This document shows positions 1 to 64,000 of a stretch of DNA of 64,000 nucleotides, one piece after another. Each line of letters opens with the position of its first letter. Within the stretch, counting starts at the first letter, position 1. The stretch is from NCBI RefSeq assembly GCF_965638725.1, contig NC_134962.1, positions 565,501 to 629,500 on the forward strand, written 5' to 3'. The DNA comes from Aptenodytes patagonicus (Eukaryota; Chordata; Aves; Sphenisciformes; Spheniscidae). Below the pieces are notes generated by a model. It was not told the origin of the DNA. It ran no database searches and was given only the letters and a program-made list of their open reading frames with translations. The translations under genes and the position numbers were made by a program.

Positions 1-640
1 TCCCCTGCCAAAGGTGGGGGCCCTGGGGTGCCAGCCCCTCGAAGGCATGTGGGACTGCTTGCTCTGGTCCTGGGGGCTGGGAGTGGGAGTGGGGTGGGTG
101 CAGGAGGGCCGGGGCATCAGGAGCCCTGCGGGGAGCAGGAGGTGCCTGGGAGAGTGGGGCAGGAGCAGGAGTGGGGCCCAGCTCTGAGCAGGCAGGGGAG
201 GGACGGGGCAGGGGCAGGCATGGGGCAAGGGCATGTGGGCTTCACTGCCCACAGCTCCTTTGGGCTCCTGCCATGGGCAACGTGCCACTGCCGGGCTGGG
301 AGCATGTGGGGCAGGAGGGGGTTTGGGTGATGCTTGTGCAACGGCACACGCTAGCAGTCTCCCCGTCCCCCGGCCATCATAGAGCAGAGAATGGCCCCGT
401 GCCAGGGCAGCCCGGGCCGTAGGGCCGTGGGGCAGCCGGGGCTGTGGCGCAGCCCCGGGCAGGGGCGCAGGCTGGGGACACTTGGAGACACGGTGCAGCC
501 AGTCAGCGCTGGCGCTTGTCGTGTGCAGCCCTTCCAGGCGGCCCCAGCACTGGCACCAGCTCTCAGCAGCAGCTGTGGTGGGCAGGATGCGGCTGGGAGT
601 GGGCAGAGTGGCTGCCCAGCCAGGAGCGTGGCGTGACGGA
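1..640. other. Left flank of the WFDC locus, no gene seen
   Basis: This GC-rich sequence lies downstream of the minus-strand WFDC2 gene and to the left of the duplicated unit. Open frames on both strands are low-complexity Gly/Pro/Arg/Ala translations with no recognisable domain. I see nothing else in it. Confidence 0.5.
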
Positions 641-2781
641 GAGGCGGCCACGAGCGCGGCAGGGAGAGGCTGCTTTATTGGTGAAAGTGCGGGGGGCTGT
701 GGCGCACCCCAAGCAGGGGACCCTGGAGAGGAAGCTGAGGCTGAAGGCTCCGAGCTGGGAGCGCGGCCGGGCCGGGAGGGACTGTGCGGGGCCAGGGCCT
801 GGGCGTGCAGGACTCACGTCGGGCAGCAGCTTCCCTGTGGCCAGGCTGGCAGGAGGCGGCTGCGCCTGCAAAGGGAGCAGAGAGCCATGAGTGGGACAGG
901 CGCGCGGGTGCTGTGCCGTGGGTGCTGCGGGAACCCTGGGGTCGGTGGGTGCCTGACTGACCTCAGTGGAGGGGTGTCACACAGGAGACCTTGCCACAGC
1001 CGTTCCTGCAGCACTTCTGGCTCCCAGAGCAGTTGGAGTCCGTCTTGCACTGGTTCATGCAGACGCCTAGCATGGGGATCCCCGGACTGACGGGTGGGCA
1101 GGTTCCGGGCTTCTCTGCAAAGGCGAAGGGACACGGCCTGAGACCCGCCGGCCCCAGCACGAGGGGCAAGGCTGGCCCTGCAGCTTCCGGAGCCGCAGGC
1201 ATGGCCCTGGCCCCTGGCTGCCGCGGAGGAGGGACCCCTGTGCCGGCCGGCAGCTCCCCCACCCCATGCTTCTGCCCACTGGTGCTCCTGCCAGCCTGAC
1301 CCGATGGGGACACGTTGGGGAGGCCATGCAGTGTGGTGATCCCCCATGGTCCCTGTGCTCAGCCTCCCGCTCAGGGGTGCATGGCTGGCACAGGACGCGC
1401 AGCCGCAGCACGCAGTCCCGGTGGCAGCCTTGGCCCCGCTTTCCCCCACAGCTGTCGTGGACAGCTCCAGCCATGCGCTCGTGGCGCGTGGGCTCAGCTC
1501 AGGCCTCAGCGAGGGGCACGTGCCCCCCAGACAGCCTGTGCCCTGGCTGCGTGGGGCCCCTGCCCTGCCGTCCCGCTGCCTGCTGCTGCCTGCCACCAGC
1601 ACCGGGCTCCCGGCTCTGCACCACGCCGTCCTCTGCTGTGGCACAGCCAGGCCAGCTCTGTCCTTGCAGGCGGCGATGGAGGTACCGGAGCCTCTGGTTC
1701 ACATCCGTGTGTTTGCAGCTGGAGATCCCACATCCTGTGCCCGTCTACCGGGGCTGCTCTCCAGCAGGACCGGCGCGGAGAGCGTACTCAGCCAGGTGGC
1801 TGTGGGGCCATGTCCGGCGCAGGGCCGGGGATGGCGCCGTTGGGAGACTCTTCCCAGGCGCGGGGTCGGGAGGCAGGACAGTGCCCACATCCCAGGCCGG
1901 CAGCTGCCCACGGCGAGGCTGAGTGGGCAGCGAGGGCTGTGAGGGGGAGCAGCGCAGGCCCCTGCCCTCTGCACTGGCCCCAGCGTTGTTCTGAGGCGTC
2001 TGCTCAACCCCCGTGTCGCTGGGAGGAGGAAGGGGTGAGCGTGGCCCCGGCGAGCCCGGGCAGGGGGTGCACCGCGCCGGGAGGCCGCCCCGCGGGAGCA
2101 CACCCTGACCCCGCCACGGTCCCCGCGCAGCCCCCGATACCCGCACTGCAGCCAGACGTGCAAGGGGCGCCCAGGCCCACGGCCGCTACTGCGCCCCAGA
2201 GCACCGGTGCTGCCGGCTGGGACGGGCTGTCAGCTCGCAGCAGCGGGGCCAGCTCCGGGCAGCGGGGCCGGGAGCAGGAGGGAGTGTTACCGTTGGGCTT
2301 CTGGCAGGCCTTGCCGCAGGCCACTGGGCAGCACTTGAGGGTGCTCTCGCAGTCGCCATCGGACTGGCACCCCACCGTGCAGTTCACTGCTTCTGCCGCT
2401 GGGTCCGGGCACACGCCGGCTTTCGCTGCAAGGCAAAGGCGGAGGGCGTGGGTGGGCGCCGGGGCTGCCGGCCCCACGGCAGGGCGAGGGCTGCCGTTCC
2501 GAGGCGGGAGATGCTGCCGCCAGCCCCAGGGCTGGGTCCAGGGATGCTGCTGAGCCCAACCGCGCCGGGCGCCGGCTGGCTCTCGATCCCGGCCCCCACC
2601 CCAGCAGGCCCTGGGGCTGGGAGTGATGCTGGCTGCTTGCCCGGGGCGTGCTGAGCCGTGCCGTGCCGTGCCGTGCCGTGCGCTCATACTCACTGGTGTC
2701 ATTCTGGGCGGATGCTGGTGGCAGCTCTGCCCAGAGAGCCAGGAGCCCCGCCAGGACGAGCACGCTGCGGGCCTTGGGCAT
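641..2781 (-). CDS. WFDC2: WFDC2 (HE4)-like secreted two-WAP protein, complete copy (unit A)
   Basis: The coding exons on the minus strand are 2781-2694 (signal peptide, starting [10 protein letters not shown]), 2425-2291 (WAP domain 1) and 1114-963 (WAP domain 2 and stop). All junctions are phase 1 with GT-AG sites, and the spliced product is 124 residues, the same length as human HE4. Each WAP domain has the full eight cysteines including the KCC core. The C-terminus [17 protein letters not shown] is nearly the same as the end of human WFDC2 as I recall it, which is the basis for the name. NDT and NCT sequons are present. Two bases after the stop is a donor (GTCAGT on the minus strand). A probable 3' UTR exon starts at 865, and a polyadenylation signal lies at 679-674. 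The start is the only Met giving a signal peptide, about 45 bp below a TATA-like CTTAAAG. The family is secreted; a role in epithelial protease control is inferred from family knowledge. Confidence 0.87.
674..679 (-). terminator. WFDC2: Polyadenylation signal of WFDC2 copy A
   Basis: AATAAA on the minus strand (TTTATT on plus), downstream of the probable 3' UTR exon that starts at 865. Unit B lacks an equivalent because the duplication does not reach this far left. Confidence 0.6.
2655..2679. repeat. (GCCGT)5 microsatellite in WFDC2 intron 1
   Basis: Five perfect GCCGT units lie 9 bp intronic of the exon 1 donor (ACTCAC on plus, 2688-2693). The same array with the same copy number is in unit B at 16136-16160. 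Confidence 0.9.
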
Positions 2782-2824
2782 GGTGCGGGAGCCGGTGCTG
2801 CGCCTGCAGGGCCGCCCGGCCGGC

Positions 2825-2831
2825 CTTTAAG
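2825..2831 (-). promoter_or_regulatory. WFDC2: TATA-like element of WFDC2 copy A
   Basis: CTTAAAG on the minus strand, about 45 bp upstream of the WFDC2 start codon, which leaves room for a short 5' UTR. It is a non-canonical TATA box and is conserved in unit B at 16306-16312. Confidence 0.45.
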
Positions 2832-5800
2832 CTCCTCTCCAGGTGGGGCCGGCGGGCGGGAGGGCTCGGCCTTCCGGGTGGCTCCCAAGGGCCGGGCAGG
2901 GCCAGGCTCCCCCTTCGCGCTTGCACAACCCGAGTATCAGGTATCTGCCGCTGCTGGCTGCCGACCAGGAAGGGGGAGCCTCAAGGAGACCGGGCAGCCA
3001 CGCTGAAAACTTGCCCGGCAGGAACAGCAGCCAAGTGCTGCTGGCCGCGGCCCCCGTGCGCCGCATGCCGGCCCCCGGCCGGCCCCGGCCCCTGAGGCAG
3101 CCGGAGCGCAGGGCTGTCATGGCCCTGTGCGGAGCTCGGCCGCCGGAGGCTGCGGGGATGCGGCTGGTACCGCCAGCGGAGAGCGCGGCAGGCATGGGTG
3201 CGCCAGGGACAGGGCATGAGCCATCCCTGCCACCGCCCTGGCCACGGTCGCGAGCTCGAGTGGAGCCCCTGGCCTGGGCCGCTGATGCCTAGAGGCCGGG
3301 ACGAGCCGGCGGCGCGGACGGGGCTGCGGCTTGGCTGCAGCTGCAGCTCGCCCGGCTCCTGATCCAGCCACTTGTTCTCCTCCAGCTTTCTCTCCTCGAC
3401 TGAAGGGCCCTCCAGGCTGCCTGCACCTCCGGGCAGGTTCTCGCCCCGGGGCTCCCCCGTGCCTCCCCGGCAGCCTCGGGAGCTCCTTCTGCCCAGCCGC
3501 AGCCTCGTCCCATGGCCCTCGCTGTCCTCGCAGCCTCCAACAGCCCTGGGGATGCAGCCCGGACTGGCCGGCAGCGCCGGTCGGGCAAGTGGCTGGTGGG
3601 GAGTGAGCCGCCAGCATGCTCCAGCTGCGTGCCTGGTGCTCTGGGGCATGGCAGTGCCGGGGGCCGTACAACCCCAGACCCTCTCGGCCTGGCGGCTGTC
3701 TGGGGTACCCCTCCCGCGGCACGTGCGCCGCCCTCCCGCAGGCCGGGATGCCTCGCAGCGCATGGCAGTGCCGAGCTGGGGTTTGTTTGGATAGGTCCAG
3801 CTAGCCAAGGGGCCCAGATCACCCGGCGTGGCTGCCCTGCTCCCATCAGTGTCTGCTGCTCCACCAGTTCCCGTCTCCTTCGCAGGTGCTGTCGGTGGTG
3901 GCTTCAGTTCCTCCGGGGCTGCTGATGGAAGGGGAGCCGCCCAGCACTGTGCTGGGTGCCCCAAGGACCCTGGCCCCTTTGCTCGCAGCTCTTGGTTTCG
4001 GCTCAATGTGTTGGGTCATTTGGCTGCCGTTGCGACGCAGGTGCCTGCGCGCGGTGCCGGTGCTGCCCGGCTGGAGGGCACAGGCTGGACACCTCTGCTG
4101 GGAAGCAATCCCAGAGCATCCCGGTTCCCTGGGCCCCATCCTAGGCACGGTCGCAGGCTGAGCCTCTCCTGCGTGGGGAGGAGGGCGAGACTTGCCCCGT
4201 CTCCAGTCATGATGTGCCCTCATCGCTGGCAGAGGCTCCAGGGGCAGCCCCAGCTCCGGGCTGGAGCATCCTGCAGACCCGCGTGGGCCAGGGGCGCGTG
4301 GGACGGGGGACGTGGTCCCTGCCCCGAGTCACGAGCTGGTGTCCGCTCTGCCAGGGTCCGTCTCCAGGTAATTTAAGCCCACAGTCAACAACACGGCACG
4401 GAGCGGAGCGGCAGTAAATCGGTAACTGTTTGCCTTTGCCGGTGGTCCCCTCCCCGCCGCAGGTGTTTATGCAGTAACAGGAGCCGGCGCGGATGGCCCA
4501 GCCGCCTGCCCAGCTGCCGCTCTGCGCTTCACCGCTGTCAGCAGCGGGAGCCGACGCACAGGCCCAGGCTGGCGGGGAGAGTGGCAGGGCGGTGGCGGGG
4601 AGAGCAGCAGGGCAGTCCTCATCCCTGCGCCCTCCGGGCTGGGGTGCTCGGCGGCTGGGTACCGGGGAGCTGCCTTGGGAGGCTGCCAGGACCTGGCCAT
4701 GCTCGGGCTGGCCGGGAAGCTCCCACTCTGCCCGTGCAGCTGGGCCCCACCGGGGACAGCGCTTTGGGGAACTGGGCTGGGCTGGTGTTTCTAGCCCTGG
4801 GCTGACCCTGGGACTCCCTGAATAAAGGCGGCCATGTTGCAGCCCAGTGATCCCCGTGCCAGGGCCAGGGAACGCTGCTCCGGCGGCCGGGGCAGGATTG
4901 GGGTGGTAACGTGGCCGCTGCAGGCGTGAGCGTCGGCTGGGCGGTGTGAGCGCTGCCCTCCGGCATGGAGGCGAGGGACCTGTGCCGTCCCTGCCTGTGC
5001 CGTGCAGTGACAGAGCCCACCCGGAGCCAGCAGCGGCCTTCCTGGAGCAGCAGCGTTGCTGCCGATCCAACGCTGCCCACCCAGCGGCGCCGTCCCCGCT
5101 GCCAGGGCAGGGGCTGCCCCGGTGCCCTGCCGTCACTGAGCTGCTGCTCCTGTGCCGGTGCTGCCGGCGGCGCTTGTCTTTGAGAGTTATTGCCCTGGTC
5201 TGACCTGCAATTGCTCTGCCCCACTGTGTGGGATGTCCTTGGTGCTGGCAGGGAGCAGCCAGAGCTGGGAGGCTGCGAGCATGGACGCCGGCAGCCGGGC
5301 TGCGCCGGAGCAGCTGGACGGGAGCAGACGGGAGCCCAGAAACGGGCTCGTGGCAGGAGATGAGGGGGAAACCGCAGAGGACGGCGAGAGCTGTGGGGAG
5401 CAGCGTGGGTGTCGGTGGGTTTGCCCAAGGTTGTGTCTGGCTGCCGAGTGGCCAATCCAGCTGGAGCTGCCCCCAGCCAGCCGGAGCAGCTGGAGAGGGA
5501 CTGAACGTGCCGGCGGCAGGGCCAGTGGCCGTGCTGGGCTCCAGCCCGTGCGGTCAGCATCGCTTTCTGGGAGACAGAAATGCTTTGGCTCCTGTCCCCA
5601 ATGCGTGGCATTCGGGATGCTGCCGCTCCCGCCCCGGCTCTGCCAGGCGCTTCCTCGACAGAGGCCGAGGACGGCTGTGGGGAGCGCGGGGGTCTGCCGG
5701 CACGGCTGCAGGCAGCCGTCCCCGTGCCAAGGCACGTCCCGGGGGAGGATCCTGGCTGAGGACGCAGGGTCAGCAGCCCCGAGCCTGACCCCAAAGGCTC

Positions 5801-6500
5801 TTCCCTGCAGCATCCCTGGGTGGCAGTGCCCACCGCCGCTGAGCCTGGTCACACTGGCTGCACCCAAGCCCCGCGGGTGACTGCGGCTCCTTCGTGGCAG
5901 CAGGGAAGGTGCTGGAGTCACATCTCCCTGCCCGCCGAGGGAGGGCAGTCAATGATTAAAAGGGGAGCGTTGCTGGGCCCGGCAAGGTGCCCCTGGGCGG
6001 ATAGCCAGCCTCCCGCTGCCGGCACGGAGCAGGGAAAGCAGGGGACAGCGATAGAGAAGGATGCCCCTTCCTCCGGGAGACATCGGGCCCCAGCAGTCGG
6101 CAGCTCAGGGTCCCCGCGCTGTGTGCATGGGCTGACGCACGGGGAATTATCTGACTCCTTTGGGGCCCAGTCATGCAACCGGCTGGCAGCCGAAGGCCGG
6201 TGCACCCCATGGGCAGGAGGGCTCCCGCTGCGCTGCTGCGTCCTGCTGCTGCTTCCAAGTCCCCCCCCGCCTGCCTGTGCTGCCCGCAAGGCGCAGACCT
6301 CGGCGGCCCCTCTCTGCGCTGCAGAGCTGGAGCCTCGTGGCTTGGCCGTGGTGCGTGGGGTGCCCTAGAGCTGGGGAAGCGCCTGGCTCTGTGCCGGTGT
6401 GATCGGTCTTACCTGCTCGTTCCACGCGGGACCCCTGGCCCAAGCCAGCCCCGCAGCACCCCGAGAGCCAGCAGGACGCAGCCGCCCTGTGCCCCCTGAG
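2832..6500. other. Noncoding stretch between WFDC2 exon 1 and the orphan signal exon
   Basis: About 3.7 kb of GC-rich DNA. I searched both strands for the WAP signature (DC followed by KCC/RCC spacing) and for Kunitz GPC spacing and found none. An isolated plus-strand AATAAA lies at 4821-4826 without a recognisable gene before it. If the orphan exon at 6508-6592 is an alternative WFDC2 first exon, this region is its intron. Confidence 0.5.
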
Positions 6501-6507
6501 CACTCAC

Positions 6508-6592
6508 CCGTGCCCCCGGCAGCCACAGCAGCCGGCTGCAGCTGGGCACACAGGGCGAGGATGCCCACGAGCAAAATGCTGGCGGTCTTCAT
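6508..6592 (-). CDS. Orphan signal-peptide exon, possible alternative WFDC2 first exon (unit A)
   Basis: The 85-nt coding part starts MKTASILLVGILALCAQLQP and gives a typical secretory signal peptide of 28 codons plus one base. It ends at a good donor (GTGAGT on the minus strand, 6507-6502) in phase 1, the phase used by every WFDC2 junction. A TATA box (ATATAAA, 6644-6638) sits about 50 bp upstream of the ATG. No WAP exon follows before WFDC2 exon 1 at 2781. Joining to WFDC2 exon 2 at 2425 would be in frame and would swap the signal peptide. Alternatively it is the first exon of a WFDC gene whose remaining exons were lost. Seen: exon, donor, TATA box. Inferred: the partner exon. Confidence 0.55.
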
Positions 6593-6637
6593 GGTGCTCC
6601 CTGTGGGTGCCGGATGGCCAGCGTGGGTCGGCGGGGG

Positions 6638-6644
6638 TTTATAT
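6638..6644 (-). promoter_or_regulatory. TATA box of the orphan signal exon (unit A)
   Basis: ATATAAA on the minus strand, 46-52 bp upstream of the ATG at 6592. It is the clearest canonical TATA box in the unit and supports a real transcription start for this exon. The copy in unit B is at 20119-20125. Confidence 0.6.
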
Positions 6645-6679
6645 CCGCGCGGAGCCGGGGAGGGGCCGCCACACACATA

Positions 6680-9040
6680 ACCTTCGGGTGCCGAAACTCT
6701 TGTTGCGTTTCACAGTTGTGCCCGAGGCAGCGACAGCCCCACGCTGTGTTGTTGCCTGAGAAATCATTTACCACAGCCCTGTCCCAGCCCCAGCAGCCAG
6801 GCTGCAGCCAGGGCAGGGACGTCAGCACCCAACAGCACCCTCCCCGGGGGAAAGGGAGACGTGGCCGTGGGCCAGGGTCACCCCCGTGGCCACGGGGAGC
6901 CCAGAGGAAGGGGCTGGAGCTCTCCGGCTGGGAAAAGACGAGACAGAGGGGACAGGAGGGAGGCTGGTACACCCAGGGTGGCCTGGAGAGTGCAGATGGG
7001 ACTTTCTTCCTGCAGCTGCAGGACCTGGGGGCGGTGTGGGAGACCTGCAGGCGAGGGGCACAGGGTGGGCAGTCTCCTCGCTAAGCTGTGGGACTTGTTG
7101 CTGCAGACGTCAAGTGCTGCCCAGGTGCGACAAGTGATTAGACGAGTTTATGGGAGAGGAACCCAGGGGGCACTGAGCAGGAGGACACTCCCCTGGGGTG
7201 GTGGCCATCCTGGTGGCGCGGCACGGGGGCGTTCTAGGACAGAGAGCTGGGGGTCTGTCCCCGGCCATGCCCACCCCGGACACCCGGCGCCTGCTTTCCC
7301 TGGCCCCAGCCTGGTCCCACATCACACTGCGTCTGCCTGCGGAGCTGTGGGTGACAGCTGGCCGGGTCCCCGCAGGGCAGCATGGCCTCGGGGAGAGTGG
7401 AGCGTGGGAAGCCTGTGCGACGTGCCAGGCTGGGCGCACCCGCTGCTTCGCGCCATGCACCGAGCACCATTCCTCTGCGGGGACAGGCGGGCGGCTGGGT
7501 GCCGTCACGTCGGCTGGCTGCAGACAAGTCCCGGCAGATGAGTGCTCCGGCGGGGTCAACACAGGGGCTGCCTTTCACCTCGCTGCGCACCAGGACCGGC
7601 ACGAGGTGGCCCTGGGCAGGGTGGGGAAGCCCAGGGTTACCGGTGCGGGGAGGTCACAGAGAGCCCAGTGCAGCCAAGCGTGCGAAGGGTGACCATGCGG
7701 AGGATGAGGTGTGCTCTGTGCCCGCGGGGACCCCATGGCGTTGCCGCTGCCGCGCCCCGAGACTCCGCCAAGCAGGACCTTTGCTCCCTGCTCACCATCC
7801 TATGTGGTGCGGGCGCACAGCCTGGCTGCACGTGTCTCTGCCGGGGGTCTGCACCGTGGCACCTCTCGCTGCTGAATTGCGGCCATGCCAGCACAGCTTG
7901 CTGTGCCCCGCTGGATGGCAAAGGGCACAGGCAGGTGCTGCCAGCAGGTCGGGCAGAGGCAGCCTGTCTTGCTGGGCACGGGAGGGGGCTGGCAGGGCTG
8001 CAGCAAGGCATGGGGGGCAGCCCGTGGCCACGGTGGGCAGAGAGGGGCAGGACCTGGGTTTTTGAGGGGCTGGTGGAAGGGGGCTGGTCCTCCGCTAGAG
8101 CTGGAGACGGGGAGAAAGGCCTCGGCCGGGGTCCCAGTGTGTGTGGGAGGACGCTCCCTGCCTGGGGGTTTGTCGCGAGGCCAGGCCGGCTGGAAACAGG
8201 CGTCTTTGTGCTGAGGCTGACGTGACCGCTGCGGTCTCATGCGGCGTTTTACAGTTCAACGATCATATTACCCCGCTTGGAAATCCCTGTTTGCGTCATC
8301 CCGGCTCCAAGTGGCCCAATGCACTTCTTGCTACAGAAACTCTGGGTCCGAAACAGGGAGAGAACCTTTAGGAAGAAACCCAGGGGCTGTGAAAGCAGTC
8401 CTATTCCCGCTTGATGTGCATGGGGTCCCTCTGAGTGACACCTGCCCCGACACGGCACGTGCCGCAGTGCCGTGGTGGCGGTGCGGGGAGTCGCCAGCCT
8501 CCCCCGAGCAGCGCCTGGTCCTTTGGCTGGCACTGGTGGCCCCGCACTCTGCAGGGCTTCGGCCTCGCGCCCTTCCTCCCCCGGCTGCCGCACGCCCGTT
8601 GCGTGTTACGGCGCGTAGCTGCGTGCTGTTAATGACAGCGTGTTCGAGTCCTGCCGGCACACGGCGGTGTGAAGCCTGGCGTGTCCTCCTGCCACCGTGC
8701 CCTGGCCGCGGGGAAGGGTCCCCCCGGCCTGTGCAGCCCCCTCCCTGCCTGCAGCCCCCGCCCTGCTGTGCCGCGCCGGGGCCGGGGCTGCGCAGCTCCG
8801 CCCGTGCCCCTGCCTGCGGTGTCTCGCAGCTCCGTGGGCTCCCCGGGCTCCGTGGGCTGCGGGCCCGATCCTGGCGCAGCATCCCGGGCGGCGGCCGGCA
8901 GAGGAGGCTGTTGCTCCGTCAGAGCGGGCCGGGCCGGGGCGCGGGGCCGGGCTCCGCCGGGCTCCGGGAGCGCCGTCCCCGTCCCCGGAGGCGGAGACCG
9001 GCGCGGGGCGCTGCGCCAGCCCGGGCCGGGCCCGGGGCTC
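6680..9040. other. Spacer between the minus-strand orphan exon and the plus-strand WAP3-Kunitz gene
   Basis: About 2.4 kb separating two divergently transcribed exons. The long frames here are unsupported GC-rich translations. An AAGTGCTGC motif near 7110 resembles the WAP KCC codons but is followed within 30 bases by a stop, with no other cysteine spacing. I see no gene. Confidence 0.5.
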
Positions 9041-9084
9041 CCGGGCTGTACTTAAGCGGCCGCGGGCGGCGCGGGGGCAGCGCC

Positions 9085-11687
9085 ATGAAGCCGGGGCTGT
9101 TCCTGCTGCTGCTGCTGCTGGCCCCCCCGGGCCCCCCCGGCCACTGCCGGCCGGCCTCGGGGCGCCGCGTGCCAGGTGAGCCCCGGCCCGGGGGTGCGCT
9201 CTGAGCTCGGCCCCGCTCCCCGCCACCGCCCCGGTGTCCCCCTCGCCCCCTCGCCCCTCTGGTGGGGGCGCGCTGTGGGGGCCACGGGCTCCGAGCTGGG
9301 ACGTGCCGCCGGGTACCTCCCGCCCAGCGCCGCGGTCCCCGCGGCTGCAGAGCCCGCACCCGAGCGGCCGGGCCGGACCCCCCCGGGAGCAGCGCGGGGG
9401 CCCGGGGAGGTGTCTCCCCGGGCCGCCTCACCCGCCGGCAGCTTCCGAGGCGCTGGGCGGCCCCGCGGGCTCTCGAAGCGGCGGCTCCACCGGTGCTCTG
9501 CACCGCGACGTGCCCCGCTGCCAGGGCAGAGCAGGTCCCGGCCGTGCCACCCCGCCAAGGGGGGCCCTGCCCAGGCTGGGGGGCCCCGCCCGCCCACCCT
9601 AACCCCCTGCCCGCTTTCCCAGAGGGCTACGGCGATTGCCCCCCGCCCAGGAGGATCCCCCTGAAGGCCTGCCACAACTTCTGCTCCTCGGATGGGGACT
9701 GCCCGGGCAGGGAGCGCTGCTGCAGCACCGGCTGTGGACAGGAGTGCCGGCTCCCCATAGGAGGTGAGGGGGTCCCTTCCCCCCCACAGCAGCCCTGAAC
9801 GAGCCCGTGCTCAGCCCTCCAAGGGGGGTGTGTGACTGCAGCCACCTCGGGGAGCGGGTCCTGCAGCCCCGCCAGTCCCTGCGCCCCGTCCTGGCCTGTG
9901 GTCGGGATGTGCTGGGTCTGGGCTCTTCCAAGCACAGCCGCTGCCTGTGGGGTGCATCACCCGCAAGGGCCGGCGTGGGTGGCCCCTGCACCCAACTCCC
10001 CGCTCTCATCCCCTCTGGTGTAGTGGGACAGGGGTGCCCGTTGCTCCCTGCCCGCAGGACCCGGGGGTGGGCACCCTGTGGGTGGGATGGGCGGTGGGAG
10101 CGGGCAGGGGCTGGTAGAGGTCTGACCCTGCTGGACACCTCCAGTCAAGAGGGGCTTCTGCCCACGGCCGGACCCTGACTTGATAACCATCTGCCTGGTG
10201 GAGTGCGGCAGCGACAGCGAGTGCCCAGGCAACGAGAAGTGCTGCAGCATGGGCTGCCATGTCCACTGCATGCCGCCGGTGCCAGGTAAGGGCGGCCATG
10301 GGGCTCGGTGGGAGGGGGGGCCGCAGCCAGGACAGACCTCGAGTGCGAGCTGGTCTCCTCTCTCACCCACAGCCAACCCGGGCGTCTGCCCCAAAAGAAG
10401 GGTGCTGCATACCTTCGCCCCCTGCAACAGCTCTTGCAGCGACGACACCGACTGTCCCTGCCACAAGAAGTGCTGCTTCACGGGCTGCGGCCGTGGCTGC
10501 CTGCATCCGGAGAGAGGTACCACGGCCCCGCTCCTGCACGCTGGCTGGGGCCACCAGCTGGGTCCTGCTGCCTCCAGCAGCCCCCTGTCCGCGGGTGACA
10601 TCTGTCACCTCCCGCCCGTGCCTGGCCCGTGCAGGGGACGCTTCCATCACTACGTCCACAACCCTGCCACGGGGACCTGCCAGCCATTCACCTACAGCGG
10701 CTGCGGGGGGAACCCCAACAACTTCAGGACAGTGGAGGAGTGCCAGCAGGTCTGCCAGCAATCGGGTGAGAGGAGGGGCTGCACTGGGCCAGACTGAGCT
10801 GCACTGGGCTGGACTGGGCCAGACGGGGCTGCCCCTGCCTGGGCAGGGGTGGGGGCCGGGCAGGGGGTGGGAGCACAGAGCTGCGCTGCCTGCAGCTGGG
10901 CAGCCGGACCCAGGGGGTCTGCTGTACCTCCCCGCGGAGCGAGGGTGGCCTCCCCGCAGCAGGGAGAGCGGCAGCATCCCACATTGCTCTGGCACACGGC
11001 GGGGGGGCCTCCGGGCATTTATGCTGGGTGATTTCAACCAGCTCGCAGCTCTGTCCTGGGAGCTGGCGTCATCTTTGGTCAGAACCAGGCAACAGTGCTA
11101 GTAATCATGATTTTGCAGCCTGACTACCAAAGTAGGAAACCTGACCACGGAGGCGCTCAGCCTGCACGGGTTGGGGGAGAAGCCTGCTCTTGCAAGTCGC
11201 CTTCCCACGTCTCTGCCAAATGCGTTTGGCACAGGGCGTGCATTTGGGAGAGCAGGCGGCTGGTGGAGCCGCGGTGGCCCCCGTGGGGGGTTAGGGGGGC
11301 CCCGGCACTGTGTGGGCACTCGCCTGGTTGTGACACTCAATACCGAGCGGAGCTGTGGGCGGTTGGGGCTGTTGGTGGTTGAGCAGCCGCTGCCGCTGCT
11401 CAGCTTCCTTGGCACGGTGGTTGTAGCTCCACGCAACAACGGAACCACGAGAGCTGCTCCTGGCTGTGCCACGTCCCTGGGGATGCGGGCCAGGGGGGCA
11501 GCCCGTGCCCAGGGCTGGGGGGCAGATGCTGGGGGGCTGAATGCACTGGGGGTGCAGGCAGCAGCCAGTCTGTGGCCAGCACTGCTCCGCAGCACCAGCA
11601 CCCTGCTGCCTCCCCCTGCTCCCCTGCCCTGCCTGCATCCCCCTCCTCACCATCCCCTTTTGTTCCCCAGGGAGAGCCAAGGAGTGA
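9085..11687 (+). CDS. Secreted WAP-WAP-WAP-Kunitz protease inhibitor (unit A)
   Basis: Exons 9085-9175, 9623-9763, 10145-10285, 10373-10765 and 11671-11687 join in phase 1 to give 260 residues. The order is: signal peptide (1 to about 25), WAP1 (C36-C72), WAP2 (C83-C119), WAP3 (C130-C167), a 27-residue linker (173-199), and a Kunitz domain (C202-C252). The Kunitz domain has six cysteines and Arg212 at the P1 position, predicting trypsin-like targets. The C-terminus is GRAKE and AATAAA follows at 11790. WAP3 and Kunitz share one exon: no acceptor gives the right frame, and the interval between them is open. Copy A is odd in having a ninth WAP3 cysteine (C154) and His at Kunitz positions 217 and 220, where BPTI has Arg20 and Tyr23. 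The architecture resembles the WFDC8/EPPIN group, but orthology is not claimed. Confidence 0.9.
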
Positions 11688-11789
11688 CCCCGAGGAGGAG
11701 GCGGCAGCGGGGCTTGGGCCCCTCCGTGGGGCCAGCAACCCGGGGGCCGGGGTCTGCGGCGGTGCTGGCTGCCGCGCTCTGCCCCACGC

Positions 11790-11795
11790 AATAAA
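11790..11795 (+). terminator. Polyadenylation signal of the WAP3-Kunitz gene (unit A)
   Basis: AATAAA, 103 bases after the stop codon at 11687 in the short terminal exon. It is conserved in unit B. Confidence 0.85.
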
Positions 11796-11819
11796 GCTGC
11801 CAGAACGCCTGGCTTGCAG

Positions 11820-14508
11820 CAGCCCAGCCTCCACTGCCTTGCCTGACTTGCGCCTCCGCGGTGCCAGCGGCTCCACGTGCTGCCCAGCACCTTCCCGGCC
11901 GCATCCACGTGCGCGGGAGCTGTGAGCCCAGACCCTGGCTGAGCCCGGGGACCCCCGTACCCGGGCATGTGGTGCACGGGCTTGCTCGCGGTGGCAGGTG
12001 GCCCCAGGTGGCCCCTCGCTCCCGGGTCTTCACCCGGCCCCCACAGCAGGCGGGCAGTGCAGAGGCCCTGGCACCTCGCATGGCTGCACGGAGCTGGGCA
12101 GCACCGGCCCTGGTGTGAAATGTCCCTCCTGGACACGGCCCCTCCCTGGTCCGCGGGGGCCATGCGGGGATGGCCCCGGTGCTGCCCTGGCTGAGCGCCT
12201 GCAGCTACTCGCTCCCAGCTCGGTCCCTGAGGAGAGCACGGCCGGGGGACACGGGTCACGCTGCTGTGCTGGGGTTGGGACGGGGCGGGGGTGCCCATCC
12301 CCGTGCCAGCCTCCGCTCCTGCCTCCAGCTGGGCTCCCGGGGGGCCGAGGGCTCATGTCCTTCCCTGCTCGGTGCCGTCCCGGGCCCAGTGCCCATCCCG
12401 GGAGCTGCCGCGCCCGGAGCTCGTCCTGGTCTTGGCGTGGGGAGCGGGCGCAGGGTGCGGCCGGAGCTGGGGCAGGCGCAGGAGCAGCTCCCACAGGGGT
12501 GGCACCGTCCCTGCCAGGCACCACTGCCTGCAAGCCAGGGACCTGCAGGTCTTCCCCAGAAACACCTCCTGTTGGCGCTGGTAGCGTCTTATTAATTTGC
12601 CAATTAATGAGAACCCAGAGAGGCGAGCGGGCTGTGGATGAGTGCACTGCCTGCAGATGCTGGGGACGTTCCCAGGAAGGCTGAGCGAGGGCACAGAGTA
12701 CCTTGGTGTGCTCCGGGACAGCGGTACCTCCACGGCCGTCCCGCAGCGGTGACACCCCATCCTCTGCCTGCCACCACGGGGACACTTGGGCTGGGCTTGG
12801 GGGTGGGCAGAGCTGGGGGGGTGTGCTGGGTCCGAGCTCGGCACTGCCTTCCTCCTCTGCGTCGGGTGCGGTGGGCGCTGGGCACGGGGGCGATGAATGA
12901 CGGAGCGGCCGCAGGAGAGCCCTCGCTCCGGGCAGCGCTCCGGGCAGCGCTGGGGAGCTGGTGCCGAACCGGCGGGTGATGCCCACCCACTCTGGCAATG
13001 CCGCGGTGCCCCTGGCCCCCCCGGGACAGGTCTGGGGAGCTGGGGGGCAGGAGTGCCTCAGAGGTGGCATTTGCTTGGGGGGAGCAGGTTTTTGTGCCAA
13101 AGCTGCGGCAGCCGGACAGGGCCATGCACGCTCCCTCCCCACGTGCCGCTGGCCGTGGCCGCTGGTGAGCTCTGCAGGCAGAGACAGCGAGGAACTTGAA
13201 ACAGAAAAGATGAAAACCTCCTGAAAGTGCCAATTTATTATTCAGCTCCCTCCCCACCTGCTCCCGCTCAACCCCGAGCTGGCGCCGTGGCTGCTGCCGG
13301 CTGCCGAGATGAAAGTCCCTGTGTGGGGCAGCCACGGGGGGCAGCACCCCGTCCCCAGCACCCCGTCCCCGGAGCTGGTGGGGGCTGTGCCTGCTGCGCG
13401 GGGAGCTCAGGCAGGGCCGCAGCACGTGGCCCTGGGGCTGTCCCCCAGTTCGGGGCGAGGACGGTGCCCGGCCCAGGCAGGGTGCTGCCCGCTCCAGCCC
13501 CCCGCTCAGCCCTGCATCGGGCCGTCCCCCATGACCCGGCTCTTGGGGGTTAACGGCACCGGCTGCCTGAACTCCGCCGCAGAAGCTGCTGCTCCATCCC
13601 AGCTCTAATAGCTCTTATCCGTAACCATCCAGCCGCCGGCTGCGGTGAGACCGAGATGGAGGCGTGGAGGGGCCGGGGCTGGGGTGGCGATGGCTGCCCG
13701 TGGGCAGGTGGCAGCCCCGGCCCCATGCCACACGGCACAGCCCGGCCGGCGGCACGGCCATGCATGGCACGCCGGCTGGCGGCACGGGGAAGGCGTCCTC
13801 CCAAAATGGGGTTTTTATTACAGCCATATATCACTGCGGCGGCCTGATGCGGGCAGACGGCGGTGATTTTTCTTCACGGTTTACAGACAAATGAGGGGAA
13901 GGAAAATTGATGTGAACTTTGCTATAGCGCGAGGTCGGGCACGGGCAGGGAGCTGGTTATGGATGAGCTGGGTGCTGCTGGGGCCGCCTGTCCCCGGGCC
14001 CCTCCTGGCCACCTTCTCCGGGCTGGATGGATGGGGGCACCGGTGGCGGCAGGACCAGGATCATCGCGTCTGGCTTGGGGACCGTGCTGCTGCTCGGGGG
14101 GGCTGGGGGGGAGGGGCTTCTGGCTTCCCTGGCCCCCCATCGCCCAAAGCACGGCCCCGAGCGGGCGGCTGCGCCTGTCCCTCGTCGGAGGGATGCTCGG
14201 CCACTCAGGGGGGAGGAGCGTGTGGGCAGGGTTATTAGTTCCAGCGGATATTCATTAGCGCTGCAAACGTGGTTTGGATGTGCAGCGTCGGGCGGGCTGC
14301 TGTCACCGCCTTCTGGCGAGATCTCGACTGCTTTCAACACAACTAAAGTTGCCTCCAAACACCATGGTCCTGCCCAGTATAAGATAACAGTTAATAGCGA
14401 CTATCAGCTTCTCCATAAGGTCCATAAATATTAATACAATTCTAATTAGTTCCTTTAAATACATTCCCTAAATTAAGTGTTTCCTTGGCAATAAATCAGT
14501 GGTGGTTT
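11820..14508. other. Gene-free right end of unit A with AT-rich islands
   Basis: No coding sequence is recognised. GC-rich DNA is interrupted by AT-rich islands at about 12585-12612 (TTATTAATTTGCC then AATTAATGAG), 13196-13250, 13805-13925 and 14225-14508. These look like conserved noncoding elements because of paired homeodomain-type ATTA/TAAT cores, but conservation cannot be tested here. All are duplicated in unit B. Confidence 0.4.
14225..14508. promoter_or_regulatory. AT-rich island, candidate regulatory element (unit A)
   Basis: About 280 bp whose composition shifts sharply from the GC-rich flanks. It contains repeated ATTAGC, TTAATA, CTAATTAG and TTTAAAT motifs and a GATAAC site. The tandem-duplication junction lies at its right edge. 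The regulatory role is inference. Confidence 0.35.
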
Positions 14509-16262
14509 GGCAGTTGGAGTCCGTCTTGCACTGGTTCATGCAGACGCCTAGCATGGGGATCCCCGGACTGACGGGTGGGCAGGTTCCGGGCTTCTCTGCA
14601 AAGGCGAAGGGACACGGCCTGAGACCCGCCGGCCCCAGCACGAGGGGCAAGGCTGGCCCTGCAGCTTCCGGAGCCGCAGGCATGGCCCTGGCCCCTGGCT
14701 GCCGCGGAGGAGGGACCCCTGTGCCGGCCGGCAGCTCCCCCACCCCATGCTTCTGCCCACTGGTGCTCCTGCCAGCCTGACCCGATGGGGACACGTTGGG
14801 GAGGCCATGCAGTGTGGTGATCCCCCATGGTCCCTGTGCTCAGCCTCCCACTCAGGGGTGCGTGGCTGGCACAGGACGCGCAGCCGCAGCACGCAGTCCC
14901 GGTGGCAGCCTTGGCCCCGCTTTCCCCCACAGCTGTCGTGGACAGCTCCAGCCATGCGCTCGTGGTGCGTGGGCTCAGCTCAGGCCTCAGCGAGGGGCAC
15001 GTGCCCCCCAGACAGCCTGTGCCCTGGTTGCGTGGGGCCCCTGCCCTGCCGTCCCGCTGCCTGCCGCTGCCTGCCACCGGCACCGGGCTCCCGGCTCTGC
15101 ACCACGCCGTCCTCTGCTGTGGCACAGCCAGGCCAGCTCTGTCCTTGCAGGCGGCGATGGAGGTACCGGAGCCTCTGGTTCACATCCGTGTGTTTGCAGC
15201 TGGAGATCCCACATCCTGTGCCCGTCTACCGGGGCTGCTCTCCAGCAGGACCGGCGCGGAGAGCGTACTCAGCCAGGTGGCTGTGGGGCCATGTCCGGCG
15301 CAGGGCCGGGGATGGCGCCGTTGGGAGACTCTTCCCAGGCGCGGGGTCGGGAGGCAGGACAGTGCCCACATCCCAGGCCGGCAGCTGCCCACGGCGAGGC
15401 TGAGTGGGCAGCGAGGGCTGTGAGGGGGAGCAGCGCAGGCCCCTGCCCTCTGCACTGGCCCAAGCGTTGTTCTGAGGCGTCTGCTCAACCCCCGTGTCGC
15501 TGGGAGGAGGAAGGGGTGAGCGTGGCCCCGGCGAGCCCGGGCAGGGGGTGCACCGCGCCAGGAGGCCGCCCCGCAGGAGCACACCCTGACCCCGCCACGC
15601 TCCCCGCGCAGCCCCCGATACCCGCACTGCAGCCAGACGTGCAAGGGGCGCCCAGGCCCACGGCCGCTACTGCGCCCCAGAGCACCGGTGCTGCCGGCTG
15701 GGACGGGCTGTCAGCTCGCAGCAGCGGGGCCAGCTCCGGGCAGCGGGGCCGGGAGCAGGAGGGAGTGTTACCGTCGGGCTTCTGGCAGGCCTTGCCGCAG
15801 GCCACTGGGCAGCACTTGAGGGTGCTCTCGCAGTCGCCATCGGACTGGCACCCCACCGTGCAGTTCACTGCTTCTGCCGCTGGGTCCGGGCACACGCCGG
15901 CTTTCGCTGCAAGGCAAAGGCGGAGGGCGTGGGTGGGCGCCGGGGCTGCCGGCCCCACGGCAGGGCGAGGGCTGCCGTTCCGAGGCGGGAGATGCTGCCG
16001 CCAGCCCCAGGGCTGGGTCCAGGGATGCTGCTGAGCCCAACCGCGCCGGGCGCCGGCTGGCTCTCGATCCCGGCCCCCACCCCAGCAGGCCCTGGGGCTG
16101 GGAGTGATGCTGGCTGCTTGCCCGGGGCGTGCTGAGCCGTGCCGTGCCGTGCCGTGCCGTGCGCTCATACTCACTGGTGTCATTCTGGGCGGATGCTGGT
16201 GGCAGCTCTGCCCAGAGAGCCAGGAGCCCCGCCAGGACGAGCACGCTGCGGGCCTTGGGCAT
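14468..16262 (-). pseudogene. WFDC2: WFDC2 copy B, 3'-truncated by the duplication breakpoint
   Basis: Exon 1 (16262-16175) and exon 2 (15906-15772) are intact and match copy A apart from one Asn-to-Asp change at the exon 2 donor codon. Exon 3 begins normally at 14595. At 14510-14512 the sequence crosses into the right end of unit A, so after the residues CKTDSNC the frame reads QTTTDLLPRKHLI and stops at 14468. The predicted 116-residue product keeps WAP1 but only four of eight WAP2 cysteines. The normal stop, 3' splice structure and polyadenylation signal are gone. It could be a dead copy, encode a one-WAP protein, or supply its promoter and first exons to copy A by read-through splicing. 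The truncation is seen directly; its consequence is inferred. Confidence 0.85.
16136..16160. repeat. (GCCGT)5 microsatellite in WFDC2 copy B intron 1
   Basis: Same five-unit array as at 2655-2679. Microsatellites usually change length quickly, so the equal copy number fits a very recent duplication. Confidence 0.9.
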
Positions 16263-16312
16263 GGTGCGGGAGCCGGTGCTGCGCCTGCAGGGCCGCCCGG
16301 CCGGCCTTTAAG

Positions 16313-19300
16313 CTCCTCTCCAGGTGGGGCCGGCGGGCGGGAGGGCTCGGCCTTCCGGGTGGCTCCCAAGGGCCGGGCAGGGCCAGGCTCCCCCTTCGCG
16401 CTTGCACAACCCGAGTATCAGGTATCTGCCGCTGCTGGCTGCCGACCAGGAAGGGGGAGCCTCAAGGAGACCGGGCAGCCACGCTGAAAACTTGCCCGGC
16501 AGGAACAGCAGCCAAGTGCTGCTGGCCGCGGCCCCCGTGCGCCGCATGCCGGCCCCCGGCCGGCCCCGGCCCCTGAGGCAGCCGGAGCGCAGGGCTGTCA
16601 TGGCCCTGTGCGGAGCTCGGCCGCCGGAGGCTGCGGGGATGCGGCTGGTACCGCCAGCGGAGAGCGCGGCAGGCATGGGTGCGCCAGGGACAGGGCATGA
16701 GCCATCCCTGCCACCGCCCTGGCCACGGTCGCGAGCTCGAGTGGAGCCCCTGGCCTGGGCCGCTGATGCCTAGAGGCCGGGACGAGCCGGCGGCGCGGAC
16801 GGGGCTGCGGCTTGGCTGCAGCTGCAGCTCGCCCGGCTCCTGATCCAGCCACTTGTTCTCCTCCAGCTTTCTCTCCTCGACTGAAGGGCCCTCCAGGCTG
16901 CCTGCACCTCCGGGCAGGTTCTCGCCCCGGGGCTCCCCCGTGCCTCCCCGGCAGCCTCGGGAGCTCCTTCTGCCCAGCCGCAGCCTCGTCCCATGGCCCT
17001 CGCTGTCCTCGCAGCCTCCAACAGCCCTGGGGATGCAGCCCGGACTGGCCGGCAGCGCCGGTCGGGCAAGTGGCTGGTGGGGAGTGAGCCGCCAGCATGC
17101 TCCAGCTGCGTGCCTGGTGCTCTGGGGCATGGCAGTGCCGGGGGCCGTACAACCCCAGACCCTCTCGGCCTGGCGGCTGTCTGGGGTACCCCTCCCGCGG
17201 CACGTGCGCCGCCCTCCCGCAGGCCGGGATGCCTCGCAGTGCATGGCAGTGCCGAGCTGGGGTTTGTTTGGATAGGTCCAGCTAGCCAAGGGGCCCAGAT
17301 CACCCGGCGTGGCTGCCCTGCTCCCATCAGTGTCTGCTGCTCCACCAGTTCCCGTCTCCTTCGCAGGTGCTGTCGGTGGTGGCTTCAGTTCCTCCGGGGC
17401 TGCTGATGGAAGGGGAGCCGCCCAGCACTGTGCTGGGTGCCCCAAGGACCCTGGCCCCTTTGCTCGCAGCTCTTGGTTTCGGCTCAATGTGTTGGGTCAT
17501 TTGGCTGCCGTTGCGACGCAGGTGCCTGCGCGCGGTGCCGGTGCTGCCCGGCTGGAGGGCACAGGCTGGACACCTCTGCTGGGAAGCAATCCCAGAGCAT
17601 CCCGGTTCCCTGGGCCCCATCCTAGGCACGGTCGCAGGCTGAGCCTCTCCTGCGTGGGGAGGAGGGCGAGACTTGCCCCGTCTCCAGTCATGATGTGCCC
17701 TCATCGCTGGCAGAGGCTCCAGGGGCAGCCCCAGCTCCGGGCTGGAGCATCCTGCAGACCCGCGTGGGCCAGGGGCGCGTGGGACGGGGGACGTGGTCCC
17801 TGCCCCGAGTCACGAGCTGGTGTCCGCTCTGCCAGGGTCCGTCTCCAGGTAATTTAAGCCCACAGTCAACAACACGGCACGGAGCGGAGCGGCAGTAAAT
17901 CGGTAACTGTTTGCCTTTGCCGGTGGTCCCCTCCCCGCCGCAGGTGTTTATGCAGTAACAGGAGCCGGCGCGGATGGCCCAGCCGCCTGCCCAGCTGCCG
18001 CTCTGCGCTTCACCGCTGTCAGCAGCGGGAGCCGACGCACAGGCCCAGGCTGGCGGGGAGAGTGGCAGGGCGGTGGCGGGGAGAGCAGCAGGGCAGTCCT
18101 CATCCCTGCGCCCTCCGGGCTGGGGTGCTCGGCGGCTGGGTACCGGGGAGCTGCCTTGGGAGGCTGCCAGGACCTGGCCATGCTCGGGCTGGCCGGGAAG
18201 CTCCCACTCTGCCCGTGCAGCTGGGCCCCACCGGGGACAGCGCTTTGGGGAACTGGGCTGGGCTGGTGTTTCTAGCCCTGGGCTGACCCTGGGACTCCCT
18301 GAATAAAGGCGGCCATGTTGCAGCCCAGTGATCCCCGTGCCAGGGCCAGGGAACGCTGCTCCGGCGGCCGGGGCAGGATTGGGGTGGTAACGTGGCCGCT
18401 GCAGGCGTGAGCGTCGGCTGGGCGGTGTGAGCGCTGCCCTCCGGCATGGAGGCGAGGGACCTGTGCCGTCCCTGCCTGTGCCGTGCAGTGACAGAGCCCA
18501 CCCGGAGCCAGCAGCGGCCTTCCTGGAGCAGCAGCGTTGCTGCCGATCCAACGCTGCCCACCCAGCGGCGCCGTCCCCGCTGCCAGGGCAGGGGCTGCCC
18601 CGGTGCCCTGCCGTCACTGAGCTGCTGCTCCTGTGCCGGTGCTGCCGGCGGCGCTTGTCTTTGAGAGTTATTGCCCTGGTCTGACCTGCAATTGCTCTGC
18701 CCCACTGTGTGGGATGTCCTTGGTGCTGGCAGGGAGCAGCCAGAGCTGGGAGGCTGCGAGCATGGACGCCGGCAGCCGGGCTGCGCCGGAGCAGCTGGAC
18801 GGGAGCAGACGGGAGCCCAGAAACGGGCTCGTGGCAGGAGATGAGGGGGAAACCGCAGAGGACGGCGAGAGCTGTGGGGAGCAGCGTGGGTGTCGGTGGG
18901 TTTGCCCAAGGTTGTGTCTGGCTGCCGAGTGGCCAATCCAGCTGGAGCTGCCCCCAGCCAGCCGGAGCAGCTGGAGAGGGACTGAACGTGCCGGCGGCAG
19001 GGCCAGTGGCCGTGCTGGGCTCCAGCCCGTGCGGTCAGCATCGCTTTCTGGGAGACAGAAATGCTTTGGCTCCTGTCCCCAATGCGTGGCATTCGGGATG
19101 CTGCCGCTCCCGCCCCGGCTCTGCCAGGCGCTTCCTCGACAGAGGCCGAGGACGGCTGTGGGGAGCGCGGGGGTCTGCCGGCACGGCCGCAGGCAGCCGT
19201 CCCCGTGCCAAGGCACGTCCCGGGGGAGGATCCTGGCTGAGGACGCAGGGTCAGCAGCCCCGAGCCTGACCCCAAAGGCTCTTCCCTGCAGCATCCCTGG

Positions 19301-19981
19301 GTGGCAGTGCCCACCGCCGCTGAGCCTGGTCACACTGGCTGCACCCAAGCCCCGCGGGTGACCGCGGCTCCTTCGTGGCAGCAGGGAAGGTGCTGGAGTC
19401 ACGTCTCCCTGCCCGCCGAGGGAGGGCAGTCAATGATTAAAAGGGGAGCGTTGCTGGGCCCGGCAAGGTGCCCCTGGGCGGATAGCCAGCCTCCCGCTGC
19501 CGGCACGGAGCAGGGAAAGCAGGGGACAGCGATAGAGAAGGATGCCCCTTCCTCCGGGAGACATCGGGCCCCAGCAGTCGGCAGCTCAGGGTCCCCGCGC
19601 TGTGTGCATGGGCTGACGCACGGGGAATTATCTGACTCCTTTGGGGCCCAGTCATGCAACCGGCTGGCAGCCGAAGGCCGGTGCACCCCATGGGCAGGAG
19701 GGCTCCCGCTGTGCTGCTGCGTCCTGCTGCTGCTTCCAAGTCCCCCCCCGCCTGCCTGTGCTGCCCGCATGGCGCAGACCTCGGCGGCCCCTCTCTGCGC
19801 TGCAGAGCTGGAGCCTCGTGGCTTGGCCGTGGTGCGTGGGGTGCCCTAGAGCTGGGGAAGCGCCTGGCTCTGTGCCGGTGTGATCGGTCTTACCTGCTCG
19901 TTCCATGCGGGACCCCTGGCCCAAGCCAGCCCCGCAGCACCCCGAGAGCCAGCAGGACGCAGCCGCCCTGTGCCCCCTGAG
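16313..19981. other. Noncoding stretch, unit B equivalent of 2832-6500
   Basis: No WAP, Kunitz or other domain is recognised on either strand. It differs from unit A at only a handful of transitions. Confidence 0.5.
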
Positions 19982-19988
19982 CACTCAC

Positions 19989-20073
19989 CCGTGCCCCCGG
20001 CAGCCACAGCAGCCGGCTGCAGCTGGGCACACAGGGCGAGGATGCCCACGAGCAAAATGCTGGCGGTCTTCAT
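19989..20073 (-). CDS. Orphan signal-peptide exon (unit B)
   Basis: Same 85-nt phase-1 signal exon as at 6508-6592, unchanged in coding sequence, with TATA box and donor intact. Its nearest downstream minus-strand partners are WFDC2 copy B exon 2 and, beyond the truncated exon 3, the unit A exons. Confidence 0.55.
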
Positions 20074-20118
20074 GGTGCTCCCTGTGGGTGCCGGATGGCC
20101 AGCGTGGGTCGGCGGGGG

Positions 20119-20125
20119 TTTATAT
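20119..20125 (-). promoter_or_regulatory. TATA box of the orphan signal exon (unit B)
   Basis: ATATAAA on the minus strand, the duplicate of the unit A box, with unchanged spacing to the ATG at 20073. Confidence 0.6.
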
Positions 20126-20160
20126 CCGCGCGGAGCCGGGGAGGGGCCGCCACACACATA

Positions 20161-22521
20161 ACCTTCGGGTGCCGAAACTCTTGTTGCATTTCACAGTTGT
20201 GCCCGAGGCAGCGACAGCCCCACGCTGTGTTGTTGCCTGAGAAATCATTTACCACAGCCCTGTCCCAGCCCCAGCAGCCAGGCTGCAGCCAGGGCAGGGA
20301 CGTCAGCACCCAACAGCACCCTCCCTGGGGGAAAGGGAGACGTGGCCGTGGGCCAGGGTCACCCCCGTGGCCACGGGGAGCCCAGAGGAAGGGGCTGGAG
20401 CTCTCCGGCTGGGAAAAGACGAGACAGAGGGGACAGGAGGGAGGCTGGTACACCCAGGGTGGCCTGGAGAGTGCAGATGGGACTTTCTTCCCGCAGCTGC
20501 AGGACCTGGGGGCGGTGGGGGAGACCTGCAGGCGAGGGGCACAGGGTGGGCAGTCTCCTCGCTAAGCTGTGGGACTTGTTGCTGCAGACGTCAAGTGCTG
20601 CCCAGGTGCGACAAGTGATTAGACGAGTTTATGGGAGAGGAACCCAGGGGGCACTGAGCAGGAGGACACTCCCCTGGGGTGGTGGCCATCCTGGTGGCGC
20701 GGCACGGGGGCGTTCTAGGACAGAGAGCTGGGGGTCTGTCCCCGGCCATGCCCACCCCGGACACCCGGCGCCTGCTTTCCCTGGCCCCAGCCTGGTCCCA
20801 CATCACACTGCGTCTGCCTGCGGAGCTGTGGGTGACAGCTGGCCGGGTCCCCGCAGGGCAGCATGGCCTCGGGGAGAGTGGAGCGTGGGAAGCCTGTGCG
20901 ACGTGCCAGGCTGGGCGCACCCGCTGCTTCGCGCCATGCACCGAGCACCATTCCTCTGCGGGGACAGGCGGGCGGCTGGGTGCCGTCACGTCGGCTGGCT
21001 GCAGACAAGTCCCGGCAGATGAGTGCTCCGGCGGGGTCAACACAGGGGCTGCCTTTCACCTCGCTGCGCACCAGGACCGGCACGAGGTGGCCCTGGGCAG
21101 GGTGGGGAAGCCCAGGGTTACCGGTGCGGGGAGGTCACAGAGAGCCCAGTGCAGCCAAGCGTGCGAAGGGTGACCATGCGGAGGATGAGGTGTGCTCTGT
21201 GCCCGCGGGGACCCCATGGCGTTGCCGCTGCCGCGCCCCGAGACTCCGCCAAGCAGGACCTTTGCTCCCTGCTCACCATCCTATGTGGTGCGGGCGCACA
21301 GCCTGGCTGCACGTGTCTCTGCCGGGGGTCTGCACCGTGGCACCTCTCGCTGCTGAATTGCGGCCATGCCAGCACAGCTTGCTGTGCCCCGCTGGATGGC
21401 AAAGGGCACAGGCAGGTGCTGCCAGCAGGTCGGGCAGAGGCAGCCTGTCTTGCTGGGCACGGGAGGGGGCTGGCAGGGCTGCAGCAAGGCATGGGGGGCA
21501 GCCCGTGGCCACGGTGGGCAGAGAGGGGCAGGACCTGGGTTTTTGAGGGGCTGGTGGAAGGGGGCTGGTCCTCCGCTAGAGCTGGAGACGGGGAGAAAGG
21601 CCTCGGCCGGGGTCCCAGTGTGTGTGGGAGGACGCTCCCTGCCTGGGGGTTTGTCGCGAGGCCAGGCCGGCTGGAAACAGGCGTCTTTGTGCTGAGGCTG
21701 ACGTGACCGCTGCGGTCTCATGCGGCGTTTTACAGTTCAACGATCATATTACCCCGCTTGGAAATCCCTGTTTGCGTCATCCCGGCTCCAAGTGGCCCAA
21801 TGCACTTCTTGCTACAGAAACTCTGGGTCCGAAACAGGGAGAGAACCTTTAGGAAGAAACCCAGGGGCTGTGAAAGCAGTCCTATTCCCGCTTGATGTGC
21901 ATGGGGTCCCTCTGAGTGACACCTGCCCCGACACGGCACGTGCCGCAGTGCCGTGGTGGCGGTGCGGGGAGTCGCCAGCCTCCCCCGAGCAGCGCCTGGT
22001 CCTTTGGCTGGCACTGGTGGCCCCGCACTCTGCAGGGCTTCGGCCTCGCGCCCTTCCTCCCCCGGCTGCCGCACGCCCGTTGCGTGTTACGGCGCGTAGC
22101 TGCGTGCTGTTAATGACAGCGTGTTCGAGTCCTGCCGGCACACGGCGGTGTGAAGCCTGGCGTGTCCTCCTGCCACCGTGCCCTGGCCGCGGGGAAGGGT
22201 CCCCCCGGCCTGTGCAGCCCCCTCCCTGCCTGCAGCCCCCGCCCTGCTGTGCCGCGCCGGGGCCGGGGCTGCGCAGCTCCGCCCGTGCCCCTGCCTGCGG
22301 TGTCTCGCAGCTCCGTGGGCTCCCCGGGCTCCGTGGGCTGCGGGCCCGATCCTGGCGCAGCATCCCGGGCGGCGGCCGGCAGAGGAGGCTGTTGCTCCGT
22401 CAGAGCGGGCCGGGCCGGGGCGCGGGGCCGGGCTCCGCCGGGCTCCGGGAGCGCCGTCCCCGTCCCCGGAGGCGGAGACCGGCGCGGGGCGCTGCGCCAG
22501 CCCGGGCCGGGCCCGGGGCTC
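20161..22521. other. Spacer before the WAP3-Kunitz gene (unit B)
   Basis: Equivalent of 6680-9040. No gene recognised. Confidence 0.5.
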
Positions 22522-22565
22522 CCGGGCTGTACTTAAGCGGCCGCGGGCGGCGCGGGGGCAGCGCC

Positions 22566-25168
22566 ATGAAGCCGGGGCTGTTCCTGCTGCTGCTGCTGCT
22601 GGCCCCCCCGGGCCCCCCCGGCCACTGCCGGCCGGCCTCGGGGCGCCGCGTGCCAGGTGAGCCCCGGCCCGGGGGTGCGCTCTGAGCTCGGCCCCGCTCC
22701 CCGCCACCGCCCCGGTGTCCCCCTCGCCCCCTCGCCCCTCTGGTGGGGGCGCGCTGTGGGGGCCACGGGCTCCGAGCTGGGACGTGCCGCCGGGTACCTC
22801 CCGCCCAGCGCCGCGGTCCCCGCGGCTGCAGAGCCCGCACCCGAGCGGCCGGGCCGGACCCCCCCGGGAGCAGCGCGGGGGCCCGGGGAGGTGTCTCCCC
22901 GGGCCGCCTCACCCGCCGGCAGCTTCCGAGGCGCTGGGCGGCCCCGCGGGCTCTCGAAGCGGCGGCTCCACCGGTGCTCTGCACCGCGACGTGCCCCGCT
23001 GCCAGGGCAGAGCAGGTCCCGGCCGTGCCACCCCGCCAAGGGGGGCCCTGCCCAGGCTGGGGGGCCCCGCCCGCCCACCCTAACCCCCTGCCCGCTTTCC
23101 CAGAGGGCTACGGCGATTGCCCCCCGCCCAGGAGGATCCCCCTGAAGGCCTGCCACAACTTCTGCTCCTCGGATGGGGACTGCCCGGGCAGGGAGCGCTG
23201 CTGCAGCACCGGCTGTGGACAGGAGTGCCGGCTCCCCATAGGAGGTGAGGGGGTCCCTTCCCCCCCACAGCAGCCCTGAACGAGCCCGTGCTCAGCCCTC
23301 CAAGGGGGGTGTGTGACTGCAGCCACCTCGGGGAGCGGGTCCTGCAGCCCCGCCAGTCCCTGCGCCCCGTCCTGGCCTGTGGTCGGGATGTGCTGGGTCT
23401 GGGCTCTTCCAAGCACAGCCGCTGCCTGTGGGGTGCATCACCCGCAAGGGCCGGCGTGGGTGGCCCCTGCACCCAACTCCCCGCTCTCATCCCCTCTGGT
23501 GTAGTGGGACAGGGGTGCCCGTTGCTCCCTGCCCGCAGGACCCGGGGGTGGGCACCCTGCGGGTGGGATGGGCGGTGGGAGCGGGCAGGGGCTGGTAGAG
23601 GTCTGACCCTGCTGGACACCTCCAGTCAAGAGGGGCTTCTGCCCACGGCCGGACCCTGACTTGATAACCATCTGCCTGGTGGGGTGCAGCAGCGACAGCG
23701 AGTGCCCAGGCAACGAGAAGTGCTGCAGCATGGGCTGCCATGTCCACTGCATGCCGCCGGTGCCAGGTAAGGGCGGCCATGGGGCTCGGTGGGAGGGGGG
23801 GCCGCAGCCAGGACAGACCTCGAGTGCGAGCTGGTCTCCTCTCTCACCCACAGCCAACCCGGGCGTCTGCCCCAAAAGAAGGGTGCTGCATACCTTCGCC
23901 CCCTGCAACAGCTCTTGCAGCAACGACACCGACTGTCCCCGCCACAAGAAGTGCTGCTTCACGGGCTGCGGCCGTGGCTGCATGCATCCGGAGAGAGGTA
24001 CCACGGCCCCGCTCCTGCACGCTGGCTGGGGCCACCAGCTGGGTCCTGCTGCCTCCAGCAGCCCCCTGTCCGCGGGTGACATCTGTCACCTCCCGCCCGT
24101 GCCTGGCCCGTGCAGGGGACGCTTCCATCGCTACGCCTACAACCCTGTCACGGGGACCTGCCAGCCATTCACCTACAGCGGCTGCGGGGGGAACCCCAAC
24201 AACTTCAGGACGGTGGAGGAGTGCCAGCAGGTCTGCCAGCAATCGGGTGAGAGGAGGGGCTGCACTGGGCCAGACTGAGCTGCACTGGGCTGGACTGGGC
24301 CAGATGGGGCTGCCCCTGCCTGGGCAGGGGTGGGGGCCGGGCAGGGGGTGGGAGCACAGAGCTGCGCTGCCTGCAGCTGGGCAGCCGGACCCAGGGGGTC
24401 TGCTGTACCTCCCCGCGGAGCGAGGGTGGCCTCCCCGCAGCAGGGAGAGCGGCAGCATCCCACATTGCTCTGGCACACGGCGTGGGGGCCTCCGGGCATT
24501 TATGCTGGGTGATTTCAACCAGCTCGCAGCTCTGTCCTGGGAGCTGGCGTCATCTTTGGTCAGAACCAGGCAACAGTGCTAGTAATCATGATTTTGCAGC
24601 CTGACTACCAAAGTAGGAAACCTGACCACGGAGGCGCTCAGCCTGCACGGGTTGGGGGAGAAGCCTGCTCTTGCAAGTCGCCTTCCCACGTCTCTGCCAA
24701 ATGCGTTTGGCACAGGGCGTGCATTTGGGAGAGCAGGCGGCTGGTGGAGCCGCGGTGGCCCCCGTGGGGGGTTAGGGGGGCCCCGGCACTGTGTGGGCAC
24801 TCGCCTGGTTGTGACACTCAATACCGAGCGGAGCTGTGGGCGGTTGGGGCTGTTGGTGGTTGAGCAGCCGCTGCCGCTGCTCAGCTTCCTTGGCACGGTG
24901 GTTGTAGCTCCACGCAACAACGGAACCACGAGAGCTGCTCCTGGCTGTGCCACGTCCCTGGGGATGCGGGCCAGGGGGGCAGCCCGTGCCCAGGGCTGGG
25001 GGGCAGATGCTGGGGGGCTGAATGCACTGGGGGTGCAGGCAGCAGCCAGTCTGTGGCCAGCACTGCTCCGCAGCACCAGCACCCTGCTGCCTCCCCCCGC
25101 TCCCCTGCCCTGCCTGCATCCCCCTCCTCACCGTCCCCTTTTGTTCCCCAGGGAGAGCCAAGGAGTGA
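22566..25168 (+). CDS. Secreted WAP-WAP-WAP-Kunitz protease inhibitor (unit B)
   Basis: Exons 22566-22656, 23104-23244, 23626-23766, 23854-24246 and 25152-25168 again give 260 residues with the same domain order as the unit A copy. The differences from copy A are E97G, G99S, D148N, C154R, L168M, H217R, V219A, H220Y and A223V, plus one silent change at T244. Copy B has the canonical eight cysteines in WAP3 and an extra NDT glycosylation sequon at 148. Its Kunitz core RYAYN fits the usual R-Y-x-Y-N pattern, so copy B looks closer to the ancestral form. P1 is Arg212 in both. The WAP3/Kunitz linker is identical in the two copies. AATAAA follows at 25271. Secretion and serine-protease inhibition are inferred from the domains. 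Confidence 0.9.
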
Positions 25169-25270
25169 CCCCGAGGAGGAGGCGGCAGCGGGGCTTGGGC
25201 CCCTCCGTGGGGCCAGCAACCCGGGGGCCGGGGTCTGCGGCGGTGCTGGCTGCTGCGCTCTGCCCCACGC

Positions 25271-25276
25271 AATAAA
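25271..25276 (+). terminator. Polyadenylation signal of the WAP3-Kunitz gene (unit B)
   Basis: AATAAA, 103 bases after the stop codon, at the same spacing as in unit A. Confidence 0.85.
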
Positions 25277-25299
25277 GCTGCCGGGACGCCTGGCTTGCA

Positions 25300-27992
25300 G
25301 CAGCCCAGCCTCCACTGCCTTGCCTGACTTGCGCCTCCGCGGTGCCAGCGGCTCCACGTGCTGCCCAGCACCTTCCCGGCCGCATCCACGTGCGCGGGAG
25401 CTGTGAGCCCAGACCCTGGCTGAGCCCGGGGACCCCCGTACCCGGGCATGTGGTGCACGGGCTTGCTCGCGGTGGCAGGTGGCCCCAGGTGGCCCCTCGC
25501 TCCCGGGTCTTCACCCGGCCCCCACAGCAGGCGGGCAGTGCAGAGGCCCTGGCACCTCGCATGGCTGCACGGAGCTGGGCAGCACCGGCCCTGGTGTGAA
25601 ATGTCCCTCCTGGACACGGCCCCTCCCTGGTCCGCGGGGGCCATGCGGGGATGGCCCCGGTGCTGCCCTGGCTGAGCGCCTGCAGCTACTCGCTCCCAGC
25701 TCGGTCCCTGAGGAGAGCACGGCCGGGGGACACGGGTCACGCTGCTGTGCTGGGGTTGGGACGGGGCGGGGGTGCCCATCCCCGTGCCAGCCTCCGCTCC
25801 TGCCTCCAGCTGGGCTCCCGGGGGGCCGAGGGCTCATGTCCTTCCCTGCTCGGTGCCGTCCCGGGCCCAGTGCCCATCCCGGGAGCTGCCGCGCCCGGAG
25901 CTCGTCCTGGTCTTGGCGTGGGGAGCGGGCGCAGGGTGCGGCCGGAGCTGGGGCAGGCGCAGGAGCAGCTCCCACAGGGGTGGCACCGTCCCTGCCAGGC
26001 ACCACTGCCTGCAAGCCAGGGACCTGCAGGTCTTCCCCAGAAACACCTCCTGTTGGTGCTGGTAGCGTCTTATTAATTTGCCAATTAATGAGAACCCAGA
26101 GAGGCGAGCGGGCTGTGGATGAGTGCACTGCCTGCAGATGCTGGGGACGTTCCCAGGAAGGCTGAGCGAGGGCACAGAGTACCTTGGTGTGCTCCGGGAC
26201 AGCGGTACCTCCACGGCCGTCCCGCAGCGGTGACACCCCATCCTCTGCCTGCCACCACGGGGACACTTGGGCTGGGCTTGGGGGTGGGCAGAGCTGGGGG
26301 GGTGTGCTGGGTCCGAGCTCGGCACTGCCTTCCTCCTCTGCGTCGGGTGCGGTGGGCGCTGGGCACGGGGGCGATGAATGACGGAGCGGCCGCAGGAGAG
26401 CCCTCGCTCCGGGCAGCGCTCCGGGCAGCGCTGGGGAGCTGGTGCCGAACCGGCGGGTGATGCCCACCCACTCTGGCAATGCCGCGGTGCCCCTGGCCCC
26501 CCGGGACAGGTCTGGGGAGCTGGGGGGCAGGAGTGCCTCAGAGGTGGCATTTGCTTGGGGGGAGCAGGTTTTTGTGCCAAAGCTGCGGCAGCCGGACAGG
26601 GCCATGCACGCTCCCTCCCCACGTGCCGCTGGCCGTGGCCGCTGGTGAGCTCTGCAGGCAGAGACAGCGAGGAACTTGAAACAGAAAAGATGAAAACCTC
26701 CTGAAAGTGCCAATTTATTATTCAGCTCCCTCCCCACCTGCTCCCGCTCAACCCCGAGCTGGCGCCGTGGCTGCTGCCGGCTGCCGAGATGAAAGTCCCT
26801 GTGTGGGGCAGCCACGGGGGGCAGCACCCCGTCCCCAGCACCCCGTCCCCGGAGCTGGTGGGGGCTGTGCCTGCTGCGCGGGGAGCTCAGGCAGGGCCGC
26901 AGCACGTGGCCCTGGGGCTGTCCCCCAGTTCGGGGCGAGGACGGTGCCCGGCCCAGGCAGGGTGCTGCCCGCTCCAGCCCCCCGCTCAGCCCTGCATCGG
27001 GCCGTCCCCCATGACCCGGCTCTTGGGGGTTAACGGCACCGGCTGCCTGAACTCCGCCGCAGAAGCTGCTGCTCCATCCCAGCTCTAATAGCTCTTATCC
27101 GTAACCATCCAGCCGCCGGCTGCGGTGAGACCGAGATGGAGGCGTGGAGGGGCCGGGGCTGGGGTGGCGATGGCTGCCCGTGGGCAGGTGGCAGCCCCGG
27201 CCCCATGCCACATGGCACAGCCCGGCAGGCGGCACGGCCATGCATGGCACGCCGGCTGGCGGCATGGGGAAGGCGTCCTCCCAAAATGGGGTTTTTATTA
27301 CAGCCATATATCACTGCGGCGGCCTGATGCGGGCAGACGGCGGTGATTTTTCTTCACGGTTTACAGACAAATGAGGGGAAGGAAAATTGATGTGAATTTT
27401 GCTATAGCGCGAGGTCGGGCACGGGCAGGGAGCTGGTTATGGATGAGCTGGGTGCTGCTGGGGCCGCCTGTCCCCGGGCCCCTCCTGGCCACCTTCTCCG
27501 GGCTGGATGGATGGGGGCACCGGTGGCGGCAGGACCAGGATCATCGCGTCTGGCTTGGGGACCGTGCTGCTGCTCGGGGGGGCTGGGGGGGAGGGGCTTC
27601 TGGCTTCCCTGGCCCCCCATCGCCCAAAGCACGGCCCCGAGCGGGCGGCTGCGCCTGTCCCTCGTCGGAGGGATGCTCGGCCACGCAGGGGGGAGGAGCG
27701 TGTGGGCAGGGTTATTAGTTCCAGCGGATATTCATTAGCGCTGCAAACGTGGTTTGGATGTGCAGCGTCGGGCGGGCTGCTGTCACCGCCTTCTGGCGAG
27801 ATCTCGACTGCTTTCAACACAACTAAAGTTGCCTCCAAACACCATGGTCCTGCCCAGTATAAGATAACAGTTAATAGCGACTATCAGCTTCTCCATAAGG
27901 TCCATAAATATTAATACAATTCTAATTAGTTCCTTTAAATACATTCCCTAAATTAAGTGTTTCCTTGGCAATAAATCAGCAGTGGTTTGGCA
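25300..27992. other. Gene-free right end of unit B with AT-rich islands
   Basis: Duplicate of 11820-14508, including the candidate regulatory islands near 26066-26092, 27285-27405 and 27705-27988. No gene recognised. Confidence 0.4.
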
Positions 27993-29259
27993 CCCTGCTC
28001 ACACCCATTAAGCAGATGATGAGCTCTCCCAGTCCCTGCCTGCCAAGGGACGGGACCCGTGGCAGCGTGAGGCCGTGCCATGCCGTACCGTGCCATGCCC
28101 ACGCGAGGGCTGGTGGTGCCCAGCCGGCGGTGCTCCCGCCTCGGGAGTTTCAAGCTTTGGGATGGGGAAAAGCGGGTGGGTTTTGGGGCTGGAGGAGCTG
28201 CGAGCTGTCCCACGCCGGGAGGGGTGCCAGTGTCTGCCATGATGATTTCCCGCCGTGCATGAGCGCTGCCTCAGCCCGCGCCAGGAGCTGCTGCATGTTG
28301 TCGATGCTTGGCTCCAGCGGCCCCTTCCTCCGGTGCCAGCGGAGCTGGAGGGCCGAGCTCCGTCCCCTTCTGAGGGGGCTGCCTGGTGGGTGGGGAACCT
28401 GCAGAGACGGCGGCGGCAAGGTCATCCCCGTGGCTCCCCCCACAGCACGGCACGGCCAGGCCGTTTTCAGGGTAAATCCTGAGGCTCGGCCAATGCTCTG
28501 GCGGGCTCCAGCGCCGTCTCTGATCCCGCACCCCAAGGAGGGGGTGGCCGGCGCTGCCGGCGGGATCTTATCAAGAGAGTGCAAGAGCGTGGTCTGAAAG
28601 CACCTGATAAAACATCACCTAAGGACCCCACAGTCACAGATATAAAAATAACCCAACCATTAGATTCAAAAGAGGAAAGGGAGCCCAGGCTTCACTGAAC
28701 AAGCAGAAAGTGCCCTGCGACCTCAATCAGGAGTAATATTGTTAATACATTTTTCCCCAGGTGCACCCAGATTTGCATTCCCAGCAATTTGCACAATAAT
28801 GAGGCGAGCTGACCATGCCTCACCTCGGCAGCAATCACCTCCAAATCGATGGCACCGTGCCGGCGAGCTCATCTGAAAGCTTGTTGGCTCCAGCTGCAGC
28901 GGTGGTGTGCGTCCCTGGTGCTGCTCTGCCCCGGCTGCCCCGGCATGCCTGCAGCCCCAGCGCCACGTGGCGGGAAGGGCTGGGTGCGTGGGGGGGGCTG
29001 CGTGGCTGCAGCGACCTGCCAGGGGGTGCTGGGGGCAGCTGGGGGCCGGTGTGCGCAGGAGCCGTGTGCCCAGGTGAGCCCACTGCCACCTCCGTGGAGC
29101 CCGGCTGGGTGCTCCTGCCCTGTGCCAGCCTCCTCCAGCCTTCATCCCCAGCTCTGAGTCCTCCTCCTCCTCCTGGGAGGCAGCAGCAGTGGCCGTCCTG
29201 CTCAGACCCCCCCCCCCTGAGCTGGAGGACATGGGTTCCCTTCAAAGGTGCTTGTCTGT

Positions 29260-29440
29260 GCTGTGCATGGGGGGGGCGAGTGTGCATGGGAGTGAGCATG
29301 TGCACGGGTGAGTGTTTGCATGTGGGGGGGGGCACGCATGGGGTGGGCAAACGCAGGGGGCATGCACGGGGTGAGCAAGTGCAGGGTGAGTGTTTGCACG
29401 CAGGGGCATGCACGGGTGAGCGAGCGCAGGGTGAGGGCGC
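29260..29440. repeat. Degenerate minisatellite of GTGAGTG / GCATGGGG units
   Basis: Irregular tandem copies of units built on GTGAG(T/C)G, TTTGCA(T/C)G and GCA(T/C)GCA(T/C)GGGG, with three G runs of seven or more. Unit length varies, so exact copy number is not given. Confidence 0.65.
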
Positions 29441-32220
29441 AGGCTGCAGGTCTGAGCGGGGGGTGGACACGCTGTGCATCCTCCCTGCACTCTGGCAGTG
29501 GTGGTACTGGAAAAGAGCAAATACCAAACTCATTTGCTTGAGGAGAAATTAATACAGTGTGAAGCCTGTAGTGGGTGATTTAAGAAGTGAATTTAAAATC
29601 TGAACACAAATAGATTTTTTAATAAGGTCATAAGAAAGATTAAATGCTACAGACAAGCACAGCACTTGCCATTTCCAGCATTGCTTTTACCAAAAATATT
29701 TTGGGCTGGTGCCGTGTCCCTGCACTGCCCACGTGGGTCAGAGCCTGCTCACTCTGGCGGGGCGAGAGCTGCTCCAGGCGCAGTGCAGCGTGATGCTGGG
29801 CGAGCAGGGACGTCCCCGGGGAGGGTCTGACATCTCACCATCCCCATCCTCACGTGGCAGCCCAGCTCTCCGCTGGCACGCAGGAGCAGCCAGCAATGCT
29901 CCTCGGGTGTGGAGGGAGGAGAGGAGGTGTGTGGGGCCGCGGTGCCAGGGCGACCAGCCGTGGCTGCCCCGGCCTGGGCAGGATCCAGCCCCAGACCCGC
30001 TCCGGCGCTGCCGCCAGCCGCAAAGGTGCTCATGGTGCGGGAGGGGGTCATGCAGCCCAAGCCGTGGTGCCCACCCGGCGGGGCGTGCGCCCGCTGCCGG
30101 CTGCCAGCTCCCCCTCCCACTGCCCGGCAGGGACCAGGATTGATGGCAAGAGATTTGAAAGGCTCCAAATGTGGAGGTTATATCGCTGAGCCACCCCCAT
30201 CCATCATGAGACGTTCATTATTAAGTAACACCCTGCATGCCGGGCTGATTTCACACCTTATCTGAACCCAGCAGCTGTGCCCTAAATCCTGAGCGCCGCG
30301 ACTGTCTGGAGGAATTCGGCTGCCTGTGCTTAAAATTAGTCTTAGCATCTATCATTTCCCCACACCAAATGGCTTTTGTGTCGGCACTTGGCAGCGCTCA
30401 TCCGTCACCGGGGCTCTGGGCTGCCCAGCTCCGTACCCTCTCCGTCACTGTCACAGGACCCCTCCTTGGCAAAATGTCACCCAAAGGACAAGCGCAACAG
30501 CTTGGCCTCTCCCTTCCGCCCAGGCTGGTGGCACTGCCGGCGGTGAGGGCGTCCTCCATCCCCTCGGGCACTGCAGGCACCAGCTCCGCTCCCGGAGGGG
30601 CTGTCCCCGTCCTTCCAGCCCTGCCGCAGCCGGGCATGTGGCACGGGCACAGCCTGCAAACCCTCCCCCGGGGCACAGGAGCCTCTCCCCTCCCCTGGCA
30701 CGGTGGCTCGCCGCCTCCCGCGGTGCCAGCCACAGCTGCGTGGCTGGGCCTCTCCTGGCCACTGCTGCCAGCAGCCAGCCCTGGCGAGGAGCTCCTGCCA
30801 GGCAGGTGATGCTGGAGCTGTCGGCGTGATGAAAAGCCTCCCGCAGCAATGCAGATAACATACAAGCACAGGTCAGGCGAGGCCCGTGTAGCCCATCCAT
30901 CAGGCGCAGCAGCTACAGGCGCTCCCCATGCCACCATCTGATGCACGTTATCCGGCACAAATGTGTTTCTTCCCCCAAGGTTAAACGGATGAGTGAGGTT
31001 CAGGCACTGACAGCTCTGCCTGCCCCATGGAAGCGATAAATGAGCTGGAAGAACCGGAGGGAAAAAAAAGGTTTGTTTTCTGTCAAATGCTCCTTTTGAT
31101 GGTGTTGGCACAAGGACAGCGGCAGCATGGAGATGGGCACAAGGATGGGGATCTGCTCCCGGCGTGGCCGCAGGGCAGCCAGCAACGGGCACTGTCACAG
31201 CCGTGTTGGGTGCCACCGTGTTGCCGGCGGTGACAGATGGGCGAGAGCGAGGGCTCGGCGAGACACTGGAGCACCAAGCGGCCCTGGCAGCAGGCGCTCG
31301 GTGCAGCCCCGGCGTGCCACTGAGGCGTGCTGGGGCCGGCGGGGATTGGGTGGGATGGCAGCGAGCAAGAACATCCCCCCCCTCCCCGATCCCACGGGCA
31401 GCCCCAGGAGTGGTGCCGCGGGCTGGCAGAGCCGGCGCTGCAGCGGGGCAGGGGCCAGTGCTGCCCTCTGCATCTCCAGGTCTGTGCCAGCTTGTGATGC
31501 CCAGGGCCTGATCCTGCCTGGGACTGCCCGCCCGCTTTGGGCGCTGCCCGCAGCCGTGGCTCAGCCGTGGTGCCCTGGAACGTGTGCCGGGCAGGGGTCC
31601 GCCTCCCCGCGCAGTGTCCCCGCCGGGCTGCCGCTTCCCTCGCTCAATGTCACACTTGGAGCCTGTCAACGTGAAAAAAGGTTTGCAGCCGATAAGCGAT
31701 CGGGCTGTCAGCTGTGGAGTGCCGCTCGCTTGTGATTTACTGCAACGTCGCTAACGGAGCACAGATTTTTCTTAATCTAAATTGAAAACTACTCAAGTAG
31801 AAAAATAATTTCATTGCTTCATCTTGAAGGGGCGGGAGGAGAGGAAGGGGAAGAGCTGTGCCAGGGCAGGCAGGTCCGGGGCTGCCTGCGCCCTCCGCGC
31901 CCCCGGTGGCTCCATGCCCTGGCCAGGCAGGGCCAGCCCTGTGCCACCAGCCCCCGTCTCCTTGGGCAGCTCCTACCTACGCCGGGGAGAAGCAGCAGCT
32001 TCTCCGGCTCGGGCAGTAAAACCCTGTTGCCGTGGCCCATGCCCAAGCCTGGTGGGAGCTGCTGGCACGTGCCTGGGGGCAAGGTGGGCAGCAGGAGCTG
32101 CGTCCCCACACAGGGGACGGGAAAGGCCTTGGGGCATCCCCGTGGGGACCCAGGACAGTGCCACGTCCCTGCAGCATCCTGGAGTGATGTCATCCATCCA
32201 CAGAGGTGGTGTGGAGCTGC

Positions 32221-32335
32221 GGTGCTTTGCTGTGCCACGGTGCTTTGCTGTGCCACAGTGCTTGCCATGCCCCAGTGCTTCGCTGTGCCGAGGTGCTTTG
32301 CTGTGCCACGGTGCTCACTGTGCTATGGTGCGGCA
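32221..32335. repeat. 18-bp minisatellite (TGCTTTGCTGTGCCACGG)
   Basis: About six tandem units. Two or three are near-perfect at the left and the others carry substitutions (CTTGCCATGCC, CTTCGCTGTGCCGAGG, CTCACTGTGCTATGG). It lies in noncoding DNA. Confidence 0.85.
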
Positions 32336-34194
32336 TGGCAGAGCAGGACGAGGTGTGTCTCAGGTATGCGGGTGCCTCCGATCCCAACGAGGAGGCTTTG
32401 ACGGTGACGGTCTCTGCTGGTGCTTTGGGTCCGGCATGTAATCCAGCCGGCAAAGCTGCGCACCCCAGCCTACGTGGACGTGCCAACACGATGGGTCTGC
32501 GGTGGCTCCTGGGGCTCCGGGGCAAGCACCGGAGTCAGCCCTGTGTTAGGGAAGGGACCGCGCCAGCTGCCCCAGCGGTTGGGCGCATTGCGCATGGCAG
32601 TGTCATGGAGATGCCGGAGCAGCCACCATCCTCACCACACAGTACAGGAGGCCCCGGCAGAGCCAGCGCCTGGGCCGGGGCTGCAGGGAGGGTCTCGCTT
32701 TTGGCAGCATTGAAGAGCTCGTGCTCTGCTTGGAAAGAAAGCCTTCAAAGATCAAGCCCCGATCCCCCTGGCTCCTTGCTAGGGGCCAGCAGCGCTGGTG
32801 GGTATTTAGCGGGTGAGCCGTGGTCAGGCAGACACACGCGCGCCTGGCGGTGCCGATACACCCAGCCCTGATTGATCTGGATTTGCAGCTAAATACCAGG
32901 AGGGGCTAGGAGCGGGAATGGGAATCGGCTGCACCGGTGTGTGGGTCCTGGAGCACGACTGTGCTGGCTGGGGCTGGGCTCGCCCCGTGCAGGAGCAGAA
33001 TCTGGCCATTTTCCACCAGCCAGGAGCTGGGACAGGGTGCGGGGAGGGGGCACCCACCAGGGCTCAGCTCCGGGGTGGCGGGGCACCGCCTGGCCCCGGT
33101 CCCGCTCGCCACCCGTGGGGCTGTGCCGCAGGCCCCCGGTGCCGGTGGACACCAGCGCAGGCAGGGACATGCTGCCTCATGGAGAGATCGGTAATTTGGA
33201 GCGCGAGCAAATTCTGGGAGCATTTGCTGAGCTGGATAATAACGTGCCCAGTGAGCTGCATCCCAAGCACACTGCCAAATTAAAGAAATTTTTTTCCCCT
33301 TTAATTTAAAAGTCACCATTGGGAAATCTCTGTCGGCCTCAGCAGTGATTTCCCCCCAGGCTGCCTTTCTAGAGAAATCTTTAATTTTGATTGTCACACT
33401 TTGTGGAGTTTAACTCGGGGAAGCAGAGCCACAAACAAGGTGCCGCTCTGGCACCGGGCAGGCTCCAGCTGTGCCGGGACAGCGAGCAGCACCAGCATGG
33501 GCAGGAAGGAGGGAGCAGCCCGGCCACGGCCACGGCCACCGTACCGGGCCTGGCGGGCATCGGCCGCCCTCTCCCCCCGCACCTCTTCCCCCGCTTTCCC
33601 CCCTGCCCACCCTCCCCTCCACTGGCCCCGGCCCCTCACAGCCTCATTTCACAGGTCAGCTCCCTTTAATTAGCCAGGTCCTGTCGTCCCCCCCCAACCC
33701 ACCTGCCAAACGAATCGGCAAGTTCATGAAAAATCTCATTAACCTTAATCCCACAGCTGGCTTCTCCTGGGGACACCCACACCTCCCGGCCCCCGCGGTG
33801 CTGGCTGGCTCGGCAAGCGCTCTTCCCCAGCACCCCGCACCCTGGGACCTCTGCACCCCAGGACCCAGCACCCCGGGACCCTGGCCAGGAGCCGTGGCAG
33901 GTGTTACACCGAACCCCTTCAGGCTGGGAAGGCGGCACCAGAGAGGGAAGGCAAAGCCTGCAAGTTTTGCTCCACGCTCTGGTCTGTCACCCGGGTGCCT
34001 GGCCCCCGCGGCCCCGTCTCAGCCGGCTGCAGTGCCGTGGGGCTGGAGCAGATGTTGTGGCCAGCCCGGGATGGGGTGCAGCTCCCGGTGCCGCCCCGGT
34101 GCCTCCGGTGCCTCCAGCTTGGTGGAACTGGCATGTGACCCTGGAGAGGGGCCTGTCCTCTCCCTAACGAGGCCTGAGGGAATTGCCTGGCAGC

Positions 34195-34545
34195 TCCATT
34201 AGCAATTAAGAAAAAGGGGAAGAAATGCAGGCGCCTCCCTTTCGGCGCGGAGCTGGCACAGCAGTGCCGGGATGAGCTCCGGAAAGGTTACAGCCCATTT
34301 GCATTTTACCCTTCAGTAATTTCAACACTTACGGGTGCAATTAAGAGGCAAGCCTGGCGTTACGAAGCTATCAGCATGGAGAAGCCTGAATACTAACAAA
34401 CTCCTGTGCGCGTTCCCATCCCGGGCTGCCCAATGAATCCATGATAACACCACAGTAATGCCAGCGGATTTCCACCGGCCGCAGTAATGGGCCTCGACTA
34501 CATTAAATGCACATTTTTTAACTCGTCTGATAGCCCAGCCCTCCC
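34195..34545. promoter_or_regulatory. Candidate conserved noncoding element
   Basis: About 350 bp of AT-rich sequence with CATTTGCATTTTA (octamer-like), CAATTAAG, GGTGCAATTAAGAGG, TTACGAAGC, CCAATGAATCCATGATAAC and CACAGTAATGCC. High motif density and absence of coding frames suggest a regulatory element. Conservation is the needed test. Confidence 0.35.
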
Positions 34546-35399
34546 CAAGCCATTCAGGTGATGGGTTCGGTGCTCGCTGCGGTCAGGGCACAGACGGCCG
34601 CGGAGGGGAGCGGGCATTGGCGTGGCAGGATGGCGGCCACGGCACAACCGGGGCCGGGTGGGTGCCGTGCTCATCGCCCCAACAAAGCATTTCATCCGAT
34701 GTTGCCCTCTGGAAGAAGAGCCCCAGGCCCGCTTTGTCTCTTTTACAAGCAAACCGCCAGTGTGGCAGCACTGGTCGGACCGAGACACCTGGCACGGCCC
34801 CGGCGGGGCATCCCTCCCGCGGGGGGACGGGGGCTCTGCCAACACCCCGGGGCTGTTCCCCTTCTCCTGCTTCAGTGGAATGCCGGGCTCGGAGAACAGC
34901 CGCCTTCGCCTTTAAGCTTCATCCCCGTTTAATTGGATAGTTTTGAGCCCTGGCTCATGATTTCTGCAGCAATTTGGTCTGAGATTTCTTTCTTTCCCTC
35001 CATTATCCACTCTGATTAACTCAGCTGCACCTGTCAGCTTTTATTCGGCGGTGCAGGGAGCGCCTGCAAGAACCTGTTAAAATGCATGAGTTTTCTCACA
35101 GCCGCTCTTTCCTGGCCAGCGATGCTGAACTGGGAGGGAATGGGCTGCAGGGAAGGGGCTGCAGGCAGCTGGGGGCTGCGGCGCGGGTGCCGGGGGGCTG
35201 CGGGGGCCCCCGAGGCTGGGGTGCAGGTGCTGCAGGGGTGCCAGCGTCCCCCTCGGCACGCAGGCAGCGCGGGGGAGCCCGGCCGGGAGCCGTCGCAGGC
35301 TGGTGGCAGTGGGGAGCCCGCGGGGTGCAAGCAGCTGCAGGCAGGGCCCTGCCACCACCCTCCACTGCCAGGGTGCTTAGTGGCTGCAGCTTTTCCGCT

Positions 35400-35820
35400 T
35401 TGCAAATGCTCATTTTACATTCCAGCTATAACTTGTTCCCTTTTTCTCATTTTAATAAAAACGAAAGCATCCGGAAACACTGCTGCACCCATGAAAGAGC
35501 GAGATCTGACATAATTAAAAAGTGGCTTCAATCAGGCTGTTTTCCTAATGGTTTGTCATATCAGCCCACACCGCCCTGCACCCCCCCGTGCTCCCAACCC
35601 CCTGAGGCATCATTTACATTTCTTAATAACCCCTCATTAATATTCATGATGTGGGGAGGGTAATAACGGCTGAGTGCACACCACTAATTCAATTTCAGCG
35701 AGCCTCAGTGTGTTTAGTTAATCACCGGGGGACCTGGGTTACTCAGTACAATTATTTATTCGGAATTAGATCTCGAGGCATCTGGATTGAAACCTGAACT
35801 CGGAATAAAATTAAACCGGG
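35400..35820. promoter_or_regulatory. Candidate conserved noncoding element
   Basis: About 420 bp with TTTTAATAAAAACG, ACATAATTAAAAAGTGG, TTAATAACCCCTCATTAATA, CACTAATTCAATTTC and TAGTTAATCACC. Many TAAT cores occur in pairs. The CR1 insertion begins about 140 bp to the right. The regulatory role is inferred from composition and motifs only. Confidence 0.35.
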
Positions 35821-35959
35821 ATTCTCCTCCTCGCCTCCTCCTCCCGCCGCCGCTCCCAGCTGCGGTGCTGAGCATCCCGCCGTGGCCCCGCCGTGCCGAG
35901 CTGAGGAACTGTTGTTTCCATACTGGCACTCGTGCTGCGCTGCCAGGACCGTTGCAGTG

Positions 35960-36430
35960 GCTGGGGCTTCTTCGTGTCCAGAGAAGGGCAACGAGGCTGG
36001 TGAGGGGTCTGGAGAACAAGTCTTCTGAGGAGTGGCTGAGGGAACTGGGGTTGTTTAGGCTGGAGAAAAGGAGGCTGAGGGGAGACCTCATCGCTCTCTA
36101 CAACTACCTGAAAGGAGGTTGTAGCGAGGGGGGGGTCGGTCTCTTCTCCCAAGTAACAAGCGATAGGACGAGAGGAAACGGCCTCAAGTTGTGCCAGGGG
36201 AGGTTTAGATTGGACGTGAGGAAAAATGTCTTTACTGAAAGAGTGGTTAAACATTGGAACAGGCTGCCCAGGGAAGTGGTGGAGTCCCCATCCCTGGAGG
36301 TATTTAAAAGACGTGTAGATGAGGCGCTTAGGGACATGGTTTAGTGGGCATGGGGGTGTTGGGTCGACGGTTGGACTCGATGATCTTAGAGGTCTTTTCC
36401 AACCTCAATGATTCTATGATTCTATGATTC
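35960..36430 (+). mobile_element. CR1 LINE, 5'-truncated, with open C-terminal ORF2 tail
   Basis: The sequence matches the 3' end of avian CR1. The reading frame to 36344 includes [33 protein letters not shown] and ends [11 protein letters not shown], the usual CR1 ORF2 C-terminus. A short 3' UTR (TTGGGTCGACGGTTGGACTCGATGATC split here only by length) leads to tandem ATTCTATG octamers at 36411-36430, the CR1 hallmark. CR1 copies by target-primed reverse transcription, which explains the 5' truncation. The frame has no stop or frameshift, so the insertion is fairly young. It is only the reverse-transcriptase tail and cannot move itself. Confidence 0.95.
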
Positions 36431-39180
36431 TCCCCATTGTCAGTGGCTGCCGGGTCCCGGCTCCTCCGCACCCGTCCCCAGGGCTACAGCCGCAGCCGGG
36501 GAGGCCGTGGTGCCAGCTGGCAGCACCAGGATGCCAGCAGCCCGCTGCGCCCGTTTGTGCCAGTGCGGTTAGGGGAAAGGGGTTGGAAAAGGTCTGGTTC
36601 GGGCTGTCCCGAGACACCCCGGAGCCCTGGGGGTGTCCCCAAAGAAGAGGGGGAAGGTGCTGTAGGTCCCGTCGCCTCCGGCCGGGCAGTCCTGGGGCTG
36701 CAGGGACGCGGTCAGCCCCGAGGGCACCGGCGATGCCCCGGCCCCTGCAGAGGGTGGGTGCCTGGGGATGTGTAGCCAGGCTTCTGCTGGGGTCCTCGCT
36801 CTCCTGACCAAGCTAAGTCACCTCTGCTCCAGCCTGTCCAGAGCCTCCAGCCCCTTCCTGCAGCTTTGCCTTTTGCCCCGCCGCTCCCCGGGAGAGGCTG
36901 GTGCTGCCCCCATGCAAAGCCCACCACTCACGCAGAGCCCACCACCCAGGGCGGCCGGCTCATCCCCATCCTTTCACTTCCTTGAGGGCTTTTTTTATAC
37001 TTTGATTTTACTCCTGGATTTGCTTTTTAATTCAATGTTTTGTCCCTGTGGTCCAACTCCCCTTATTGGATAAAACCTCTCTGTTATTGAACCCTGCCCT
37101 GCAGCAGCTTGGTGAGAATTGGGTTTCCCGGGCAGCGATACGGCCATTTCGGAGCACGGTGAGGCCAGCAGAGCGCGGGGACGGGAGGGGGGACGGGAGG
37201 AGCTGGCAGAGCTGGTGGCTGTTCCAGTGACAACTGCACTGTGCTGCGCTCTGCGGTTCCCCACTGCCCCGTACCCGGCACCCCCAGGGCTCGCAGCGCT
37301 GGGCAAAAACATCACAGCAAAAGGAAAGCCTTTGCGGGTTACTTCTAGATGCTGTTTGGAGATAGAGAGGGGCTTTAAAGATGGCCGGGGGACCAGGTGC
37401 GCATGGGCTGGGACCCTTCCCACGGCAGCACGACGGCTTGGCGGATCCGTGGGCTCCCACCCGCCCTCCGCCGCCATCGGCCTCCCGGTGCTGCCGCTTG
37501 CTGAGCCCTGCCGCAGCCGGCGCTCCGGCTACGTCTCCGGCCGCGTCCCAGGGGCTTTGACTGCCCTCCCCGCGCGGCAGAAGGGATGGGAGGTGCTGGC
37601 GCCCAGCGTCTGGTTTGCATTAATTCCTTTCAGTGCCGCTGTTCTCACAACTAGTGTGACTTTGCAGGCGTGGGGCGGTGGTCTGTGCCTCTCCTGGATT
37701 TCCAGCCGTCAGTGTGAGAAATGGCACCTGAGCTTTTGCGCCTTTCCCATGAGGTTATAGACTCCTGGCTATCAAGTTTTATTTAAGTCAGTTAATGCAG
37801 CAGCCACTTCTCAAATTCCTGACTTGGTTTTTCTGAACGTCCCCCCTGGCCTCACAGTCCTCCCAGGGAAGCGAATCGGCCGTTTTTCTCTCCCTTTGTC
37901 TATGAGGAGAAGCTTCAGGCGGGAGGTGCCGGCCTCGCTAGCTGTGTTCGGTTTTCTCCGATTTGAAGACGATGCCTTTCGCCCTTCCCCAACTCCCCTC
38001 CCAGCGCCGGGCGCGTTTCCCCGTCTGCGTTTGCAGACCGATGCTGTCAGCAACCCCTCACCGTTCCTGGGCCGAGGCCAGCGGCCCCACACAAACCGAA
38101 GGCCCGACAAAGGGGCGTTTGCGGCTCGCGGGCCAGCGGCGCGGTTGTGCCGTGCCTCACCCCCCCCCGTGCCAGGGCTGCACGCCAGGTCCTGCCGCTG
38201 CGTCTCCGGGCCCCGCACCGAGGGTCCCGTTTACTCCCCAAGCTGTTGGGGTTTGCGGCCGGGCAGCCTGTCCCCTGCCCCGCGCGGGGGGCCGCAAGGC
38301 TCGCTTCATTCTGCGCATCAACCGCCTCGAGAGGCAAAACACGGGTTCGAAGCGCTGTTAGGGAGTGAAAGGAAAAATGCGATTTTAGGGAGATGACATC
38401 ATTCCGCGGGAGCAACGGCGAGGGGAGGGAAGAGGGAGGAGAAACCCTGGAGCAGGCGAAGGTCGCCATGCCCGGTGTTTCGGCGGTGCGAGGACGACCC
38501 GTCTGTAGGTGGAGGGTCAGTCCTTCTCTCCCGCTGCAACTCCACGCGTTTTACAACTGGTGGTCGTGTTTGCTGCCGTCGCTGCTCAGGCTTCCCGATA
38601 GCCGTGTCACGTTCCCACGTACGCGTCAGCGCTCCCCCAGCGACTGCGAACGCTCTGGTTTCGCAGCTGGTGAGTTATCCGAACACTCAGTAAAGGAAAG
38701 CCAGATGATCCAATAATTACCTTCTATTTATCTCATCTTTAACATGCAGATTTGTTGAGTTAATTTTGCCGTGACTGATATCTCCTGTATTTTATTGAAA
38801 CAACAGGGGATGCTAGGGACTTCTTTGAAAACTTTGTATGTATTTTTAATTTCACGAGCGTTCTCAAACCAGACTCCTACTGAGGTAACTGCGTAATAGC
38901 TGCGATCATTACCTTATGAAAAATTGTTTCGGCTCAAAGCTGTTTTTTAAAGCATAGTTGAAATAAATTCAGTAAGATTTTGGCCAAGCCGACTCTCTGC
39001 CAATTATTCGTATTTGTTAAATTGAAAAATGCCTCTATCTGTCCGCGGCTCTGCATCTCGTTGCATCGCAGCACTATCTGCCACCACCTCAGCAAACAGA
39101 GGGACCGTCACGTCCCCTCCTGCTGCGTTCAGCGCTCGGTTATTGGCCTCTTTTCACGGTGACAGCCGTTAATGACGCCC
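36431..39180. other. Intergenic DNA between the CR1 and the CTNNBL1 CpG island
   Basis: Mixed composition with no recognisable exon on either strand. At about 38,700 the sequence changes from GC-rich to AT-rich before the CpG island. I see no gene or RNA in it. Confidence 0.5.
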
Positions 39181-40480
39181 TCTATAAAACAGAGGCCCGC
39201 CGTCGGCAAACGCTGCCGACAGCCGCCGGCAGCCCCGGGCCCGCCGCAGCCCCGGGGAGCCGACGGAAAACGCCTCAAAAGGAACCGCCGATTTTCGCCG
39301 CCTCCGCCTCGCAGCGGAGCGGAGCGGGTCGGGTCGGCTCGGCTCCCGGGGGGGGCCTTACCGGGGCACCGCGCTCCCCCGCCTCGGGCCACGGCAGCGC
39401 CCGGCGCCGGCGGCGCAGCTGCGGGCGGGGCCCGCGGTCCCCGCTTCACCCACGCGGCGCTGCCCCCTCCGGGGCGGGGAGGGCCGAGGGCTGGAGCTGC
39501 CCCCGTCACCCGGGGGGGGACTCGCCCTCTCCCTGTTCCGCAGCAGGCAGCACCGTCTGCCCCCCGCCCCCCCCCGGTATCGGTCAGTCACGTTTAGCTC
39601 CGGACCGGCGGCCCCCCTGACCAGGCCGAGCCCGCGCGGGAGGCCCCGGGGCCGGCCCACGGGAGCCCTGCGCCGCTGCCGCGGCTGCGGGGTGGCCCCC
39701 GGGGTGGGCACGGCCCGTGGGAGGCGGCTGCGGCCCGCTCCCCCCCCCCCCCCCCCGCTGCCCGCCCCTCGGCCCTCCCCCGGCCGCAAGCACGCCGGGG
39801 CTGCTTTGCGACGCCGCCCCGCCTCTCGCTTTCCGGCAGCGGCTCCCCCGCCTCGCTTTCCGGCAGAGTGGCGCCCTCCCGGCTCGCCTGCGCTCCCTGC
39901 CTTACGGCACGGTGTCGCGCGGCTCCGGACGTTGGCGACAGTTTCCCGGTGGCGGGGCCCGGTCGGTGCCATGGACGTGGGGGAGCTGCTCAGCTACCAG
40001 GTGAGCGGCCCCGCGGCGGCTGCCGGGGCGCTGGGGGGCGCCGAGCGGGGCCGGCGGCGGCGGGGCCCGTCAGGGCCCGGCTGCTCCCGCGGGGCCCGGG
40101 CCGGCGACGGCCCTGCCCGGCCCCCCGCGCCGGTGGGAGCGCTCGGTGCGCGGGGAACAGCCCCGGGCCGGCCCCGGCCCCTCCTGCCGCCCCGCCGGGG
40201 AGTGACGAGCGCGGAGGCCGCGGTGCCCCAGCGCCCCGGCCCCTCGCCCGTAGCCCCGCGGTGGCTCCCGGCCCGGCGCCGCTCCAGCTCCGGGCGCGGG
40301 CGCGGGCCTGGGGCGGGCCGCTGTGCGGAGCTCGCCCAGCCGCTCTCGGTGCGCTCTCACGGGACCCGGTTAGGGTGTCGCGAACCTCTGGGGGCCTCTG
40401 CCCCCGCTCCGGAGGAGCGGTGCCTCGGTGGGACCCGGTTACCGGCGGCTCTGCGGGAGCATGGCTCTGCCGTTGCCGTT
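39180..40480. promoter_or_regulatory. CTNNBL1: CpG-island promoter of CTNNBL1
   Basis: Very GC- and CpG-rich DNA surrounding the CTNNBL1 start codon at 39971, without a TATA box, as expected for a housekeeping gene. Upstream of the ATG the 15-mer CTCGCTTTCCGGCAG occurs twice (39825-39839 and 39852-39866); each copy contains an ETS-like CCGGAAAG on the minus strand. A C run of about 17 lies at 39740-39756. Confidence 0.85.
39740..39756. repeat. Poly-C tract in the CTNNBL1 promoter
   Basis: A run of about 17 C residues roughly 215 bp upstream of the CTNNBL1 ATG. Its length is likely to be polymorphic or to suffer sequencing error. Confidence 0.85.
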
Positions 40481-43400
40481 TCTTCCACAGACGGGCACGG
40501 TTTGGTGTCTTTGCTGGCGTGCGCCTGTTCCTGAAGTAAAGCCTGTGCTTGTTTCGTGGCTTGCGTTCTCGTTCTTTTTTTTTTTTTCCCCTACCTGTTT
40601 TATGACAAAACCCATTTAATTTGATTTTTACCAAAGTATTGTGAAAAAGTTTTCCTTCTTATAAAGTTTCCTTTCATCTCGCGAGCGTTTCTTTTCTCTC
40701 GGCATGTGTTTGTTGATTATTCGTTGTTTGGAGGTCAGTTTATAGGTCTGTTTATTGTCAGAGGAGTGTGTTTAGCCCGTTCCCCTGTGGGTCGGGGGAC
40801 GAGCGCACCGCTTTGCAATAGCGTTTCGATACTTTGCTGTGATTTGTGCACCCGATAGTGTTGGCTTGTACTTTAGTTCTTAGACAAACTGCGGCAGTGG
40901 CCTTTCCCTGCTGAATCAGTGGGTAAGAAAAGCACTGTAAGACATTACCTACCCTGTAAGTAATTGAGTAGGGGAGTTACGTGACTTCTTAATTACTACA
41001 TTTTAATTCGGAATACGGGATTCTTTGTGGAACACCTTCCTACGTGCCATCCTGGTACGCGTTATTCTGTGGGGGCACCGCACCTGTTCAGAGGCGAAAA
41101 GAGCGTCCTACTGTTCGGGACATGTTCGTACTTTCAGAATGTGCTATTTTGAGATGCACAGGGAAAGAGGAAAAGTTACCTTTGGGTTTCAGAAGCGTCT
41201 CGTAATCTTTTCCCAGTGCTATCACAATACTCTGGAGTACGGCTGTAAGAACAGTCTTTCTTTGGGAACGCCACTAGGCTCCTCCTCGATTCAGCGCCAG
41301 GACGTTTTCTTCCGTGGGTGGCTCTGTCTGTCTCTAACGTCCTTCATCCGTTTGTGCGGTGCCGACAGCAGAGTCCTGCCGTTCTGAGATCTGCTCTACT
41401 TCTGTATTTCTCTACCTGCCGTTTTTTCTAGTGATTTTTCAATATCAAATTAGAATGGTCGTTTGTCACGTTCCTTTAATTCTTTGGTCTTCTCTGCCTC
41501 AGTTACGGTTAATGATGCTGTCCGTTACTTGTTCTGTGATGCAATTTACACCTAAGGCGCAGAAAGGTAAACCTGTGTTGAACTTCTGGTTAAAAAATTA
41601 CAACAAACAGGCTCTAGCTTGGCTTTTGTTCGTTGTTTTTTCTCTTGCTCTGAAAATGTGAAGTCCACAGGATTCCCTTCTGCTCTGGAGGAAAGCACGC
41701 ATCCGCTTTGCTTTGGTCACTTTGATTTCTGCGCAGCTTTCCGTTGGATGAGGCTAGAGGTAAAGAAAATGCTGCTTAGCTGCTGGGTATTACAATTTTA
41801 ATTTCTTTCCTTGCTGCTGAAATTATTCTTAGCTGCGGGACAAAACATTCTGCAGCTTTCAACCAACTGCTGAAATTGTTCCTGAAGGTGTTGTCCTCCC
41901 TCTGTGCTCTTCTGGTCTCTCACCTGAACACGGGTGGTTCCTGTGTCAGCAGATGAGATAGCGCTGCAGAGTAAGTGTTGGATTTCGGTGTCAGTGAATT
42001 CAGACCTCCAGAATTGGGTGAAACGGTGAATACAGGTGAAAGGAGTGGAGGAGCAGAAGGCAGATAAATAGCTCTGATTCTGAGAAAATGAGATTCCCTT
42101 CTGTGAGGGCGCTTCTGGCTGAAAGAGAGAAACAAAGGTTGGAAACAGCAGGTTTTGCTGCCTCCCATCCTGTGCGGGTCAGGCGTCTGCCATGGCTCTG
42201 TCAGGGAAGTGCCCTCCTGTATCATTTTTAGAAATGTACATTCTTGTCCATCCTTGTGTAAAATTCAGAATAATCAGACTTCTGTCGCGCCTGTGCCACA
42301 GAGAGGATGCTGACTTGTGCGTGGCAGATAAATTAAGTGAGCGTTGCTCCAGGCTGCCTGCTGTACCCAGCTGACGGGCTGCTGCTCCTGGGAGGAGGGT
42401 GGCTCGGTGGCTCATAGAACAGCTCCTGACCTGCTCCAGTTTTCTGCCTGGTGTTGTAAGGTTAACTTCGGCGCAGGTCTGGGTGCTTTCCTGCTTTGGG
42501 CTGAGGAGCGGGCTGGCTCAAGGTCTCCTCATTCATCCTCGGTGCAGGGGTGGCACCGGCTGTCAGACAGGTGGGCTGGATGATGGGTGGTGTGCACCTC
42601 CGCTGTCTGATTTTAATCTCTTGCTGCAAATGAGTCGGTCTTCTCAGCTTCCCTCAGCGCAACCCAAAACAATTGCTTTTCTCTTACGTTGTTTTGAATT
42701 TGTCTCCTCTAAATGCCTAATCTGTGCCCTTGCTTAATCAAGAAGATGTTCTCCCTCAGTGCCAAACTTGACATGGAAGATTTCAGGCACTGTGCCACCA
42801 ATTCAGCACCAAGTGTCTGTCAGAGTGGGAAAAGGAACTTCTTGCAACAAAAAATACAATTAAACAGCACCTGGCGGTTTACAGAAAGCTCAGGAATCCA
42901 TAAACTTTATGTGTTGTTGCAAAACAGTTGCAGATGGTCTAAACTGATGATTAAATACTGCTGCTGTTCTGCCCAGAAAGACTGTGCCCAGATCCTCTGT
43001 GTCCGGCCTCCGATTACGGAGGGTAATTAAGGGGACAAAGCCAACTCCGGTTATTTTCAGAGATCTCTTTCAGTTGTCTTGGGAGGGAATAAGGGAGATT
43101 ATTTTCATTCTCATTAAATGCAGATTTCACCACTGTGAGTGATCATTACAAATTGCTAATTTTTTAATGGAATATTAGTAAAATCAAATAACAAAAGGAG
43201 CAGTAAATAATGGGATTAGGTCTGACTTCGCCAAGCTGGGCCATCTCCTTGCAGTTTGTAGTGGGATGGATCTCCGCATATCAGTGGAGGCGCATAACAA
43301 CTGCTGCTGCTGGTATAGATAATTTACTGTAAATCTGCAATGTAATGGATGCACCTGATGGCAGAGGCAGCTCAGCCGAGCAGGTTGTTGACTACTTACA

Positions 43401-46400
43401 GCCTTATTACCCTGGTAGCTCTTGTCCTGCCTGTGGGTTAAAACGAGGAGCTGTCACCGGCTCAGCCACTGGCCCGCAGCGCTCGGCTCGGCTTGGCTCC
43501 TGGGGAGTGCAGGCCCCACGCTACAGAACCTGTGTTGGTACACTAACGGGGTTGCAAGTGAGTCTTTAGTTTACTTTTTGATGTGTTATCTTTGGCCACC
43601 GAACCGGAGTGTGTGTAAAAGTCTGTCGAGGCAGACCCCTGCCCTGCGGACCTCCCCGCAGGGGTGCCGACGGCCGTGCTCCTCGGGGCAGTTTGGAGCC
43701 TCACGGGCGAGTCTGGAGAGGATAGGGGTTCATTCTCTCTGAAAGTAGTGGTCTGTATCCATGTAGATGCAGTGCGCATCTTTCATTTAATTTGCCTCAG
43801 TTTGTGTGATTTTGGAGCTCTTGGGACTTCCTGAGATTTCTGGATTTTCCTGGTAGTTCCAGTTTTTAGCGCTCAGATCCTGCACCATCTAGAAGTGTCA
43901 TGCTTCAGGAAGAAAAAAACGAAAAGTAAGATTGATAGTAGCCTGGTTTATCACAAATGTTGGAAACAAAATTAAGAAGTTAGTGAAGATACCTCTGGAG
44001 ATTTGGGGCTTGCTTTCAGGAGTCCTAAATTGACAGCTAACGCGGAGCTTTCTGCAGTGGCTCTTCTGAGCAGGCTGCAGCCGGCTGAGATGTGGTCACC
44101 GAAGAAGCTGCATCACTTATGAAGATTTATTTCAGATTTTATTAACAAATAATTTCTGAGCTTCACAGTAACAAGGTTACTTACAAAGCAGATGTCTTAG
44201 TAATATGAAACTCCATTACTGAGACTTCTTTAAACCTTCCTGATGTTCGGAGAAGGCTGGAAGCAATCAGGGGCCTAAACAATATGTCTTCAGATTCTAT
44301 GGGATACTTAATCCTGATACTAATGTGCAGTCACTGCTTTGAGGGAGACCAGGCAGGGGCCCTGGGCAGGTCATTGTTCTTTGATTTAGGACGTAACGTC
44401 TCTCGCCTTCACCGCACGCAAGGCGGGTGCTGTTGTTTCTGCTGCCCAGGGCAGGCTCCGTGTCGTGTGTCCGCGCGCAGATGAAGACCCGTGTCCGGTC
44501 TGTATTTCTCAAGGAGGTCTGCCATCTGCCACCTGAAGCCTGGGACCCAGGCTGTAACAGCTTGGGATGTCGGTTAACATCCAGAGCAAATACAGCTGAA
44601 GGCTAGAAGAGAAACAGAAAGATAATTCTTCCCTTACCAATCACCAGCTTTTGTTTACTTTGTTGTATTTTATAAATGTCAGCTTTTTTTAAACCCTTCT
44701 GCATTCGTTGTTTTTTGTGTGGTGATATCGGTGTTAGATTTAAATGAAAATGTCTTCTGAATAAATTACCGTGAATGCACTGCATTCAACAGGAACAAAA
44801 TTAAGCTTAACTAACAAAACAACAATTTAAAAATGCTTTTCTTGTGCGTTTTCTAATGAATTCCATCTTCTTGCCAAATGCACCTTAGCACAACTGAGTA
44901 AAAAACCCCACATTTTATTTATCAAATGATTAACTTTACCTTTTCTACCAGCAAGCAAAACTTGTGTAGATGTGTGTGAAGCTATGAAACTATTTAAATA
45001 AATGTGTTTAGACACAATATATGTGTTTGCTTGGCAAAATGCAGCAGTCTCAGTGCAACAATGTACGTGCTTAATTCTTGTTGGTTGGTAACAGTCCTTT
45101 AGAAAATAGAAATGCAAACCAAAGATGAAAAATCAATGAACAGAAGATAATGCTTGCCTTAAATCAGTTGTTCGTGACTGTGCATCTCTTGTGAAATGAG
45201 CAGAAACCCAGGTGTTTCACTTATGCCTTGATTTCTTAGTTTTAATAGTGCTGGTTGGAAAACTGCAATATTCTTAGCAAGGTTTTGCATAACATCAATA
45301 ACGAGAGGAAAAACCTTAATGCCTGCTTAATAGCGTTTGCCCGGGAATTCAATTACTGTCTATTGCCAATATGTTGGCAGCATTAATAATTGCACGCTGG
45401 GCACTTCCATAATTTATCATAATGATTCCTGTTATGTATTATAGAATATTCCTCCCCCCCCCCCCAACAATGCATAAATACAAAAAAGGATAAAATAATT
45501 GAGATTGAAACAGAGTGTAAATTCTGATACTAAGGATTGTGTACTCAGAGGAAATGGGGTTGGTTTCATGATGGAGTTTTAATTTAGATTTTGTTCTGGT
45601 GATATAGTCCCTTCCCATAGTACATTACTTTGCATCTGACAAACCACCAGCTCCCTCGGTCCCTCATTACAGCTGCAGTCTCACTGAGGTTTTTGTTCCT
45701 TTTTTAATGTTTAGAAATGAGAGTGAGGAATGAGATTCTGACTCCTTAAATTAGGAACATCGAAGGCAGATCTTGTAGGGCTTTTCACTGTAAATTTCAG
45801 GACTTAATGTCACTAATTTCTGTATCTGTGTTTGTAACATTAATCTGTCAAAGGTGGTTTAGGATGAATTGGGTATTATTGAGGAGTAAGTGGAAGGACA
45901 TAGGAAGGACAGAGACCTGTGCGCCATTAAGGGTGCTGAGTAAGGAATATGTATTTACCGAAGTTGTTTTCCTTAGATGATGTCATTTAGAAGAGCACCT
46001 TTTTTCTTTTTCTTTTCTTTATTGAGTTGCTGATTACTTGGGGAGGGTTTGAATTACTCGTTGTTGACAATGACACATTTGTTTCCGAATGGATCTATGT
46101 GAAATTATATTTTAATGTACCTAGAAGATAAGTAATAGGAATCTGCTTTAAAAAAAAAAAAAACAACCTCCCCAAAAAACAACCCACAAAACCCTCCAAG
46201 CAAGTAAATTTTTCATTTCAAAGAATCTCCAGGTATGCTTCTGCTTCATGGCTATTGAATTATGAGCTGAGCAACTGCTTTAAAAGTGCATGGGAACACT
46301 TTAGAAGAGTTTTAAATCCGGAACATACCATCTGTAATGGAAACAGCGGAGAAGAGGTAGGCAGAAAGGAGATAGATAACGGAGTTTGAATAGGTCTAGC

Positions 46401-49400
46401 TGGGAGCAGGCATCTAGAGCTTTGATTTGTGCTAATATGTTGTCTGGGAAACTTGATTCTACACCTTCCTCAAAGTGGTGACAACATGGTAACCCTGAAA
46501 ACACAACGTGATCGTGGTCAGTCTGCTGTCCAGTTTGCCTCTCATTGTAATTAACGCTTCAAGTGCTTTCCCAGGGGTGGGGGGGTGTGGGGGGGGGTGT
46601 GTCTTTTTTTGGTTTGGATTTTTTTTTTACATCTCTCCTGAAAGCAGTTTTCTTGAGAGCAGAGTTTGCATTTGATAGTTTTTCCTTTATATTGAAATAA
46701 ATATGTAAATGCTCTCTGGGTTGTGCAGAGAAGCAGCCGTAGCTGGTCTGCAGCATGCGCATCGTAATTGAATCACAGCGGGATCGCCTTATGAGCCTGA
46801 AAGATTTATTGCCCTTAGGGGATCAAAAGTTCGCAACCTGCTGGGGAGCTGGTAATTCCCACCTTGACACCCACACTTGTGCTGGACCTGGCAGGAGAAT
46901 GACACTGTTGCCTGTTCCCTCTGCGTCTTTCTTTCTTTCTTTCTTTCTTTGAATCAAAACCAAGGAGAATCCAAATCTCAGTTGAAAAGCAGATCTTATG
47001 TTTGTGAAAGCATGATGTGACTTTTATGATTTTAGACAAAGGGTCCCACAAAGCAGAACAGTGGGGTCTTCCTGCCAGATAATGTTTTATGAAATAGGCT
47101 GGACAAATGCTAGACCTAACGGGGTTATGAAATCCTCTACCAGGCAACTTGAGCAGCTGATAGAAAGTAAAAATATTTTTCTTACTGTTTTCATTGTTCT
47201 TAGCACACAGGCTCCTTTTAAATAGTGAAGAATTAAGCTTTTTTTTCCTGTAGTTATAGAGCATGGAGTACTCCTGTTCCAGCTTGGTTATCCTTCAAAA
47301 AAATATGAGAGACCAAATTTAATATCCTTGTAGTTTTTGAAGGGAGAGAGTTTTTCCTTTTATTGCAAATGCTTTCGTCCCTTTTTGCCTAAGTTAAAAC
47401 ATGGGATTAAGGTTAATGGACTTTTTCTTGTCCCTGGCAACTTACCTTTAATTTTGACGATTAAATAGAAAATGTAGAATAAAATAAGTTGTTCCAAGCA
47501 CACCGTAAAGGTACAAGCACTGCTTAATCTGGTGCCAAGCCCCTGCGGAACTGCAGCAAGCAACAATACTCCGGTCCTGCATACTCTAAATTAGGCTTTG
47601 ATTCTGCATTCAAGTGTCAGCAAACTAGACAGAAGGATGGGGGAAGTCAATGTGAGTTAGGATGCACACAAGAATTCAATATAATCTCATATACTAGGTG
47701 GGTAAAAATTATCTTTCACTGCTATCTGCTTGAGCATATTGGCTTTCTGTCTGTAAAACGTGAGGTTGTCTCAGCTGACTTAGCTGATTCCAGATCCTTA
47801 AGATGGTCAGCTGTACAGCCCCTGAGCAGTTCAGTTTGGCCACTTCTTGTCTTTGAAATACTAGTCTTTGCTGCCTATGAAGATATTTTCCCGTGAATCG
47901 TGTTCATAGATCAAACAAGGTAGGTTGTTGACATAGCTCTTGGCAGAGCCATTCATCTACTCATGTGATGTTCCACTTCACTAAATTAATTTCCTTTCCA
48001 GTTTTCAGAGTTGTTAAGCGTTGTGTAAGCAAGTGTTTTAAACAACCTGTAAGAATTTCCTCAGTATGTCTTGTAATATTGGTGTTCTGGTTTGCAAGTG
48101 TCACAAAAGACTTGTATTCATTCATCTTATTTCTCTGACTTTAGCCTAACAGAGGGACAAAAAGACCCCGTGATGAAGAGGAAGAAGAAATCAAAGCACG
48201 TCGGAAACAAGCTAGTGCACGAGAGCACAGTCGTCACAGGGAAGAGGAGTCTGTTGCGCTAGAAGAAACTGATGATGATAAGAAGAAGCTTCTTCAGATA
48301 ATTGAGAGGGATGGAGAAGAAGAGGAGGAGGAAGTAAATCACTAGTGTCCTGTGGGAAGGGGGAGGCAGTGGGAAAGAAGCAAACACCAAATCACTTCTC
48401 TGTGATTTCCATTTCTTACCATGTAGATGATGAGACTAACTGGTGATTTTCACATGCCTCATACATCTTAAGGTTATGGTTTCACTTTCCTGCCCTGCAG
48501 GGTATTCGTTAATTTCAGACGGGCTTCTCAAAGATATCCTCTGAAGGTTTAAAGAGGGGGGGCAAAAGGGAGAGGGAAGGGAAAGCTTTCAAGTCTAATC
48601 TCTGTTTTAGGCTGAGAATACCTAAATCACCGTCTAAAATATATCTTTAAGAAATATTTTCTGTATTCTAACTGGTTTCCTAACTCTATTATTCTCCTCA
48701 GTACCCCCAGCCATGCAGCTTCTCCCACTCTCCCCCTCTTTGTAGCTGTGCAGCAGCAAATAAGCAAACATTCTTCTGTACAAGAAAGGTCTTGGGTCAG
48801 AGGAGGGGGGTAGCAGCTGTCGAGGGTAAATGATTTCAAGCCTTGGAGACAGAAATCCAATGCAGCATTGGCCTTTCTGCCAAGGGCCAGAGAAAAGATC
48901 ACTTTATAAATGTGACACATGGATTGGTATAAATCTAGAAGATATTTGCTTCCTGCTGCCTGTGTCCTGTTTGATAAAAAAACAAGTGATATTCACCACT
49001 GCAGAATCATGTAGGTTTGTAAAATATCATTGTCCTTTGTATACGGCATTGCTAGCATTCATTTCTGAAAATCTCCCTCGTTTTTTTGATATTGAGCTAT
49101 TGCCATTACGGTTGTTGCTGATAGTGAAGAGAGATAATGCAGGATTTCTGTAGCATTTGAGCTCCAGTGAGGATGAATGGACGTAGCCAAATGTCCCCTT
49201 GGCTGGCTAGAGTCTTGTGGATTCCTGCAGTGTACAAGTCCCTCGTCTTGGTCAAGTGGAGTTCTCCCATCCAGACATTTTAAGGGCTGGAAGTCCAAGG
49301 TTTCTTTAGAACCAAAATCTCTTGTTTATTATCTTGGAATGCAGTTAATGTAAGTGCCATCAAAATGCGCTTTGTACCAGTAAATTTGATGGAAGGAAGC

Positions 49401-52400
49401 TAATCTGTAGGACACTGTAATACTGAATGCAAATTAAATACAAGATACAAAGCTGATCCTAATGGAGATATTGTAGTGATATATGTTAGAGAAAGCAAAG
49501 AATCACATGAAATAGAGGGAAGCAGTGTCAGCATGTGTGACACTATCTTTGTGGATTGAAATCCCATTGGAGGAAGAATATGGTTTGGGCACTGTAGTAT
49601 TGATTACCTGAATGGGATGGTAACATGAGTGGAATGGTGCTAAGACAGGTTGGGCTTGAGAACATAGGAAATCCAATAATAATGGAAGAATTGGACTGGT
49701 GTTATTATTGTAATGGATTTTGCTGAAGAAACAGAAAATTTCTCTCTCGTACAAGATTGCTGCTTAAGAGTCACTGACCAAAGAATCTTCAACACCAGAA
49801 GCAACTCTTGATTTAATCCTGAACAGGAGATGGGACACAAAACTTGGCTTAAGATGTGAAGGGGTCTGGTTTGTTTTTTGTTTTGAGAACTTCTCTTTAA
49901 TAGAGATTATAACAGTCAAATAGAGGAGAGGGAAGAGGTTACACAAGAAAATCTATATCATCAATGTTTTATTAAAAGAAGTACATTAAAATCGTGAAAC
50001 AAGGAAAATAACAGAATTGTGTTTGTAGGTGTCAGGGAGGTAGCTAAAGTTATATTACTGCTGTACAGTAAGTGTATAATGCCAACTGAGAAACAACTTA
50101 GAAGAATTTAAAAAATAAAAATAAAGTACTAGAGTAAAATATTGGGGTTTTTTGGTTTTTGTCTTTAGAAAAAGACTTTAAAATAGAAGTGAAAGCTTAT
50201 CCAAGTGAGGAAAATACAAAAGAACATAAACTCAGGGCAGTTAAATGTAGACCTACAAAAGAAACAGCACAATGGACTTCTGAAAAGAAGCTATCCATGG
50301 GTGTAAACTGCTAATGCAGATTTACTCTAATATGTCAGAAGCAAAAACCGTCAATACGCGCTGATGGTGCCAGGTAGTAACAGGTGTAAAAGAACAGCTA
50401 AGGAAGATGAGCCATTGCTAAACCGGGGTTTTTTTGTTCATTGATACTAGGTTTCAGAAAGTGTAGGGAAGCTCTTCTGGTTCTTTTCCAAAGAACCTTC
50501 CATTGGTAAACCCCTGGTTCATAAAAACCCGACTTACAAGGTTTTGCTCCGGGGAGCTTGCTCAGGTCAGAGTTTGAGTAAATCAATAAATGAGTAGCAA
50601 TGGTGTATGGGTTTTCTGGCAGCTTTCTGCAGTCAGACTTCCAGGGGTTCCTGAAGCGTCTGGGCACGACTGCGGTCTCACCATGTCGCTGCAGTCACTC
50701 TTTTGCGTTTTGCCGGGTAATTGTTCCAACCATCCAAAGCTCTGTTTTCTGCCCTTTACGATTTGGTTAGGAGGAACCTTTGGATGAAAGTTCGGTGAAG
50801 AAGATGATTCTCACCTTTGAGAAGAGATCTTATAAAAACCAGGAGCTGCGGATCAAGTTTCCTGACAATCCAGAGAAGTAAGATTATGCTCGGCCCCTCT
50901 CTATTACCCTTTTTTCCTTTGATTTTACGTTTCAGCCCTAAATCAATTTCTTGAATATACAGACGTTTTCAGTTACATAAGGCTCACGTTACAGCAGTTA
51001 TTGCCATGTAGTTCTTCTAAACTGTATTTGAAACTAACTTTGTTAATTAAAAATGGCATTATTGAGACTGGTGGTGGCTGGTATATGGCTGGCAGCATGA
51101 AGAGAATAATTGACAACGAAGGGAAAAATTCTAGTTTATTAAATTCTTGCTGCTGTTAATATTATAGATCGTGAAACTTCAGTACTAAAATTCGAGTTTA
51201 TGTTGTTTTTATTTTGGGAGCGCACAAATTCAATAAGGTTTCGTTAGTTTCGGTTAAGGTATCTAATAAGTGGCTTAGTTCTCAAAAGTGAGCACTGACG
51301 AGCTCTCCCAACATCAGTGCTCTTGGCAGTTGGCATCGGAGGGTCATCAGCCACGCTGCAGTTCTCTCCTTTTTCAGGGGGCTCCTCCTTTGCACTGTTT
51401 CTGAGCAGTGGTCTCCTCCTCACTGATAGGCAGGTGGTGGGTGTTTGGGGGGTGGGCTGAAAGATAGAGATCCTGGACTGGTGAGTTTTGCTTTCCAAAG
51501 AATTAAAGATTTCATGCCATCATTTTGTGTGAAGGTGTTGTGCTTGCCTGTGCAGTCAGCGGTCTGTGTGGGAAGAAATTTAATTTCATATTATTGAGCT
51601 TTCAGATGCTGTGGTGAGCAAAATGGCTGGATGGGGTCTGAAAGGCAGACTTTGTGTGTGTTTCTTTCCACACGTGTGGTTCTAGTGAGCCTCTTCCTCC
51701 TTTCATGGAGTTTTGTTATTCACGTTAAATGAATTTCTTCCTACACTTGAGTGCCATTATATTTTGTCCAGTTCGCTGTTCTTTCCCTAACCCAAATTCT
51801 TTTTATGGACTTTACTTCCGACTAATACAACCCGCGTACTAATATGTGGTAGCTAGGGAAGGTGCATCGCTGTGGAGAATTTATTTTATATGCAGGGTTT
51901 TTTTCATGTGTAGCTACAACCTCTTCATTTTTTAATTTTTTTTTTAAGTTCTAGAACTGATTTACAGAATTGGAACAAATCTGCTTATTTACTCTATGTA
52001 AATTATATAGTAGGAAGGCTTGTCCTACTGCGTGATTAAACCTCAAGAGGCAGGCATAGGGCAGGATGAGGCACAAACTGCCTCTAGGAGTTCTGGACTC
52101 AGTGATGTTGACGTGACCACAGAAGATCAGAAATGCCGGGGCCATGTGCACCTGGTATCTCCTGGAAGGTGATGGTCTCTGTTTTGAAAAGGGCTGTGCA
52201 TTGAACACAACTGATGTACTTTTTGCCTTTTCATTAACCATTTTTGTCTTGCCTCAGGTTCATGGAGTCCGAACTGGATTTAAATGACATCATTCAGGAA
52301 ATGCACGTGATCGCGACGATGCCAGACCTGTATCACCTGCTGGTGGAGCTGAACGCTGTGCAGTCTCTCCTCGGGCTGCTGGGACATGACAACACAGATA

Positions 52401-55400
52401 TCCTTCAGCTGTTAAAGTAGCTCTCATGTGAGAGGCTTTCTACAGACTTTTCTGTAATCTCTTATACCCTGCTTTCACAGGCTCCTGTATATGTTTTTCT
52501 CTTCTTTCCCATCGCACTGAATTTATGTCTCTTTTTTTTTTTCCAAGTGAAAGCCTTCTTTGTTTGAGTAATATTGATTCTGAATTTTTTCAGTGTTGTA
52601 ATTCTCCTTTCTTGTTTTATGACCCTTTCATCTAGATTTGAGTGGCTGCGTTAGAGTGTGAGCAGATGAACAATATAGGAAAAACTAAGGTATGGGCTTA
52701 GCAGCGTATAGCCTTTAACTGTGCGCAAACTTTGTCTGGAATAGCCCCCAGTAAAAATGAAACCGATTTACCCCTTTTTGTTGAGAGCTGAGCTGTCACG
52801 CTTTCAGCTGTTTGCCACGGACTAGCTCACTGCAGTGCTACACCTTAGTCTGTAAATGTGATAAATTCTTCATGTGTCCGTACCTTTAATTTGATGTGCT
52901 CAGAGCTTGAGGTTCTGGGTAGCCCCTCTGGTTACGTAAATATCCAGAGACATTTCCATGCTCAGTTAGTTCTTGTGTCACTGAACCCGATCACTGAACC
53001 CGATCCCTATGTGCACCTGTCTCTTGTTTCGCTGAAGATCTGAGGACATCTCAGAGAGAGTTTTCTGTTTATATTGTTAAAGATTTTAGTAGTTTTGAAC
53101 AAAAACAGTGTCATTTTTTGAATATCCTGGTGCCTTGATGCTTAGCCCTCAGCTGGTAAATAGAACTGTGCCTGGCTTACCATTGTGCAGTCTTTAAAAG
53201 TAGAGCTCAGCCTGCATTGCTTGTGAAATATTCTACAGTAGATTAAGCTGAAAAATTGTGACATGATTGAGAGATCGTGTATCTGTGTCCTGACAGACGT
53301 TAGTGAATGGAGAGAGCAGTGAAGCCCAGTGGAAAGGGCACTGGAATTGGGACTACAGCAGGCTTTTCTTTTTTCCTTTTTATTGATTCATGACCTTAGG
53401 AAAGTAATTTATTTGTTACTTCTTTTCTTTTTGTGTAAAGAAGTAGATGACACTTACCAGCTTTTCTGAGGTGTTTTGGAATATGCAATGTTAAAAGGAC
53501 TGTTAGCGCTAAATGTTGTGGTCCAATGCGCAGATCTTGCTTTTCTTTTTTAGCACTTTTCCTTATAGTACTATGTATTAAGAATTCATAATTCATTCTT
53601 TCTAAGTGGGTGCAGTGATCAGAAGATAAAAACAAAACGTAAATATTTTATTGCATGCCAATTTATGTTACCCAAACACATAAGCAGTGGTTTCTATTTT
53701 GACTTGTATCTAGCTGAACCTCGATGTGGTGAATGCTGGTCCCTGCAAAACAGCAAACACCACAGCTTTCCTTATCTGTTATCTGTAGTGGATATTACTT
53801 TCAAGTAAACGTTTGTTAACAATTTTCTCTTGTACAGTGGGAAACACCTACCATGCATAACCAGTTTCATGGCTACCATAGTTTCATTACTTATTTTTTC
53901 GCCAGACACCGCAGGCTTATTGTGTACTATGTGCATGGCATTAAAAGCTTATACTGAATTTCTCATTCACAGGGAAAATATAAACTATGGGGATTTTGAC
54001 TGGGGTAGCAGAGCTGATTCATAGCTGGAGTGCACGGGAATACAGCTTGCTTTGTCCTTTCAGCCATGAAAAGCTGTGTCCTAGGGTCACTGCTGCTGTC
54101 AAAGACTTGTCAGTGTTTCCACTGTGAACTCTTTAATTGGTTTGCAACTTGCCTGTCAGTTAGTTTACGGGTAGAAATTTGGCCTGTGAATTGCAAGTTT
54201 GGGAAGAGTATATTTCATGTTATAAACTGCTGAAGTGTTTTCAGATCCATTGGAAGCAGGACACAGGCTGTAGTAATGCCTCTTCACTGTGCTGCTGCTG
54301 CTGCTTATGTACAGGATAGAAACACTATTAGAGTGAAGCATCTAGACATAACTTGAGCTGTATCAATTTAGTTTTATCTAATGACTTTTTGTTAAAACAA
54401 ATGGGAAAAGATTTTAAAAATGAGTTCTTCGAGGAGAGAACTAAACAAATGGCTCTTCAGATGTGATTTAAATGTAGTGTCTTGAGGGACTAATGCAAGG
54501 AGACAAAAGCGATGTCCAGGGGGAGCAAATAATCTGCTGAATGATTCATGCAGTTTTACACAAAACATGTGAATGAAAGATGATCACAGACAAGATTTTA
54601 TGAATGAAAGACAGGAAAGCTTCAAGTTAGGTTTTGCTTTTCTATCTCCTAAATTTTATAGGGCAACTGATACTCTCACTGGAAGCCTCAACAAAAGTTC
54701 CCTAGACAGGAATGCCCTGCAAGATGAACTCCTCTGACTGCTAGAGTTCTTTGCTGTGCACTCTCAGGAAAATCTAGCTCAGTTGTCTTTATAGCACCCA
54801 GTAGGTAGCAGTAGTCTTCAGTTAGTTCCTCCCTTAGCCTTCTCTTCCATGGGCTGATCAAACCCCATTCCCTCAGTCTTTCCTCATACATCATGTGCTA
54901 GCCCCCGACCACCTCAGTGGTCCTCCACTCTCCTGAGTCCAGTGTGTCAAGGTCTCTCTCTTATTGGGAGTGCCCGCAACTGGACAGAATATTCTACGTG
55001 TTGCCTCATGAGTGCCAAGCAGCAGGTAAGAATTCCTTCTCTGGACCTGCTGGTTTTGCTCTTGCTAATGCAGTGCAGTCTGTGATTAGCCTTCGTCACT
55101 GCAGTGGCACGCTGCTGACTCGCCTTCAACTTGTCCACCGGAACTTCCAGATTCTCTTCTGCAGAGCTTACCTCTCCAGTCAGCCCCAGCGCATGGGCTT
55201 GTTCCCTCCCAGGTACAGGACCTTGCATTTGTTGAACTTCACGAGGTTCCTATTGGCCCGTTCCTCCAGCTTTTGTCAATTAATAGTTGATTCCTTGCAG
55301 AATAAATGTAAGGCAGGTTATTTTCTCTTAACTGGCTTATTGAGTCGCACTCCAACTTGCTTTTAAAAATTGTACCCTGGCACCTTTAACCATGTTTTTG

Positions 55401-58400
55401 TATAAGCACGAGTGACTGTCTGCCCAGTGAGGAGTAATCACCCTTCTGTTTGGTTCCTGATGGCAGTTGCAACTGCAACCCATCAAGAAAATGTACAGAT
55501 AGCTTTGGCTTGGTTAAGGAGTGCTGTAGAGTATAAAGGAAGCAGTAGTCTTACTGATACACATCTTCTGCAGCGCCTAGACGTAGGTTAACTCGACTGG
55601 GACAGGCAGCTGTCTTACAGTCTTTCCTGAGACTAGATAAGTCATGACTGAAACCTTGCTAAGAAAAGATACATGAAAATACGTTTCCTACTGCTGGTTG
55701 TGTGTCTAAGCAAATGCACAAATAGGAGAACTGGGAGGCTGGATTGTTAGCCTGTGCATTTTAAAGAGATTCTTCACAAAGTTGTTATATAGGACATGCA
55801 GAAAACTGCATATCCTGTTCTAGCCCAGTGGGACTCGGGCAAGATTGATCAGCGTGTCTGAGAGAATAGGAAAGTGGGTCTAATGAGGTGGAATACGTCT
55901 CGTCGCACAAGAGAGCTGTGCAGCAGTCGGGGGAACCATGTGTTATGCAGCCTAGAGTTAATGAGTGAAAATTGGGCTGGCAGAAGCTATGCTGTTCCTG
56001 CGAGGTCCGCGGTTAGAGGAGCATGCTGTCCTAATTGGGCCAGGCAGAAGCGGGTGATCGCTCCTGCTGCCTGCAGTGGCCTTGTTAGGTGCGTGCCGTA
56101 TCAGGTTAGCCCGGGTGTCACTGAGAGCAGAATACCCAAATCAGATTACTGTAACTCATTTCTCTTTGCTTACATTCAATCTTGACGATGCAAGATGGTG
56201 CCTAGTTATACCAACTCTAGCAATTTTTATTTGGAAAAAAAAAAGTATTATCAAGAAACAGTAAAATTGCCTGATACAGTAAGCACACAATCACATTTGT
56301 TTTTATCATTCCTAATTGTTAGGATTCCCTGATTTTGGTGCTTATGAGGACTGTCTGCTGAAGTAGTCTCTGTGCTCTGGTCTTCCTCTGCCCCACTGCT
56401 GTAATGTATTACCAGTTGTTTTGGATCATGTCATGAGCACGCTGGCCTAAGAGCAATCTGCTTTTGATATTAAATGTGTCTGCCTCTGTGTTGGTTGTCC
56501 TTAACACCTAGCACATGTTTCCATAGCTGTGGTAGACTTGCTTCAAGAACTGACTGATATAGATACTCTCCATGAGAGTGAAGAAGGAGCTGAAGTCCTC
56601 ATAGATGCTCTAGTAAGTAGTAAACTCCAGATTATTTTAATGCCTGAACGTCTGCTTTATACAGCACAGCAGCGAATACTCTGAACTGCCGCGCTTTCTG
56701 CAGCTGTGGTTATCCATATTGCCAACACCACGATGAAGTTAGCCTGCTCTCTGGTAGCTGAAATGCTGTATTGAGGGCCACGATGGGTGTTTTTAATGGA
56801 ATGCCAGAGTTTGGTGAGTAGGTTCTTCTTGCACCTTGTCTACCACTTCTTTTTTGGAAGGAACACGTTCATATTGCAAAATTTGTGTAGGCTGGGAGAT
56901 TTTTTTGTGCAGGGAGGGAGAAGGAAGTAATATTTGTGACTTGGACAGTGTCCTATTGAAAATAGGAGCTTGATTTGCATTTTTCTTCCTTCTTGTGGAA
57001 AAGGGTGACCTCTGTTCACCTGTGAAAAATTGAAGTTTGTGGCAGGGCTCAGATTGTTATCTGAAGGACAGTGGGGCCATTGTGATCTTTCACTCTGACC
57101 TCTTGCATGGGAGACCAGTAGTCTTCTACCCAGTAACTCTTGTTTCAAAACCAAAAATCTGTGCTTGAACTGGGACATCTGTTGTTATAGTGAGGGTACG
57201 CATTTTTCTTAACAAGAAGTAAAAGTGTGAAAGTTTCTGTGTACCAGAGCTAATGCGTTTTAAGGGTAGAGGAGGGTTTAGAGGTAATGATCCTTTTTGG
57301 CGTAGAGATTAAACAACCCCAGAAAATTATCTATGTGCGGTAGAAGATGCATTGCTCGGTCTTAAGTGCTCCCTGCCTGGTTAACTCTCTTGAGTGCCTC
57401 TTGGCCTCTGTGGTGGTGGACTTCCCCTTTCCCTGGCGTTCACGCTGGATGCCTCCCGCTCCTTGGCTTCGGGAGGAGGATGCGGAACCGAGCAGAAGCC
57501 CTCCGATGCCCAGCAAAACTTGAGATTTACATGTCTGTCCTACCTTTGGGCAGCTTCTGCTAGTGAATTGCTGCATTTGCGAATCACTGTGGCTGTGTCT
57601 TGTTCTGTAACTATTATGTTGAAATTGAAAGATAGGGAATTACAGGTTTTCTTCTGTTTGCTTTGTTTGGCTGCTCTGTTTTCTCCTACAATCCTTCTTG
57701 TCCAGTCACTATAATGTTACCTTCCAAAGGTTAATGACAGTGGCCCAGAGCTGAGTTCCTCCAGCTGGCCTCTGGGCTGTTCTTAATTACTCTGCCTTCG
57801 TGGAAGGATTGCTGGATGAATGAAGTGGTAGAGAGGAACTGCTAGAGAAGATGTTTTCTATAAAATGTGCAGAGAGGTAGTAAATTAGGTGAAGTTTTTT
57901 CTCTGTTTGCCTTGTCACCAGCCCACTGATAATAGCTACATTTTAGAGGCTTTATTGTTCTCTTTGAAAGAAACAGGTCGGGCATATCTTGGGAGATATC
58001 TGCTTTTTAGATTACCTTTTTTTTTTTAAAAGAAAGTAGGTATAATGTAGGGTATCTGTGAAGATTGTTGCACTACCTTCCACAGCAGCTGATACTTGTA
58101 TTTTTTCCCATGTGTTCACTGGGCCCAAAGCTAGTTAACAGTGTTTGAATTGGAAATGTTATTTTGTTTAACTTTTCCAAGCTCATGTCCGCAATGGAAA
58201 GTTAGCCAAAGTCAAACTGGACTCTGTCCAATTGCAGCTTTAAAAGCATACTTGTGTTAGCTTTTTGATTAGGAGGCTCCACCTGCAGATGTGGGTTCCT
58301 GCTCCTGCTGTTGATTTGTCTGGGTTTTGTTAGCTTGCTGAAATCAACTTGGTAAATTTGTCTTGCTAGGATTTAAATGTAAGGCTTCAGCTTTTGGATT

Positions 58401-61400
58401 TGAATCCGCGTGTGTGAGCATTATTCGTTCAGCTTTTTGCACCTATTAAGGTGGACGATATAACAAAAATGTAGGCAGACCAGCAGTAAACGGTTGGAAG
58501 TGGAGCTGCTTGCAGAGCTGACAGCTAGCCCATCCATGGTGGTTTGTGGTGCCTCGCACTTAAGAATTCTGAGGGATTATAAATCAGTCAGGCTGGTTCA
58601 GGAAATAAGACTGTGACAAGGTGCATGTTTTCCTCCAGATGTTTTTCTGTTTAATCTGAAACACAAAAGTTGTTTAATTAATTAGGACAAACATAGTGGC
58701 AGACTTACTTGGTGAATCCCTCGCTTCCTCTGAGATTTTAGGGCAAGATTGTTAATGTCTTCTGATCATGTCTGGCAGGATGTTTCAGTAGGGCTTATTG
58801 ATTTGTATTATCTATTACACACACACACACAGAGGTACGTTCTTCTCCTTTATCTTCCTTTTTTCAGTCTTCTTTCTTATCTTTTTATCTTTCCCATGAC
58901 CCCGGTGATGTAGGTGGAGGGCCAGGTCGTGGCTTTGTTGGTCCAGAATTTAGAGCGCCTGGATGAAAGTGTGAAAGAGGAAGCTGATGGTGTCCACAAC
59001 ACACTGGGTAAGCAGCTGTTGCACAGCCTCTCGCTTCTTGCTGTATTTTGTACAAAGGGGGGGTGGGTTATCCCTCCCCTTTCTTTCCTCCCTACCTCCT
59101 TTCCCCTTGAACTGCCGACATTAGGGTAGAGGACCTAGTGCAGCTTTCGTTCAAGCACTTTAACTCACAGTAAAGCCTAGTCCCTTGAGCAAGCGTTTGT
59201 TGCATGACTGCTGGTAGGGTGCCTCTTCCCAAAGCGGTTATGTAGGGAGGTGCTGGTACACGGATGAAACTGTGCACTGCACCAGAGGGTGTGCTCTACT
59301 ACCTGTGTATTTACTGTGTACTTATCTGTGAGCTCCACTTACTCTGTTATGAGAGCTGTTTATGTCTTAGCAATATATTTAACTTTCAGGTAGTAAAACA
59401 TTTGTATTTCATATAAGTACATCATTACCTCTCTGTTCCCCAGTCTTTGCACAGCACAGTAACTGCTTTGCAGTGTGTCGCTGTTACTAGCATTTAGATC
59501 ATCATCCACTCCGTTCAGTCATTTGAGATTGTAATTCTCTGAGGGCTGGAAGAATGAGAGAGACTGGAAAAAAGAGTTTTGAAATTTTTACTGCCGCTGT
59601 TGTTGTTAGTTTAGTTTAGTTTTGTGCAGTGAGAATTGCTGCTGGAGTAAAGGGAAGGTATCTTAGGCTTCTTCCAGCAGGAGCTGGTGTCACACTGAGG
59701 ATGGACTGTGTGGGCAATGTAAAAACCAGGAGAGTATCATAGACCTGAGCTTAAGTCTCACTCAAAAAAAAAGGTAGTTTTGCAAATAAGATGTAACTTC
59801 GAGAAGAGCAGTGCAGCCTTAGGAAGGACCTGGCAAAGCAGTGGTGATATGGGCCTGGGTGACTTGACAAAATGACTGTTTTCTGCACCTTTCTTAGCAA
59901 TCGTTGAGAACATGGCAGAGTTCCGACCTGAGATGTGCACAGAAGCTGCGCAGCAGGGCCTCATGCAGTGGTTGCTCAAGAGGCTGAAGGTGAGCTTGTT
60001 TTCCTGTTGTCATTTGGGAGATACGACAATAAAAATGGACAGGCCACTGGTCTGGAAGCTGGTGTGCTTGAGACAGCGTTTGGCACAATATTAAAGGCCC
60101 AAGGCTGTTTATTATTGGCTCTTTCCATTTGCATAGGTATCTTTGTCACAAGTTCTTACATTTGCGAATACAGTGAATTCAAAACTTGCCTCAAACTGGG
60201 AAGTATGTCCCTTTTAACTTATTATAAACTAGCAAAATTGAAGGAGTTGGCTTCATGTGTAAGAAACTCTACACAATGCGATGCAAGTCTGTGAGTAGAA
60301 GACTCTCATTTTCGTAGTGTTTGCCTGGAAGAGTAGCTGTAAGGTTGAGTCTTCTTGAATGTCTTTTAGGTTTTACTTGTTTCTGTGGGAGTTCTCTTCG
60401 GTAACATGTCCCTGATCCTGCCGTGAGAACTATGGTCTTTCCTGCAGAGTTGGACCCTTCACAGTGCTACAAAACAGCACTCGGGCTCCAACCACTGATG
60501 TGGTTGTCCCCAGTAGCTGCAATACCACTGCGTTCCTAGCTCAAGCATCAGTAGTGCTAGAGCTCTACCAGTGCCCACCTTACTTCTATAGACCAGTTAG
60601 TATGAACTTAAAACATCGCTTAAAATAAGCCGGTTTTGCATGTGTTTGTGTTGGAGAAGCCAGGTTAGAGACAAAAAGTTAGAATTCAGGGTTTGTATCC
60701 TCTGCGCTTTTAGTTTAAATGGATATACTTCTGTCTTGTCTTTATATTGTAAATGTCTTACAGTAGAAGGTGTCTTTTTTCTGTTCGTATGATTCCTGTA
60801 TGGTGGATTTCTGGTCCATGGCTGAGACCTGTAGGAATACAAAAGCTGACCAGTGAGCGGGGAAACTAATGAAGACCACTTTATGCCTTTGCTTCCTACA
60901 TTTCTAACACTTTTTTGAGTTTCTAGTGATGTCTTTGTTTAACTGCTGCCTGTGGTGGCTTTTTCTTTGAACTCATCTAATTATCTTTTGAATTCAAAAT
61001 TATATTTTGATACTCAGCATCCTGTGGCAGTGAGTTACACAGTTTAACTCTGTCTTGTGTGAAAAGATGCCTAAACATTCTCTGGAAAATACTGTAGGAA
61101 AGGAATGGATAGTTCAGCTCTCTTACAGAGCTAGTGAAGGAAATTTAGCAGATTCTGGCTTTTTCCTAACCCTGTTAGTAAGGCATTAGCACTTCCATAG
61201 TTAAATGTCTTTATGGTTAGAAGGCCTCTGAAACACAGAAATACTCTATCAGCTTTGTAAGTGTGCAGATACCCCTCTGTGCCCCTCATATACTTGTTAG
61301 CAGAAGTAATCTATAATTTCTCACTACAGGTAGTAACATATTCCTTTTGCTTAAAAACAAAAGTGAAGTTAATTTTATTGCAGGCAGGTGTGTACTGCTG

Positions 61401-63647
61401 CCTGCCTTGTAATTACTCTGGCAGCTGAAAGACGTAGAAATTTGGGAAAGCAAAATAATCACAACTTGGATTCCCCTGCGTGGTGTCACAGAAAATGAAC
61501 ATTCACGACGTTCAAAACTTGGTGCTGAATGTGTCTTTCCTTTGCCCTGGCATGTGTTAACTTTGGTTTGGGGATGTGTGATCAGGCAGTGCTTTTTCTT
61601 GCTTACATGCTGTCGTTGTGGGGAGCCGCACACTAATGAAACCCTCGCCCAGGCACCTTCGCTGTTGGCAGTGCTTGGTCTTGAATCTCTCACCTGACAG
61701 ATGTGGTTAGGATTAAACCAGGATCTCAGCATCTGGGTGGAGCGTTGTGCTGCTGAAGAATGTCTGTGGGATGAGTTTTAAAATCAGGGTTCTGTCTAGG
61801 CGTCGATAAGGATATCTGGCACACAGCAGAGTGTGAATTTCTGTTTTCTGACTACATTTCAGGTTGCATAATTGTATTCTGACTGTCAGAACTGCCTCGG
61901 AATGCTCGGATGGAGAGCTTAATAGCTCACTTCTCCAAACAAAAGTGGGGTTTGATGTTGTGTGCAGCCTTGAGAGAACAGGGTGTTGTCTCCTAACTCC
62001 TGCTGTAGGACGGCAGTTGGTACACACCGTGATAGGAGCCAGCAGAGCTGTACAGCACCGAGCGCCTGCCACCTTCCCCCTTTCGTGCCACTGATTGCTT
62101 GGAAGTGTTACGTGGTTGCTATAAATACCATCATCTACAGAGTGGTTGGGGATTGTTTGGAATGAAAAGCTTTATTTAAAGTCAATACTTTGTGGCATTT
62201 GGGATCTTCCTGCTTTTCATGTTTTTGTGTTGCATGCTGCTTGCGTATTGTGACCTTTTCTTTGGTAGCAGGTCGGGATAATTGGCCTACGTGTAGCCTT
62301 GTGCAGGCAGGTTCACTCAGTCAAGCTGCAGGTAGTCGTGCATTTGGGGGAAAAATTGTGGGTGACAAATGGTATGTTTTAAGCCTAGTACTTATTGCTT
62401 GCCTTTTTTTTTTCTTCTCGAACAGTGGAATACAAATAGCTGGTAACTGATGATTTTTAAAATTGTTTTGTTTATAAATTCCTTCAGCAAGCCAGTTTGC
62501 ATTATTATCTAATGGGTTAATGTTTGGTCTGTTTCTGTAGATGAAGCAGCTTTGGCAGCATGCAAAAACATAGGATCCAGTTCAGAATCCCACTTCAGGA
62601 ATTTTTTTTTTTCTTCTGGGGGGGGGGGGGAAATCAGCATTTTGGTTTTGTTATGATGTTTGGTTTTTTTTTTTAACATATTTGAATATGGAGTGAATGT
62701 ATGAAATGAAAGTTATGTGACTGCACAGGCTAAACCGATCTCACGTTGTTCTGATTGTGACATTGTGATCCTCATACAAAACTCCGGCAGTTACTCTTTA
62801 ATGTTACTGTGATGTGTTTTCTGAAGTTCTGTTTTTGGTGGCAGGTTCAGACTTTCAGAATAGGGATATGCCCATGCGCTTATATTAACATCATGGAAAA
62901 TCTATCACAGGAAAAGATTCCGTTTTGCAAACAACTGGAGACTGTTCTTGGGGGTTTTGAGCCAACTTGGTCAAAAATACTTATGTAGGACAGGGTGAAG
63001 GATCAGAGCTGAGTTTCTACACAGGCGTGCACGAGCACACACAGACACACACACCCCCTGCCCACACCCCGTCACCCCTGAATCAGAGAGAATTATTACT
63101 GTTTTGTCATTGAGGCATACTGCAAAATTACCGCTGTTGTATTTTGGTTTTAAGTGTTGCTCATATGTTCGGTGATTTGATTAATGTGTGCTTCAGATCA
63201 ATGAAACACAGAGCTGTGGCCTGATGAGCCTCTTGTTCCTTCTTCACCAACAGGCTAAGATGCCTTTTGATGCCAACAAGCTGTACTGCAGTGAGGTGCT
63301 GGCTATTTTGCTCCAGAATAACGATGGTGAGACATGCCTCTGGTATCGATACTCTGTTAGGGTAGGATACAGGCTTCTTTCAGATCACAGCAGCACTCTT
63401 CTGCCTTTGGCTTCCCTTCGCTTGTGCTCTCTCACATACGCATGCGTCCTCTCTTTCTCTGCAGCTTTTATACTCTGTCAAGCCGTATTGATTTTGTTCG
63501 CTGATGTATCAGTGTTAGATGGCTGTAAAATCTGACAGTTAGCTTCATTTTTCTCTCTCTTTTCCCCCTTCCCCCCACCTCCGTCTAGACAACAGAGAAT
63601 TGCTTGGGGAGCTGGATGGGATCGATGTGCTGCTTCAGCAGTTATCT
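39971..63647 (+). CDS. CTNNBL1: CTNNBL1 (beta-catenin-like protein 1), coding exons 1-9, incomplete at right edge
   Basis: Coding exons are 39971-40000, 48145-48333, 50771-50877, 52258-52397, 56515-56612, 58914-59007, 59898-59989, 63254-63326 and 63589-63647. They join in frame to 294 codons, about half of the 563-residue human protein as I recall it. The product starts MDVGELLSYQPNRGTKRPRD, as in human, with the basic NLS-like KRPRD. An acidic, less conserved stretch follows (about 20-75), then the helical armadillo-repeat region (for example MPDLYHLLVELNAVQSLLGL). The protein is nuclear and associates with the CDC5L/PRP19 spliceosome complex. Every intron is GT-AG except intron 4, which is AT-AC (52398-56514). 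The last donor is GTGAGT at 63648, and the remaining exons lie outside the window. No frameshift or premature stop is seen in the coding exons. Confidence 0.98.
45454..45465. repeat. Poly-C tract in CTNNBL1 intron 1
   Basis: Run of C residues flanked by AT-rich DNA; nothing further is seen. Confidence 0.8.
46926..46950. repeat. (TTTC)n microsatellite
   Basis: About six perfect TTTC units in CTNNBL1 intron 1. Confidence 0.9.
52398..56514 (+). other. CTNNBL1: Minor-spliceosome (U12-type) AT-AC intron 4 of CTNNBL1
   Basis: The 5' end reads ATATCCTTC, matching the U12 AT-AC donor consensus. Near the 3' end GTCCTTAAC (56497-56505) matches the U12 branch consensus in all but one base, 9-12 bases before the terminal AC. 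Using these sites joins AACACAG to ATGTTTCC and restores NTDVSIAVVD, the CTNNBL1 protein sequence. No GT donor or AG acceptor gives this frame; reading on from exon 4 hits TAG at 52418. The intron is 4,117 bp and contains an old antisense CR1. Confidence 0.93.
54650..55290 (-). mobile_element. Old CR1 LINE fragment, antisense, in CTNNBL1 intron 4
   Basis: On the minus strand the translation near 54690-54894 contains EERLREWGLISPWKRRLREEL, which aligns with the CR1 ORF2 tail ERLRELGLF...KRRLRGDL. Plus-strand text such as AGGACCTTGCATTTGTTGAA followed by CTTCACGAGGTTC matches the antisense CR1 body. Stops and indels break the frame, so it is much older than the copy at 35960. Edges are approximate. 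Confidence 0.65.
58816..58831. repeat. (AC)n microsatellite in CTNNBL1 intron 5
   Basis: About eight AC dinucleotides, roughly 80 bp upstream of exon 6. Confidence 0.9.
59990..63253 (+). other. CTNNBL1: CTNNBL1 intron 7
   Basis: 3.3-kb GT-AG intron. A stretch near 61010-61080 (CATCCTGTGGCAGTGAGTTA, then CACAGTTTAACTCTG) resembles an ancient interspersed repeat I have seen in amniote DNA but cannot name. G and T runs occur at 62590-62680 and CA-rich DNA at 63030-63060. No other gene is seen. Confidence 0.6.
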
Positions 63648-64000
63648 GTGAGTAATTCACGTATGCCCTCTCTACTGTCAGGAGACTCGCAGGCTGGGTG
63701 TGAGGAGGTGGAACGGATTCTGGGTGTAGCGCTGTCCTAGCAACCTGTAGATACTGAAGCACAGCAGTGCTTTATATTTAGTGGTGGCATAGTCCCTGAA
63801 TAACTTCCATGCAGGTGTGTCATCCATGGTAAGTGAGGTTAATCCCTGTTTTAAAGATGTTAATGTTGAGGTACACAGAAGTTAAATTATTTTGTTATAA
63901 TTGCATGGCAAGTTGGAGATAGGCAGGGTTGGAATTCGGCCATCTTCAGCATTCTCCACTCCAAGCACTGGGCTGCATTGTGCCTACATTTGAGCTAGCT
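63648..64000 (+). other. CTNNBL1: CTNNBL1 intron 9, cut by the window edge
   Basis: Intronic sequence after the donor at 63648. The human protein continues VFKRHNP at this point, and no such exon is found before 64000. Confidence 0.75.

Follow-up and report, generated by a model that had tools for sequence, protein, structure and literature searches.

Two tandem copies of a WAP-Kunitz inhibitor gene lie in a bird genome, within a stretch of 64,000 nucleotides (referred to here as the window, C14:565501-629500 in an assembly of 1.35 Gb and 618 contigs), and amino acid replacements between them are concentrated in exons 3 and 4. The question raised by this locus is whether these replacements were driven by diversifying selection, as the first-pass annotation suggested for an inhibitor in conflict with microbial or sperm/egg proteases, or whether they accumulated by ordinary mutation in a spare copy. 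The latter appears likelier than an arms race because the numbers of differences are too small and their distribution is too patchy.

A tandem duplication in a WFDC gene cluster

The duplication unit measures 13.48 kb and is repeated head to tail, with copy A at 1029-14509 and copy B at 14510-27992, the end of the latter being the GCA common to both outer edges (both copies were delimited, with no strand assigned, by self-BLAST and alignment). Self-BLAST shows 99.64% identity over 13,484 bp, and alignment of the whole unit yields 48 substitutions and one 1-base indel. Transitions make up 40 of the 48 substitutions, 31 of them at CpG and nine elsewhere. The joint at 14509/14510 contains no N, carries the 3-bp GCA as a microhomology, and sits inside an exon, as indicated by a Pfam match across the edge. 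The surrounding WFDC cluster is large, with C14:552773-590000 containing 25 of the 29 WAP Pfam matches among those listed for the genome, and another Kunitz exon lies at C14:552773. The locus is a young tandem duplication in which a WAP-WAP-WAP-Kunitz inhibitor gene of a WFDC gene cluster was copied in its entirety. It represents an ordinary case among young duplicates, the type of inhibitor gene being a known one.

A neighboring WAP gene on the minus strand is also affected by the duplication. One of its WAP exons is cut by the breakpoint (at the 14510 joint and at 972-1112); this exon is complete at copy A and truncated at copy B, where it runs on into QTTTDLLPRKHLI and then a stop. A CpG difference at 2294/15775 changes Asn to Asp directly after a WAP domain in an exon of a minus-strand neighbor. 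Close to the joint, a double substitution (TG/CA at 14500-14501/27980-27981) lies 9-10 bp away from where copy B begins and is possibly a trace of error-prone repair.

Gene structure and protein domains

Each copy contains one complete plus-strand gene with five exons, and the 260-residue frame is intact in both A and B; the exon boundaries and the signal-like leader were assigned by visual inspection. In copy A, exon 1 (9085-9175) provides the start codon, a signal-like hydrophobic leader and a phase-1 donor, and exon 2 (9623-9763) encodes WAP domain 1 (PF00095, 45.1 bits in both copies), both exons being free of differences. Exon 3 (10145-10285) encodes WAP domain 2 (48.6 bits in A, 49.1 in B), which carries E97G and G99S. 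Exon 4 (10373-10765) encodes WAP domain 3, a linker and the Kunitz domain, with seven replacement differences and one silent difference, and scores 38.7 bits in A versus 46.8 in B for WAP and 72.4 versus 75.9 for Kunitz. Exon 5 (11671-11687) contains the stop codon and is followed by AATAAA. The copy B gene occupies 22566-25168, also on the plus strand, with exons at 22566-22656, 23104-23244, 23626-23766, 23854-24246 and 25152-25168, an offset of 13,481. A separate intron between WAP domain 3 and the Kunitz domain was considered and set aside, as inspection by eye found no phase-matched donor/acceptor pair within exon 4 and the frame is open; the WAP3-linker-Kunitz region is provisionally treated as a single exon. 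Intron 4 contains a short 30-bp tandem repeat at 10776-10832, and similar stretches are present on two other contigs, C30 and C21.

All six WAP domains of the two copies match PF00095 at 38.7-49.1 bits (cut-off 20.8), and the six-cysteine Kunitz domains match PF00014 well above the cut-off of 21. Alignment of the copy B Kunitz domain to solved Kunitz proteins supplies the BPTI register, in which the P1 codon is Arg212 (10633-10635, plus strand) in both copies. Judging from these domains, the protein is most likely a secreted serine-protease inhibitor acting through its Kunitz domain, and a trypsin-like specificity is predicted because P1 is Arg. The six cysteines in register and the P1 Arg are shared with BPTI-type inhibitors (TFPI, bikunin, BPTI), but the Kunitz domain here belongs to a WAP-Kunitz fusion. 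The combination of WAP and Kunitz domains and the location in a WFDC cluster resemble Eppin, WFDC6 and WFDC8, a likeness drawn from domains and context. Human eppin is arranged WAP-Kunitz and the Kunitz domain of WFDC8 is internal, unlike the WAP-WAP-WAP-Kunitz order found here.

Differences in exons 3 and 4

Exons 3 and 4, which together span 534 bases, contain ten differences, of which nine are replacements (copy A residue first: E97G, G99S, D148N, C154R, L168M, H217R, V219A, H220Y and A223V) and one is silent, at T244; another 38 substitutions and the one indel lie in the remainder of the unit. The alignment thereby bears out the first-pass count of ten sites, nine replacement and one silent, as well as its figure of about 40 for the rest of the unit. 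By class, the ten comprise five CpG transitions, four other transitions and one transversion; exons 3 and 4 thus hold four of the nine non-CpG transitions in the unit, and all four are replacements. The 87-bp intron between the exons (10286-10372) and the interdomain linker show no A/B differences in the alignment, also as first described. That change is confined to domain-coding sequence is correct only in part: the excess is nominally centered on the exons, but the cluster extends over 10079-10824, starting in intron 2, and two of its 12 differences are intronic, one at either end.

Within the cluster, four replacement differences are packed into 19 bp of the plus strand (10649-10667), at BPTI positions 20, 22, 23 and 26. 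The probability of at least four of 48 differences falling within 19 bp anywhere in the unit is 0.0013. This group consists of three non-CpG transitions and one CpG transition and may represent one mutational event.

Clumping of differences along the unit

All P values reported here are nominal, the exon 3/4 region having been picked after inspection, and this applies to the scan probabilities under uniform and CpG-aware models, which are 0.008 and 0.019 for 10 differences in 621 bp, 0.0015 and 0.004 for 12 in 746 bp, and 0.003 and 0.008 for 10 in 534 bp. The densities of the exons (10/534) and of the noncoding DNA next to them (2/212) show no significant difference (Fisher P = 0.52), although the exons are denser in differences than the noncoding DNA of 9764-11670 as a whole (5 differences, P = 0.002).

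Overdispersion is found across the whole unit even with the exon 3/4 kilobase left out, with a variance/mean of 1.95 in 500-bp bins (P = 0.004) and 1.79 in 1-kb bins (P = 0.038). The largest difference-free gap measures 3,042 bp (P = 0.00015). In the alignment, 7038-10078 (no strand assigned) contains no A/B difference and spans exons 1 and 2, which are identical in the two copies because they lie inside this empty 3-kb stretch. A second long stretch, 2295-5706, has a single A/B difference. Together, these near-empty stretches suggest recent homogenization between the copies or a haplotype mosaic. At the opposite extreme, 11 gaps in the unit are 20 bp or shorter versus 3.2 expected, and outside exons 3 and 4 there are 6 such gaps versus 2.1 expected (P = 0.015). 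When differences no more than 20 bp apart are merged into events, a coarse procedure that may also join independent changes, the exons hold five events and the densest 621 bp six (P = 0.42).

The exon-centered excess has a mixed standing: it disappears at the level of events, but it is kept when the real, clumped pattern is shifted circularly along the unit, as only 1.1% of shifts bring at least 10 differences into the exon 3/4 footprint (P = 0.011), with 0.5% for the reversed pattern and 1.5% when all five exons are considered. Moving the 12-difference cluster along by as much as 150 bp in each direction gives an exonic count equal to or above the observed one in 36% of the placements, which makes the lack of differences in the intron and linker unremarkable.

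Replacement bias

Given the mutation classes, about 6.3 of the ten exonic differences are expected to be replacements. The one-sided probability of nine or more in ten is 0.066 given the mutation types, and 0.062 with rates taken from the noncoding DNA of the unit. Class-aware comparison of replacements with silent and noncoding changes gives P < 0.05 in five of six tract definitions (0.023 to 5 × 10−7), all five being wider than 746 bp and presupposing a uniform rate, which is rejected because the unit is overdispersed; the sixth gives P = 0.055. The replacement excess is suggestive but under-powered.

What changed in the domains, and in which copy

The protease-contact loops of a Kunitz domain, which we take to be BPTI positions 11-19 and 34-39, are identical in A and B, as is the P1 Arg, and none of the four Kunitz changes (positions 20, 22, 23 and 26, register from the alignment to solved Kunitz proteins) falls inside these loops. 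Kunitz columns were compiled from 27 of the 29 matches in the genome, the two window copies being set aside. Of these 27 domains, 18 have Arg and none has His at position 20, 4 have Ala and none has Val at position 22, and 16 have Tyr and one has His at position 23; copy A has His, Val and His, respectively. Copy A also has a ninth cysteine in WAP domain 3 (C154), two residues after Cys4, which occurs in none of 15 other WAP exons. The latter were taken by cysteine pattern from C14:546000-629500, as compared to 29 WAP Pfam matches listed genome-wide, and leave aside four matches outside that interval and some inside it that the pattern does not capture; the duplicated unit itself supplies two of the 15, one being WAP domain 1 of the gene under study. 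In WAP domain 2, E97G adjoins Cys3, beside which the canonical WAP inhibitory loop would presumably sit; the loop beside Cys3 is short here.

The Pfam score of A is below that of B in all three changed domains (WAP2, WAP3 and Kunitz). The paralogues point to copy A as the probable changed copy at four of the nine replacement sites (C154, H217, V219 and H220), a polarity drawn from paralogues rather than orthologues. G99S, D148N, E97G, L168M and A223V have no safe polarity, and for G99S the CpG logic and the paralogues conflict. On family profiles, which were small, home-made and scored with copy B taken as ancestral, a fraction of 0.32-0.96 of random replacements scores no better than each of the nine, whose mean of about −1.1 bits is milder than the random means of −2.0 to −2.1. 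A223 fits these profiles better in copy A (+0.9).

The search for orthologues yielded two bacterial matches in the genome contigs, both weak, Kunitz-like and unsuited to polarizing the changes, and no relative in the viral contigs. The bacterial matches are on two Acidobacteria MAG contigs (L009:5001-5096 and L010:402-488) and show 46-52% identity to part of the linker-Kunitz region. A literature search for bird WFDC-Kunitz duplications, judged by title and the start of the abstract, found nothing on this gene.

Origin of the replacement cluster

We consider it probable that a recent tandem duplication was accompanied by mutational clumping and by relaxed constraint, mainly in copy A. The clumping would be of ordinary origin, reflecting deamination at CpG sites, multi-nucleotide mutations over short spans, and a patchwork of differing divergence, which might itself arise from copy-to-copy conversion or from duplication of divergent haplotypes; the densest patch, starting in intron 2, would then cover exons 3 and 4 by chance. 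With two copies present, constraint on copy A may have relaxed, so that replacements off the family pattern could be retained, with both copies keeping the Kunitz P1 Arg. This reading is supported by the CpG share (31/48 overall, 5/10 in exons 3 and 4), by a replacement excess that reaches only P = 0.062-0.066 once mutation class is taken into account, by the overdispersion and long gaps found without the exon 3/4 kilobase, by the surplus of short gaps and the loss of the cluster upon merging, and by copy A residues that are rare or absent in paralogues, together with lower Pfam scores in A and profile ranks within the random range. It is weakened by the fact that relaxation alone predicts about 6.3 replacements rather than nine, that circular shifts rarely place as many differences in the exons, that four of nine non-CpG transitions fall in these 534 bases and are all replacements, and that replacements exceed the noncoding expectation in the wider tracts. 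The changes are also milder than random on profiles, with A223 fitting copy A better, both frames are intact, and the paralogue-based polarity covers four of nine sites. Diversifying selection, of the kind expected if proteases of microbes or of the reproductive tract were opponents in an arms race, might instead have driven the WAP2, WAP3 and Kunitz replacements after the duplication, and we regard this as unlikely. The ratio of nine replacements in ten, their surplus relative to noncoding DNA for five of the six tracts and the coincidence with exons when clumping is preserved (P = 0.011) are consistent with it, and there is precedent in the trappins of armadillo, cow and pig, whose paralogues arose by recent duplication and show a faster rate in the coding exon than in the introns and more divergence there than in noncoding regions, which the authors attribute to positive selection or relaxed constraint (PMC2831891). 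The proposal of selection thus retains the excess over noncoding DNA and the circular-shift result, and it loses ground where mutation class is considered and where differences are merged into events. The Kunitz changes, moreover, avoid the contact loops, the changes in copy A fall on conserved positions and add a ninth cysteine, and the region was picked after being seen. Fast exons are not universal in this cluster, as a comparison pair of WAP exons differs at 9/118 exonic sites (7.6%) versus 42/195 flanking sites (21.5%).

The two copies could also be splitting functionally very soon after the duplication, with selection fixing replacements in WAP2, WAP3 and the Kunitz scaffold with an unchanged P1 site, which seems rather improbable. 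About as doubtful is the idea that the copies are partly two haplotypes of one locus, brought together by a false (heterotype) duplication or by unequal exchange between divergent haplotypes, in which case the differences would be allelic. The A/B divergence of 0.36% is near reported bird heterozygosity (0.95% in zebra finch and 0.34% in Anna's hummingbird), the patchy divergence resembles a recombining haplotype pair, and false duplications placed on a single scaffold have been described even for bird assemblies of the VGP, gaps between paired copies being among their listed marks (PMC9516828). The joint here, however, has no N and shows a clean 3-bp microhomology inside an exon, and nowhere else in the assembly is there a third copy of the gene. 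Gene conversion with a WAP/Kunitz paralogue of greater divergence as donor, named as an alternative in the first-pass annotation, could account for the four differences in 19 bp, but no donor was found at the DNA level in the assembly: full-length matches to 9600-11800 across the 1.35 Gb are the two copies only, and three further matches are 44-67-bp pieces of intron. BLAST against the remainder of the window and the part of the cluster to its left matches exons 2-4 only in pieces of 12-76 bp, those above 50 bp being 69-77% identical, none of the 27 other Kunitz domains combines the copy A residues at positions 20, 22 and 23, and the intron and linker have no imported changes. A conversion tract from a third paralogue was, therefore, rejected and is very improbable. 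Long-read errors are mostly indels, and base-calling or polishing errors in copy A, the other alternative raised at first, were rejected as equally remote on the substitution spectrum, which is germline-like (40 of 48 transitions, 31 at CpG, and a single indel in 13.5 kb), even though the odd states (C154, H217, V219 and H220) are all in copy A.

Implications for WAP-Kunitz inhibitors

As with mammalian trappins of the WFDC locus, recent paralogues of a WAP inhibitor are compared here. The trappins have a reported exon 2 distance of 0.17-0.24 (PMC2831891), as opposed to 10/534 bases (1.9%) at this locus, which offers one pair, ten differences, and three WAP domains plus a Kunitz domain. When ten differences are clumped and rich in CpG, a 9:1 ratio can mimic an arms race without reaching significance. 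If the two copies were splitting functionally, they would give two inhibitors differing in stability, partners or assembly, in which the new cysteine of copy A could pair or dimerize. If diversifying selection were the cause, the locus would be a very young bird counterpart of the mammalian trappins, in which neofunctionalization would still be datable and assayable at sub-percent divergence.
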